64,000 bases of DNA, from NCBI RefSeq assembly GCF_024323335.1, contig NC_066584.1:418105819-418169818 (forward strand). The letters run 5' to 3'. The notes under the pieces were generated by a model, which was not told the DNA's origin, did not search any database, and worked only from the letters and a program-made list of their open reading frames with translations. Of this stretch, positions 1 to 64,000 are shown piece by piece (the stretch's first letter is position 1; each line of letters opens with the position of its first letter). Both the position numbers and the translations under genes were made by a program. This DNA comes from Lathyrus oleraceus (lineage: Eukaryota > Streptophyta > Magnoliopsida > Fabales > Fabaceae).

Positions 1-1832
1 TTAATGATACGGTGCGTATTGCTGGGAGAGGTGGCACTCGGTAACAGGGCATGGCAATGAAATAGTAGATTTCTCACGTAAACAAACACAATCGTGATGC
101 AGTCCAAATTTCTGGGTTTTGGCAAAATAGGGTTTGTACAGCTACAGTACTCATCATCTCAAATTCGACTCCACCATTTAATTTTCCAGAAACACAAATT
201 GAGAGCAATATTCGAACCAGCCAAGCATCATCATCAACATTCTATCATTTATTTTCAGTAACTTAAACTAAAACAAAAGAAATAAGCAAAAACAACATTT
301 AACATGCAACTTCAAATCATCATTATTCACTCATCACTCGACCATTTTTATGGATTCAAGGCTCATTAGAATCAGCGAAACAAGATCTACATAAATCATG
401 GCATGGTTTAGAGAATAGTGCAAATCGAAAATTTACCAAGTTGGAGGACAGTGGCTGCTTCAGTGACTCTTTTGTTGCAAATGCTTTAAACAGATGTACA
501 CAAAGTCCTCCAATGATGTATGAATGAAGTTGTTTAGCTCGAGAGTGCTTGAAAGAACCCCAAATCAACTCTGCCATTGATGAATGCTTCATGTAGCAGC
601 ATGCTTTTGCTTGGTTACAGCTGGGAAAAGGTGCTTGAAATGTGTTCAAAATGGATATTGAATGATGGAGCAACCAAACCAGAAACTTGCTCCTTTGAGT
701 TTTTGGTTGAAAATTAAGAATGAAGAAAAATGGAGATTTTGAGAGAAATGGATTTCTGCTACGTTAGGAGGCTGCTAGGGCTTTGGCAAGGCAGAAAAAG
801 TGATATATATCATCTGTTTAAGTTCTAATCCAAGTATGCTAATCACCATTTAACTTAATGAAGCAAATTGCTAATTTTCACATTGGTCCATATGGTGAGG
901 TATGTGTTAGCTAAAGCACGAAATGGGCCTTGCACAAGTCACAAATGATGTCTTAAACCATTCCTAATTGGCCACTTGGATGGAAAATGTTTAATTCAAA
1001 AAGTCAAAATTGCACCTCACTTGAAATTAAACATGCTAGGTTCAAAAGTGCCATTTTGATTGGCAATGTTTTGGCACATGAAATTTATATTTTTGGAAAG
1101 AGGAGGTTAAATGTGGTTTGTAGGAAAAAACCCCACCAAAATTGGCCAAATGGTTTGAGAGATATGGCCTTTTGAAGTTCAAGATTTTGTGAAAATGATT
1201 TGATCATATCTTGACAACCATGCATGGGAATTGAGAGTTCTTGGACTTTTTGGAAATGGGAGAACAAGATCTTCAACTTTCATGTTGGGCAAAAATTCAT
1301 TTGAAGCTTGTATCATGATGTAAGTTTGGGATCAAGAAGTTTCCATTTTTGGCAGTTAAAATTACAGGTCCACTTTCTATTTTTGGAAATTTTCTGATTG
1401 GCTTCAAATTCTTCAATGATGTTGATTGCCATGATACATGAGGCCTATTGGGACATGAATAAGCTCTCTCAAACCAAATCCATCCATCAAAACCACAAAA
1501 TCAACCACAGTTGACCAACTTTGACTTTCCTAGGGTTTCTGACTGACTGTGCATGAACTGATGACTTCTGAACATCCAACCCTTGACCAAAACACTTCAA
1601 ATGGACCTCCAAGTCATGTGAACATGTTGGACCAACCCTAGGGCCTTGGCTCCTTGAGAAACACCCTTGCTTGCTTGGTTGACTGATCTCCTGATCAGTT
1701 TGACCTAATTTCTTGATTTGCTTGCACTTGAGGCAACTGGGGGCAATGCAATGCTATGCAATGGACCATGATATGCTATGACCTAATATGAGAATGTATG
1801 TACAATGATAGGTGCAAATTTGAGGTGCTACA
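1..1832 (-). repeat. 3' LTR of E1, truncated by window start
   Basis: This stretch matches 12720-14551 base for base apart from two substitutions (1650 c versus 14369 a; 1740 g versus 14459 c). Its right end reads ...GAGGTGCTACA, the reverse complement of the LTR start TGTAGCACCTC. The PPT abuts it. A TATA-like stretch lies at about 803-810. Small ORFs here are not real genes. Confidence 0.93.
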
Positions 1833-1849
1833 GCTGCCCCTATTCAATC
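1833..1849 (-). other. Polypurine tract of E1
   Basis: On the minus strand this reads GATTGAATAGGGGCAGC directly before the LTR start TGTAGCACC. The same sequence stands before the LTRs at 29054, 50684 and 58544. It primes plus-strand DNA synthesis in this element class. Confidence 0.85.
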
Positions 1850-2185
1850 AGCTGGGAACCCGAAGGGATGATAGCAATGGCTGTCAGACTTTCAGGGTAA
1901 ACAGGGATTGAATACAAAAGAACCGTAGAAATTTGCACCAACTGGATATAATACAAGAATGCCTGTCAGGATCGGCAAAGAAACAGTCTTGAAAGAAAAA
2001 TCCGTCTGGAACGGAAAAAAGAAATCGGCCTGAATACCGAAACAGAAACGTCGACCTGGATACCAAAATAAATGGTAACACAGGGATAACCACGCCTGAG
2101 TGTCGCTCGTCAGTCTGAATACTGAGCATCGGGGTATGAGAGATTTGATGTTGATCTGAAACATCGGAAATTGGCTTGGATGCCA
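1850..2185 (-). other. 3' UTR end of E1, conserved with E3
   Basis: Non-coding. It closely resembles E3 28850-29036, which ties E1 to E3-type elements. It holds small hairpins, for instance TCCGT-TCCAG-ACGGA in sense near 2003-2017, whose loop TCCAG recurs in the LTR hairpins. Confidence 0.6.
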
Positions 2186-2451
2186 CTTCGGTCTGAATAC
2201 CGGAAAATTGGCCTGAGTGCCATAAGTACATCGACCTGATCGTCGGAAACTTCTTCGGTCTGAATACCGGAAAAACATAAGTACATCGACCTGATCGTCG
2301 GAAACTTCTTCGGTCTGAATACCGGAAAAAACATAAGTACATCGACCTGATCGTCGGAAACTTCTTCGGTCTGAATACCGGAAAGACATAAGTACATCGA
2401 CCTGATCGTCGGAAACTTCTTCGGTCTGAATACCGGAAAGATTGGCCTGAG
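2186..2451 (-). repeat. Tandem array, about 55-bp unit, 4 copies
   Basis: The landmark CGTCGGAAACTTCTTCGGTC recurs at 2241, 2296, 2352 and 2407, giving periods of 55 to 56 bp. Each unit carries two short inverted repeats, CGAC/GTCG and CGGT/ACCG. The array lies in the 3' UTR of E1. ORFs reading through it arise from the repetition and have no recognisable domain. Confidence 0.9.
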
Positions 2452-2490
2452 TGCCAAAGCGTGAATTGGTTTGTGTTCCAAAACACTCAA

Positions 2491-3334
2491 CATCCTGAAG
2501 AGGGCTAGAAAAGCAGTCTTGTTAAAGGATGGACATTCGATTCCACAAGAAATACGAATCTTACTCGACTGGGGAGGACGACTTCGACCCAAGAGCGCAT
2601 GAGACATATTATCTATAGCCGTCAGAACGTAGATAATAACCTCGCATGGAAGATTATCCATAACCGGGTTGTAGGTTGTTAAATGAATAATCGACCGAAA
2701 ACATCCTGAAGAGAGCAAAGGCAAACTTGTTAAAGGATGGACATTCGATTCCACAAGGAATACGAATCTTACCCTGCTGGTGATAACAATCGAAAGATTG
2801 ACCAAAGAGTGCATGAGATATATTATCTATAGCCGTCAAAACGTAGATAATAACCTCGCATGGAAGATTATCCATAACCGGGTTGTAGGTTGTTAAATGA
2901 ATAATCGACCGACATCATCCTGAAGAGAGCGAAGGCAAACTTGTTAAAGGATGGACATTCGATTCCACAAGGAATACGAATCTTACTCTGCTGGTGATAA
3001 CAATCGAAAGATTGACCAAAGAGTGCATGAGATATATTATCTATAGCCGTCAGAACGTAGATAATACACTCGCATGGAAGATTATCCATAACCGGGTTGT
3101 AGGTTGTTAAATGGATAATCGACCGACATCATCCTGAAGAGAGCGAAGGCAAACTTGTTAAAGGATGGACATTCGATTCCACAAGGAATACGAATCTTAC
3201 TCTGCTGGTGATAACAATCGAAAGATTGACCAAAGAGTGCATGAGATATATTATCTATAGCCGTCAGAACGTAGATAATAACCTCGCATGGAAGATTATC
3301 CATAACCGGGTTGTAGGTTGTTAAATGGATAAAC
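2491..3334 (-). repeat. Tandem array, 214-bp unit, 4 copies
   Basis: Units begin with catcctgaagag at 2491, 2702, 2916 and 3130. The last three are spaced by exactly 214 bp and are nearly identical; the first is more diverged (211 bp). The unit length is in the satellite-monomer range. Ogre 3' UTR repeats are known seeds of satellites in Fabeae. The 73-residue ORF seen in each unit is a by-product: 214 is not a multiple of three, so copies do not fuse into one frame. Confidence 0.92.
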
Positions 3335-3594
3335 GACCGAAAAGAAAGGCATCGGTACCAGGACTAGGTATGCAAAGATGACCAATCAAAAGAGGATGAA
3401 GTTGCCAACTCGGAGCAAATATCCAAAAGGAAAGGGAAGGCCCAATGGGGACAATACTGCTTGATCAAGGCAAGTATCCAAAGGGGACAAGACCATTAAT
3501 ACCACAAAGAGGGGATTACATCTACCGGTTTGTAGGCAGAAAACCACGGAAAAGTAACCAGTCATCATCGGGATGAGCACAAAGGGTTAACTCC
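3335..3594 (-). other. 3' UTR spacer of E1
   Basis: Non-coding stretch between two tandem arrays. It holds one degenerate copy of the ctaccggtttgtagg motif of the next array, at about 3530. Nothing else recognised. Confidence 0.5.
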
Positions 3595-3905
3595 AACAAG
3601 GGGATGAAAGTGGGATTTTACAACTACCAGCTAGTGGGTAGAAAACCACAAAGATAGGACTTACGACTACCGGTTTGTAGGTAGAGTCCAACAAACCATA
3701 TCCGCCAGGGGATGAAAATGGGATTTTACAACTACCGGTTTGTAGGTAGAAAACCACAAAGATAGGACTTACAACTACCGGTTTGTAGGTAGAGTCCAAC
3801 AAACCATATCCGCCAGGGGATGAAAATGGGATTTTACAACTACCGGTTTGTAGGTAGAAAACCACAAAGATAGGACTTACAACTACCGGTTTGTAGGTAG
3901 AGGCC
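3595..3905 (-). repeat. Tandem array, 108-bp unit, about 3 copies
   Basis: The landmark gatgaaaatggg recurs at 3603, 3711 and 3819 (period 108). Each unit holds two copies of ctaccggtttgtaggtag, itself able to fold as CTACC/GGTAG. The array is part of the E1 3' UTR. Confidence 0.88.
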
Positions 3906-5510
3906 AACAAATTCCACTGAGGATAAGATGAATGAGTGCCGGTTAGTGAGCGACTATTCATTTATGCCCCAGGGAAGCACGGGAGACAGCCAACAGGAAG
4001 CCAATTTAGGATCGATCCAAAAAGGCAGACTGAAACAAGACTCATCCTAATGAGGAAAGAACTCAATAGGGACAACCCATCCCGTGTAGGGAGGGAACGA
4101 AAATAACCGTCATCCACGAGGATGTATCTCAGTGGGGAAATGGCAGGAAAGGATAGACACTTTCTGCTTAAGGGGTTGGCTCTACATGGAGAGATCAGAC
4201 ACACCCACATCTGCTAGGGGAAAATCTACTGGAGAGATCTGTATCAACAAATAGCAGGAGGTAACAATCAACAGATACCCGGCGACAGCTGCAACATGAG
4301 TATCCAAATGCTATGATTATGCATGTATGCATTATGCATGATGAATGTATGATGAATGCTGACAAACAGACATGCTCAACACACAGGTCCAGGAATCAAC
4401 CATCCGGAGAGAAAACCAAAGCCACCAGAGAGCAAAGAAAATCCACTGGGGACTGGGATATCAGGGAACATTTATCCTGCAGGGGAGGAAGGCCACCGGA
4501 GGCTTCCGGAGGGATCGTCAGTCACAACCGGAGAACAGAGTTCAACATACAGGCGTATGCGCCACAACAACTCGTGATGAAAATCTGAGATACCGAGAAG
4601 CAACCAGATCTCTGATGAGAAATACAAAAGCATTGATAAAGCTCCTTACGCGAACAACTCCACTGGGGGATCTATCTGAGGGAATGCCGGATTACGGGGA
4701 TGTCGATCCTCCAAATACTGAATCTTCCAAGAAAAGCACCCATGCTGGGGGGAGATGAAGACTGCTCTGCTGGAGAGGCGAAAGTTGAAGTCTTCAGTAA
4801 ACACTCTGCTAGGGGAGCTGCCCCATAAAAGTATTTCAACAGCAACCTCGCTGGGAATGCCCCACGGTAGGGCTCAAACAACCCTATACTGGAGATGCCC
4901 CACAATAGGGCTAAGAGGGACTTGGAGGAAGAGTGTTGTACTGCCGGGAACATGAAGATAAACAACTTCAACCAACACTGCACTGAGCCACCTTGCTGAG
5001 GAGAAACCAAAAGAGGTTCGTCAGGAAAAAGATACAGTTATGCTCGAGATACGAACAAATGTCTTACCTGTTGATAATCATACCACCCTCGGGAGAGCAC
5101 TGCGGATCTCCTAAGTATCCTTCCATCATCGTGAATGTTCACTTTGTTTAAGAACAATTTTTTTGAAAAATTTGTTTATTTTGAAAACAATGATACTTTA
5201 TCAATTAAAACATGCAAAACGTTTGTTGAGTTGAAACAAATAAGAGTGCAAATAATTGGGTAAAAGCTCAAATAGATGTGATGGAATGGTAGTCTGCAAA
5301 GGGCGAGACTCCATGGATCTGTACAAGTTTGAAATCGATGATATATATTGGAGAGGGCTACATTGAACATAATGACCTTTCCTCTACCATTCTGAATTTT
5401 CGATGTATTCAAAGCTTCAGTCGACGACGAATCGAGAATCCCTGACGGATGACAGATATAGAGCACAGTCTTGTCAAGATGCAGTTACTTGCCAAATCCC
5501 TAATTTTTGC
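3906..5510 (-). other. E1 3' UTR with scattered PBS-complementary motifs
   Basis: No credible coding sequence. From about 4.2 to 4.95 kb the plus strand repeats a ctctgctagggga or ccactgggga theme (near 4215, 4436, 4643, 4766, 4804). In sense RNA these read TCCCC-AGCAGAG-like, complementary to the element's own PBS. From 5000 to 5510 I see only AT-rich UTR. Confidence 0.55.
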
Positions 5511-5659
5511 CTAGATTGCCCCAGTGTGAGGTGATCAATCTAGCGGGATGCAAGTTCTTTTTTCAATGTCTCTAACTTTTGCCTGGATTGCCCTTTCGGG
5601 TTTTCAATCCACCGAGACGCTCCTTTTTGCCTAAGTCGCCCTTTGGGGTGTTCGACTTA
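5511..5659 (-). other. Predicted covarying hairpin array after pol (E1 version)
   Basis: Three hairpins in a row, each followed in sense by a GGCAAAA-type linker. Stems: TAAGTCG/CGACTTA (5632-5638 with 5653-5659), TGGATTG/CAATCCA (5584-5590 with 5605-5611), CTAGATTG/CAATCTAG (5511-5518 with 5536-5543). The loop purine core (GAAAACCCGAAAGGG in the second) is similar to those in E3 and E4 while the stems differ. The structure is predicted from base pairing. Confidence 0.65.
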
Positions 5660-5955
5660 TCGAGCTTTTGCTTTTTTTTTTTGTTTTTAGGCGAAGTATT
5701 TCTTGACTGCATCTGGAATTCACAGGACGAGTGAACTTCTCCATCCATTGTTGTAAGTGTCGAAACATTGCCTGAAGAGGCTCTCTTGTCAACACATGGA
5801 CTTTCATAGCTTGGAGCACAAGACTTTCTTGAGCACAAGGTCCCTCGGAACACACGAGGCTTGATCTTCTTATCGAATGCTTTCTTCACTCTCTGCTGAT
5901 ATAACTGACCATGACACATGGCAGTTGATCTCTTCTTCTTGATCGAATTCAGCAT
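5660..5955 (-). pseudogene. Remnant of Ogre pol C-terminus in E1
   Basis: Minus-strand translation begins near KKKRSTAMCHGQLYQQR and continues KKAFDKKIKPRV, matching the end of pol in E3 and E4 (HGQLYQQRMKRAFDRKVRPRV), then drifts out of alignment with a short late match around LTTMDGE. This is the stretch downstream of the integrase catalytic core. The core itself, RNase H and RT are missing. It is a scar of the internal deletion that made E1 and is not expected to work alone. Confidence 0.75.
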
Positions 5956-6285
5956 CAGTCAACTTGAGACTTTGAGGGTGCTATTTTTCTTTTGTTTTCT
6001 TTTGATTTCTTTCTTTTGATTTGCTTTTGGTTTCTTTTGATTTGGTTTTGCACCCTCCTCCTTCTTTTTTTTTTTTCTTTTTTTTTTTTTTTGATGATGC
6101 CCCAGTTGGCTGTTCTGCTGATTCTTGAGATGCAGCTGAGTGTGATCTTCTTTTCTTGCTCAAGAAGTCGGGAAATCTCGTCAGGAATCCCTTCAACATC
6201 ATCTTCGTCTGCTTCAAATACAGGGAATTCAGAATTGGGAGATGACGTCCGATCACTATGTTCAATGGGTTTGAGAAACAACCTG
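5956..6285 (-). pseudogene. Remnant of the RT-leader segment fused to a poly-lysine stretch
   Basis: The minus strand encodes SPNSEFPVFEADEDDVEGIP and then DEISRLLEQEKK, which aligns with the segment before RT in E3 and E4 (DFDNPIYHAEEEGEEDCELP then GELARLLKQEEK). Downstream the frame runs into a long A-rich tract (about 6060-6092 on the plus strand is nearly all T) encoding lysines. The RT domain should follow but is deleted. The homopolymer probably marks the deletion junction. Confidence 0.7.
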
Positions 6286-6550
6286 CATAAAGATTTTGAT
6301 ATGAAAAGCTCTTTGAAAATCAAACAAGACAATCGTTATGCAGATGAAAAGATTGCTTTTATTCTTGTTTTTTAAAGGTTTTTTGTGATCACCAATTTCA
6401 TGCAAAAAGCGAAAAGGAAAAACAAATGGAAAAACAAATGTTTAACATGCATTTATTTGAATGAAAATATCATTGCACAAAATATTGCCAACAATGTCAT
6501 CACTTCTCCTTTTGGCATGGGAGAAGGGTTTTTAAACAAAGTGATTATTA
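6286..6550 (-). other. Intron-like remnant in E1
   Basis: Non-coding stretch between the gag-pro tail and the RT-leader remnant, at the position of the intron in E3 and E4. In sense it is AT-rich and ends in a plausible acceptor TTTATGCAG before about 6285. The donor is uncertain. Confidence 0.45.
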
Positions 6551-6649
6551 CAAAGACTTATGAACAGCTGTAGGAACGCCCACAATGACCCAATTGTGAT
6601 AGATCCCACCAGGGATGACAACTGTCAATATCTCTGGCATCAGCAGCTT
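6551..6649 (-). pseudogene. Short remnant of the gag-pro C-terminal region
   Basis: Minus-strand translation gives LTVVIPGGIYHNWVIVGVP and then TAVHKSL before two stops. From memory this resembles the tail found before the intron in related elements. It is out of frame with gag, with an in-frame stop between them. It is vestigial. Confidence 0.5.
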
Positions 6650-6708
6650 CTGTTTTCTGAACAACCCTTCTGAAAAAAAAGTCGGCGCCAGCCCAGGACT
6701 TGTTATCT

Positions 6709-8235
6709 TCATGCTTGATTAACACAGGGACCTAAATCCTCCAAGATCAGAATACCTGACCTCACAAGGTCTTGAACCTTCATCTTCAGCTGAAAGCAGC
6801 TATCCACATCATGACCAGGAGCACCCGAGTGATACACACAATGCTGTTCAGGCCTATACCACCACCGAGGGTTGACGGGTATGGGCGGCGGGTCTCTGGG
6901 AGTAATCAAGTTCCGTTCTATCAGAGTGGGATACAGTTCGGCGTAGGACATGGGGATTGGATCAAAAATGATCTCCTTCCTCCCATTACTTGTACCAGCT
7001 TGATTATCAATGGGAGGCTGGTAAGCCTGCTGTTGAGGACGATGTTGTTGACGCTGATGCTGCTGAGCTGGTCTTCTCTGTTGTTGTTGAGTTTGGGTGG
7101 CTGGAATAGTCACAGCGGCGACCTGACGATATGGTCCTCTGTTCGCACTCCTTCGACGGTGCACAGCATTCGTTTCATTCTCTCCCCTTTTGGGTGCCCC
7201 AGAGAATGGCTTCTTAGAATTTGAAGAGTTTGAAAAGCCAGGATCTTGTATCCTTCCTGCTTTGATAAGGCTTTCAGTTCTCTCCCCACAGACAACAACA
7301 TCAGAAAAGCTGCTGAACGAGCAACTTCCCATGCGGTCCATGAACACTCCTTGCAAGGTCCCAATGAACATGTCGGTCAGCTCTCTCTCCAGCATCGGAG
7401 GTTGCACTCTAGCGGCTAGCTCACGCCACCTCTGGGCATACTCTTTGAAACTTTCCTTGGATTTCTGATACAAACTCTGCAATTGGGTTCGGCTCGGCAC
7501 CATGTCCATGTTGTGTTTGTATTGCCTCAGAAAGGCCTCACCCAAATCTCTCCAGCTTCTGACTGATTCTCGCTTCAGATCCATGTACCAGTCCAAAGAT
7601 GCCCCAGATAGACTATCTTGGAAAAAGTACATCCACATCTTCTCATCGTCAGTGTAAGCAGAGATCTTCCTGAAGTAAGCCTGCACGTGGGTGCGAGGAC
7701 AGGAGGTACCGTTGTACTTTTCGAATGAAGGTGCCTTGAACTTGTAGGGGATCCTCAACCCTTCCACCAGACCCATGTCGGCCACATCAAACCCAAGTGA
7801 GTTCTGACACTCCATGGCCCGGATTTTCTCAGCAAGAGCATCCACTTTACGATCCCTATCCTCCATTCTGACCACTTCATCTTCCTCACTCAGCAACGTG
7901 AACAAGTCCTCTTGTTGGTTGACAAACGGAGCTGGATGACGAATCGGAGCCCGGGTAGCTCTGACATTGACCTCTGCAGCAAGAGGTTGTCCATTGATTC
8001 TGATGCCCCCCAACTCATCAACCCCATCAAAGTTACTGGCGGGAGCGGTAGCAGCAACATTATCATCCACAGGAACACCCACTGGTGAAGCACGGTTGGC
8101 AGTTGGAATCACAACTTCCTGTCTCTGGGCTAAGGCACGCAGCTCCTCTTGCCCCTGAACGACCCCTTGCATCATGTTCATGAACTGGGCCATGTTCGCC
8201 CTCATCTCATCTAGCTCGGTCTGAACCTGATCCAT
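6709..8235 (-). CDS. gag: Gag polyprotein of non-autonomous Ogre E1
   Basis: 508 codons, uninterrupted. Residues 1-40 look like a coiled coil (MDQVQTELDEMRANMAQFMN onward). Residues about 165-310 carry the retrotransposon gag/capsid domain (YFRKISAYTDDEKMWMYFF, then WYMDLKRESVRSWRDLGEAF). A Q-rich, basic linker follows at about 370-420. Near the end C466-x2-H469-x5-H475-x4-C480 forms an atypical zinc-knuckle-like motif. The stop comes soon after, so gag is not fused to protease as expected in complete relatives. The start is the first in-frame ATG, 961 bp after the PBS on the minus strand. The product should form virus-like particles and bind RNA. An intact ORF between near-identical LTRs suggests gag was kept by selection or that deletion was recent. 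Confidence 0.9.
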   Translation of the reverse strand: MDQVQTELDEMRANMAQFMNMMQGVVQGQEELRALAQRQEVVIPTANRASPVGVPVDDNVAATAPASNFDGVDELGGIRINGQPLAAEVNVRATRAPIRHPAPFVNQQEDLFTLLSEEDEVVRMEDRDRKVDALAEKIRAMECQNSLGFDVADMGLVEGLRIPYKFKAPSFEKYNGTSCPRTHVQAYFRKISAYTDDEKMWMYFFQDSLSGASLDWYMDLKRESVRSWRDLGEAFLRQYKHNMDMVPSRTQLQSLYQKSKESFKEYAQRWRELAARVQPPMLERELTDMFIGTLQGVFMDRMGSCSFSSFSDVVVCGERTESLIKAGRIQDPGFSNSSNSKKPFSGAPKRGENETNAVHRRRSANRGPYRQVAAVTIPATQTQQQQRRPAQQHQRQQHRPQQQAYQPPIDNQAGTSNGRKEIIFDPIPMSYAELYPTLIERNLITPRDPPPIPVNPRWWYRPEQHCVYHSGAPGHDVDSCFQLKMKVQDLVRSGILILEDLGPCVNQA

Positions 8236-9194
8236 ACTTCTTCTGATGATTGAGTCTGGTCGCGGTGCGGACGGTGATCAACAATCCTGTCTCAGTCAAA
8301 ACCCAAAGTGAGAAGTCACTCCCAAGCATGTTTGTAATGCAAGGATGATATGTGTATGATATGCATATGATGCGAATGCTATTTTATCATGAATGATCCT
8401 GATAAGGATATGCGTATGCGAGTTAACTCTTTTTCATTTTCATGCATTACTATTTTTTTGGAAAATAAACGTGCTATGATGCAAATGATGGAGCCAAGAC
8501 TGGCAGGAACTGGCATCTGAGGAACCATCTGAAACCCCAAAGTCATCTGAGGAGCTGGCATCTGAACCCAAGTCTGGAGAACTGAGTCACCATCTGAGCG
8601 AGTACCCTCAAATTCAGCCTAGGAATCCGAAATAAACGGAACCCTCTGATCGATACCAGGATCAAACCTCCGGCGTCCAGAAATATAACTCGTAGTCACT
8701 ATCAGTACCAGGAGTCACCAATTGTACCTGTTAAAATGATCAAACCCTTCCCCACTCACGGGTGTCGTCTAGGCCAGGGTAAGGTCGAGAGAAACGCAGC
8801 ATAAATAACCTTTCGCAGAATATCATCCTGTGCACACCCGATGTATGCACCGATAATATCCCACCAGGGTCTGAACTGCTCGTGATATCAATGTTCCGCT
8901 AAGTGGCGCAATACCACCCGCTTCCCACGAATCACTCTATTCCTAGGTTTCCTAGATTTCACTCATAGCCTGGGTATTGGGCCTTTTACCTCGAGTAACT
9001 CCCACCCCAAACAGAGAAACACAGCCAGATGAACAGATGAATATGAATGAATGCAAACATTAATGCAAACAGTAAATGCAAATATATACAAAGAATGCAA
9101 TAAAACAGCATAAAGCAACCAAAGCCCTAACCTAGAGAGCGCTAGGAGAGACTCGCTTAGGGAAGATGGACCAGCACAGGTCAACTTCTCTATA
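8236..9194 (-). other. Leader (5' UTR) of E1
   Basis: Non-coding between PBS and gag. There is no ORF1, unlike E2. At about 8625-8640 it holds CCGAAATAAACGG, in sense a hairpin with loop TTTATTT that is also found in the E2 leader. The stretch just after the PBS contains GACC/GGTC pairing (near 9167-9185), conserved in E2. Confidence 0.55.
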
Positions 9195-9212
9195 TCCCCA
9201 GCAGAGTCGCCA
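9195..9212 (-). other. Primer binding site of E1
   Basis: On the minus strand it reads TGGCGACTCTGCTGGGGA, two bases inside the LTR end. As I recall, Ogre elements use tRNA-Arg; this site fits that type. The same sequence is at 15789-15806 in E2. Confidence 0.85.
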
Positions 9213-9401
9213 GCTGTCGCATTACGCGAAAAACCGGCGGGAAAAGAAAGAAACAACAGAGCCGCCACCGTGCGTTATTTATCCCAAAAGAGGGAAAGGA
9301 AACGCTCGAAGTAAACCTGGAAAAGAACATGGTCTCGCGACCAAAGAGAATGGGTTCGGGAGTCGGTTATGCGAAGGGAAGGTATTAGCACCCCTACGCA
9401 T

Positions 9402-9417
9402 CCGTAGTACTCTACGG
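9402..9417 (-). other. LTR-end hairpin with covariation (E1)
   Basis: CCGTAG, loop of four, CTACGG. The equivalents in E2 (16001-16016), E3 (33621-33636) and E4 read CCGTCG/CGACGG, a compensatory double change. Confidence 0.6.
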
Positions 9418-9516
9418 GATCCACGCACAAAAGGAAGGAATAATGGTTGCTAAACACTGCTCAAACTCACACACACTGGCTGAAAGAGACAAAAGAAACA
9501 GACAAGACTGACTCGG

Positions 9517-10327
9517 CAGGACATCGTATCCTGGGCCTACTTAGTCTATCAGGCATAGACATCAGAGTCGAAGTAGTTCGGACCGGGGAGACGACACATG
9601 CTCGCTAGGATATCGCATCCTATGCATACGTATCTTCTCGGACGAGAGAAGAATCAGAGCATTCGTAGCTCGGCTGACACGCACACAAACAAACAAGACA
9701 CAGGCAAACATGGAGCCCGACTGCCAATCACTGGACTTATGTCAGCATCCGAACCTAAACACACGCACACTGGAACCCAAATGCCACTCGATGGACTTAC
9801 ATCGGCTTCCAAGCACACAACAACACAACAGGTTAATAGGGAGTCGGGGACTCGAGCCTATAACTGTCAAGCACACACAAAAAAAAAAGGGCGCCCGGAG
9901 AGATCAGCTCAATCTCCTGCCTACATACTTCATCTGGTATGAAGATCAGGGCGATGTAGTTCCCCTACGCAGGGAAAAAAGAAGGACTAGCCTAACCAGA
10001 TAACAGAGGGAGACACAACTCTAGGGAGACTACGACTCGAGCCTAGATGTTGTCATGCAAAGTCGTCCCTAAGTTAAGGTTTCTAGCTAACTGGCACAAG
10101 GGCCAACCTATCCTAGTCATGACTTGCACAGGAAGCAAGCCACACACACACCAAACTTGCACAGGAAGCAAGGGTCTCGATTGAAACTAGGGCAAGAGAA
10201 AGGGGAGGTCTCAATCGCAACGAGGGCGAGAGAAAAGGATTAGTGTTAGTTGTTAGTCAAACTCGACAAGACATCGCATCTCGTGCCTACGTATCTCATC
10301 TGGACATGAGAATCAGAGTTGCCGTAG
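9517..10327 (-). other. Four predicted three-helix RNA modules in E1 LTR
   Basis: Each module has an outer helix P1, an inner hairpin P2 and a neighbouring hairpin P3. Module at 9517-9576: P1 CTACTT/AAGTAG, P2 GTCTAT/ATAGAC, P3 CAGGA/TCCTG. At 9606-9667: P1 TACG/CGTA, P2 TCTTCTC/GAGAAGA, P3 TAGGAT/ATCCTA. At 9900-9959: P1 CTACA/TGTAG, P2 CTTCAT/ATGAAG, P3 GAGAT/ATCTC. At 10266-10327: P1 CTACG/CGTAG, P2 TCTCAT/ATGAGA, P3 ACGAGA/TCTTGT in sense with one G-U pair, which would be a mismatch on the other strand. In sense, CTGAT sits before P2 throughout. The fold is inferred from pairing and its role is unknown. Confidence 0.75.
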
Positions 10328-10348
10328 TTCGGCTACGGAGGGACAAAG

Positions 10349-10529
10349 GTCTCGATTGCAACTAGGGCAAGAGAAAGGGAAAGTCTCGATCGCAACGAGG
10401 GCGAGAGAAAGGAAAAGGCTCGATCGCAACGAGGGCGAGAGAAAGGGAAAGTCTCGATCGCAACGAGGGCGAGAGAAAGGAAAAGGCTCGATCGCAACGA
10501 GGGCGAGAGAAAGGATCGCAACGAGGGCG
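10349..10529 (-). repeat. Tandem array, about 36-bp unit, in E1 LTR
   Basis: About five units built around tctcgatcgcaacgagggcg followed by agagaaaggaaa, with alternating small variants. A degenerate outlier pair lies at 10172-10236. The array is absent from the E3 LTR, so it is a recent local expansion. Confidence 0.85.
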
Positions 10530-11068
10530 AAAGCAAACAAGGATTAGTCTAAACTAAACCTAACTTGCACAGGAAGCAAGTCAAACAAACATGCAAGCAC
10601 GGGTAGCACACACTATACACAAGCAAGGGGCTCAAACAAGGCTAGGTTTTAGTCGAGGGGTCATATCAACCTCAACAAACAAACCTCTGGAACTGGGTGA
10701 ATGTGCTCTTAACCTTGACATTGAGAGCCAAGGTGAAGCAGATGAAAGGAGATGAGGGGTGTGCCTCATTGCTCTTATCCCTGGCCAGGGAGAGCATCTG
10801 ACAAGAATGTGTGGGTTCAGAAAGTGGGAACCCTTCTACACATTTGATACTGACTCAACTGTGCAATTGCACAAGATCTTGGGTTTTTATCTGTAATGCA
10901 TCAACACAGTGGTGTGAGCAAAACAGAAGACACACTGAATAGCAGGGGATAGGTTGCTTATCCCTTGGTTCTGCCAATTGCCTCTTCACTTAGGAGGTCT
11001 TTGACTCTGTACAAGGACAAATTAAACATACACAAACATTGCCTCTTAAGAAGGACTTCAGACAGTTG

Positions 11069-11090
11069 CCTGGCCAAGTAACAGGCCAGG
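11069..11090 (-). other. LTR hairpin CCTGGCC/GGCCAGG (E1)
   Basis: A 7-bp perfect stem with an 8-nt loop. The same stem occurs in E3 (32368-32389) and E4 (54387-54408). In E2 (17095-17116) it is CCCGGCC/GGCCGGG, a compensatory pair change. Confidence 0.6.
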
Positions 11091-12133
11091 TCTTCCAGAC
11101 TACATGAAGAAAAAGGGATTATACCTCAAGCAAGTTGCTAAATAGCAAAGCAAAGCAAGTTCAAAGAACTTAAGCAACTAATGGTACCTGAAATAGTCAA
11201 ACAAATCAGTACACATTTCAACAGTTAAAGCAAAAGGGAAAGAATCAACAGTCAACACAAGGGACCAATGTGCAAAGCCCAAGACTCAAATCATATGAGT
11301 CAAGCCACCTATAAAACCAAGAGGTTAGACAATGATATTCAAGCAAACTCAATCAAAAGAAATTGATCTCAATGGTCATTTGGTGTTCAACCTGAAAACA
11401 TAAGCTCAACAGTGAGTAACAGGACCACTAGGACAAGCCTAGGGTCAAAAGAGAATGAAAAAGTCAAAACAGCAAATGAAAGTCAACCAAAATCAAGTTC
11501 AAACACTTAAGAAGCAAGCTCAATTGGTCACAAGCTCAAATCATGCATCATCATCAATTCACAAGCAAAAGAAGTCAAAGCATGGCAAGGGAGGGCTCAA
11601 AGAAGTCAACAGAATGACTTGCATCAAAAGTCAACTCAAACATTTTCAAAAATCATCAAACAATTCATGTTCAATCCTAACACCTAGCATGGTAAGCATG
11701 TCAAATTTCATTGCATTTGGACAAGTGAAAGGCAGTCAATGAAAATCATAAAGTCAAAGCAAATTCAAGCATGCACAAAGAAGTCAAACAAACATGGGTC
11801 AACTTCAAAAAAATCATAACTAAATGAAAACAGATGAGAAATGAATGGGATCAACACCAATGCAAAGCTCAAGATGTCTAGTATGCACATGCAAAATTTC
11901 ATGATCATACAATAAGGTATGGGAATTTCCCAAATGAAATGGCAAGATGTGTCACACAAAGTCAACAATTGACTAGGCAGGGAAGAAAAATCTCAAATAA
12001 ATAGGAAATGGAATAATTAAATCCAAGAAAATTCACACACAAACTAGACATATGAGAGATGGTTCATGCAAAATTTCACATTAATTGGAGGCCAGGAAGC
12101 ATGTCAACAAAAATCATGAAATTGCATATCATT

Positions 12134-12156
12134 GGTGTGACACAAGTTGTCACACC
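12134..12156 (-). other. Conserved LTR palindrome GGTGTGACA/TGTCACACC (E1)
   Basis: Nine-base perfect inverted repeat with a 5-nt loop, present at the equivalent place in all Ogre LTRs here, downstream of the TATA box and so expected in RNA. Confidence 0.7.
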
Positions 12157-12576
12157 CTACTTCAAAAATTCATATCTTAACAACCACATGTGATAAATTC
12201 AAAAACTCTACATCAAAACAAACATGAATGAGTGTAGATTAACCACAAAAAATTTCAGGGTCATTGGATACATCCTCATCATTTCACAAAAGAATTGGCA
12301 AAAGGTGTAAAAATTGGTCACATTATACAAACCCTAAGGCCATTTAACATCCAGCCATCCAAAAAATCATTAAAAATCATGATAAAATAATAGGGATCAA
12401 GTAGGACATGATGCAAAAAATTTCATGAAATTTGGAATTAAAATGATGATGTTATGAATTTTGTAAGATAAGGTATCAAAGTGAAATAAAAATTAAACAA
12501 GAAAAGAATTAACATATGATTTATTAAATAAAACATGGCACGGTGGCAATTTGGTAATTCAGAGGATCTTTTAATG

Positions 12577-12738
12577 AAACGGTGAGTACCGTTTAGATGC
12601 GTGGCTGATGGCCATTGGACACATGCCAATGGAACAGGGCTCCCATGCAAGACAAATCCATGACCAAAACAGACAAAACAAAATTCTGGCAATGGCATAT
12701 TGGTAATATCTGGGAAAGTTTAATGATACGGTGCGTAT
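12577..12738 (-). repeat. Two CG-core palindromes in E1 LTR
   Basis: AAACGGT-gagt-ACCGTTT at 12577-12594 and ATACG-gtg-CGTAT at 12726-12738, each within a similar taatg...tgg context about 148 bp apart. E2 (18610-18624) and E3 (30870-30884) carry AAAACG-ccg-CGTTTT at the comparable place. Confidence 0.6.
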
Positions 12739-13521
12739 TGCTGGGAGAGGTGGCACTCGGTAACAGGGCATGGCAATGAAATAGTAGATTTCTCACGTAA
12801 ACAAACACAATCGTGATGCAGTCCAAATTTCTGGGTTTTGGCAAAATAGGGTTTGTACAGCTACAGTACTCATCATCTCAAATTCGACTCCACCATTTAA
12901 TTTTCCAGAAACACAAATTGAGAGCAATATTCGAACCAGCCAAGCATCATCATCAACATTCTATCATTTATTTTCAGTAACTTAAACTAAAACAAAAGAA
13001 ATAAGCAAAAACAACATTTAACATGCAACTTCAAATCATCATTATTCACTCATCACTCGACCATTTTTATGGATTCAAGGCTCATTAGAATCAGCGAAAC
13101 AAGATCTACATAAATCATGGCATGGTTTAGAGAATAGTGCAAATCGAAAATTTACCAAGTTGGAGGACAGTGGCTGCTTCAGTGACTCTTTTGTTGCAAA
13201 TGCTTTAAACAGATGTACACAAAGTCCTCCAATGATGTATGAATGAAGTTGTTTAGCTCGAGAGTGCTTGAAAGAACCCCAAATCAACTCTGCCATTGAT
13301 GAATGCTTCATGTAGCAGCATGCTTTTGCTTGGTTACAGCTGGGAAAAGGTGCTTGAAATGTGTTCAAAATGGATATTGAATGATGGAGCAACCAAACCA
13401 GAAACTTGCTCCTTTGAGTTTTTGGTTGAAAATTAAGAATGAAGAAAAATGGAGATTTTGAGAGAAATGGATTTCTGCTACGTTAGGAGGCTGCTAGGGC
13501 TTTGGCAAGGCAGAAAAAGTG

Positions 13522-13529
13522 ATATATAT
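13522..13529 (-). promoter_or_regulatory. Probable TATA box of E1 5' LTR
   Basis: On the minus strand GATATATATC lies 1.02-1.03 kb inside the LTR, the same distance as TATATATA in the E3 LTR at 30087. The neighbouring sequence TTAAACAG is shared. It would set U3 at about 1.0 kb. Confidence 0.6.
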
Positions 13530-14551
13530 CATCTGTTTAAGTTCTAATCCAAGTATGCTAATCACCATTTAACTTAATGAAGCAAATTGCTAATTTTCAC
13601 ATTGGTCCATATGGTGAGGTATGTGTTAGCTAAAGCACGAAATGGGCCTTGCACAAGTCACAAATGATGTCTTAAACCATTCCTAATTGGCCACTTGGAT
13701 GGAAAATGTTTAATTCAAAAAGTCAAAATTGCACCTCACTTGAAATTAAACATGCTAGGTTCAAAAGTGCCATTTTGATTGGCAATGTTTTGGCACATGA
13801 AATTTATATTTTTGGAAAGAGGAGGTTAAATGTGGTTTGTAGGAAAAAACCCCACCAAAATTGGCCAAATGGTTTGAGAGATATGGCCTTTTGAAGTTCA
13901 AGATTTTGTGAAAATGATTTGATCATATCTTGACAACCATGCATGGGAATTGAGAGTTCTTGGACTTTTTGGAAATGGGAGAACAAGATCTTCAACTTTC
14001 ATGTTGGGCAAAAATTCATTTGAAGCTTGTATCATGATGTAAGTTTGGGATCAAGAAGTTTCCATTTTTGGCAGTTAAAATTACAGGTCCACTTTCTATT
14101 TTTGGAAATTTTCTGATTGGCTTCAAATTCTTCAATGATGTTGATTGCCATGATACATGAGGCCTATTGGGACATGAATAAGCTCTCTCAAACCAAATCC
14201 ATCCATCAAAACCACAAAATCAACCACAGTTGACCAACTTTGACTTTCCTAGGGTTTCTGACTGACTGTGCATGAACTGATGACTTCTGAACATCCAACC
14301 CTTGACCAAAACACTTCAAATGGACCTCCAAGTCATGTGAACATGTTGGACCAACCCTAGGGCCTTGGATCCTTGAGAAACACCCTTGCTTGCTTGGTTG
14401 ACTGATCTCCTGATCAGTTTGACCTAATTTCTTGATTTGCTTGCACTTGAGGCAACTGCGGGCAATGCAATGCTATGCAATGGACCATGATATGCTATGA
14501 CCTAATATGAGAATGTATGTACAATGATAGGTGCAAATTTGAGGTGCTACA

Positions 14552-14755
14552 CCCCGGGTCATAGAACTGGAGAAGAGTATGAATGGCGCTTCTGTCACTG
14601 TCAGTGAGTCTGAAAACCATCTTCAGGATACTACCGTATGACTCCCTGAACATCCCCACATGGTTAGGTGTAATCAATGCCATCATATCTCTCAACTCAT
14701 CAATCTCTGGGTTGAAGAAACTGTAGGCAACGTTGTCTTTCAAACCGGGCCTCAT
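14552..14755 (-). pseudogene. N-terminal fragment of Ogre ORF1, interrupted by E1
   Basis: Begins MRPGLKDNVAYSFFNPEIDE and runs through SDRSAIHTLLQFYDPG, where E1 starts. Ogre elements carry an extra ORF upstream of gag, and from memory legume ORF1 proteins begin in this way; the function is unknown. The start is the first ATG in the frame, about 1.05 kb after the PBS. E1 has lost this ORF. The continuation should lie beyond the far end of E1, outside the window. Confidence 0.75.
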
Positions 14756-15788
14756 ATCTGAGCAGAAAGTCTCTCAACCAGGATCTCGATCAAAAGTGTC
14801 CCTGCATATGGGTAAACATGTGTTAGATGCAGGTAAATGCAAAATGAAATGATGCTGATGAATGAATGCAATGCATTGCCATCCTCCAAGCCATCTGATC
14901 ATCTGTTGCTCTGAACCACAGCTCGGACCACTGAACTGATCACAACCATCTGAGGGAATATGTAACCACAAATCCAACTCAAGGGTTCCGAAATAAACGG
15001 AAGACAGATACATCATCATCATCATCTGAAAATCTCTGAGCAGATACCCATAACCATCTCTGAATCGGCCCGGGGAATCCTGAAATAAACGGATCCCCAC
15101 TGATAAATAACTCGGACAGCACTGCGGCGTCTCGACAATAAACGGCCATAAATCCGACTGATAAATATGACTCTGATCCACGGAACAATTAGTCACCATC
15201 TGATCATACACCTGAACATGCATCTGAAAGAATCACCCTCCCTTCACAGGTAAATTCTAATCAGGTCACCCTAAGGCGGATAATAGTCTCGACAATCGGG
15301 CGGAGATACTCAATGGGTTTGCCCTTTCGGGTGTGCCATTGTAGCTCTCCTGAGATCGTCTAAACCAAAGATCCGGGAAATGATCGGTCACCAGAGTCAA
15401 CAGCTCAAATGAAGTAACTCAATCAAAGTGGAATATTCCACAATGGAAAGCACTCTCAAATGAACCTCGTCCGGCTTGTGGCATGTCACGTTGCAACAAT
15501 ATGCTGATTTAGCAAATGAGGAACGTGAGACCACACTAATCCTAGGTGTATACTCGGGCCTGGGTTTTAGCCCCACTCAGAACACCCACCCCAAACAGAG
15601 GAACCACCTGCACAGAGGACGGCAATATGATAGTATGATGCATGCAAATATTTATGCAAATATATACACTGTTAGAATAATAATAAATGCAATAAATCAA
15701 GCATCACAAGCAACCTAAACTATCCTAGAACGCTAGGAAGGACTCGCTTAGGGACAATGGACCAGCACAGGTCAACATCAATCGTGGA
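14756..15788 (-). other. Leader (5' UTR) of E2
   Basis: Non-coding. It contains two sense hairpins with the same loop: TTCCG-TTTATTT-CGGAA at about 14984-15002 and GGATCCG-TTTATTT-CAGGATTCC at about 15076-15095. A third AATAAACGG lies near 15137. Confidence 0.5.
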
Positions 15789-15806
15789 TCCCCAGCAGAG
15801 TCGCCA
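15789..15806 (-). other. Primer binding site of E2
   Basis: Minus strand TGGCGACTCTGCTGGGGA, two bases inside the LTR end, identical to that of E1. Confidence 0.85.
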
Positions 15807-16000
15807 GCTGTCGCATCCGCGAAAAACAACCGGCGGGACTCAAATAAAAAACACAACACATAGCCGCCACTGCGCGTTATTTATCCCAAGATAGGGAAAG
15901 GAAACGCTCAGAGAAACCTGGAAAGGAAATGGTCTCGCGACCAAAGAGAAAGGGTAAGGGAGTCGGTTACGCAAGGGGAAGGTATTAGCACCCCTCACGT

Positions 16001-16016
16001 CCGTCGTACTCGACGG
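16001..16016 (-). other. LTR-end hairpin CCGTCG/CGACGG (E2)
   Basis: Six-base stem with a four-base loop; counterpart of 9402-9417, where the stem is changed on both sides. Confidence 0.6.
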
Positions 16017-16108
16017 GATCCACGTTCTAAGAAAAGAAAAGGTTGCTAAAACATCACACACACACACACCGAAGACAACACAGGTGGGGTTAGGAGGAAG
16101 AGAGCTCG

Positions 16109-16439
16109 ATAGGACGTCGCATCCTATGCCTACGTATCTCGTCTGGAACGAGAATCAGAGCTGCCGTAGTTCGGCTTACGCACGCCAAACAAACAAACAA
16201 ACACACAGGCAAACATGGAGCCTGAATGCCAATCACTGGACTTACATCAGCATCCGAACCAAAACGCACAAAACGGCAAACGTGGAGCCCGACCGCCAAT
16301 CACTGGACTTACGTCGGCATCCGAACCAAACACAAGATAACAAGCAAACTCACACAAAAAGAAAAAAAGGTGCCCGGAGAGACCTCGCACGGCCTCCTGC
16401 CTACATACCTCGTCTGGAACGAGGATCAGGGCGATGTAG
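16109..16439 (-). other. Two predicted three-helix RNA modules in E2 LTR
   Basis: Module 16109-16169: P1 CTACG/CGTAG (16130-16134 with 16165-16169), P2 TCTCGT/ACGAGA (16137-16142 with 16148-16153), P3 ATAGGA/TCCTAT (16109-16114 with 16122-16127). Module 16379-16439: P1 CTACA/TGTAG, P2 CCTCGT/ACGAGG, P3 in sense GAGGCC/GGTCTC with one G-U pair. Confidence 0.75.
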
Positions 16440-17094
16440 TTCCCCCTCAAGGGAAAGAAAATCTAGCCAGAAACCAAGGGAAGACACACTACCAGGGAGC
16501 TGGACTCGAGCCTAGTGTTGTCATGCATCATTACCCTATGTTCAGGTTTCTACCTACTTGCACAACTGCAAGCTAATCCTATCCAGGAAGAAGCAAGCAT
16601 ACAAGCATACAGGCAAACAGAGCAAACAAAGCATTTCAAACAAATATTCACATAGCACACACTATAACCAATCAAGTGAGGCTCACACAATGGGTTTGAC
16701 TGCCGAAGCAAGTCATCTGTACACGGGTAGTATTCGCTCTTAACCTTGCCATTACGAGGCTAAGGTGAAGCAGATGAAAGGTGAGTGAAGATTAGACTTC
16801 ACAGCTCTTATCCCTGACCAGGGAGAGCTTCAGACAAAGGAGCGTGGGTCCAGAATGGAGGGACCCTTCTACGCTCAAAGACTCTGACTCGATTGTGCAA
16901 CAGCACAAGATCTTGGGTTTGTGTCCCAATGCATCAACACACAGCCGTGTGAGCAGAGGGACGACTCACAGAATAGTGGGGGATAGATTGCATATCCCTT
17001 TGATCCACCAATTGCCTCTTAGAGGTCTTTACCTGCTTGGCACAAATGTAAACAACCACAAACATTGCCTCTTAAGGAGGACTTCAGACAATTG

Positions 17095-17116
17095 CCCGGC
17101 CAGGTAACAGGCCGGG
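17095..17116 (-). other. LTR hairpin CCCGGCC/GGCCGGG (E2)
   Basis: Counterpart of the CCTGGCC/GGCCAGG hairpin of the other elements; one pair is changed on both sides and the 8-nt loop is nearly constant. Confidence 0.6.
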
Positions 17117-18183
17117 TCTCCCAGACTACATGAAGAATAGAAGTCCTACCTCAAGTGGTTTAAAAACCAAGCAGCAGCAAGCAAGTTCTTAAAGAACTGT
17201 AAGCGACTAAATGTACCTGAAATCAATCAAGTATCATCAGTACTCAGACAAACAACAATAAACAGCAAATGTTAATCAGTCAAACTATACAGATTAAGCA
17301 ACACAGATTAATGCACACAAGTGCAAGCTATAAGCTCAAGCTCAAGCTTCACAACCTACAAAACAAAGTCAAATTAGTTCAAAACATCCAACAATCTCAA
17401 TTTAATTGACTTGAAGCATTCTCCTTGAGCATTATGCATTTCATCCTGAAAATCCACACCAAATGTGAGAAACTAGACCACTAGGCCAAGCCTAGGGTCC
17501 AAAAGGGAGAAAAAAATTCTAAACAGCAAACAATTCTCAACCAAAACCAAATTAATGCAAATAGAAAGCAAATGCAATTGATCCCACACTCATATCATTC
17601 ACCACATTCATTTCATGACCAAAACATCACAAACTAGGTCAAATGCAACATCCAATGTCCAAACAGAATGACTTCAATAAAAAGCATACCAAAACAATTC
17701 CAAAAATCCTCAAATAATTCACACCTAAACAGGACATATTCAAGGTATAGCATGTCAATTTTCAGCTCAATTGGACAAAAGTAACTAGGGCAATGAAAAT
17801 CAAGAAATCCAGACACAATTATCCAAGCCAATTCAAGGTATCAACACATGCATTCACTTCAAAAATTCATAACAGAGTGAGAACAATTAAGAAATGAATG
17901 GGACCAAAACAGTGATGTCCTACAATGTGTCTACAATCAGCACACCAAATTTCACATTTATCCAAAACCATATGAGAATTTCACACAAGATATACAAACA
18001 TATGTCATACAAGCTTGCACAATGAACCAACAGAGAAGAAAAATATCAATCAAATTGAAAATGCCATAGAAAAATCCAGAAATATTCACATAACATCTCA
18101 ACATGTCAATAATCATCCATGCAAAATTTCAATCCAATCCAACAATCATAGGTCATGCAAATAAATTCATGAATTTGACCTAG

Positions 18184-18212
18184 CTAGGTGTGACACAAAT
18201 TGTCACACCTAG
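18184..18212 (-). other. Conserved LTR palindrome, 12-bp stem (E2)
   Basis: CTAGGTGTGACA / TGTCACACCTAG with a 5-nt loop. In sense it equals the E4 version at 53307-53335. Confidence 0.75.
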
Positions 18213-19421
18213 ATTCAAAAAATCATATCTCAATCATCAGGTGTCCAAAAATCACAAACTTTATATGGAAATCACCATCAACATGTCCAGAATTAGCACA
18301 AAAAATTTCAGGAATTTCTTTTAATGTATGAGCATTTCATGATGAAAATGGCAACATGTATACAATTGTGTCACAAGTCAAAGATCCATAGTCCAAGTCA
18401 ACATTTTTCCATGCACAACTTTTGAAATCATGCCTATAAAAAACTAGAGGGAATTTGGGAGCTATCAAAAAAATCCTCATAATTTTTGGATTAATAATTA
18501 ATTTTTTATGAATTTTTAAAGATTGAATGAATTGTTAAATAATTATTAAGTGTTTTATTTAATTAAAATGGATTCAGTGGCATAATTGTAATATCCGCTC
18601 CCAGGGACCAAAACGCCGCGTTTTAGTAATTCAGTGGCAGCGTGTGGTTGGTTGGATTAGGCGCTAAACAAGAATTCGAAAATGGCAATGAGGTTCGGTG
18701 GATCAAACGAGTGAAATTTCCAGAAATTGTTCATCATCAACACGCGTTTTTCCAGAAAAGCCATGAATATCAAGAACAACAAAACTCCACTAAAATCATC
18801 ATGCGAATATCCGTTGGAAAGGTCTGAGAACGTAGAGTCCAAATATGTACATGATTTTGTCTAATTATTCCTAAATCTCCTGGATCGAACGAATTAGGTT
18901 TTACTCTCAAATCTTTGAATCAACATAACTTATCCTATGGTTCACCATTTCCAAAACTAAAGGCATCATGATAATCTATGTCAAACACTCTATAAAACGC
19001 ATACAACAATTAAAGAAATAGCGAGATTCGATTTGGCACCTTAATTTGAAGTCAGTGATGAAATTCGTGTTACAAGGCGTGTGGATCCAAAACAGATGGA
19101 GTATGAGCTTCAGGATGTTGAATGAAGTGTTCAGGTTAGCTTGAAGTTGCCTCTAGTGCAAGAAATCTTCAAATGCCATGGTTGAGCCAAGGAGGAACAG
19201 TCACGATCTTGAGGTTCTTTGATGATGAATTGCCAAAACAGTTGAGGAAGAAGATGAATGGAGGAGGAATCAACAAGAATTACACGAATTGATGGAGAAT
19301 TGGAAGAGATTGATTCACTTTGCTTGATGAGTGTTCTTGGTGAAGTTTGAGAATTTGGAGGGAAAAGTTTGTTGAGATTCTTGTGAAATGTGATTATCAT
19401 CAAGAGTTAGTTATGATTAAG

Positions 19422-19429
19422 TATTTATA
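19422..19429 (-). promoter_or_regulatory. Probable TATA box of E2 LTR
   Basis: Minus-strand TATAAATA, 1.40 kb inside the LTR, matching the distance of TATAAGAG in E4, in a shared context ending in AATCATAACTAA. Confidence 0.65.
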
Positions 19430-20832
19430 CTTCCATTTAATCACATCCTTAATCATGAATTAGCCAAAATGCAATGTGATTAGCAAAATGTGACTTTACT
19501 AAGCAAGGGCAAATATGTCTTTTCACTTAAGGCTCTGTGACAGCTGTATGACAGCTCACACACTCTCAAAATGCCATGTGTGATGTGTTGCAACTTGTCC
19601 CATGGTCATTGGTTGTGTATTTCTCATTTTCCACATGCTATGGCACTTTATGCATTTTCAAGTACACTTCAAAAATGACTTGTTCAAATATTGCACCTTG
19701 GATGTTTATGACCATTCAAACAATTTCTAATTTGCATTTGTGAGGTGTTGCAAAAATCCCCATGCCAAAATTCTCATTATTTCTCAACTTGGACCATTTT
19801 GCCCTTGGATCTTTAACTGTACACTTGAAAATTGACTTTTTGTATTGACCATTTTTGATGAAATCCAATTATGCACCATGAAAGTACATGTCAAATGGAG
19901 TTTGCACATAAAAAGATCATCCAATTTGGACACTCCATGTGGAAGTTATGCCCCTCTGATTATGGGTCATTTTTGAAATTGAATGGACCATAACTTGCCA
20001 ACCATACATGGGAATTTCAAGTTCTTGGACTTTTTGTAAAGGTGAGACCAAGATCTACAACTTTCATGTTGAACAAATTTTCATTTGAAGCTTCCTTGGA
20101 CATGTGGTCTTGAGGTGAAAAACTTTCCATTTTTGGAAACTTCCATTACAAGTCACTTTCTATTTTTGGCAATTTTTGTCCTGACTTGATTTTCTCCATT
20201 CTTGAGCTTTGACATGTCAAATAACACTTGTTCCAACATGAATGAAGTGTATCCAACTCTCTCCCACCTCCAAATCCATTAAATCATGCGCAGTTGACCA
20301 CAGTTGACTTTTTCAATTGATAGATGAATCTGGCCATACACTGATCAATCTGAGCCCCAATTCTCTGATGAAATGACCAAAGGATGAAACCCTAGCCTCA
20401 ATAGGCTCCATAAAAACATAAGATGATCCCCATATACATCATAGACCCCATCTCCTTGCTATGCCCTGATTGGCCCAATGCACCTGATTAGGGTTGACCA
20501 GTGGTCAAAACCCTAATCTCCAGGAATACTTCAACACTTGATGATGACAAACCATGATGATGATGATGAATCATTTCAACCAAGATGAAGACCAATCTCC
20601 TTGAGAATCACAAAACCCTAACTTGGACCTCCACATCCTCAGATGATTAATGACCAGCCCAATGAAACCCTAGCTTGCACATAACCTCTTCATCTCCTGA
20701 TCAAGACTTGTGAGGATGACCTGCACAATGTAACCACATGCTATGCAATATGCAATGCCTAATGACCTAAAAAATGATATGCAATATGTTAAACTAGTCC
20801 CAAGAGAGGAGGGCAAATTTTGAGGTGTTACA

Positions 20833-22023
20833 TTTAGCCAGGGCAAAAGGGAAAGCAGTGGTGAGTGATAGTACTCCAGTGGTGACACCGGCGCCGCTTA
20901 GGTCGGAAGAAAAACTTGATGATGATGCAGAGGAATTCTTGAGAATCATCAAGAAGTCTGAGTACAAGTTGGTTGACCATCTGCAGCAGACTCCTTCCAA
21001 AATATCCATTTTGTCCTTGCTGTTAAGCTCTGAGGGTCACAGGGAGGCTTTGTTGAAGATTTTGAGGAAAGTCTATGTTCCTCAAGAGATTACCATTAAC
21101 CAGTTGGAGACGGTCGTGTCTAACATGCATGCCAGCCATGGGTTGGGTTTTACAGACATGGACTTGACTGTGGATGGGAGAAATCACAATCGGGCGTTAC
21201 ACATAGCGATGGAATGTAAAGGAGTCGTGCTTTCGCATGTGCTGGTTGATACCGGCTCCTCTTTGAATGTGTTGCCGAAGAAGGCTCTGGCAAAGTTGAA
21301 TTGTGATGGGCTGATTCTGACTCCGACTGATTTAATAGTGCGGGCATTCGATGGGTCGAAGCGGGCCGTGTTTGGAGAGGTTGAGCTTCCTGTGAAGATA
21401 GGCCCAGAGGTGTTCAAGTCGACTTTTTACGTCATGGATATCCAGCCGGCATATAGTTGCCTGTTGGGTCGACCATGGATCCATGCTGCTGGCGCAGTGA
21501 CCTCGACTTTACACCAAAAGTTGAAATACATCTGGGAGGGACAGGTCGTCACTGTCTGCGGAGAGGAGGATATCTTTGTCAGCCACCTGTCCTCATTCAA
21601 ATATGTGGAGATGGATGGCGAAATCTGGGAGACGCCAAGTCAAGCTTTCGAAACCGTTAAGGTGGAGAATGCTCTGTTTGCCAAAGAGGAGGAGAAACCG
21701 TCCATTGCTTCGTACAAACAGGCCGCCGAGGTGGTAAAGAATGGAGAGGCTCCTGGTTGGGGCAGGATGATGGATATCTCCGCAAAGAAAGATCGCTTCG
21801 GAGTGGGTTACCAGCCGGGCCGAGGCTCAGGACAAGGCAGAGGACGCCGTACGTCAGTAACATTCACAAGCGCCGGAATGCTGGATCCGGATCACATCTG
21901 CATGATGAGTGAGGAAGCTGATAGAGACTGCAACATTGACCGGTGGATAAAGCCGTGCGCACCAAGGATGGGAATCCAGAACTGGAGGGCTGAAAAGATC
22001 ATCCGGGTCACTCTGCTGGAAGT
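20833..22023 (+). pseudogene. Ogre gag-pro C-terminal part with aspartic protease (E3), 5' end lost to E2 insertion
   Basis: Open from the E2 junction to the proposed splice donor at 22024. The frame begins LARAKGKAVV; the protease active site is VLVDTGSSLNVLPKKAL, with D of DTG at 21248. A second protease landmark is YSCLLGRPWIHAAGA. After it comes a linker (GYQPGRGSGQGRGRRTSVTF), then an acidic tail with VTLLE before the intron. It would mature Gag and Pol. No stop or frameshift is visible in this part; it counts as broken because the upstream gag portion is separated by two nested insertions. Confidence 0.88.
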
Positions 22024-22297
22024 GTAATATTTTTCTTGTTTTGATTTTATGTGCATGAAAGCCATACGCGTTGCCCGACACGTAATGGTCCATTGTAAGG
22101 GCCACCTCATGTTTAAATTTGCAAGTTCGCGTCATTAATAAAAGGATGTTTTTCAATTAAAAGCGGTGTTCCCTGTTTTTCATTTATTTTTGCAGTTTAA
22201 AAATAAAAATAAAATAAAAATGGCAATGTTTTCATTTTTCTTTTTCAATTTGTCACACACCGGTTCTAAAGCAATGCATGAATCAACATTCATGCAG
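22024..22297 (+). other. Putative intron between gag-pro and pol (E3)
   Basis: Without splicing the frame ends at TAA 22025-22027. Donor GTAATA at 22024 and acceptor TTCATGCAG ending at 22297 would join codon bases GT + A and continue into TGT GAT TCT of pol in frame. E4 has the same sites (34621-34896) and the same phase. A second acceptor TTTTTGCAG at about 22194 is mutated to CAA in E4, so it is less likely. Ogre elements are known to carry an intron here; the exact sites are inferred. Confidence 0.65.
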
Positions 22298-25200
22298 ATG
22301 TGATTCTTCTCCGGATCTCATTGATAACAATCCTGTTACACCCTCGTATGACTTCGACAATCCAATCTATCATGCTGAAGAAGAAGGCGAAGAAGATTGT
22401 GAATTGCCGGGGGAATTAGCCAGGTTATTGAAACAAGAGGAGAAGGTGATTCAGCCGCATGAAGAGCAGATTGAGGTTGTGAACTTGGGTACCGACGAGG
22501 TCAAAAAAGAAGTGAAAATCGGGGCTGCTTTGGAGGAAAGTGTCAAGAGCAGAATGGTAGCACTGTTGAAAGAGTATGTCGACATCTTTGCCTGGTCTTA
22601 TCAAGATATGCCAGGGTTGGATACCGATATTGTTGTGCACAAGCTACCGTTGAGAGCAGATTGTCCTCCAGTGAAGCAGAAATTGCGCAGAACTCGACCT
22701 GACATGGCGATGAAAATCAAAGAAGAAGTGCAGAAGCAGTGGGATGCTGGTTTCCTTGCTGTCACTAATTATCCGCCGTGGGTTGCAAATATCGTGCCAG
22801 TTCCGAAGAAGGATGGGAAGGTGAGAATGTGTGTGGACTACCGAGATCTGAACAGAGCTAGTCCGAAAGATGATTTTCCGCTACCTCACATCGATGTGTT
22901 GGTAGATAATACAGCTCAATTCTCGGTGTTTTCCTTCATGGATGGCTTTTCTGGCTATAATCAAATTAAAATGTCGCCAGATGATATGGAGAAAACAACG
23001 TTCATCACACCGTGGGGTACCTTTTGTTACAAGGTGATGCCATTCGGTCTCAAGAACGCCGGTGCTACTTATCAGAGGGCCATGGTGACTTTGTTTCATG
23101 ATATGATTCATCATGAAATCGAATGCTATGTTGATGACATGATAGCAAAGTCCCAGACAGAAGAGGGGCATTTGGTAGATTTGGCCAAGTTGTTCGACCG
23201 GCTGAGACAGTTTAGACTGAGGTTGAATCCGAACAAGTGCACGTTCGGAGTGCGGTCCGGTAAATTGCTGGGGTTTATTGTAAGTGAGAAAGGAATCGAG
23301 GTTGATCTTGCAAAAGTAAAAGCAATAAGAGAAATGCCTGAACCGAGAACGGAGAAGGAGGTTCGTGGTTTCTTAGGTAGATTGAACTACATTTCACGGT
23401 TCATATCTCATCTAACAGCCACGTGCGAACCGATATTCAAGTTGTTGAAAAAGATCAAACGGTCAGGTGGAATGATGATTGCCAAGCGGCATTTGAAAAA
23501 ATAAAAGAATATTTGCAGGAGCCTCCGATTCTGATGCCTCCTGTGGAGGGAAGACCGTTAATTCTGTACTTGACGGTCCTTGAGGGGTCTATGGGGTGTG
23601 TATTGGGGCAGCATGACGAGTCTGGTCGAAAAGAGCATGCCATATACTACCTTAGCAAAAAGTTTACCGACTGTGAAACAAGATATTCACTGCTCGAGAA
23701 AACTTGCTGTGCTTTGGTCTGGGCTGCTCGCCGACTAAGGCAGTACATGCTGGTTCATACCACTTTATTGATTTCCAAGATGGATCCAATCAAGTACATT
23801 TTCGAAAAGCCAGCATTGACCGGACGGGTTGCGAGATGGCAAATGATTTTGACTGAATATGATATACAGTATACCTCTCAGAAGGCTATCAAGGGGAGTG
23901 TATTGTCTGATTACCTCGCTCAGCAACCCATTGATGATTATCAACCGATGAAGTTTGAATTCCCTGATGAGGACATCATGTTTCTCAAATCGAAAGATTG
24001 CGAGGAACCAATCCCGGAGGAGGGGCCTGACCCTGAATCCGAATGGATTTTGATGTTTGATGGGGCCGTTAACGTAAATGGAAGCGGTGTTGGTGCTGTT
24101 TTGGTTACGCCGAAAGGATCCCACATTCCTTTTGCTGCCCGGCTAACATTTGAGTGCACCAACAACGTGGCTGAATATGAAGCTTGTATATTGGGAATTG
24201 AGGAGGCGATTGATTTGAGGATCAAGAACCTTGTCATATATGGAGATTCAGCTCTGGTGATAAATCAGGTTAACGGGAAGTGGTATACGCATCAATCTCA
24301 TTTAGTGTCGTACCGAGATTATACGAGGAGATTGTTGACGTTTTTCACCAAGGTGAAGATGCATCATGTGCCTAGAGAGGAGAATCCTTTGGCAGATGCT
24401 TTGGCTACTCTAGCCGCCTTGATTAAGGTGCAGTGGTGGAATCAGTTCCCCAGTGTTGAGGTTGGACGTTTGGATAGGCCGGCTTATGTGTTTGCTGTTG
24501 ATACAACGCCTGATGATGAGAAGCCGTGGTATTACGATATCAAGCGCTATCTGGAGACTCAAGAGTATCCCGAGGGAGCATCTAAAAAGGACCGAAAGAC
24601 TCTGCGGAGGTTGGCCATGGTGTTCTACCTGAATAAGGATGGGGTTTTGTATAAGAGGAACTTTGATTGGGTCTTGCTAAGATGTGTTGATGATAAAGAA
24701 GCAAGCCAATTGATGAAAGAGGTTCATGAAGGATCGTTCGGTACCCATGCCAGTGGGAATGCAATGGTAAGGAAGCTGCTGAGGGCAGGTTATTATTGGA
24801 TGACAATGGAGGCCCAATGTTTTAATTTCGTGCGGAAATGTCATAAATGCCAGATTTATGCTGATAAGGTGCACGTGCCTCCAAATCCTTTGAGCTTAAT
24901 GTCGTCTCCATGGCCGTTTGCTATGTGGGGCATTGATATGATCGGAAAGATTGAGCCTACAGCTTCGAATGGGCATCGGTTCATATTAGTGGCTATTGAT
25001 TACTTCACCAAGTGGGTTGAAGCAGCCTCTTATACGAACGTGACGAAGCAGGTTGTGGCCAGGTTTCTCAAGAGAGACATCATTTGCAGATATGGGGTTC
25101 CCGAGAGAATCATTACTGATAATGGTTCTAATTTGAACAATAAGATGATGGCAGAACTGTGCCGGGAATTCAAGATCGAGCATCATAATTCTTCTCCTTA

Positions 25201-25778
25201 TCGTCCGAAGATGAATGGGGCGGTTGAGGCAGCCAACAAGAATATCAAGAAGATTGTGCAGAAAATGGTGGTAACCTATAAAGACTGGCATGAGATGTTG
25301 CCGTTTGCATTGCACGGGTATCGAACGTCGGTGCGTACATCTACTGGGGCAACTCCTTTCTCATTGGTGTATGGGATGGAGGCTGTATTACCTATTGAGG
25401 TTCAGATTCCCTCTTTGAGAGTCCTGATGGACGTGAAATTGCAAGAGGCTGAATGGGTAAGAACCCGATACGAGGAGTTGAGCCTAAATTGAGGAAAAGA
25501 GGCTGGCGGCCATCTGTCATGGGCAGTTATACCAGCAAAGGATGAAGCGTGCTTTTGACAAAAAGGTGCGACCTCGGGTATATCACGTAGGTGATATGGT
25601 GCTAAAAAGGATCCTTCCTCCTCAAAGCGATCGAAGGGGCAAATGGACACCGAATTATGAAGGTCCATTCGTGGTCAAGAAGGTCTTCTCTGGTGGAGCC
25701 TTGTTGCTAACGACCATGGATGGCGAGGATTTTCCATCCCCTGTGAATGCGGACGCAGTTAAAAAATACTTCGTGTAA
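22298..25778 (+). pseudogene. Ogre pol (RT, degenerate RH, archaeal-type RH, integrase) of E3, two frameshifts
   Basis: RT: WVANIVPVPKKDGKVRMCVDY, catalytic D in FMDGFSGYNQ, YVDD at 23127-23138. A one-base loss at about 23446-23452 (five A's where E4 has AGAAAA) shifts the frame; reading resumes as KDQTVRWNDDCQAAF. The first RNase H lacks the usual catalytic Asp (LTVLEGSMGCVLGQ). The second, archaeal-type RNase H keeps FDG, AEYEA, YGDSAL and PLADAL. Integrase has H-x6-H, C-x2-C, then D (WGIDMIG), D (ITDNGSN), 35 residues, E (AVEAANK). A one-base gain at about 25481-25492 shifts again; the tail 25542-25778 ends VNADAVKKYFV. By eye it is nearly identical to E4 pol apart from these lesions. A dead first RNase H with an intact second is known for Tat/Ogre elements. 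Confidence 0.9.
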
Positions 25779-25788
25779 AGAGACCCGC

Positions 25789-25975
25789 TGGACGAAAAGA
25801 ATAAAACAGTTCAGGCAAAAATGGGCATCCCGGCGAACCAAAAATAGAAAGAAAGGTTCGGGCCAAAATTAGGGATAAAATGAAAAATTGTACACCCGGC
25901 AAGTCGAAAACCTGGAAAGGCGGCTTGGGCAAAAAAGGGTATCCCGGTGGACTGAAAACCCGAAAGGGCGGTCCA
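25789..25975 (+). other. Predicted covarying hairpin array after pol (E3)
   Basis: Four hairpins start 11 bp after the pol stop: TGGAC/GTTCA (25789-25793, 25809-25813), CGAACC/GGTTCG (25834-25839, 25855-25860), CAAGTCG/CGGCTTG (25900-25906, 25921-25927), TGGACTG/CGGTCCA (25948-25954, 25969-25975). Each is followed by a GGCAAAA-like linker. Stems differ between hairpins and partner changes match, including G-U pairs. E4 46999-47182 and E1 5511-5659 are counterparts. Confidence 0.65.
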
Positions 25976-28399
25976 GGCAAAAGAGGGATTGAAACGAACA
26001 ACTGCGTCCAGCATGATCGTTTGCGTTTTGGTTAAGGCATCATGGATAATACCCGGTGGGGATCAATCAGAATCGTCTTGTTCAGAAGGCAGAAAGCATG
26101 GAGAGTTTGAGGATATATGGGGTGTAACTGAGTTGGAACTCGATGAGATCACGGGTTTCACATTGCCATTAGGATAGATTTTTCCTTTTGTGCGCAATTA
26201 CCTCTTTTCAGGAATTGCTTCCTTTGTATTGCTCATTTGAGCCACACTTTTTTCAATCAATAAAATGCATATTCAGTCAAATAATTTTGTTTTTGTTTTT
26301 CATTACCGCTTTGATTGCAAAAACATCCAATTATTTTTGATAAAGAATCTTGCATTTTGAGACATACAGGTCCCTTCCAATGCATGTTTATAAGATTGAG
26401 AGCTTGAAATCTTATTCGGAAGGTTGAGGGACCCAAGTGTTGAAATCTTGACACGCCTGGGGCACGGTTTTATCTGACGATCTCCTTTTGCAGGTGCTGT
26501 TAGATATTTTCGCTCACTTGCAGGTTGTGATGTGGAAGCTTTTGACAAGACAAATCCCCGTGGAGTCCGGTCAGGGATGAATGTATGAAGGGATGACAAA
26601 GAGACGTTGAGACGTGCGACGATCCTTGAATGATAATCAAGAAGACTCTTCAAAGTCGGAAGACTGGAAAGTCTGTGGAAATTCCCCGCAGAGTCCAATC
26701 AGGGACAGGCGAGTTGGAGGAACGGTGAAGAGACGGCGAAGGACGTCTGAGGGCCTTTGAAATTAATCAAGAAGACTCTTCAAAGTCGGAAAATTGAAAT
26801 TTCTGTATAAGTCCCAGGAGTTCGATCTTCGTCGAGTGCGGAGCGATTGGGAATACAAGATGATGGAGCAGAAAAGGTCCAGACGAGTCTGGGAATTCTC
26901 AAAAGTGGAAAGCTGATACGAGATTAGGAGGCGGATACTATGGTTCGACAGGTCGACGGGTGTTCTGTACCAACTTTTCTCATTTCCCCAGCGTAGTCTC
27001 CAAACAGAGTCGTGAGAACTAACTCCCCAGCGGATCCAAGGTATGTGGGTCCCCTAGTCGAGTCAGGATGGTTATCCCATGCAAGTTTAAAACGATGTTT
27101 CCTCAGCAGCAGGCCCGAAGGTTGCTATCCCCGAGTGGAGCGGGTTTCAATGAAATATATCTCCAGCAATGTTCATCCTACCAGTAGATTGGACGAGTTT
27201 CCGTAGCAGACGGATATCTGCATCCCCAGCTGAGTTGATTCTACCTGTGGATTGCATGGGTTGTCCCTAGCGGAGTAGCATTCGTTTCCCCTGGCAGGGT
27301 CAGGATGGTTATCCCCAGCAGGTTTTAGATCGATGCTTCCCCAGTTGCCAGGCCTGGAGGTTGCTGTTTCCTAGCGGAGTATCTGTGAGCATTTCCCCAG
27401 TGAAGTCGTCAGGTATCTGTGAGGGTTCTCCAAGCAGAGTCGGGATTGATATCCCCCGCAAGTCAAAGATCGAGGTATCCCCACTGAGTGTTGGTGGTTC
27501 CTATCCCCCAGCAATTCCCCAAGCGGATTGGGTGCAAAGGAGGCTTTCCCCAGCAAGGGTTACCTTTTCCCAACAGCAGCGTCATTCCCCAGTAGGGTGG
27601 AATCGGAGTATTGACGAGTTCCTCAGCAGAGTGTCTCGAGCTCCCCAGGAGAGTCCCTTGAGGGGGACATTTTTTATACATTCATCATGAAGAATAAGCA
27701 TAGCATATTGCATAATAAATCGCGTAGCATTATGGAGCATTACGCAGAAAAGTCAATCATGCATCATATTGCACGCATAAGCTAGGCTGAAGCCGTGGTT
27801 ACCATTTGAGAGGTGGTTTTATCAGAAGTGAAGGTGTTGCTCCGCGGAGTTAGTATCTTGATTTTGAATCAGAGGTGTTCCTCAGTAGTGCGATACTGGA
27901 GGAGTTTTCTGTCGTGCGAGACAGCGATTGGAAGATGTTACTCTGAGGAGTCTAGCATCATGACGTCAGATCAGCAAGGTTCCCTAGTAGTGTGATATTG
28001 GAGGAAATTTTTTCTGTCAAGCGGAGAAGGAAATGGAATCAAAGGACGTTACGCGATCAGCGCGATTACGGGGTTTAACTGGAGAAAAGGAAATGTTGAG
28101 ACATTTTTTTTTGGAGATCGAGGTCCAACTGGAGAAAAGGAGATGTTGCGGCATTTTCTGGGGCTCAAATGGAGATTGGAGTTGAAGATTATATCCGGGA
28201 TGAGGTCCTCAGGATTATCTTCTGTTCATGTGTCACCTTAGACTTTGGCTGAGGCCAACGGAGGTCGTTATAGGTGTCTTCCGGGGAAGAGACGCACATG
28301 TTACCTTCCTTTTGTGAAGGTATACCCTCTGATATGTCGCCCTCAGAGTGGTGTTGGTGTTATTTCCGACGTTGCCAGCGGAATTATCACGAGAAATTG
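25976..28399 (+). other. 3' UTR of E3 with PBS-complementary motif array
   Basis: No credible gene. From about 26985 to 27660 the motif TTCCCCAGCAGAGT and close variants recur roughly every 35-40 bp, around 18 times (for example near 27022, 27221, 27310, 27390, 27545, 27620). It matches the acceptor end expected of the primer tRNA and is complementary to the PBS. The stretch 26300-26980 holds two diverged copies of a unit with aatcaagaagactcttcaaa. Short ORFs are chance. Confidence 0.6.
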
Positions 28400-28600
28400 G
28401 AGAGCGGGGTTCAAACGGAGAAAAGGAAATGTTGAGGCATTTTCTGGGAACGGGGTTCAAATGGAGAAAGGGAAATGTTGAGGCATTTTCTGGGAACGGG
28501 GTTCAAATGGAGAAAGGGAAATGTTGAGGCATTTTCTGGAGAGCGGGGTTCAAATGGAGAAAGGGAGATGTTGCGGCATTTTCTGGAGAATGGGGTTCAC
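28400..28600 (+). repeat. Tandem array, 46-bp unit, in E3 3' UTR
   Basis: The unit starts ggggttcaaatggagaaagg at 28406, 28452, 28498 and 28545, with a degenerate copy near 28592 and earlier ones around 28072-28160. Period 46-47 bp. E4 has only single diverged copies (about 49977-50070). Confidence 0.85.
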
Positions 28601-29036
28601 AATGGCGATCGCGAGCTATCGTCAGGCGACTGGGGTTCAAATTGGAGAATGGGGTTCATTATTTTGGCAAAACAAGATGTTGGGGTTCAACTGCAGCGAT
28701 CGGGGATCATTTGCGCAAAAGAAAAATCTCGGGGTTCAAGAAAAGCATGAAAAGGAGAGATAATAATCCCCAGCGGACGTGTGGTGTTCAGGCCATGGTT
28801 ATCCCTGCGTTACCATTTATTTTGGTATCCAGGTCGACGTTACTATTTCGGTGATCAGGCCGACTTTTTCCGTTCCAGACGGATTCTTGTTTCAAGACTG
28901 TTCCTTTGCCGATTATGACAGGCGTTGTTAATTATTTTCCCAGCAGAGTGCAAATTTCTACGGTTCTTTGGTATTCAATCCCTGTGTACCCTGAAAGTCT
29001 GACAGCCGTTGCTCTCATCCATTCGGGTTCCCAGCT
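28601..29036 (+). other. 3' end of E3 3' UTR
   Basis: Non-coding. The part 28850-29036 is conserved with E1 1850-2050, including TCCGT-TCCAG-ACGGA. Nothing coding. Confidence 0.5.
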
Positions 29037-29053
29037 GATTGAATAGGGGCAGC
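29037..29053 (+). other. Polypurine tract of E3
   Basis: GATTGAATAGGGGCAGC directly before the LTR start TGTAGCACC. Confidence 0.85.
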
Positions 29054-30086
29054 TGTAGCACCTCAAATTTGCACCTACATTTTGTACATACATTTTCATC
29101 ATTAGTTCATTAACATAATATAGTCCACTGCATAACATTGCATTGTCCATTTGCCCAAGTGCAAGTTCAGCTGACAAGTTAGGTCAAACTGGTCAGGAGA
29201 TCAGTCAAACAAGCAAGCAAGTGTGTTTTTCTTTGAGCCAAGACCCTAGGGTTGGTCCAACATGTTCACATGACTTGGGGATCCATTTGAAGTGTTTGGT
29301 CAAGGATTGGATGTTCAGAAGTCATCAGTCAATGCACAGTTTGCCAGAAACCCTAAAAAGTCAAACTTAGTCAACTGTGTCTGATTTTATGGTTTTGATG
29401 GTTGGATTTGGTTTAAGAGAGCTTATTCATGTCCAAATAGGCCTCATATATCATGGCAAACATCATCATTGAAGAATTTGAAGCCAAATCAGAAATTTCC
29501 AAAAATAGAAACTGGACCTGTAATTGGAATTTGCCAAAAATGGAAAGTCTTGATCCTCAAACTTACATCATGATACAAGCTTCAAATGAATTTTTGCCCA
29601 ACATGAAAGTTGAAGATCTTGTTCTCCCATTTCCAAAAAGTCCAAGAACACTCAATTCCCATGTATAGTTGGCAAGTTATGATCAAATCATTTTCAGAAA
29701 TTTTTGAACTTCAAAAGGCCATATCTCTCAAACCATTTGGCCAAATTGGGTGGGGTTTTTTTGCAACAAGTCACATTTGACCTCCTCTTTCAAAAAATGT
29801 AACCCTCATGCACCAAAACATCATAGATCAAAATGGTATTTTTTGACTTACTTGAATTAATTTTAAGTGAAGTGGAAATTTGACTTTTTGAATTAACCAA
29901 TTCCAATCCATTTGGCCATTCAAATATGTGCTGAAATGTTGTTTAAAACATGTTTGAAGCCCATTTTCGAGCAGCCAATTACACCCCATGTAAAATGTTT
30001 GGATTTTTAGCAAAGTGGTAAACTTGTCATTTAATCAAATTAGGATTACTACACAACTTAACCAGCTAATGCAACCTTAAACAGGG

Positions 30087-30094
30087 TATATATA
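30087..30094 (+). promoter_or_regulatory. Probable TATA box of E3 LTR
   Basis: TATATATA in GGGTATATATACATC, 1.03 kb into the LTR, at the same place as in E1. Confidence 0.65.
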
Positions 30095-30869
30095 CATCAT
30101 TTTCTTTCTGAAGCAAGCCCTAGCAGCTACTGAAAACAAAAGAAAAACACTTGCTCTCAAAAACCATTTTCACCATTCTTCAAAAGTTCTGCTGAAACCC
30201 TCGAAGGAGCTGGGTTGTTGTTGATTTTGTTCATCATATACCATCACTTTGAAGCATTTTCCAGCTTGGCTTTCCCACTGCAAGCAAGAAACACAACTCT
30301 GTTTTCATAGAGCTCTTCCATGGCAGATGTTGTTTAGAGCTGTTTTGAGCCTTCTTGAGTTGAAATCTTTTGACCATTCATCAAAGCAAACCTGAAGCTT
30401 CAACTGTTTCGTCACAAAACAACCAAGGAAGCACTGAATCAACACTGCACTTCAGATTTGGTGAGTTTTCGATTTTCTCCATTTGACAAACTGTGATATG
30501 CTTTAGTTAGATCCTTGCATGCTGATTCTTTTGAGCTTTGAATCGTGTTGAATGGTTGCCTGTGCTGAAAGTTATGTTGGTTTAAAGGTTGATGCTCAAA
30601 TTTGTTTTTGCTTGATTCTTCTTGAATAGCTTGATTTAGTGATTATGAATGATGTATTCTTGATGTATGATGTTGGCTGATTCGAATGATGCATTCAATT
30701 TCCATTTCTGGGCACATTTTAATTTCACGATTTGAACAAGGTGATGAATGTCTACTGTAGCTGCCATAAACCCTAGCCTTCACTTTTCCAGATTTTCTTT
30801 TCACGTGTTTGCATGTGGGGTTTACTGTTTTATTGCCTGGACCAATCAGAACATTCCGTTTCCATGTGC

Positions 30870-30884
30870 AAAACGCCGCGTTTT
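30870..30884 (+). other. CG-core palindrome AAAACG-CCG-CGTTTT (E3)
   Basis: Inverted repeat also present in E2 at 18610-18624, in an otherwise diverged stretch of the two LTR types. Confidence 0.55.
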
Positions 30885-31295
30885 GTTAAGTGACTTCAGT
30901 AATTTCAAAAATGCCACCGGTCGTGCCCCATGTCCTATTAAGTCATGTTGTTTTCATTTTATTTATTTCATTTTGATGCTCCAACTTGCAAAAATCATAG
31001 CATCTTCATTTTAAATCCAAAATTCATGGGAATTTCTGCGTTGTGTTCATCTGGATCTCTACTTTTTTATCATGATTTTTCCTGATTTTTTTGATGAGTA
31101 GATTTTAAATGGTATTAGGGTTTGTGACATGTGATCATATTTTGTACACTTTGCCAAAACATTTGTGAAATGGTGATGCTATGTCCAATGGCCTTGAAAT
31201 TTTTTGTGCATAAACTAGACACATTCATGGTGATTTTGGTGTAGAGTTTGTGAATTTATCTTATCTGGATTGTGAGTTATGAATTTTTGAAGTAG

Positions 31296-31318
31296 GGTGT
31301 GACAATTTGTGTCACACC
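31296..31318 (+). other. Conserved LTR palindrome GGTGTGACA/TGTCACACC (E3)
   Basis: Nine-base stem, loop ATTTG. Same motif as in E1, E2 and E4, with different outer flanks. Confidence 0.7.
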
Positions 31319-32367
31319 ATTGATGTGCAATTTGATGATTTTCATAGCCATGCTTCTTGACCTCAAAATGCTTTGATTTTTTGCATGAATTCACTTGAGT
31401 ATGTCTAGTTTACATGTGATTTTTTGTGGATTTGTTTATGGAATTTTCCAATTGATTGAGATTTTTCTCCCCTGTTTGGTCTTATGTTGACTTTTTGTGA
31501 CACTTGTTCCCATTTGTTTTGTGAAATGCTCATACTTTATTAGATGGACATGAAATTTGATATGTGATTACTAGATATCTTAAGCTTTGCCATGGTTTTA
31601 GTCCCATTCATTTCTCATATGCCATCCCTGATTTATGAATTATTCAAGTTGGTGCATGTTTGGTTGACTTCTTTGAGTATGCTTGAACTTGCCTTGCCTT
31701 TCTGATTTTCATTGACCAACTTCCTTTGATCCAAATGAGATGAAATTTGATATGCATATCATGTTATGGATTATGTTTGAGCATGAATTATTTGATGATT
31801 TTTGGAATTGTTTATGATTGGTTTTGAGTTGAGTCTTGCTGTTGACTTCTATGAGCTTCCATATGCCATGCTTTGACTTCTTTTGCTTATAAAATGATGA
31901 TGATGAATGATATGATTGTGAAACCAATTGAGTTTGTTTCTTGATTGTTTGAACTTGATTTTGGACACTTGCCACTTGCTGTTTTGACTTTCTTATCTCT
32001 TTTTGACCCTAGGCTTGTCCTAGTGGTCTTGTTGCTCATGTTTAAGCTTGTTGTTTCAGGTTAAGCAACAAATGCTTCAAAGAGATTAATACCAGTTGCT
32101 TGAGTTTGGTGTTTTATCATGGACTAACTTGTGTGTTTTGTAGGTTGTTTAGCTCACTTGCTTTGAGCTTGTGCTTGGCACAACTGATTGACTGTATTAT
32201 CTGTTTGGTTTATGTTGTTTGTTCTAACTTTGTGTCTGATATACTAACTGTGCTTGACTGATTTCAGGTACTTTAGTTGCTTTTAGTTCCTTGTGAACTT
32301 TGCTTTGCTTTGCTTGATAAGCAATTTGCATTGAGGTATAATTCCTTACTCCATGTAGTCTGGAAGA

Positions 32368-32389
32368 CCTGGCCTGTTACTTGGCCAGG
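32368..32389 (+). other. LTR hairpin CCTGGCC/GGCCAGG (E3)
   Basis: Seven-base stem, loop TGTTACTT. Counterpart of 11069-11090 and 54387-54408; E2 has a compensatory variant. Confidence 0.6.
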
Positions 32390-32862
32390 CAACTGTCTGA
32401 AGTCCTCCTTAAGAGGCAATGCTTGTGTGTGTTTACATTTGTCCCAAGCAGGAAAAGTCCTTTAAATAAGGCAATTGGTGTATATAAGAGATATGTAGTC
32501 TATCTCCCACTATTCTGTGAGTCTTCTCCTTGCTCCCATGACATGGTTGTAGCATTGAGATCCTAACCCAAGATCTATCGAGTCAATAATCTGTGGAGAG
32601 AGTTCCTACTTTCTGAACTCCCACACTTTCTGATATTCAAATGCTCTCCCTGACCAGGGATAAGAGCAATGAGGCACACCCCTCATCTCCTTTCATCTGC
32701 TTCACCTTGGCTCTCAATGTCAAGGTTAAGAGCAACATTTACCCAGTTACAGAGGTTTGTTTGTTGAGGTTGATATGACCCCTCGACTAAAACCTAACCT
32801 TGATTGAGCCCATTGTTTGCATATAGTGTGTGCTACTTGTGCTTGTGTGTTTGTTTGACTTG

Positions 32863-32975
32863 CTTCCTGTGCAAGTTAGGTTTAGTTTAGCTTGCTTCCT
32901 GTGCAAGTTAGGTTTAGTTTGGCTTGCTTCCTGTGCAAGTCAGGGTTAGGATAGGCTTGCTTCCTGTGCAAGTTA
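32863..32975 (+). repeat. Tandem array, about 37-bp unit, in E3 LTR
   Basis: About three and a half units around gcttcctgtgcaagttaggt. E1 has two spaced copies of the same unit at about 10120-10170, on the other strand. Confidence 0.8.
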
Positions 32976-33096
32976 GCTAGAAACCTTAACTTAGGGATGA
33001 TTTGCATGATAACATCTAGGCTCGAGTCGTAGTCTCCCTAGTTGTGTCTCCCTCTGTTATCTGGTTAGGCTAGTTTTTCTCCCCTCTGTAGGGGAA

Positions 33097-33511
33097 CTAC
33101 ATCGCCCTGATCCTCGTTCCAGACGAGGTATGTAGGCAGGAGACCGTGCGAGGTCTCTCCGGGCACCTTTTTTCTTTTTGTGTGTGTTGTTTGACGATTG
33201 CTAGGCTCGAGTTCCCGACTCCTTAGCAATTTGTTGTCTGTTTGTTCTTGTTGTGTGCTTGGAAGCCGGTATAAGTCCATCGAGTGGCATCTGGGTTCCA
33301 GTGATTGGCATTCGGGCTCCACGTTTGCCTTTGTCTGTTTTTGTGTGCGTGTTAGCCGAGCTACGAATGCTCTGATTCTCCTTCGTCCAAGGAGATACGT
33401 ATGCATAGGATGCGATATCCTAGCGAGCATGTGTCGTTTCCCCAGTCCGAACTACTTCGACTCTGATGTCTATGCCTGATAGACTAAGTAGGCCCAGGAT
33501 GCGATATCCTG
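33097..33511 (+). other. Three predicted three-helix RNA modules in E3 LTR
   Basis: Module 33097-33157: P1 CTACA/TGTAG, P2 CCTCGT/ACGAGG, P3 GAGACC/GGTCTC. Module 33362-33422: P1 TACG/CGTA, P2 TCTCCTT/AAGGAGA, P3 TAGGAT/ATCCTA. Module 33452-33511: P1 CTACTT/AAGTAG, P2 GTCTAT/ATAGAC, P3 CAGGAT/ATCCTG. Unpaired CTGAT precedes P2 in all three. The P3 loop is GTGCGA or GCGAT. Stem sequences differ freely while pairing is kept. Confidence 0.78.
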
Positions 33512-33620
33512 TCGAGTCAGTTTCAGTCTTGTTTGTTTTCTTGTGTCTCTTTCAGCCAGTGTGTGTGTGTGTGTGTGAGCAGTGTTTTAGCAACCATTTT
33601 TCTTTCTTAGAGCGTGGATC

Positions 33621-33707
33621 CCGTCGAGTACGACGGACGTGAGGGGTGCTAATACCTTCCCCTTGCGTAATCGACTCCCTTACCCTTTCTCTTTGGTCGC
33701 GAGACCA
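33621..33707 (+). other. LTR-end hairpins of E3
   Basis: CCGTCG-AGTA-CGACGG at 33621-33636, and TGGTC-GCGA-GACCA at 33694-33707, the latter closed by a GNRA-type tetraloop. Both occur in the other Ogre LTRs; the first shows a compensatory variant in E1. Confidence 0.55.
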
Positions 33708-33819
33708 CGTCTTTTCCAGGTTTACTCTGAGCGTTTCCTTTCCCTCTTTTGGGATAAATAACGCACGGTGGCGGCTCTGTTGTTCTTGTTTCCCGCCGGT
33801 TTTTCGCGTAATGCAACAC

Positions 33820-34620
33820 CGTGTTTTCGCATGTGCTGGTTGATACCGGCTCCTCTTTAAATGTGTTGCCGAAGAAGGCTCTGGCTAAGTTGAATTGCGA
33901 CGGGCTGATTTTGACTCCGACTGATTTGATAGTGCGGGCTTTTGATGGGTCAAAGCGGGCCGTGTTTGGGGAGGTTGAGCTGCTAGTGAAGATTGGCCCA
34001 GAGGTGTTTAAGTCAACTTTTTATGTCATGGATATTCAGCCGGCATACAGTTGCCTGTTGGGTAGGCCATGGATTCATGCTGCTGGGGCAGTTACCTCGA
34101 CTTTGCACCAGAAGTTGAAATACATCTGGGAAGGCCAAGTCGTCACTGTGTGCGGAGAAGAGGACATCTTTGTCAGCCACTTGTCCTCGTTCAAATATGT
34201 TGAGATGGACGGCGAGATATGGGAGACGCCTAGCCAGGCATTTGAAACCATCAAGATGGAGAATGCCCTGTTTGCTAAATAGGAGGAAGAGAAACCGTCC
34301 ATTGCTTCATACAAGCAGGCTGCTGAGGTGGTTAAAAGTGGAGAGGCTCCGGGTTGGGGCAGAATGATGGATGTCCCTGCAAAGATAGATCGATTCGGAG
34401 TGGGGTATCAGCCGGGACGAGGCTCAGGGCAAGGCAGAGGACGTCGTGCGTCAGTCACATTCACAAGTGCCGGAATGCTCGATCCGGATTACATCTGCAT
34501 GATGAGTGAGGATGCTGATAGCGACTGTGACATGGACCGGTGGATAAAGTCGTGCGCACCAGGGATGGGAATCCAGAACTGGAAGGCTGAAAAGATCATC
34601 CGGGTCACTCTACTGGAAGA
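33820..34620 (+). pseudogene. Ogre protease region of E4, 5' truncated by E3, with an in-frame stop
   Basis: Starts within the protease active-site region: VLVDTGSSLNVLPKKAL follows almost at once after the E3 LTR. An in-frame TAG at 34280-34282 replaces GAG of E3 (ALFAK-stop versus ALFAKEEEK), with one extra codon nearby. Reading then continues to VTLLEE at the splice donor. The sequence is otherwise very close to E3 20833-22023. Confidence 0.88.
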
Positions 34621-34896
34621 GTAATATTTTTCCTGTTTTGATTTTATATGCATGAAAGCCATACGTGTTGCCTGACACGTAATGGTTCATTGTAAGGGCC
34701 ACCTCATGTTTAAATTTGCAAATTTGCATCATGAATAAAAGGATGTTTTTCAATTAAAAGCGGTGTTCCCTGTTTTTCATTTATTTTTGCAATTTAAAAA
34801 TAAAAACGAATAAAAATGGCAATGTTTTTCATTTTCCTGTTTTCATTTTTGTCTCACACCGGTTCTAAAGCAATGCATGAATCAACATTCATGCAG
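34621..34896 (+). other. Putative intron between gag-pro and pol (E4)
   Basis: Donor GTAATA at 34621 and acceptor TTCATGCAG ending at 34896 join GA + A and continue TGC GAT TCT in frame, as in E3. The alternative upstream acceptor is mutated (TTTGCAA). Confidence 0.65.
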
Positions 34897-36247
34897 ATGC
34901 GATTCTTCTCCGGATCTCATTGATAACAATCCTGTTACACCCTTGTATGACTTCGACAATCCGATCTATCTTGCTGAAGAAGAAGATGAAGAAGATTGTG
35001 AACTGCCAGGGGAATTAGCCAGGTTGTTAAAAAAGGAGGAGAAGGTGATTCAGCCACACGAAGAGCCGATTGAGGTCGTGAATTTGGGTACCGACGAGGT
35101 CAAGAGAGAAGTGAAAATCGGGGCTGCTTTGGAGGAAAGTGTCAAGAGCAGATTGGTAGTGTTGTTGAAAGAGTATGTTGACATCTTTGCCTGGTCTTAT
35201 CAAGATATGCCAGGGTTGGATACCGATATTGTTGTGCACAAGCTACCGTTGAGAATAGATTGTCCTCCAGTGAAGCAGAAGTTGCGCAGAACTCGACCGG
35301 ATATGGCGATGAAGATTAAAGAAGAAGTGCAGAAGCAGTGGGATGCTGGTTTCCTTGCTGTCACTAATTATCCGCCATGGGTTGCGAACATCGTGCCGGT
35401 CCCGAAGAAAGATGGTAAGGTGAGAATGTGTGTGGACTACCGAGATCTGAATAGAGCTAGTCCGAAAGATGATTTTCCGTTACCTCACATTGATGTGTTG
35501 GTCGATAATACAGCTCAATTCTCGGTGTTTTCCTTCATGGATGGCTTTTCTGGCTATAATCAAATTAAAATGTCGCCAGATGATATGGAGAAAACAACGT
35601 TCATTACACCATGGGGTACCTTTTGTTATAAGGTAATGCCATTCGGTCTCAAGAACACCGGTGCTACTTATCAGAGGGCCATGGTAACTTTGTTTCATGA
35701 TATGATTCATCATGAAATTGAATGCTATGTTGATGACATGATAGCAAAGTCCCAAACAGAAGAGGGGCATTTGGTAGATCTGGCCAAGTTGTTTGACCGG
35801 CTGAGACAGTTCAGACTGAGGTTGAATCCGAACAAGTGCACATTCGGAGTGCGGTCCGGTAAATTGCTGGGGTTCATTGTAAGCGAGAAAGGAATCGAGG
35901 TTGATCCTGCAAAAGTAAAAGCAATAAGAGAAATGCCTGAACCGAGAACAGAGAAAGAGGTTCGTGGTTTCTTAGGTAGATTGAACTACATTTCACGGTT
36001 CATATCTCATCTAACAGCCACGTGTGAACCAATTTTCAAATTGTTGAGAAAAGATCAAACGGTCAGGTGGAATAATGATTGCCAAGCGGCATTTGAAAAA
36101 ATAAAAGAATATTTGCAGGAGCCTCCGATTCTGATGCCTCCTGTGGAGGGAAGACCGTTAATTCTGTACCTGACAGTCCTCGAGGAGTCTATGGGGTGTG
36201 TATTGGGGCAGCATGACGAGTCTGGTCGAAAAGAGCATGCCATATAC
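34897..36247 (+). pseudogene. Ogre pol, first part: RT and start of RNase H (E4), cut by E5
   Basis: Open across RT with DYRDLNRASPKDDFPLPHID, FMDGFSGYNQ and YVDDMIAKS, then LLRKDQTVRWNNDCQAAF in the frame that E3 has lost. It runs to EHAIY, where E5 interrupts between the tatac duplicates; the ORF then reads a few codons into the E5 LTR and stops. The rest of pol resumes at 44859. Confidence 0.9.
36243..36247 (+). other. Target-site duplication of E5, left copy (TATAC)
   Basis: Repeated at 44854-44858. Uninterrupted E3 has a single tatac at the same place (gccatatactacc near 23640), which proves the insertion. Confidence 0.97.
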
Positions 36248-36871
36248 TGTAACACCCCGATAAAATAAGATGATTATTTAAATTGAGTTAATAATATATT
36301 TATTAATTTAATTAAATAATTGGAATTTTTATTATTATTGGAATAATAATTATTGGAATATTATTGGGATTATTTTTATTGTTATTATTGGAATAAAAGT
36401 AGAAATCAGTAAAAAGGTTCCATTTGGTAAAAAGAGTTATTTTTCACGTGAAAAGGAAAAAGAGGCAGAAAAGTGGAAAAGGGCAAAGAAAGCCAGAGAA
36501 CAAGGGTTGAAGGAAGGAAAAGCTTGAAGCTCAGAGATTTGCCGGATTAACTCAGGTAAGGGGGGTTTATCATCGTTTAATGGGTATTATGGGATAATAT
36601 GTCATGGGTAGTGATAAACCATTGATTGATCTCTGAATTGGATGATTATGATGAAATTGTGAAATATTGGATGAACGAAATTGGGTTATGATTGAGAGGA
36701 ATTCGTAAGAATTAGATGTAAAAATGTTAGATTTTTGTAAAAACGAATAGAGTATCATTCGTGTTAGATGATATGAACAATTATTGTGAAAAATTGGACT
36801 GTGGAAGGTTGAATTGGATAGATCTCGTAGCAGAGAAAGCCATAGCAGATCTGGAAGTCTGGTTTCTGGTC

Positions 36872-37100
36872 ATACGCGTATGGCACTAGGCAATACGCGT
36901 ATGAGATGGCATGGTACGCGTATGGCACTAGGCAATACGCGTATGGATGAGGAAGATGATGTTTTGAACGTAGTTTGGTCTCTCTTGGTACGCGTATGGG
37001 AAAGTGGTACGCGTAGCATACGCGTATGAGATGGTGTTACGCGTATTGGATTTGGCTGAGGAATGGGCCATACGCGTATGGGACTAGGCAGTACGCGTAT
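36872..37100 (+). promoter_or_regulatory. Cluster of ten TACGCGTA palindromes in E5 5' LTR
   Basis: Copies lie near 36873, 36894, 36915, 36936, 36988, 37008, 37018, 37045, 37072 and 37092, many extended to ATACGCGTAT. The core ACGCGT fits the CGCG box bound by CAMTA-type calmodulin-binding factors. A TATA-like TATATTA at 37183-37189 lies about 80 bp downstream, so the cluster may be a promoter-proximal enhancer. The function is inferred. Confidence 0.6.
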
Positions 37101-37394
37101 GGGCAGGATTGTGATTTTTCTGTGCTGTTGTTGTGCAGTTTTTGGTTGTTCAGCTGAGTAATGTGATGTAGTTGATGTACGATATATTAGGGATCATTTC
37201 CCGTTGTTGTGAGTAGTATAGGTATTAGTAGAGTGTGCTAATACTGTGGTTGTTATTTGGCATGATATGATATGCTTATGTGATAAAATACTGATGATGT
37301 GTGATGGTATGCATGATGCTGTGAATGTATCAGTTATGTGTGCATTTGTGAATAGACTGTTTTATGGCTTAGAGTGTGAGCATATATCTATTCT

Positions 37395-37597
37395 TGAATT
37401 GTTGTTGATGATGTAGCATTGCTAGGTGATTAGCATGCATGTTGTGGCCTTTATGGTGGTAGCTAATTCCCATGGTGAGGAATTAGTGATGAGTTAGTGT
37501 GAATTGTTGTTGATGTTTGCATGCTAGGTGAATTAGCGTGCATAGCATGGCCCTTGGGGTGGTAGCTAATTCCCATGGTGAGGAATTAGTGATGTGA
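37395..37597 (+). repeat. Two-copy repeat of about 105 bp in E5 5' LTR
   Basis: Both copies begin ttgttgatg and hold CTAATTCC-catggtga-GGAATTAG, an 8-bp perfect inverted repeat, near 37461-37484 and 37565-37588. The same repeat is in the 3' LTR (+6570). Confidence 0.75.
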
Positions 37598-38287
37598 GTC
37601 ACTAGGTCTCAAATGAGTGGGACTAGTGAGCTTGGTAGCCGTACCTGGATTTGGTCGGTGAAGTTGAACTATATGTTCACGAATAGTCGGTACCGCATGC
37701 ATGGAGTCTCATTGCATAATATATGTGTAGTGTATAATATGAATGGATGTATTCCAATGTTATACATGTGTTGTGTTGGCATTGAGCATGAGTATGATTT
37801 GTGTTGATATTGAGTATGACATTTGAATTGATGTGCCGTTACCGAATGTGTGATGTGATTAGGGTGATTAATGTGTTAAATTACTTAACATGACATGATA
37901 TTTTATAATGCTTGTTATATCGATTGAGGAACTCACCCTTACAACTATTTTTCAGGTAACGAGCAGTGATTGAATAGAAGCTAGTCCTGGGAGTCTAGTG
38001 TAGTCCTTAGTGGGTCATGCTCTGGTAGATGTAACATCGGGATGGGATGTTTTATTATGTTTTCTTTTGGTTGTTGAACAACTTTACATGTAATGTAGTA
38101 CATGATTTGAATGTCGTTATTTTGTATCCGCTGCGAATTATGTAAAAGTGTCTTATTTTGATTAAATAAATGAGCATGACAGGATATTTTGTTGATTGTG
38201 TGACACCCTTCAGGGCATAATTACTCTGATTGATATTTTATTATTTTAATTAAATATTTGGGGTATTTTAGAAGGGTGTTACATTAG

Positions 38288-38299
38288 TGGTATCAGAGC
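38288..38299 (+). other. Primer binding site of E5
   Basis: TGGTATCAGAGC, four bases after the LTR, complementary to the 3' end of initiator tRNA-Met, as is usual for this lineage. Confidence 0.9.
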
Positions 38300-38407
38300 A
38301 TTGTCGGTCGAGTCGAGTCGTAATTATTTTGTTCCCCTGTACGGGATAGGTGTTGCGTAACCCTATCAGTACTTATTGTTTTAGCTTGTTGGGTTTTCAG
38401 AATAGAG

Positions 38408-41400
38408 ATGGCGGGAAGAGGTAGAGACGATGCTGCGATTGCTGAGGCTCTGGGTATGCTAGCTGGAGTACTTGGAGGGAACCCGAATGTTGTGGGAATG
38501 GGAGCTGCTCGTCAACTGAGTGAGTTCCAGAAGAACAATCCTCCAATGTTCAAGGGAGCATACGATCCAGATGGCGCTCAGAAGTGGTTGAAGGAGATCG
38601 AGAGGATCTTCCGAGTGACTGAGTGTGCCGATAACCAGAAGGTCAGGTTCGGTACGCATATGCTGTCAGAAGAGGCTGATGATTGGTGGGTTGCTACCCG
38701 CACTGAGTTGGAATCTGCTGGGAATGCTGAGATCACTTGGGCTGTGTTCAGAGAGAGATTCCTGAGGAAGTACTTTCCAGAGGATGTCAGAGGAAAGAAA
38801 GAGATAGAGTTCTTAGAATTGAAGCAGGGTAACAGGTCTGTTACTGAGTATGCTGCTAAGTTCACAGAGCTGTCGAAGTATTATACTCCCTATAACGAGG
38901 CTACTGGGGAATTTTCAAAGTGTGTGAAGTTTGAGAACGGGTTGCGTCCCGAGATCAAGCAGGCTATTGGGTATCAGCGGATTAGAGTGTTTTCTGATTT
39001 GGTGGACTGTTGCAGGATTTTTGAACAGGATTCCAAAGCCAGAGCGGAGAGCTATCAGCAGAGGGTTGATAGGAGAGGCAAGAATCAGAATGATCGTGGG
39101 AAACCGTATGCAGCTGGCAAAGGTTTCCAGAGACAGAGTGGGATGAAGAGGCCTAGTGGGGGAGACTCTAGTGCTCCTGCTAAGTGTTACAGATGTGGTC
39201 AGGCGGGACATCGTTTCCACGAGTGTACCAGTGCTGAGAAGAAGTGTTTCAAGTGTGGCAAAGGTGGTCATTTGGCTGCAGAGTGCCGGTTGAAGACTCT
39301 GACTTGCTTCAACTGTGGAGAGGTGGGTCATATCAGTCCACAGTGTCCTAAGCCAAAGAAGGAGAACCAGTCGGGAGGCAAGGTCTTTGCTTTATCGGGT
39401 TCTGAGACTTTTGCAGACGATCGTTTGATCCGAGGTACGTGTTATATTAATGGCTTTCCTCTTGTAGCTATTATTGACACAGGTGCGACTCATTCCTTTA
39501 TATCTTTGGATTGTGCTGTGAAACTTAAGTTAGAGATATCTGAGATGCATGGTAGTATGGTGATTGATACTCCTGCGAAGGGTTCAGTGACTACTACTTC
39601 AGTTTGTTTGAATTGTCCTTTGAGTATTTTTGGTAGAGACTTTGGGATGGACCTAGTGTGTCTTCCACTAGTGCAGGTTGATGTTATCCTGGGTATGAAC
39701 TGGTTGGTGTTTAACCGAGTCTATATCAATTGTTTTGATAAGACTGTGATTTTTCCTGAGATTGAGGAAGAAAAGAGTTTGTTTCTATCTGCAAGGCAGG
39801 TGAATGAGGAAGTAGCAGATGGGGCAGAGTTGTTTATGCTGTTAGCGACTTTGGAGGCTAAAGATAAACTGGTGATTTGCGATCTAGCTGTGGTGTGTGA
39901 TTTTCCTGATGTGTTTCCTGAAGAAGTGAATGAATTACCGCCAGAGCGTGAGGTTGAGTTCTCGATTGATTTGGTACCTGGTACTAGGCCGATATCGATG
40001 GCTCCGTACCGTATGTCTGTTGTTGAGTTAACGGAATTGAAGAGCCAGTTGGAAGATCTGTTGGATAAGAGATTTATTCGTCCGAGTGTGTCGCCGTGGG
40101 GTGCACCAGTGTTATTAGTTAAGAAGAAAGAAGGTATGATGAGGTTGTGTGTGGACTACAGGCAACTGAATAAAGTGACGATCAAGAATCGGTATCCTTT
40201 GCCGAGGATTGATGATTTGATGGATCAGTTGGTTGGTGCGAGTGTGTTCAGCAAAATAGATTTGAGATCTGGGTATCATCAGATACGTGTGAAAGCTGAG
40301 GATATTCAGAAGACTGCTTTCAGAACAAGGTATGGACATTATGAGTATTCTGTAATGCCTTTTGGTGTGACTAATGCGCCTGGAGTATTCATGGAGTATA
40401 TGAATAGGATTTTCCATCCGTACCTAGACAAGTTTGTTGTGGTGTTTATTGACGATATTTTGGTGTATTCGAAATCTGAAGAGAAGCATGCTGAACATTT
40501 GAGAGTGGTTTTGGGAGTTCTGCGGGAAAAGAAGTTATTTGCTAAACTGTCTAAGTGTGAATTTTGGTTAGAGGAGGTTAGTTTTCTTGGTCATGTGATT
40601 TCCAGAGGTGGTGTTACTGTTGATCCTTCTAAGATAGAAGCGGTATCTAAGTGGGAAGCTCCGAAGTCTGTTGCTGAGATTCGAAGTTTCCTTGGTTTGG
40701 CTGGTTATTATAGGAAATTTATTGAGGGATTTTCTAAGTTGGCATTACCGTTGACGATGTTGACCAGAAAGGGGCAAGCGTTTGTTTGGGACTCAAAATG
40801 TGAAGAAGGTTTCCAAGAGTTAAAGAGAAGGTTAACTACTGCTCCTATTCTGATATTACCGAGTTCGTCGGAATCATTTGAGGTTTACTGTGATGCTTCA
40901 TTGTTGGGTTTGGGCGGCGTGTTGATGCAGAATAAGCAGGTTATAGCTTATGCTTCGAGACAACTGAGGATTCATGAGAGGAACTATCCGACCCACGATT
41001 TAGAGTTGGCAGCTGTGGTATTTGTTCTGAAGTTATGGAGACATTACTTGTACGGGTCAAGATTTGAGGTTTTCAGTGACCATAAAAGTTTAAAGTATTT
41101 GTTTGATCAGAAAGAGCTGAATATGAGACAGAGGAGATGGTTAGAATTTCTGAAGGATTATGACTTTGGTTTGAATTACCATCCGGGTAAAGCAAACATA
41201 GTGGCTGATGCATTGAGTCGGAAATCATTACATATGTCTATGTTAATGGTTAAGGAATTGGATCTACTTGAGCAGTTTAGAGACTTGAGTTTGGTGTGTG
41301 AGAGTACTCACAATAGTGTTAAGTTGGGAATGTTGAAGTTAACGAGTGGTATTCTGGATGAGATTAGAGAGGGTCAGAAATCCGATGTGTTTTTGGTTGA

Positions 41401-42778
41401 TAAGTTGACTCTAGTGAATCAAGGTCAAGGTGGTGAATTCAGAGTTGATGAGAATGGTGTTTTGAAATTTGGTAATCGGGTATGTATTCCGGATGTTACC
41501 GAACTTAAGAAGAGTATCCTGGAGGAAGGACATCGTAGTGGCTTAAGTATTCATCCTGGAGCTACGAAGATGTATCATGATTTGAAAAAGTTATTTTGGT
41601 GGCCGGGAATGAAAAGAGAAATTGCGAGTTTTGTTTATTCTTGTTTGACTTGTCAGAAGTCAAAGATTGAGCATCAGAAGCCGTCTGGGCTAATGCAACC
41701 GTTGACTATTCCAGAGTGGAAGTGGGATAGTATCAGTATGGATTTTGTTTCTGGGTTACCGAGGACAAATAAGAATTTTGAAGCCATTTGGGTGATTGTT
41801 GATAGATTGACGAAATCGGCTCATTTCATTCCGATCAGAATGGATTATCCGTTAGAGAGATTAGCCGAGTTGTATATTGAGAAAATTGTAAGTTTGCATG
41901 GTATTCCGTCGAGTATTGTTTCGGACAGAGATCCTAGATTTACATCGAAGTTCTGGGGAGGTTTGCAGAGGGCTTTGGGAACTAAGTTGAGATTGAGTTC
42001 CGCATATCATCCGCAGACTGATGGTCAGACTGAGAGGACGATTCAGTCACTAGAGGATCTTTTGAGAGCTTGTGTTTTGGAAAAAGGAGGTGCTTGGGAT
42101 TGTTACTTACCTTTGATTGAGTTTACCTACAACAATAGTTTTCATTCGAGCATTGGTATGGCACCGTTTGAAGCTTTGTATGGTAGGAGATGTCGGACAC
42201 CTTTATGTTGGTATGAGTCCGGTGAGAGTGTCGTGGTTGGACCTGAAATTGTTCAACAAACTACGGATAAGATTAAGATGATTCAGGAGAAGATGAGAAT
42301 TGCTCAGAGTCGTCAGAAGAGTTATCATGATAAGAGGAGGAAGTCACTTGAGTTTCAAGAGGGAGATCATGTGTTCCTTCGTGTTACTCCGATAACTGGG
42401 GTTGGTAGAGCTTTGAAGTCGAAGAAGTTGACACCTCGATTTATTGGTCCTTATCAGATTTTGGAGAGGATAGGGGAAGTAGCCTATCGTATCGCTTTAC
42501 CGCCGTCACTTGCAAATTTACATGAGGTTTTTCATGTGTCTCAGTTGAGGAGGTACATTCATGATCCGTCGCATGTGGTCCAAGTAGATGATGTACAGGT
42601 GAGAGATAACCTGACTGTTGAAACATCACCTATGAGGATCGAGGATCGAGAGTTGAAGCAGTTGCGGGGTAAAGAGATTGTTTTGGTGAAGGTAGCTTGG
42701 GGCGGACCAGCAGGTGGCAATGTGACTTGGGAACTTGAGAGTCAGATGAAGGAGTCTTATCCTGAGTTATTCACTTGA
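38408..42778 (+). CDS. gag-pol: Gag-Pol polyprotein of chromovirus E5 (1456 aa, intact)
   Basis: Single uninterrupted ORF, first ATG 108 bp after the PBS. Domains by residue: Gag about 40-215; three CCHC zinc knuckles at 260-273, 280-293 and 300-313; protease with DTG at 357-359; RT with catalytic D618 and IDD at 681-683; RNase H with D829, E866, D891 and D934; integrase with H1042, H1049, C1079, C1082 and D1112, D1173, E1209 (35 residues between the last two). A chromodomain-like end spans about 1403-1456 ([14 protein letters not shown]). All catalytic residues are present. Three knuckles are more than the one or two often seen in gypsy Gag. Gag and Pol are in one frame, so no frameshift is needed. 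The chromodomain would steer integration to heterochromatin, consistent with its landing in another element. Confidence 0.97.
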
Positions 42779-42805
42779 GGTATGTTTTCGAGGACGAAAA
42801 CTCTT

Positions 42806-42820
42806 TTAGTGGGGGAGAGT
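42806..42820 (+). other. Polypurine tract of E5
   Basis: TTAGTGGGGGAGAGT directly before the 3' LTR. Confidence 0.85.
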
Positions 42821-44853
42821 TGTAACACCCCGATAAAATAAGATGATTATTTAAATTGAGTTAATAATATATTTATTAATTTAATTAAATAATTGGAATT
42901 TTTATTATTATTGGAATAATAATTATTGGAATATTATTGGGATTATTTTTATTGTTATTGGAATAAAAGTAGAAATCAGTAAAAAGGTTCCATTTGGTAA
43001 AAAGAGTTATTTTTCACGTGAAAAGGAAAAAGAGGCAGAAAAGTGGAAAAGGGCAAAGAAAGCCAGAGAACAAGGGTTGAAGGAAGGAAAAGCTTGAAGC
43101 TCAGAGATTTGCCGGATTAACTCAGGTAAGGGGGGTTTATCATCGTTTAATGGGTATTATGGGATAATATGTCATGGGTAGTGATAAACCATTGATTGAT
43201 CTCTGACTTGGATGATTATGATGAAATTGTGAAATATTGGATGAACGAAATTGGGTTATGATTGAGAGGAATTCGTAAGAATTAGATGTAAAAATGTTAG
43301 ATTTTTGTAAAAACGAATAGAGTATCATTCGTGTTAGATGATATGAACAATTATTGTGAAAAATTGGACTGTGGAAGGTTGAATTGGATAGATCTCGTAG
43401 CAGAGAAAGCCATAGCAGATCTGGAAGTCTGGTTTCTGGTCATACGCGTATGGCACTAGGCAATACGCGTATGAGATGGCATGGTACGCGTATGGCACTA
43501 GGCAATACGCGTATGGATGAGGAAGATGATGTTTTGAACGTAGTTTGGTCTCTGTTGGTACGCGTATGGGAAAGTGGTACGCGTAGCATACGCGTATGAG
43601 ATGGTGTTACGCGTATGGGATTTGGCTGAGGAATGGGCCATACGCGTATGGGACTAGGCAGTACGCGTATGGGCAGGATTGTGATTTTTCTGTGCTGTTG
43701 TTGTGCAGTTTTTGGTTGTTCAGCTGAGTAATGTGATGTAGCTGATGTACGATATATTAGGGATCATTTCCCGTTGTTGTGAGTAGTATAGGTATTAGTA
43801 GAGTGTGCTAATACTGTGGTTGTTATTTGGCATGATATGATATGCTTATGTGATAAAATACTGATGATGTGTGATGGTATGCATGATGCTGTGAATGTAT
43901 CAGTTATGTGTGCATTTGTGAATAGACTGTTTTATGGCTTAGAGTGTGAGCATATATCTATTCTTGAATTGTTGTTGATGATGTAGCATTGCTAGGTGAT
44001 TAGCATGCATGTTGTGGCCTTTATGGTGGTAGCTAATTCCCATGGTGAGGAATTAGTGATGAGTTAGTGTGAATTGTTGTTGATGTTTGCATGCTAGGTG
44101 AATTAGCGTGCATAGCATGGCCCTTGGGGTGGTAGCTAATTCCCATGGTGAGGAATTAGTGATGTGAGTCACTAGGTCTCAAATGAGTGGGACTAGTGAG
44201 CTTGGTAGCCGTACCTGGATTTGGTCGGTGAAGTTGAACTATATGTTCACGAATAGTCGGTACCGCATGCATGGAGTCTCATTGCATAATATATGTGTAG
44301 TGTATAATATGAATGGATGTATTCCAATGTTATACATGTGTTGTGTTGGCATTGAGCATGAGTATGATTTGTGTTGATATTGAGTATGACATTTGAATTG
44401 ATGTGCCGTTACCGAATGTGTGATGTGATTAGGGTGATTAATGTGTTAAATTACTTAACATGACATGATATTTTATAATGCTTGTTATATCGATTGAGGA
44501 ACTCACCCTTACAACTATTTTTCAGGTAACGAGCAGTGATTGAATAGAAGCTAGTCCTGGGAGTCTAGTGTAGTCCTTAGTGGGTCATGCTCTGGTAGAT
44601 GTAACATCGGGATGGGATGTTTTATTATGTTTTCTTTTGGTTGTTGAACAACTTTACATGTAATGTAGTACATGATTTGAATGTCGTTATTTTGTATCCG
44701 CTGCGAATTATGCAAAAGTGTCTTATTTTGATTAAATAAATGAGCATGACAGGATATTTTGTTGATTGTGTGACACCCTTCAGGGCATAATTACTCTGAT
44801 TGATATTTTATTATTTTAATTAAATATTTGGGGTATTTTAGAAGGGTGTTACA
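42821..44853 (+). repeat. 3' LTR of E5 (2033 bp)
   Basis: Pairs with 36248-38283. It carries the same TACGCGTA cluster at 43442-43670 and the same internal repeat. One cluster copy reads tacgcgtatggg where the 5' LTR has tacgcgtattgg. Confidence 0.97.
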
Positions 44854-44858
44854 TATAC
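44854..44858 (+). other. Target-site duplication of E5, right copy (TATAC)
   Basis: Matches 36243-36247. Confidence 0.97.
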
Positions 44859-46988
44859 TACCTTAGCAAACAGTTTACCGACTGTGAAACAAGATATTCA
44901 CTGCTCGAGAAAACTTGTTGTGCTTTGGTCTGGGCTGCTCGCCGACTAAGGCAGTATATGCTGGTTCATACCACTTTATTGATTTCCAAGATGGATCCAA
45001 TCAAGTACATTTTTTAGAAGCCAGCATTGACCGGACGGGTTGCGAGGTGGCAAATGATTTTGACTGAATATGATATACAGTATACCTCTCAAAAAGCAAT
45101 CAAGGGGAGTGTATTGTCTGATTACCTCGCTCAGCAACCCATTGATGATTATCAACCGATGAAGTTTGAATTCCCTGATGAGGACATCATGTTCCTCAAA
45201 TCGAAAGATTGCGAGGAACCAATCTCGGAGGAGGGGCCTGACCCTGAATTCGAATGGATTCTGATGTTTGATGGGGCCGTTAACGTGAATGGAAGCGGTG
45301 TTGGTGCTGTTTTGGTTACGCCGAAAGGATCCCACATTCCTTTTGCTGCCCGGCTAACATTTGAGTGCACCAACAACGTGGCTGAATATGAAGCGTGTAT
45401 ATTGGGTATTGAAGAGGCGATTGATTTGAGGATCAAGAACCTTGTCATATATGGAGATTCAGCTCTGGTGATAAATCAGGTTAACGGAAAATGGTATACG
45501 CATCAATCTCATTTAGTGCCGTATCGAGATTATACGAGGAGATTGTTGACGTTTTTCACCAAGGTGAAGATGCATCATGTGCCCAGAGAGGAGAATCCTT
45601 TGGCAGATGCTTTGCCTACTCTAGCCGCCTTGATTAAGGTACAGTGGTGGAATCAGTTCCCCAGTGTTGAAGTAGGTCGTCTGGATAGACCGGCTTATGT
45701 GTTTGTTGTTGATACAGCGTCTGATGATGAGAAGCCGTGGTATTACGATATCAAGCGCTATCTAGAGACTCAAGAGTATCCTGAGGGAGCATCGAAAAAG
45801 GACCGAAAGACTCTGCGGAGGTTAGCCATGGTGTTCTACTTGAATAAGGATGGGGTTTTGTATAAGAGGAATTTTGACTGGGTCTTACTCAGATGTGTTG
45901 ATGATAGAGAAGCAAGCCAATTGATGAAAGAGGTTCATGAGGGATCGTTCGGTACCCATGCCAGTGGGAATGCGATGGTAAAGAAGTTGCTGAGAGCAGG
46001 TTATTACTGGATGACAATGGAGGCCCAATGCTTCAATTTCGTGCGGAAGTGTCATAAATGCCAGATTTATGCTGATAAGGTGCACGTGCCTCCAAATCCG
46101 TTGAGCTTAATGTCGTCTCCATGGCCGTTTGCTATGTGGGGCATTGATATGATTGGGAATATTGAGCCTACAGCTTCGAATGGGCACAGGTTCATATTAG
46201 TGGCTATTGACTACTTCACCAAGTGGGTTGAAGCAGCCTCTTATACGAATGTGACGAGGCAGGTTGTTGCCAGATTTCTCAAGAGAGACATCATTTGCAG
46301 ATATGGGGTTCCCGAGAGAATCATTACTGATAATGGTTCTAATCTGAATAATAAGATGATGGCAGAGCTGTGCCGGGAATTCAAGATCGAGCATCACAAT
46401 TCTTCTCCCTATCGTCCGAAGATGAATGGGGCGGTTGAGGCAGCCAATAAGAATATAAAGAAGATTGTGCAGAAAATGGTGGTAACCTATAAGGATTGGC
46501 ATGAGATGTTGTCGTTTGCATTGCATGGGTATCGAACGTCGGTACGCACATCTACTGGGGCAACGCCTTTCTCCTTGGTATATGGGATGGAGGCTGTATT
46601 ACCTGTTGAGGTTCAGATTCCCTCCTTGAGAGTTCTGATGGACGTCAAGTTGCAAGAGGCTGAATGGGTAAGGACCCGGTACGAAGAGTTAAGCCTGATA
46701 GAAGAAAAGAGGCTGGCAGCCATCTGTCATGGGCAGTTATACCAGCAACGGATGAAGCGTGCTTTTGACAGAAAGGTACGACCTCGGGTATATCATGTGG
46801 GTGATATGGTGCTGAAAAGGATCCTTCCTCCTCAAAACGATCGAAGGGGCAAATGGACACCGAATTATGAAGGTCCATTCGTGGTCAAGAAGGTTTTCTC
46901 AGGCGGAGCCTTGTTGCTAACGACCATGGATGGCGAGGATTTTCCATCCCCTGTGAATGCGGACGCAGTTAAAAAATACTTCGTGTAA
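44859..46988 (+). pseudogene. Ogre pol, second part: RNase H domains and integrase (E4), with one stop
   Basis: Continues the pol interrupted at 36247: YLSKQFTDCETRYSLLEKTC. An in-frame TAG at 45015-45017 replaces the Glu codon of E3 (KYIFEKPAL). After it 653 codons are open: archaeal-type RNase H (MFDGAVNVNGSG, AEYEA, YGDSAL, PLADAL), integrase H-x6-H and C-x2-C, D (WGIDMIG), D (ITDNGSN), E (AVEAANK), then HGQLYQQRMKRAF and the end VNADAVKKYFV. Unlike E3 it has no frameshift. It is dead because of the stop and the E5 insertion. Confidence 0.9.
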
Positions 46989-46998
46989 ATAGACCCGC

Positions 46999-47182
46999 TG
47001 GACGAAAAGAATAAAATAGTCCAGGCAAAAATGGGCATCCCGGCGAACCAAAAACAGAAAAAAGGTTCGGGCAAAAATTAGGGATAGAATGAAAAAATGT
47101 ACACCCGGCAAGTCGAAAACCTGGAAAGGCGACTTGGGCAAAAAAGGGTATCCCGGTGGACTGAAAACCCGAAAGGGCGGTC
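46999..47182 (+). other. Predicted covarying hairpin array after pol (E4)
   Basis: Counterpart of 25789-25975. Stems TGGAC/GTCCA and CAAGTCG/CGACTTG are fully Watson-Crick here, where E3 has G-U pairs. CGAACC/GGTTCG and TGGACTG/CGGTCCA are kept. Confidence 0.65.
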
Positions 47183-49384
47183 CAGGCAAAAGAGGGATTG
47201 AAACGAACAACTGCGTCCAGCATGATCGTTTGCGCTTTGGTTAAAGCATCATGGATAATACCCGGTAGGGATCAATCGGAATCGTTTTGTTCAGAAGGCA
47301 GAAAGCAAGGAGAGTCTGAGGACATATGGGGTGTAACCGAGTTGGAACTCGATGAGATCGCGGTTTCACATTGCCATTAGGATAGATTTTTTCCTTTTGT
47401 GCAATTACCTCTTTTCAGGAATTGCTTCCTTTGTATTGCTCAGTTTGAGCTACACTTTTTCAATCAATAAAATGCATATTCAGTCAGATAATTTTGTTTT
47501 TGTTTTTCATTACCGCTTTGATTGCAAAAACATCCGATTATTTTGATAAAGAATCTTGCATTTTAAGACATACAGGTCCCTTCCAATGCATGTTTATAAG
47601 ATTGAAAACTTGAAATCTTATTTGGAAGGTTGAGTGACCCAAGTGTTGAAATCTTGACACGCCTGGGGCACGGTTTTATCTAACGATCTGTTTTGCAGGA
47701 ACTGTTAGATATTTTCGCTCACTTGCAGGTTGTGATGTGGAAGCTTTGTAACAGATCCCCAGAGAGTTCGCTCAGGAACGAATGAATGAAAGAACGGCGA
47801 AGTGACGTTGAGACGTACGACGATCCTGGAATTAATCAAGAAGACTCTTCAAAATCGGAAGATTGGAAAGTCTGTAGAAATTCCCCGCAGGGTCCAATCA
47901 GGGACGAATGAATGGGTAGAGAATGGTGAAGAGAAGACGTCGAGACGTACGACGATCTTTGGAATTAATCAAGAAGACTCTTCAAAGTCTGAAAATTGAA
48001 AAGTCTGTATAGTCCCAGGAGTTCGATCTCCGTCGAGCGCGGAGCGATGGGGAATACAAGATGATGGAGCAGAAAAGGTCCAGACGAGTCTGGGAATTCT
48101 CAAAAGTGGAAAGTTGACACGAGATTGGGAGGTGGATACCGTGGTTCGACGAGTCGACAGGTGTTCTGTACCAACTTTTCTCATTTCCCCAGCTATATCC
48201 CCAAGCAGAATTAGAGGACTAACTCCCCAGCAGATCCAAGGTCTGTGGCTTCCCTAGCCGAGTCAGGATGGTTATCCCCGGTAGGTTTACAACGGTGTTT
48301 CCTCAGCAGCCAGGCCAGAAGGTTGCTATCCCCGAGTGGAGCGGGTTTCAATGAAATATATCTCCAGCAGTGTTCATCCTACCAGTGGATTGGATGAGTT
48401 TCCGTAGCGGACTGATATCTGCATCCCCAGCTGAGTTGATTCTATCTATGGATTGCGTGGGTAATCCCCAGCGGAGTAGTATTCGTTTCCCCTAGCAGGG
48501 TCAGGATGGTTATCCCCAGCAGGTGTCAGATCAATGCTTCCCCAGACGCCAGACCTGGAGGTTGCTGTTTCCCAGCAGAGTATCTGTGAGCATTTCCCCA
48601 GTGAAGTCGTCAGGTATCTGTGAGGTTTTCTCGAAGCAGAGGCGAGATTTATATCCTCAGCAAGTCAAAGATTGTTGTATCCCCACAGAGCGTGGGTGGT
48701 GCTTATCCCCAGCAGTTTCTCGAGCGGATTGGGTGCAAAGGAGGTTTCCTCATCAAGGGTTGCCTATTTCCCAGCAGCAATGCTATTCCCCAGCGGGGTG
48801 GAGATTGGAGTATTGGCGAGTTCCTCAGCAGAGTGTCTCGTGCTTCCCAGAAGAGTCCCTTGAGGGGGATATTTTTTTATGCATTCATCATGTAAATAAG
48901 CATAGCATATTGCATAGAAAAAATAAATAATCGCGTAGCATTTCCATAATTATGGAGCATTACGCAGAAAAAATCAATCATGCATCATATTGCAAGCACA
49001 AGCTAGCCTCAAGCCGTGGTTACCGTTTGAGAGGTGGTTTTACCAGAAGTAGAGGTGTTACTCCGAGGAGTTTGGCCTCATGATTTGATCAAAGGTATAT
49101 TCCCCAGTAGTGCGATACTGGAAGAATTTCTTTTCCGTCGGACAGAGATAGAAATGTTACGCGATCAGCGCGATTCAAGCCGTGGTTACCGCTTGAGGAT
49201 TGGTTTTGTCGGACAGTGAAGACGATACTCCGAGGAGTTCAGCAGCGGGATTTTGGAGCAGCAGTATTTCCCAGTCATTGTTTAGTGTCTGGTCGAGCTT
49301 TCTTTGGTGTCAGTAAACATCATCATTCGATGTCCAGTAAACGTCGAGTTATTTCCCAGTCATTGTTTAATGTCTGGTCGATCA
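47183..49384 (+). other. 3' UTR of E4, copy 1, with PBS-complementary motifs
   Basis: Non-coding. From 48184 to 48860 the motif TTCCCCAGCAGAGT and variants recur about a dozen times (near 48221, 48424, 48464, 48516, 48567, 48594, 48706, 48786, 48822). From 47716 on, the sequence is repeated at 55577 onward. Short ORFs repeated in both copies are not evidence of coding. Confidence 0.6.
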
Positions 49385-49690
49385 TTGTTTGATGCCTGTC
49401 AACATCATTGTTTGATGTCCTGTCAACATCATGGTTCGATGTTCTGTCAACATCCTTGTTTGATGTCCTGTCAACATCATTGTTCGATGTCCTGTCAACA
49501 TCCTTGTTTGATGTCCTGTCAACATCCTTGTTCGATGTTCTGTCAACATCCTTGTTCGATGTCCTGTCAACATCATTGTTCGATGTCCTGTCAACATCAT
49601 TGTTTGATGTCCTATCAACATCCTTGTTTGATGTCCTGTCAACATCCTTGTTTGATGTCCTGTCAACATCATTGTTCGATGTCTGGTAAA
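49385..49690 (+). repeat. 24-bp tandem array in E4 3' UTR, copy 1
   Basis: About 12 units of gatgtcctgtcaacatcctt plus four bases, with t/c and a/c variants. Each unit holds GATGT-cctgtca-ACATC pairing. Since 24 is a multiple of 3, several frames on both strands stay open (for example the octapeptide FDVLSTSL); this comes from unit length, not coding. Confidence 0.92.
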
Positions 49691-50666
49691 CATCATCGTT
49701 CGATGTCCAGTAAACGTCGAGTTTTCTCCCAGTCATCAGTAAGTGTCTGGTCGAGCTCTCTTTGGTGTCAGGTAAACATCATTGTTCGATGTCCAGTAAA
49801 CGTCGAGTTTCTTCCCAGTCATCAGTCAGTGTCTGGTTGAAGGGGTTATTCTGAGGAGTTTAGCATCTGGATGTCAGATCGGCAGTGTTCCCCAGTAGTG
49901 CGATATTGGAGGAAATTTTTCTATCGAGCAGAGATGGAAATAACATCAAAGGACGTTACGCGATCAGCGCAATTCCGGGGTTCAAATGGAGAAAAGGAGA
50001 CACGAGGTGTTTTCTGGAGAATGGGGTTCAAATGGAGAAGAGGAAATGCTGAGGCATTTTCTGGGGTTCAAATGGAGATTGGAGTTGGAGATTATATCCA
50101 GGATGAGGTCCGCAGGATTATCTTCTGTTCATGTGTCACCTAAGACTTTGGCGGATGCCAATGGAGGTCGTTATAGGTGTCTTCTGAGGAAGAGATACAC
50201 ATGCTACCTTCCTTTGTGAAGGTATACCCTCTGACATGTCGCCCTCAGAGTGGTGTTTGGTGTTATTTCCGACGTTGCCAGCGGAATTATCACGAGAGAT
50301 TATCAGAAATTTCGGGGTTCAAGAAAATAAGAAAAAGAGAGATTATCAGAAATTTCGGGGTTCAAGAAAAGCATAAAAAAGAGAGGAATAATAATCCCCA
50401 GCGGATGTGTGGTGTTCAGGCCATAGTTATCCCTGTGTTACCATTTATTTTGGTATCCAGGTCGACTTTGCTGTTTCGGTGATCAAGCCGAGCTTTCTCC
50501 GTACCAGATGGGTTTTGTTTCAAGTTTGTTTCTTCGCCGATTCTGACAGGCGTTGTTAATTATTTTCCCATCAGAGTGCAAATTGTTCGTCTGTTCTTGG
50601 TATTCAATCACTTTTCATCCTGATCATCTGAAAGCCGAGGCTGTTCATATCGACAGATTCACAGTG
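49691..50666 (+). other. End of E4 3' UTR, copy 1
   Basis: Non-coding; single diverged copies of the ggggttcaaatgg unit of E3 near 49977-50070, then a two-copy repeat of gagattatcagaaatttcgg at 50296 and 50339. Confidence 0.5.
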
Positions 50667-50683
50667 GATTGAATAGGGGCAGC
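50667..50683 (+). other. Polypurine tract of E4, copy 1
   Basis: GATTGAATAGGGGCAGC directly before TGTAACACCTC. Confidence 0.85.
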
Positions 50684-52088
50684 TGTAACACCTCAAAATT
50701 TGCCCTCCTCTCTTGGGACTAGCGTAACATATTTGCATATCATTTTTTAGGTCATTAGGCATTGCATATTGCATATCATGTGGTTACATTGTGCAAGCCA
50801 TTCTCACAAGTCTTGATCAGGAGATGAAGAGGTTATGTGCAAGCTAGGGTTTCATTGGACTGGTCATCAATCATCTGAGGATGTGGAGGTCCAAATTAGG
50901 GTTTTGTGGTTCTCAAGGAGATTGGTCTTCATCTTGATTGCAATGATTCATCATCATCATCATGGTTTGTCATCATCAAGTGTTGGATCAGATTCCTTGA
51001 GATTAGGGTTTTGACCACTGGTCAACCCTAATCAGTTGCATTGGGCCAATCAGGGCATAGCAAGGAGATGGGGTCTATGATTGATATGGGGATCAACATG
51101 TGATTGTATTGAGCTTATGGAGGCTAGAGTTTCACCCTTGAGCCATTTCATCAGAGGATTGGGGCTCAGATTGATCAATGTATTGCCAAATTCATCTATC
51201 AGTTGAAAAGTCAAATGTGGTCAACTGTGCTTGATTTAATGGATTTGGAGGTGGGAGAGAGTTGGATACACTTCATTCATGTTGGAACAAGTGTTATTGG
51301 ACATGTCAAAGCTCAAGAATGAAGAAAATAAAGTCAGGACAAAGATTGCCAAAAATAGAAAGTGACTTGTAATGGAAGTTTCCAAAAATGGAAAGTTTTT
51401 GACCTCAAAATTACATGTCCAAGGAAGCTTCAAATGAAAATTTGTTCAACATGAAAGTTGTAGATCTTGGTCTCACCTTTCCAAAAAGTCCAAGAACTTG
51501 AAATTCCCATGTATGGTTGACAAGTTATGGTCCATTCAATTCCAAAAATGACCCATAATCAAAGTGGCATAACTTCCACATGGAGTGTCCAAATTGAGTG
51601 ATCTTTTTATGTGCAAACTCCATTTGACATGTACTTTCATGGTGCATAATTGGAATTCATCAGAAATGGTCAATGCAAAAAGTCAATTTTCAAGTGTATA
51701 GTTAAAAGTCCAAGGGCAAAATGGTCCAAGTTGAGAAATAATGGGAATTTTGGTATGGGGATTTTTGCAACACCTCACAAATGCAAATTAGAAATTGTCT
51801 CAACTGTCATAAACTTCCAAAGTCCAATATTTGGCAAAGGCACTTTTGAACTTCACTTGAAAATGCAAATTTTGGCATAGCATGTTGAAAATGAGTTACA
51901 CAAGGCCAATTGCCATGAGACAAGTGCCAACACATCACAAATGGCATTTTGAGGATGTGTGAGCTGTCATACAGCTGTCATGGGCCCCAGGGTGAAAAGT
52001 CCATTTTGCCCTTGTTTAGTAAAATGCATTTTTGCTAATCACATTTCATTTTGGTTAATTCATGATTAAGAGTGTGATTAAGTGGAAG

Positions 52089-52096
52089 TATAAGAG
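52089..52096 (+). promoter_or_regulatory. Probable TATA box of E4 LTR copy 1
   Basis: TATAAGAG, 1.40 kb into the LTR, matching TATAAATA of E2. The second copy is at 59949-59956. Confidence 0.6.
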
Positions 52097-53306
52097 CCTA
52101 ATCATAACTAACTTTGGATCAGAATCACATTTCACAAGAAATTCAACAAACTTTTCCCTCCAAACTCTCCAAAAGCTCAAGAACATTCAAGAGCAAAATT
52201 CCACAAAACTCTTCCAATTCTTCATCAAATCGTGTGATTCTTTTGCTGCCTTCTCCATTCATCTCCTTCTTCAACTGTTTTGGAAAAGCAACATCAAAAT
52301 CCTCACGAATCTCCACTGTCCATTCTTGATGCATCCATGGCAAATTGAAATTCTGTCCACTAGAAGCTACATTGGATCAACCTAATACCTCCAGTCAACA
52401 TCCTGAAGCTCCTCTTGCATCTGTTTTGGATCAACACGCGCCAAGGCTTCAAGATTCATCACTGACTTCGAATTAAGGTGCCAAATCGAACCTCATGATT
52501 TCTTTAATTGTTGTATGCGTTTTATAGAGTGTTCAACATAGATGATTGTGATGCCTTTAGTTTTTGAAATGGATGATTGTAGAGAGAGATATTTCGATTT
52601 GAAGTTGTGATGTCAAAACCTAATTTGGTCGATCCGTGAGATTTAGGAAGAATTAGGTAAAATCATGTGCATATTCGTGATCCTCTTGCTCAGACCTTTC
52701 CAATGATTATACGCATGATGATTTTCATGGAGTTTCGATGTTCTTGATGTTCATGGCGTTTCTGGAAAAATGATGTTGATGATGAAGATTTTCTGGATTT
52801 TTTTTGTGCGTTTGATCCGTTGAAACGCGTTGCCAATTTGAAAAGTAGTTTCCCTCCGTTTCCAGCCACTCACAGCGTGACATGCCAATTAGTGAAACGC
52901 GGAGTTTTGGACCTTGGACTCAATAATTACGATAATGCCATTGAATCCTGTTTAATTAATTAAAACACTCAATAATTATTTAATAATTCAACCAAACTTT
53001 GAAAAATCATAAAAAAAATAATGACTAGTCCAAAAATAGTGAGGATTTTTTTGATGGATTCCAATTTTTCCCTAGAATTTTATAGGCATGGTTTCACAAG
53101 TTGTGCATGGTAAAATGTTGACCTGGCCTAGGGATCTTTGACTTGTGTGTATTTTTTACATGTTTTGCCATTTTCATTGTGAAATGCTCATACATTTAAA
53201 GAAATTCCTGAAATTTTTTGTGCTCATTCTGGACATGTTGATGGTGATTTACATATAAAGTTTGTGATTTTTGGATACCTGATGATTGAGATATGATTTT
53301 TTGAAT

Positions 53307-53335
53307 CTAGGTGTGACAATTTGTGTCACACCTAG
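53307..53335 (+). other. Conserved LTR palindrome, 12-bp stem (E4)
   Basis: CTAGGTGTGACA / TGTCACACCTAG, loop ATTTG. The duplicate is at 61167-61195. Confidence 0.75.
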
Positions 53336-54386
53336 CTAGGTCAACTTCATGAATTTATTTGCATGACCTATGTTTGTTTGATTGAGTTGAAATTTTGTGT
53401 GGATGATCATTGATATGTTAAGATAACATGTGATTTTTTATGGATTTTTCTATGGCATTTCCATTTGATTGATATTTTTCTTCTCTGTTGGTTCATTGTG
53501 CAACCTTGTGTGACACATGTTGGTATATCTTTTGTGAAATTCTCATATGGTTTGGATGAATATGAAATTTGGTATGCTGATTATAGACACATTGTAGGAC
53601 ATCACTGTTTTGGTCCCATTCATTTCTAATATGTTGTCACTGTTTTATGAATTTTTGAAGTGAATGCATGTGTTGGTGCTATGAATTGCCTTGAATAATT
53701 GTGTCTGGATTTCTTGATTTTCATTGGCCTAGTTCCTTTTGTCCAATTGAGCTGAAAATTGACATGCTATACCTTGAATAAGTCCTGTTTAGGTGTGAAT
53801 TATTTGAGGATTTTTGGAATTGTTTTGGTATGCTTTTATTGAAGTTATTCTGTTTGGACATTTGGTGTTGTATTTGACCTAGTTTGTACCAAATTGTGCA
53901 TGAAATGATAATGGTGAATGGTATGAGCATGGGACCAATTGCATTGGCTTTCTATTTGTGTTAATTTGATTTTGGTTGAGAATTACTTGCTGTTTAGAAT
54001 TTTTTCTCCCTTTTGGACCCTAGGCTTGGCCTAGTGGTCTAGTTTCTCACATTTGGTTTGGCTTTTCAGGATGAAATACATAATGCTTAAGGAGATTGCT
54101 TCAAGGCAATTTGAATTGAGATTGTTTGGTGTTGTGAACTAACATGACTTTGTTTTGTAGGTTGTGAAGCTTGAGCTTGAGCTTATAGCTTGCACTTGTG
54201 TGCATTAAATTGTGTTGTCTGTATAGATTGACATTTGCTGTTATTGTTTGTCTGTCTGAGTACTGATGATACTTGATTGATTTCAGGTACATTTAGTCGC
54301 TTACAGTTCTTTAAGAACTTGCTTGCTGTTGCTTGGTTTTTAAACCACTTGAGGTAGGACTTCTATTCTTCATGTAGTCTGGAAGA

Positions 54387-54408
54387 CCTGGCCTGTTACT
54401 TGGCCAGG
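54387..54408 (+). other. LTR hairpin CCTGGCC/GGCCAGG (E4)
   Basis: Seven-base stem, loop TGTTACTT; duplicated at about 62250-62271. Confidence 0.6.
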
Positions 54409-55050
54409 CAACTGTCTGAAGTCCTCCTTAAGAGGCGATGTTTGTGGTTGTTTACATTTGTGCCAAGCAGGTAAAGACCTCTATGAGGCAATTGGTGGAT
54501 CAAAGGGATATGCAATCTATCCCCCACTATTCTGTGAGTCGTCCCTCTGCTCACACGGCTGTGTGTTGATGCATTGGGACACAAACCCAAGATCTTGTGC
54601 TGTTGCACAATCGAGTCAGAGTCTTTGAGCGTAGAAGGGTCCCTCCATTCTGGACCCACGCTCCTTTGTCTGAAGCTCTCCCTGGTTAGGGATAAGAGCT
54701 GTGAAGTCTAATCTTCACTCACCTTTCATCTGCTTCACCTTAGCCCCGCAATGGCAAGGTTAAGAGCGAATACTACCCATGTACAGATGACTTGCTTCGG
54801 CAGTCAAACCCATTGTTTGAGCCTCACTTGACTGGTTATAGTGTGTGCTTTGTGAATATTTGTTTGCTCTGTTTGCTTGTATGCTTGTATGCTTGCTTTC
54901 TTCCTGGATAGGATTAGCTTGCAGTTGTGCAAGTAGGTAGAAACCTCAACGTAGGGTAATGATGCATGAAAACACTAGGCTCGAGTACAGCTCCCTGGTA
55001 GTGTGTCTTCCCTGGGTTTCTAGCTAGAGTTTTTTTCCCTTGAGGGGGAA

Positions 55051-55387
55051 CTACATCGCCCTGATCCTCGTTCCAGACGAGGTATGTAGGCAGGAGGTCG
55101 TGCGAGACCTCTCCGGACACTTTTTTTCTTTTTGTGTGCGTTTGCTTGTTATCTGATTGTGTGTTTGGTTTGGATGCCGATGTAAGTCCAGTGATTGACG
55201 GTCGGGCTCCACGTTTGCCGTTTTGTGCGCGTTTTGGTTCGGATGCTGATGTAAGTCCAATGATTGGCATTCAGGCTCCAAGTTTGCCTGTGTGTTTGTT
55301 TGCTTGTTTGGCGTGCGTGAGCCGAACTACGGCAGCTCTGATTCTCGTTCCAGACGAGATACGTAGGCATAGGATGCGACGTCCTAT
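55051..55387 (+). other. Two predicted three-helix RNA modules in E4 LTR copy 1
   Basis: Module 55051-55111: P1 CTACA/TGTAG, P2 CCTCGT/ACGAGG, P3 GAGGTC/GACCTC. Module 55327-55387: P1 CTACG/CGTAG, P2 TCTCGT/ACGAGA, P3 ATAGGA/TCCTAT. Compared with E3, P3 of the first module has two changed pairs (GAGACC/GGTCTC there). Confidence 0.78.
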
Positions 55388-55538
55388 CGAGCTCTCTTCC
55401 TCCTAACCCCACCTGTGTTGTCTTAGCGTGTGTGTATGATGTTTGTCTGTTTATTTTAGCAACCTTTTCTTTTCTTAGAACGTGGATCCCGTCGAGTACG
55501 ACGGACGTGAGGGGTGCTAATACCTTCCCCTTGCGTAA

Positions 55539-55576
55539 TCGAGCTCTCTTCCTCCTAACCCCACCTGTGTTGTCTT
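55539..55576 (+). other. Template-switch patch at the E4 duplication junction
   Basis: 55538-55576 repeats 55386-55424 exactly (39 bp, starting atcgagctc and ending gttgtctt). It is flanked by the broken LTR on the left and by 3' UTR sequence (equal to 47716 onward) on the right. One base (a) at the left and two bases (tt) at the right are shared between donor and acceptor. Confidence 0.9.
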
Positions 55577-58526
55577 CGCTCACTTGCAGGTTGTGATGTG
55601 GAAGCTTTGTAACAGATCCCCAGAGAGTTCGCTCAGGAACGAATGAATGAAAGAACGGCGAAGTGACGTTGAGACGTACGACGATCCTGGAATTAATCAA
55701 GAAGACTCTTCAAAATCGGAAGATTGGAAAGTCTGTAGAAATTCCCCGCAGGGTCCAATCAGGGACGAATGAATGGGTAGAGAATGGTGAAGAGAAGACG
55801 TCGAGACGTACGACGATCTTTGGAATTAATCAAGAAGACTCTTCAAAGTCTGAAAATTGAAAAGTCTGTATAGTCCCAGGAGTTCGATCTCCGTCGAGCG
55901 CGGAGCGATGGGGAATACAAGATGATGGAGCAGAAAAGGTCCAGACGAGTCTGGGAATTCTCAAAAGTGGAAAGTTGACACGAGATTGGGAGGTGGATAC
56001 CGTGGTTCGACGAGTCGACAGGTGTTCTGTACCAACTTTTCTCATTTCCCCAGCTATATCCCCAAGCAGAATTAGAGGACTAACTCCCCAGCAGATCCAA
56101 GGTCTGTGGCTTCCCTAGCCGAGTCAGGATGGTTATCCCCGGTAGGTTTACAACGGTGTTTCCTCAGCAGCCAGGCCAGAAGGTTGCTATCCCCGAGTGG
56201 AGCGGGTTTCAATGAAATATATCTCCAGCAGTGTTCATCCTACCAGTGGATTGGATGAGTTTCCGTAGCGGACTGATATCTGCATCCCCAGCTGAGTTGA
56301 TTCTATCTATGGATTGCGTGGGTAATCCCCAGCGGAGTAGTATTCGTTTCCCCTAGCAGGGTCAGGATGGTTATCCCCAGCAGGTGTCAGATCAATGCTT
56401 CCCCAGACGCCAGACCTGGAGGTTGCTGTTTCCCAGCAGAGTATCTGTGAGCATTTCCCCAGTGAAGTCGTCAGGTATCTGTGAGGTTTTCTCGAAGCAG
56501 AGGCGAGATTTATATCCTCAGCAAGTCAAAGATTGTTGTATCCCCACAGAGCGTGGGTGGTGCTTATCCCCAGCAGTTTCTCGAGCGGATTGGGTGCAAA
56601 GGAGGTTTCCTCATCAAGGGTTGCCTATTTCCCAGCAGCAATGCTATTCCCCAGCGGGGTGGAGATTGGAGTATTGGCGAGTTCCTCAGCAGAGTGTCTC
56701 GTGCTTCCCAGAAGAGTCCCTTGAGGGGGATATTTTTTTATGCATTCATCATGTAAATAAGCATAGCATATTGCATAGAAAAAATAAATAATCGCGTAGC
56801 ATTTCCATAATTATGGAGCATTACGCAGAAAAAATCAATCATGCATCATATTGCAAGCACAAGCTAGCCTCAAGCCGTGGTTACCGTTTGAGAGGTGGTT
56901 TTACCAGAAGTAGAGGTGTTACTCCGAGGAGTTTGGCCTCATGATTTGATCAAAGGTATATTCCCCAGTAGTGCGATACTGGAAGAATTTCTTTTCCGTC
57001 GGACAGAGATAGAAATGTTACGCGATCAGCGCGATTCAAGCCGTGGTTACCGCTTGAGGATTGGTTTTGTCGGACAGTGAAGACGATACTCCGAGGAGTT
57101 CAGCAGCGGGATTTTGGAGCAGCAGTATTTCCCAGTCATTGTTTAGTGTCTGGTCGAGCTTTCTTTGGTGTCAGTAAACATCATCATTCGATGTCCAGTA
57201 AACGTCGAGTTATTTCCCAGTCATTGTTTAATGTCTGGTCGATCATTGTTTGATGCCTGTCAACATCATTGTTTGATGTCCTGTCAACATCATGGTTCGA
57301 TGTTCTGTCAACATCCTTGTTTGATGTCCTGTCAACATCATTGTTCGATGTCCTGTCAACATCCTTGTTTGATGTCCTGTCAACATCCTTGTTCGATGTT
57401 CTGTCAACATCCTTGTTCGATGTCCTGTCAACATCATTGTTCGATGTCCTGTCAACATCATTGTTTGATGTCCTGTCAACATCCTTGTTTGATGTCCTGT
57501 CAACATCCTTGTTTGATGTCCTGTCAACATCATTGTTCGATGTCTGGTAAACATCATCGTTCGATGTCCAGTAAACGTCGAGTTTTCTCCCAGTCATCAG
57601 TAAGTGTCTGGTCGAGCTCTCTTTGGTGTCAGGTAAACATCATTGTTCGATGTCCAGTAAACGTCGAGTTTCTTCCCAGTCATCAGTCAGTGTCTGGTTG
57701 AAGGGGTTATTCTGAGGAGTTTAGCATCTGGATGTCAGATCGGCAGTGTTCCCCAGTAGTGCGATATTGGAGGAAATTTTTCTATCGAGCAGAGATGGAA
57801 ATAACATCAAAGGACGTTACGCGATCAGCGCAATTCCGGGGTTCAAATGGAGAAAAGGAGACACGAGGTGTTTTCTGGAGAATGGGGTTCAAATGGAGAA
57901 GAGGAAATGCTGAGGCATTTTCTGGGGTTCAAATGGAGATTGGAGTTGGAGATTATATCCAGGATGAGGTCCGCAGGATTATCTTCTGTTCATGTGTCAC
58001 CTAAGACTTTGGCGGATGCCAATGGAGGTCGTTATAGGTGTCTTCTGAGGAAGAGATACACATGCTACCTTCCTTTGTGAAGGTATACCCTCTGACATGT
58101 CGCCCTCAGAGTGGTGTTTGGTGTTATTTCCGACGTTGCCAGCGGAATTATCACGAGAGATTATCAGAAATTTCGGGGTTCAAGAAAATAAGAAAAAGAG
58201 AGATTATCAGAAATTTCGGGGTTCAAGAAAAGCATAAAAAAGAGAGGAATAATAATCCCCAGCGGATGTGTGGTGTTCAGGCCATAGTTATCCCTGTGTT
58301 ACCATTTATTTTGGTATCCAGGTCGACTTTGCTGTTTCGGTGATCAAGCCGAGCTTTCTCCGTACCAGATGGGTTTTGTTTCAAGTTTGTTTCTTCGCCG
58401 ATTCTGACAGGCGTTGTTAATTATTTTCCATCAGAGTGCAAATTGTTCGTCTGTTCTTGGTATTCAATCACTTTTCATCCTGATCATCTGAAAGCCGAGG
58501 CTGTTCATATCGACAGATTCACAGTG
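55577..58526 (+). repeat. Duplicated E4 3' UTR (copy 2)
   Basis: Copy of 47716-50666, offset 7861 then 7860. I found one substitution (49614 a versus g near 57475) and a one-base loss near 50563/58424. It includes the PBS-complementary motifs (56045-56720) and the 24-bp array (57246-57551). Confidence 0.93.
57246..57551 (+). repeat. 24-bp tandem array in E4 3' UTR, copy 2
   Basis: Same array as 49385-49690, with the same unit order and one differing base. Confidence 0.92.
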
Positions 58527-58543
58527 GATTGAATAGGGGCAGC
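58527..58543 (+). other. Polypurine tract of E4, copy 2
   Basis: GATTGAATAGGGGCAGC before the complete LTR. Confidence 0.85.
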
Positions 58544-61500
58544 TGTAACACCTCAAAATTTGCCCTCCTCTCTTGGGACTAGCGTAACATATTTGCATAT
58601 CATTTTTTAGGTCATTAGGCATTGCATATTGCATATCATGTGGTTACATTGTGCAAGCCATTCTCACAAGTCTTGATCAGGAGATGAAGAGGTTATGTGC
58701 AAGCTAGGGTTTCATTGGACTGGTCATCAATCATCTGAGGATGTGGAGGTCCAAATTAGGGTTTTGTGGTTCTCAAGGAGATTGGTCTTCATCTTGATTG
58801 CAATGATTCATCATCATCATCATGGTTTGTCATCATCAAGTGTTGGATCAGATTCCTTGAGATTAGGGTTTTGACCACTGGTCAACCCTAATCAGTTGCA
58901 TTGGGCCAATCAGGGCATAGCAAGGAGATGGGGTCTATGATTGATATGGGGATCAACATGTGATTGTATTGAGCTTATGGAGGCTAGAGTTTCACCCTTG
59001 AGCCATTTCATCAGAGGATTGGGGCTCAGATTGATCAATGTATTGCCAAATTCATCTATCAGTTGAAAAGTCAAATGTGGTCAACTGTGCTTGATTTAAT
59101 GGATTTGGAGGTGGGAGAGAGTTGGATACACTTCATTCATGTTGGAACAAGTGTTATTGGACATGTCAAAGCTCAAGAATGAAGAAAATAAAGTCAGGAC
59201 AAAGATTGCCAAAAATAGAAAGTGACTTGTAATGGAAGTTTCCAAAAATGGAAAGTTTTTGACCTCAAAATTACATGTCCAAGGAAGCTTCAAATGAAAA
59301 TTTGTTCAACATGAAAGTTGTAGATCTTGGTCTCACCTTTCCAAAAAGTCCAAGAACTTGAAATTCCCATGTATGGTTGACAAGTTATGGTCCATTCAAT
59401 TCCAAAAATGACCCATAATCAAAGTGGCATAACTTCCACATGGAGTGTCCAAATTGAGTGATCTTTTTATGTGCAAACTCCATTTGACATGTACTTTCAT
59501 GGTGCATAATTGGAATTCATCAGAAATGGTCAATGCAAAAAGTCAATTTTCAAGTGTATAGTTAAAAGTCCAAGGGCAAAATGGTCCAAGTTGAGAAATA
59601 ATGGGAATTTTGGTATGGGGATTTTTGCAACACCTCACAAATGCAAATTAGAAATTGTCTCAACTGTCATAAACTTCCAAAGTCCAATATTTGGCAAAGG
59701 CACTTTTGAACTTCACTTGAAAATGCAAATTTTGGCATAGCATGTTGAAAATGAGTTACACAAGGCCAATTGCCATGAGACAAGTGCCAACACATCACAA
59801 ATGGCATTTTGAGGATGTGTGAGCTGTCATACAGCTGTCATGGGCCCCAGGGTGAAAAGTCCATTTTGCCCTTGTTTAGTAAAATGCATTTTTGCTAATC
59901 ACATTTCATTTTGGTTAATTCATGATTAAGAGTGTGATTAAGTGGAAGTATAAGAGCCTAATCATAACTAACTTTGGATCAGAATCACATTTCACAAGAA
60001 ATTCAACAAACTTTTCCCTCCAAACTCTCCAAAAGCTCAAGAACATTCAAGAGCAAAATTCCACAAAACTCTTCCAATTCTTCATCAAATCGTGTGATTC
60101 TTTTTGCTGCCTTCTCCATTCATCTCCTTCTTCAACTGTTTTGGAAAAGCAACATCAAAATCCTCACGAATCTCCACTGTCCATTCTTGATGCATCCATG
60201 GCAAATTGAAATTCTGTCCACTAGAAGCTACATTGGATCAACCTAATACCTCCAGTCAACATCCTGAAGCTCCTCTTGCATCTGTTTTGGATCAACACGC
60301 GCCAAGGCTTCAAGATTCATCACTGACTTCGAATTAAGGTGCCAAATCGAACCTCATGATTTCTTTAATTGTTGTATGCGTTTTATAGAGTGTTCAACAT
60401 AGATGATTGTGATGCCTTTAGTTTTTGAAATGGATGATTGTAGAGAGAGATATTTCGATTTGAAGTTGTGATGTCAAAACCTAATTTGGTCGATCCGTGA
60501 GATTTAGGAAGAATTAGGTAAAATCATGTGCATATTCGTGATCCTCTTGCTCAGACCTTTCCAATGATTATACGCATGATGATTTTCATGGAGTTTCGAT
60601 GTTCTTGATGTTCATGGCGTTTCTGGAAAAATGATGTTGATGATGAAGATTTTCTGGATTTTTTTTGTGCGTTTGATCCGTTGAAACGCGTTGCCAATTT
60701 GAAAAGTAGTTTCCCTCCGTTTCCAGCCACTCACAGCGTGACATGCCAATTAGTGAAACGCGGAGTTTTGGACCTTGGACTCAATAATTACGATAATGCC
60801 ATTGAATCCTGTTTAATTAATTAAAACACTCAATAATTATTTAATAATTCAACCAAACTTTGAAAAATCATAAAAAAAATAATGACTAGTCCAAAAATAG
60901 TGAGGATTTTTTGATGGATTCCAATTTTTCCCTAGAATTTTATAGGCATGGTTTCACAAGTTGTGCATGGTAAAATGTTGACCTGGCCTAGGGATCTTTG
61001 ACTTGTGTGTATTTTTTACATGTTTTGCCATTTTCATTGTGAAATGCTCATACATTTAAAGAAATTCCTGAAATTTTTTGTGCTCATTCTGGACATGTTG
61101 ATGGTGATTTACATATAAAGTTTGTGATTTTTGGATACCTGATGATTGAGATATGATTTTTTGAATCTAGGTGTGACAATTTGTGTCACACCTAGCTAGG
61201 TCAACTTCATGAATTTATTTGCATGACCTATGTTTGTTTGATTGAGTTGAAATTTTGTGTGGATGATCATTGATATGTTAAGATAACATGTGATTTTTTA
61301 TGGATTTTTCTATGGCATTTTCCATTTGATTGATATTTTTCTTCTCTGTTGGTTCATTGTGCAACCTTGTGTGACACATGTTGGTATATCTTTTGTGAAA
61401 TTCTCATATGGTTTTGGATGAATATGAAATTTGGTATGCTGATTATAGACACATTGTAGGACATCACTGTTTTGGTCCCATTCATTTCTAATATGTTGTC

Positions 61501-63557
61501 ACTGTTTTATGAATTTTTGAAGTGAATGCATGTGTTGGTGCTATGAATTGCCTTGAATAATTGTGTCTGGATTTCTTGATTTTCATTGGCCTAGTTCCTT
61601 TTGTCCAATTGAGCTGAAAATTGACATGCTATACCTTGAATAAGTCCTGTTTAGGTGTGAATTATTTGAGGATTTTTGGAATTGTTTTGGTATGCTTTTT
61701 ATTGAAGTTATTCTGTTTGGACATTTGGTGTTGTATTTGACCTAGTTTGTACCAAATTGTGCATGAAATGATAATGGTGAATGGTATGAGCATGGGACCA
61801 ATTGCATTGGCTTTCTATTTGTGTTAATTTGATTTTGGTTGAGAATTACTTGCTGTTTAGAATTTTTTCTCCCTTTTGGACCCTAGGCTTGGCCTAGTGG
61901 TCTAGTTTCTCACATTTGGTTTGGCTTTTCAGGATGAAATACATAATGCTTAAGGAGATTGCTTCAAGGCAATTTGAATTGAGATTGTTTGGTGTTGTGA
62001 ACTAACATGACTTTGTTTTGTAGGTTGTGAAGCTTGAGCTTGAGCTTATAGCTTGCACTTGTGTGCATTAAATTGTGTTGTCTGTATAGATTGACATTTG
62101 CTGTTATTGTTTGTCTGTCTGAGTACTGATGATACTTGATTGATTTCAGGTACATTTAGTCGCTTACAGTTCTTTAAGAACTTGCTTGCTGTTGCTTGGT
62201 TTTTAAACCACTTGAGGTAGGACTTCTATTCTTCATGTAGTCTGGAAGACCTGGCCTGTTACTTGGCCAGGCAACTGTCTGAAGTCCTCCTTAAGAGGCG
62301 ATGTTTGTGGTTGTTTACATTTGTGCCAAGCAGGTAAAGACCTCTATGAGGCAATTGGTGGATCAAAGGGATATGCAATCTATCCCCCACTATTCTGTGA
62401 GTCGTCCCTCTGCTCACACGGCTGTGTGTTGATGCATTGGGACACAAACCCAAGATCTTGTGCTGTTGCACAATCGAGTCAGAGTCTTTGAGCGTAGAAG
62501 GGTCCCTCCATTCTGGACCCACGCTCCTTTGTCTGAAGCTCTCCCTGGTTAGGGATAAGAGCTGTGAAGTCTAATCTTCACTCACCTTTCATCTGCTTCA
62601 CCTTAGCCCCGCAATGGCAAGGTTAAGAGCGAATACTACCCATGTACAGATGACTTGCTTCGGCAGTCAAACCCATTGTTTGAGCCTCACTTGACTGGTT
62701 ATAGTGTGTGCTTTGTGAATATTTGTTTGCTCTGTTTGCTTGTATGCTTGTATGCTTGCTTTCTTCCTGGATAGGATTAGCTTGCAGTTGTGCAAGTAGG
62801 TAGAAACCTCAACGTAGGGTAATGATGCATGAAAACACTAGGCTCGAGTACAGCTCCCTGGTAGTGTGTCTTCCCTGGGTTTCTAGCTAGAGTTTTTTTC
62901 CCTTGAGGGGGAACTACATCGCCCTGATCCTCGTTCCAGACGAGGTATGTAGGCAGGAGGTCGTGCGAGACCTCTCCGGACACTTTTTTTCTTTTTGTGT
63001 GCGTTTGCTTGTTATCTGATTGTGTGTTTGGTTTGGATGCCGATGTAAGTCCAGTGATTGACGGTCGGGCTCCACGTTTGCCGTTTTGTGCGCGTTTTGG
63101 TTCGGATGCTGATGTAAGTCCAATGATTGGCATTCAGGCTCCAAGTTTGCCTGTGTGTTTGTTTGCTTGTTTGGCGTGCGTGAGCCGAACTACGGCAGCT
63201 CTGATTCTCGTTCCAGACGAGATACGTAGGCATAGGATGCGACGTCCTATCGAGCTCTCTTCCTCCTAACCCCACCTGTGTTGTCTTAGCGTGTGTGTAT
63301 GATGTTTGTCTGTTTATTTTAGCAACCTTTTCTTTTCTTAGAACGTGGATCCCGTCGAGTACGACGGACGTGAGGGGTGCTAATACCTTCCCCTTGCGTA
63401 ACCGACTCCCTTACCCTTTCTCTTTGGTCGCGAGACCATTTCCTTTCCAGGTTTCTCTGAGCGTTTCCTTTCCCTATCTTGGGATAAATAACGCGCAGTG
63501 GCGGCTCTGTGTTGTGTTTTTGTTTCAGCCCGCCGGTTGTTTTTCGCGGATGCGACA
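58544..63557 (+). repeat. Complete 3' LTR of E4 (type B, 5014 bp)
   Basis: TGTAACACCTC...GGATGCGACA. TATA box 59949-59956, palindrome 61167-61195, RNA modules at about 62914-63250, LTR-end hairpins CCGTCG/CGACGG near 63353 and TGGTC-GCGA-GACCA near 63424. It differs from copy 1 almost only by single T gains or losses in T runs. Confidence 0.93.
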
Positions 63558-64000
63558 GTGTTCAATATAGACATAAGGGCAAAAGGGTAATTGTACACAT
63601 AATTATTATCACAGGAGGTTTTGTCAGATCACATGACATTTTCGTGTCTTGGGTAGCAGTGATGTGTTGCTAGATACCGCTCACTGTTTATTATGTTAAA
63701 TGCGCGATTTAATATAATTGCCAACGTCACGAAAACCTACAGGGTCACACACAAAGGACGGATTGATGAGAGATAGAGTAACTAAGGAATACCGTAAGGT
63801 ACGGTGCCCTTAAGTGAATTATAGAACATCGTAAGGTACGGTGTACTTGAGTAGAATACGAAATATGGTAAGGTACCATGGGCTTAAGTGATTTTGGGCA
63901 TATTATAAGATATGGGCCAAAATACACTTAAGTGGGCTTTTTAGCTTGAAGCCCACACAAGTGGTTCTATAAATAGAACCCTTGTGCAGAAGCATTGATT
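63558..64000 (+). repeat. Flank of E4: probable U3 of a copia-like LTR
   Basis: No ORF of note. The sequence could start with TGTTCAATATAG at 63559, but E4's own target duplication overlaps that spot. At 63785-63935 a unit of about 40 bp with aatacgtaaggtacggt-like cores and ...cttaagtg ends is repeated three to four times; ACCGTA-agg-TACGGT is an inverted repeat. CTATAAATAGAACCC at 63968-63982 is a strong TATA box, so transcription could start near the window end. The copia assignment is from memory of Fabeae repeats and weak. Confidence 0.4.

Follow-up and report, generated by a model that had tools for sequence, protein, structure and literature searches.

In LTR elements, the sequences that govern RNA selection and reverse transcription lie close to the primer binding site, within the leader or towards the 3' end. 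Of the other folds considered here, flaviviral exonuclease-resistant RNAs often occur in tandem, and HDV-like ribozymes have a P1 of about 7 bp that starts with a G at the cleavage site. The nearest experimental case found is the pseudoknot of Ty1 genomic RNA, which starts in R, lies around the primer binding site and is formed by pairing of nucleotides 1-7 with 264-270; Gag binds to it, and reverse transcription is efficient only in its presence (PMC4974528). A packaging role could not be demonstrated for it (PMC4974528), which weakens the packaging part of any analogy. The MusD transport element, which holds a pseudoknot (PMC12786077), and the IAP RNA transport element are, by their descriptions, also structured cis elements of LTR retroelement RNA. 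The double pseudoknot of the hepatitis delta virus (HDV) ribozyme comprises four helices, and no more than five of its bases are conserved (PMC4870747); a flaviviral exonuclease-resistant RNA pairs nucleotides 2-3 with 43-44 (PK1) and 30-33 with 53-56 (PK2) (PMC7603331).

Here we describe a module of about 65-77 nt, repeated in the LTRs of Ogre-type elements, that in all likelihood is a real structured RNA element of the retrotransposon RNA. Like the Ty1 structure, as far as the latter's description was covered, it would be a pseudoknot in LTR retrotransposon RNA near the primer binding site; whereas Ty1 has one long-range pairing, the module is local, some 70 nt long, present in one to four copies and built around an invariant junction core. 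The preliminary description knew of no earlier account of it, and this agrees with what we found: Rfam gave no match in the window at the gathering threshold and, when searched loosely, only unrelated sub-threshold matches (E up to 10 for nine loci, up to 5 for window positions 32400-33850), and no description appeared in the titles and abstract openings of the open-access literature, outside which most subscription papers lie. The literal string TACGTAGGCA was also sought there, and the occurrences examined were actin primers only.

The window, by which we mean the whole 64-kb stretch of DNA analysed, contains the coding part of one host element:

20798-25492, plus strand: coding remains of one element, with protease, a separate reverse transcriptase (RT) ORF, RNase H, a second RNase H (RVT_3) and integrase

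A gap separates the protease ORF (20798-22027) from the RT ORF (22218-23504), and positions 23381-25492 encode the domains RT_RNaseH (58-160), RVT_3 (226-344), Integrase_H2C2 (436-493) and rve (512-609). In Ogre, the region between the gag-pro and RT ORFs is an intron. The second RNase H of Ogre and Retand sits after RNase H and ahead of integrase, and the two ORFs of Ogre are separate (PMC6317226); with the same placement of the second RNase H and the same gap between gag-pro and RT ORFs, the host element is of the Ogre/Tat type. The LTR in the window is about 5 kb long, and the text covered on Ogre and Retand does not mention a structured RNA element in the LTRs.

Several neighbouring arrangements were observed. 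Positions 1-1832 and 12720-14551 have the same LTR start (minus strand) and 99.9% identity; they are probably the two LTRs of E1, which would run out of the window. The E4 LTR end lies in a tandem duplication (47714-55550 and 55575-63412; 7.86 kb, 99.87% identical), in the first copy of which the LTR sequence diverges from the usual one some 10 nt past the conserved block listed below; arrays of a 24-bp tandem repeat lie inside the duplicated element (49251-49838 and 57112-57699). A nested gypsy element at 36248-44854 has a different domain set, which includes SH3_Tf2-1, and carries no module in its LTRs; its LTR-like flanks (2.04 kb) are 99.6% identical, which points to a recent insertion.

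Each module consists of four helices, P1 (4-6 bp, CTACG/CGTAG or variants, the first pair C-G), PK and the hairpins P2 and P3, and in the module alignments the strands follow the order P1, PK, hairpin P2, P1, hairpin P3, PK. The preliminary description had given the layout as P1, an unpaired CTGAT, P2, P1 and P3. Its three helices stand, and a fourth, PK, had been overlooked; likewise the TGAT linker stands, whereas the C of CTGAT is paired, since the four bases before TGA, this C included, pair with the four bases just 3' of P3. Because PK crosses P1, the module forms a pseudoknot with hairpins in two loops and, as judged from its sequence, reads as an H-type pseudoknot with P2 set in one loop and P3 in another; by reasoning from the 1-3 nt between P1 and PK, a classical H-type geometry is possible. 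Thirteen modules in the window, eleven plus two duplicated copies, were located by sequence and again by a covariance model, and the count of four in E1, two in E2, three in E3, two in E4 and two duplicates given earlier was thereby reproduced:

9509-9579, minus strand: module E1d (alignment, covariance model)
9598-9671, minus strand: module E1c, P1 without its outer pair (alignment, covariance model)
9891-9962, minus strand: module E1b (alignment, covariance model)
10259-10330, minus strand: module E1a, PK pair AACTC/GAGTT (alignment, covariance model)
16102-16172, minus strand: module E2b (covariance model)
16370-16442, minus strand: module E2a (alignment, covariance model)
33094-33166, plus strand: module E3a, PK pair GCCC/GGGC (sequence, alignment, covariance model)
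33358-33430, plus strand: module E3b, PK pair ATGCTC/GAGCAT, P1 without its outer pair (alignment, covariance model)
33449-33519, plus strand: module E3c, PK pair GACTC/GAGTC, P1 CTACTT/AAGTAG (alignment, covariance model)
55048-55120, plus strand: module E4a (alignment, covariance model)
55324-55394, plus strand: module E4b (alignment, covariance model)
62911-62983, plus strand: duplicated copy of module E4a (covariance model)
63187-63257, plus strand: duplicated copy of module E4b (covariance model)

In the two modules without the outer P1 pair (33358 and 9598) a C faces a T. The near-invariant positions of the alignment are those of the junction, namely AA before P1, TGAT between PK and P2, TA before the 3' strand of P1 and GCA after it, while the hairpin stems vary freely. 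This conservation is inflated for loci found through patterns that spell out GAACTACG, CTCTGAT, TGAT or ATACGTAGGCA; the window modules and the extra modules beside pattern matches, which are free of that bias, keep the core with few exceptions (by eye). A near-invariant junction with free hairpins points to a fold whose core matters.

Two known folds invite comparison on account of their strand order. The HDV double pseudoknot has its four helices in the same crossing order, and 71 of 86 modules retain the C directly 5' of the second strand of PK, as might suit a self-cleaving RNA on a related plan. We nevertheless consider self-cleavage most improbable, since P1 has 4-6 bp and starts C-G, a TGAT linker is present, P2 has 5-7 bp, no extra two-pair helix from the P2 loop to the linker after P1 was consistently seen by eye, Rfam gave no match, and several cuts per LTR in genomic RNA would be costly. 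The hammerhead was also considered and rejected: in that ribozyme a first stem is followed by CTGATGA and the second by GAAA, whereas in the module alignments CTGAT runs straight into P2, and P2 is followed by a TACGTAG-like sequence. Flaviviral exonuclease-resistant RNAs resemble the module in being small pseudoknotted three-way junctions, often in tandem. An identical strand order was dropped as an idea after the published numbers, by which, in our reading of the part covered, the flaviviral 5' strand pairs after the second hairpin, whereas that of the module pairs between the hairpins (PMC7603331).

The knot could still act as a mechanical roadblock that stops a 5'-to-3' exonuclease or pauses reverse transcriptase, protecting an end or helping strand transfer. 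A compact pseudoknot with an invariant core, tandem copies and an almost constant spacing from the LTR's 3' end would suit such a role; the strand order unlike that of the flaviviral RNA speaks against it. A downstream pairing of the second hairpin's loop, such as closes the ring in the flaviviral fold, gave no clear signal in 75 related modules: the longest run averaged 3.65, compared with 3.47 for swapped partners, and 6 of 500 swaps were as high. On balance we find the roadblock improbable.

Pairing in the window is extensive. Among ten distinct window modules, P1, P2, P3 and PK together pair in 96.8% of 220 cells, against 80.1% with shuffled 3' letters and 30.5-47.7% with partners slid by 1-3 columns, and double-sided changes occur in 13 of 22 pairs (P2 5/6, P3 5/6, PK 2/4, P1 1/6), P1 being otherwise nearly invariant. 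PK was spotted by eye in these same modules, so for this helix the window test is not independent, in contrast to the tests on the wider set of modules given below. Its pair types include GCTC/GAGC, GCCC/GGGC, ACTC/GAGT, GTTT/AAAC and GTTC/GAAC, and some window examples reach five or six pairs (AGCTC/GAGCT, ATGCTC/GAGCAT). RNAfold, applied to five module fragments, returned P1 in none and PK in two, a weak test given that four of the fragments lacked the first P1 base and one the end of PK.

The module is not confined to the window, and several LTR families carry it. In the one genome of 3.795 Gb to which the window belongs (C6:418105819-418169818), searched with each pattern read backwards as control, CCGAACTACGNNNNNNTGAT had 45,311 exact matches against 9 in the control, GATACGTAGGCANNAGGNNNCGA had 502 against 0 and GAACTACNNNNNCTCTGATTNCTC 327 against 0. 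An earlier, looser pattern is not used as evidence because it had 973 matches against 4,902 in the control; three of its first eight loci held a module by sequence. When 20 loci were sampled from the 45,311, the covariance model found the module in 19, and the conserved block or a listed variant lay downstream in 18. In 257 Gb of bacterial and archaeal sequence a gapped pattern had three exact matches (L059-L061), fewer than the roughly 15 expected by chance from a hand calculation and therefore taken as chance; viral contigs yielded no match for two patterns. Two further arrangements were noted among the genomic loci. One region (G000:C1:221748381-221767309; L027-L038) is a tandem array with 995-bp spacing and the module pattern in 16 of 20 unit positions, an LTR-derived satellite. 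Another LTR family (L041, L057, L062, L066, L067, L068 and L079, with L081 added by eye) has two modules, which lie 107-123 nt apart from start to start and whose linker is often TGACT or TGAAT in place of TGAT.

These loci provide a wider view of PK, which was excluded from the model that built the alignment. Of the PK cells in 95 distinct modules 91.6% are paired, a share that shuffling lowers to 82.1%, and 48 cells show double-sided changes where shuffles give 10.2; sliding the partners by 1-3 columns left 28-51% of cells paired and 3-24 double-sided changes. All four pairs are present in 68 of the 95, three pairs in 23. For 20 loci from the CCGAACTACGNNNNNNTGAT matches, picked by the 5' side before the 3' side was seen, the partner could be compared with that expected. 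The new type GTTC faced GAAC in all five of its loci, these being close copies; GTTT, a known type, faced AAAC in seven of nine and GAAC, with a G-U pair, in the other two; GCTC, likewise known, faced GAGC in both of its loci. The new type ATTT faced its complement in none of four, as L085, L086 and L092 keep AAAC, with an A-C mismatch, and L096 has no 3' side of PK. In total 16 of the 20 loci were fully paired, and the series GTTC/GAAC, GTTT/GAAC, GTTT/AAAC is the expected route through a G-U pair.

Covariation was measured against a phylogenetic null with our own R-scape-like script (not the published program), which applies a G-test with APC and redistributes substitutions along a FastTree tree. 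The alignment (A7) comprised the window and 68 of 101 L loci, with loci without a match, near copies, a few others and three bacterial loci excluded by hand. The main test used 86 modules and 59 columns, 103 modules having been reduced to 86 by dropping sequences at least 97% alike to one kept; the null tree was built from the same 59 columns, which absorbs signal. In the two-set test 4 of 20 proposed pairs reached E<0.05, of which P2 contributed one (0.001) and P3 the others (0.0035, 0.018 and 0.019), and no single pair of PK or P1 was significant (best E 0.2 and 0.56, respectively). Over all 1711 column pairs none reached E<0.05 (best 0.087), and the four best and six of the eight best were proposed pairs. 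An earlier test on 51 modules, left from 71 by the same 97% limit, had no pair below E 0.05 over all pairs.

At the level of whole helices, P2, P3 and PK are supported above the phylogenetic null: null helices with as high a sum numbered 0 of 338,100 for P2, 0 of 310,200 for P3 and 11 of 367,200 for PK, compared with 24,210 of 338,100 for P1. Branches with pairing-preserving co-substitutions were in excess in P2 (10.35 against 0.51 expected), P3 (10.6 against 0.70) and PK (5.0 against 0.39; p<=0.001 for each of the three), and in P1 (3.0 against 0.36; p 0.007). P1 is too invariant to be tested easily for covariation; it does not pass the general test, and its co-substitutions are suggestive. 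The expectation that a larger alignment would show covariation was thus realised at pair level for P2 and P3 in the two-set test and at helix level for P2, P3 and PK, and not for P1. The central claim, that a repeated RNA module in Ogre-type LTRs is kept by compensatory change, is borne out by the double-sided changes and the helix-level nulls.

As for the strand on which the structure acts, G-U pairs had been said to be valid only in the sense RNA. This applies to P2 and P3, where changes from Watson-Crick pairs to G-U outnumber those to A-C by about 43 to 19 (86 modules), and does not apply to P1 and PK, where the figures are 13.5 to 25.4; by cell count G-U exceeds A-C by 97 to 37 overall, yet in P1 and PK the count is 4 to 18. 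The A-C excess in these two helices is as expected of decaying copies or of an unneeded helix. The strand evidence is mixed, since the decay of old methylated copies gives both G-U and A-C. In seven pairs from one element family, the module was more alike than both of its 70-nt flanks in five and intermediate in two, a greater likeness that is suggestive.

These results also bear on the reading that there is no selected structure, only a DNA motif or relic whose paired changes come from alignment choice or shared descent. The sequences are indeed related in families, and the per-pair tests of P1 and PK are weak; yet double-sided changes recur in separate helices and in register, the helix-level nulls are exceeded, and an adjoining AGTA hairpin also varies on both sides. 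We regard this reading as very improbable.

LTRs that bear the module have one to four copies of it towards their 3' end, at an almost constant distance from a second hairpin, a conserved block, a poly(A)-like signal and the primer binding site. These features, with the E3 LTR itself, are as follows:

29054-33818, plus strand: E3 LTR, its start TGTAGCACCTCAAA by motif match and its 3' end near ...TTTTTCGCGTAATGCAAC by alignment with the E1 LTR
33620-33636, plus strand: second hairpin (AGTA) of E3, CCCGTCG-AGTA-CGACGG, 6 nt 5' of the 3' block
33643-33662, plus strand: conserved LTR block GGGGTGCTAATACCTTCCCC
33695-33706, plus strand: short hairpin GGTCGCGAGACC, found by eye
33753-33761, plus strand: candidate poly(A) signal, AATAAATA-like (here GATAAATAA), a putative role
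55488-55504, plus strand: AGTA hairpin of E4
63351-63367, plus strand: AGTA hairpin of the duplicated E4 copy
16001-16017, minus strand: AGTA hairpin of E2
9402-9418, minus strand: AGTA hairpin of E1, stem CCGTAG/CTACGG
9195-9212, minus strand: putative primer binding site TGGCGACTCTGCTGGGGA after the E1 LTR, so named from its place

Across several LTR families, the end of the last module lies 102-138 nt (median 118) before the block GGGGTGCTAATACCTTCCC or its variants, as counted for 56 of 103 modules; among the remainder are cases with an intervening module, cut-off sequence or a diverged block. By eye, the sequence between last module and block differs strongly among families. Directly before the block stands a hairpin with an ARTA loop, of which 27 stem variants were counted with both sides varying, among them CCGTCG/CGACGG, CCGTAG/CTACGG, CCGTTG/CAACGG, CCATGG/CCATGG, CCATCG/CGATGG, CCTAGG/CCTAGG and CCTTAG/CTAAGG; this is a count of variants, limited to stems with at least four of six pairs, and no test of pairing.

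Where a primer binding site is present, the last module of the array lies 264-342 nt from it. The sequence TGGCGACTC(T/C)G(C/T)TGG occurs within 600 nt after 12 of the 103 modules (E1 and E2 of the window, L015, L022, L027, L029 and L050); of the other 91, many belong to pieces that end earlier and others to solo or broken LTRs. Some module-bearing LTRs elsewhere in the genome share their 3' end and primer binding site with the window element. In L015, L022, L027, L029 and E1 of the window (minus strand), the first bases of the site (GGCGACTC or GGCGGCTC) are repeated inside the LTR, 32-55 nt before the real site. In L050 an ORF with DUF7745 (452-1645, minus strand) lies shortly after an LTR of the GTTT family, at the place of Ogre's extra ORF.

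It had been argued that a TATA box upstream of all modules puts them in the genomic RNA. The TATA at 32481 is found in E3 only, one of four LTRs, and was rejected as a general promoter; the argument falls with it. Its conclusion holds on other grounds, because every LTR segment lies in U3, R or U5 and thus at one or both ends of the full-length RNA, whatever the promoter. The string TATAGTG (TATAGTGTGTGCT) at 32822, common to all four LTRs unlike the TATA at 32481, is a possible alternative promoter.

The same positions bear on a translation signal, by which modules in a long 5' leader would allow ribosome bypass or internal entry. A long leader would be expected for E3, whose modules follow the TATA at 32481, a feature of E3 only, at a distance of about 610-1040 nt; the last module, however, lies 264-342 nt before the primer binding site and thus not at a start codon, and we think this role quite improbable. 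A nuclear export or splicing-balance element, which would let unspliced Ogre RNA leave the nucleus, is a more serious alternative, though still an unlikely one. Ogre needs both spliced and unspliced RNA, structured elements serve such export in other LTR elements, and one to four tandem copies would suit a dose-dependent protein-binding site; the invariant bases, on the other hand, lie at the junction and not in the hairpin loops, which suits a self-contained fold equally well.

Our preferred reading is that the module acts in cis within the genomic RNA, most likely as a signal to Gag or reverse transcriptase. It would fold in the genomic RNA, where Gag or the reverse-transcription complex would recognise the folded leader; this recognition may serve selection of the full-length RNA, dimerisation or the start of reverse transcription, and tandem copies may raise affinity. 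That the pseudoknot module is a cis-acting signal in Ogre/Tat genomic RNA is the best explanation as a whole, to which we would give somewhat less than an even chance, and recognition by Gag or the reverse-transcription complex, argued by analogy, is a tentative proposal a little less secure than that. It is the place beside the primer binding site, together with the Ty1 case, that leads us to rank a Gag or reverse-transcription signal above export, and both above roadblock, translation and cleavage.

Within the legume tribe Fabeae, Ogre elements explain 57% of the variation in genome size (PMC4659654), and the literature covered does not mention RNA signals in the Ogre genome. Since natural variants of this fold of some 70 nt occur both matched and mismatched, they offer a direct way to test how a plant LTR retrotransposon achieves packaging, export, reverse transcription and stability of its RNA, and a covariance model seeded with them could help to locate the 3' portion of these highly variable LTRs. 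Should the core act on its own, it would represent a new type of functional RNA of very high copy number; that it is a new class of small tertiary-folded RNA, an HDV-order double pseudoknot with its own invariant core that cleaves or stops a moving enzyme, in more than 45,000 copies within one plant retrotransposon lineage, seems to us rather improbable. The paired changes suggest that Ogre-type RNA needs this shape to multiply.
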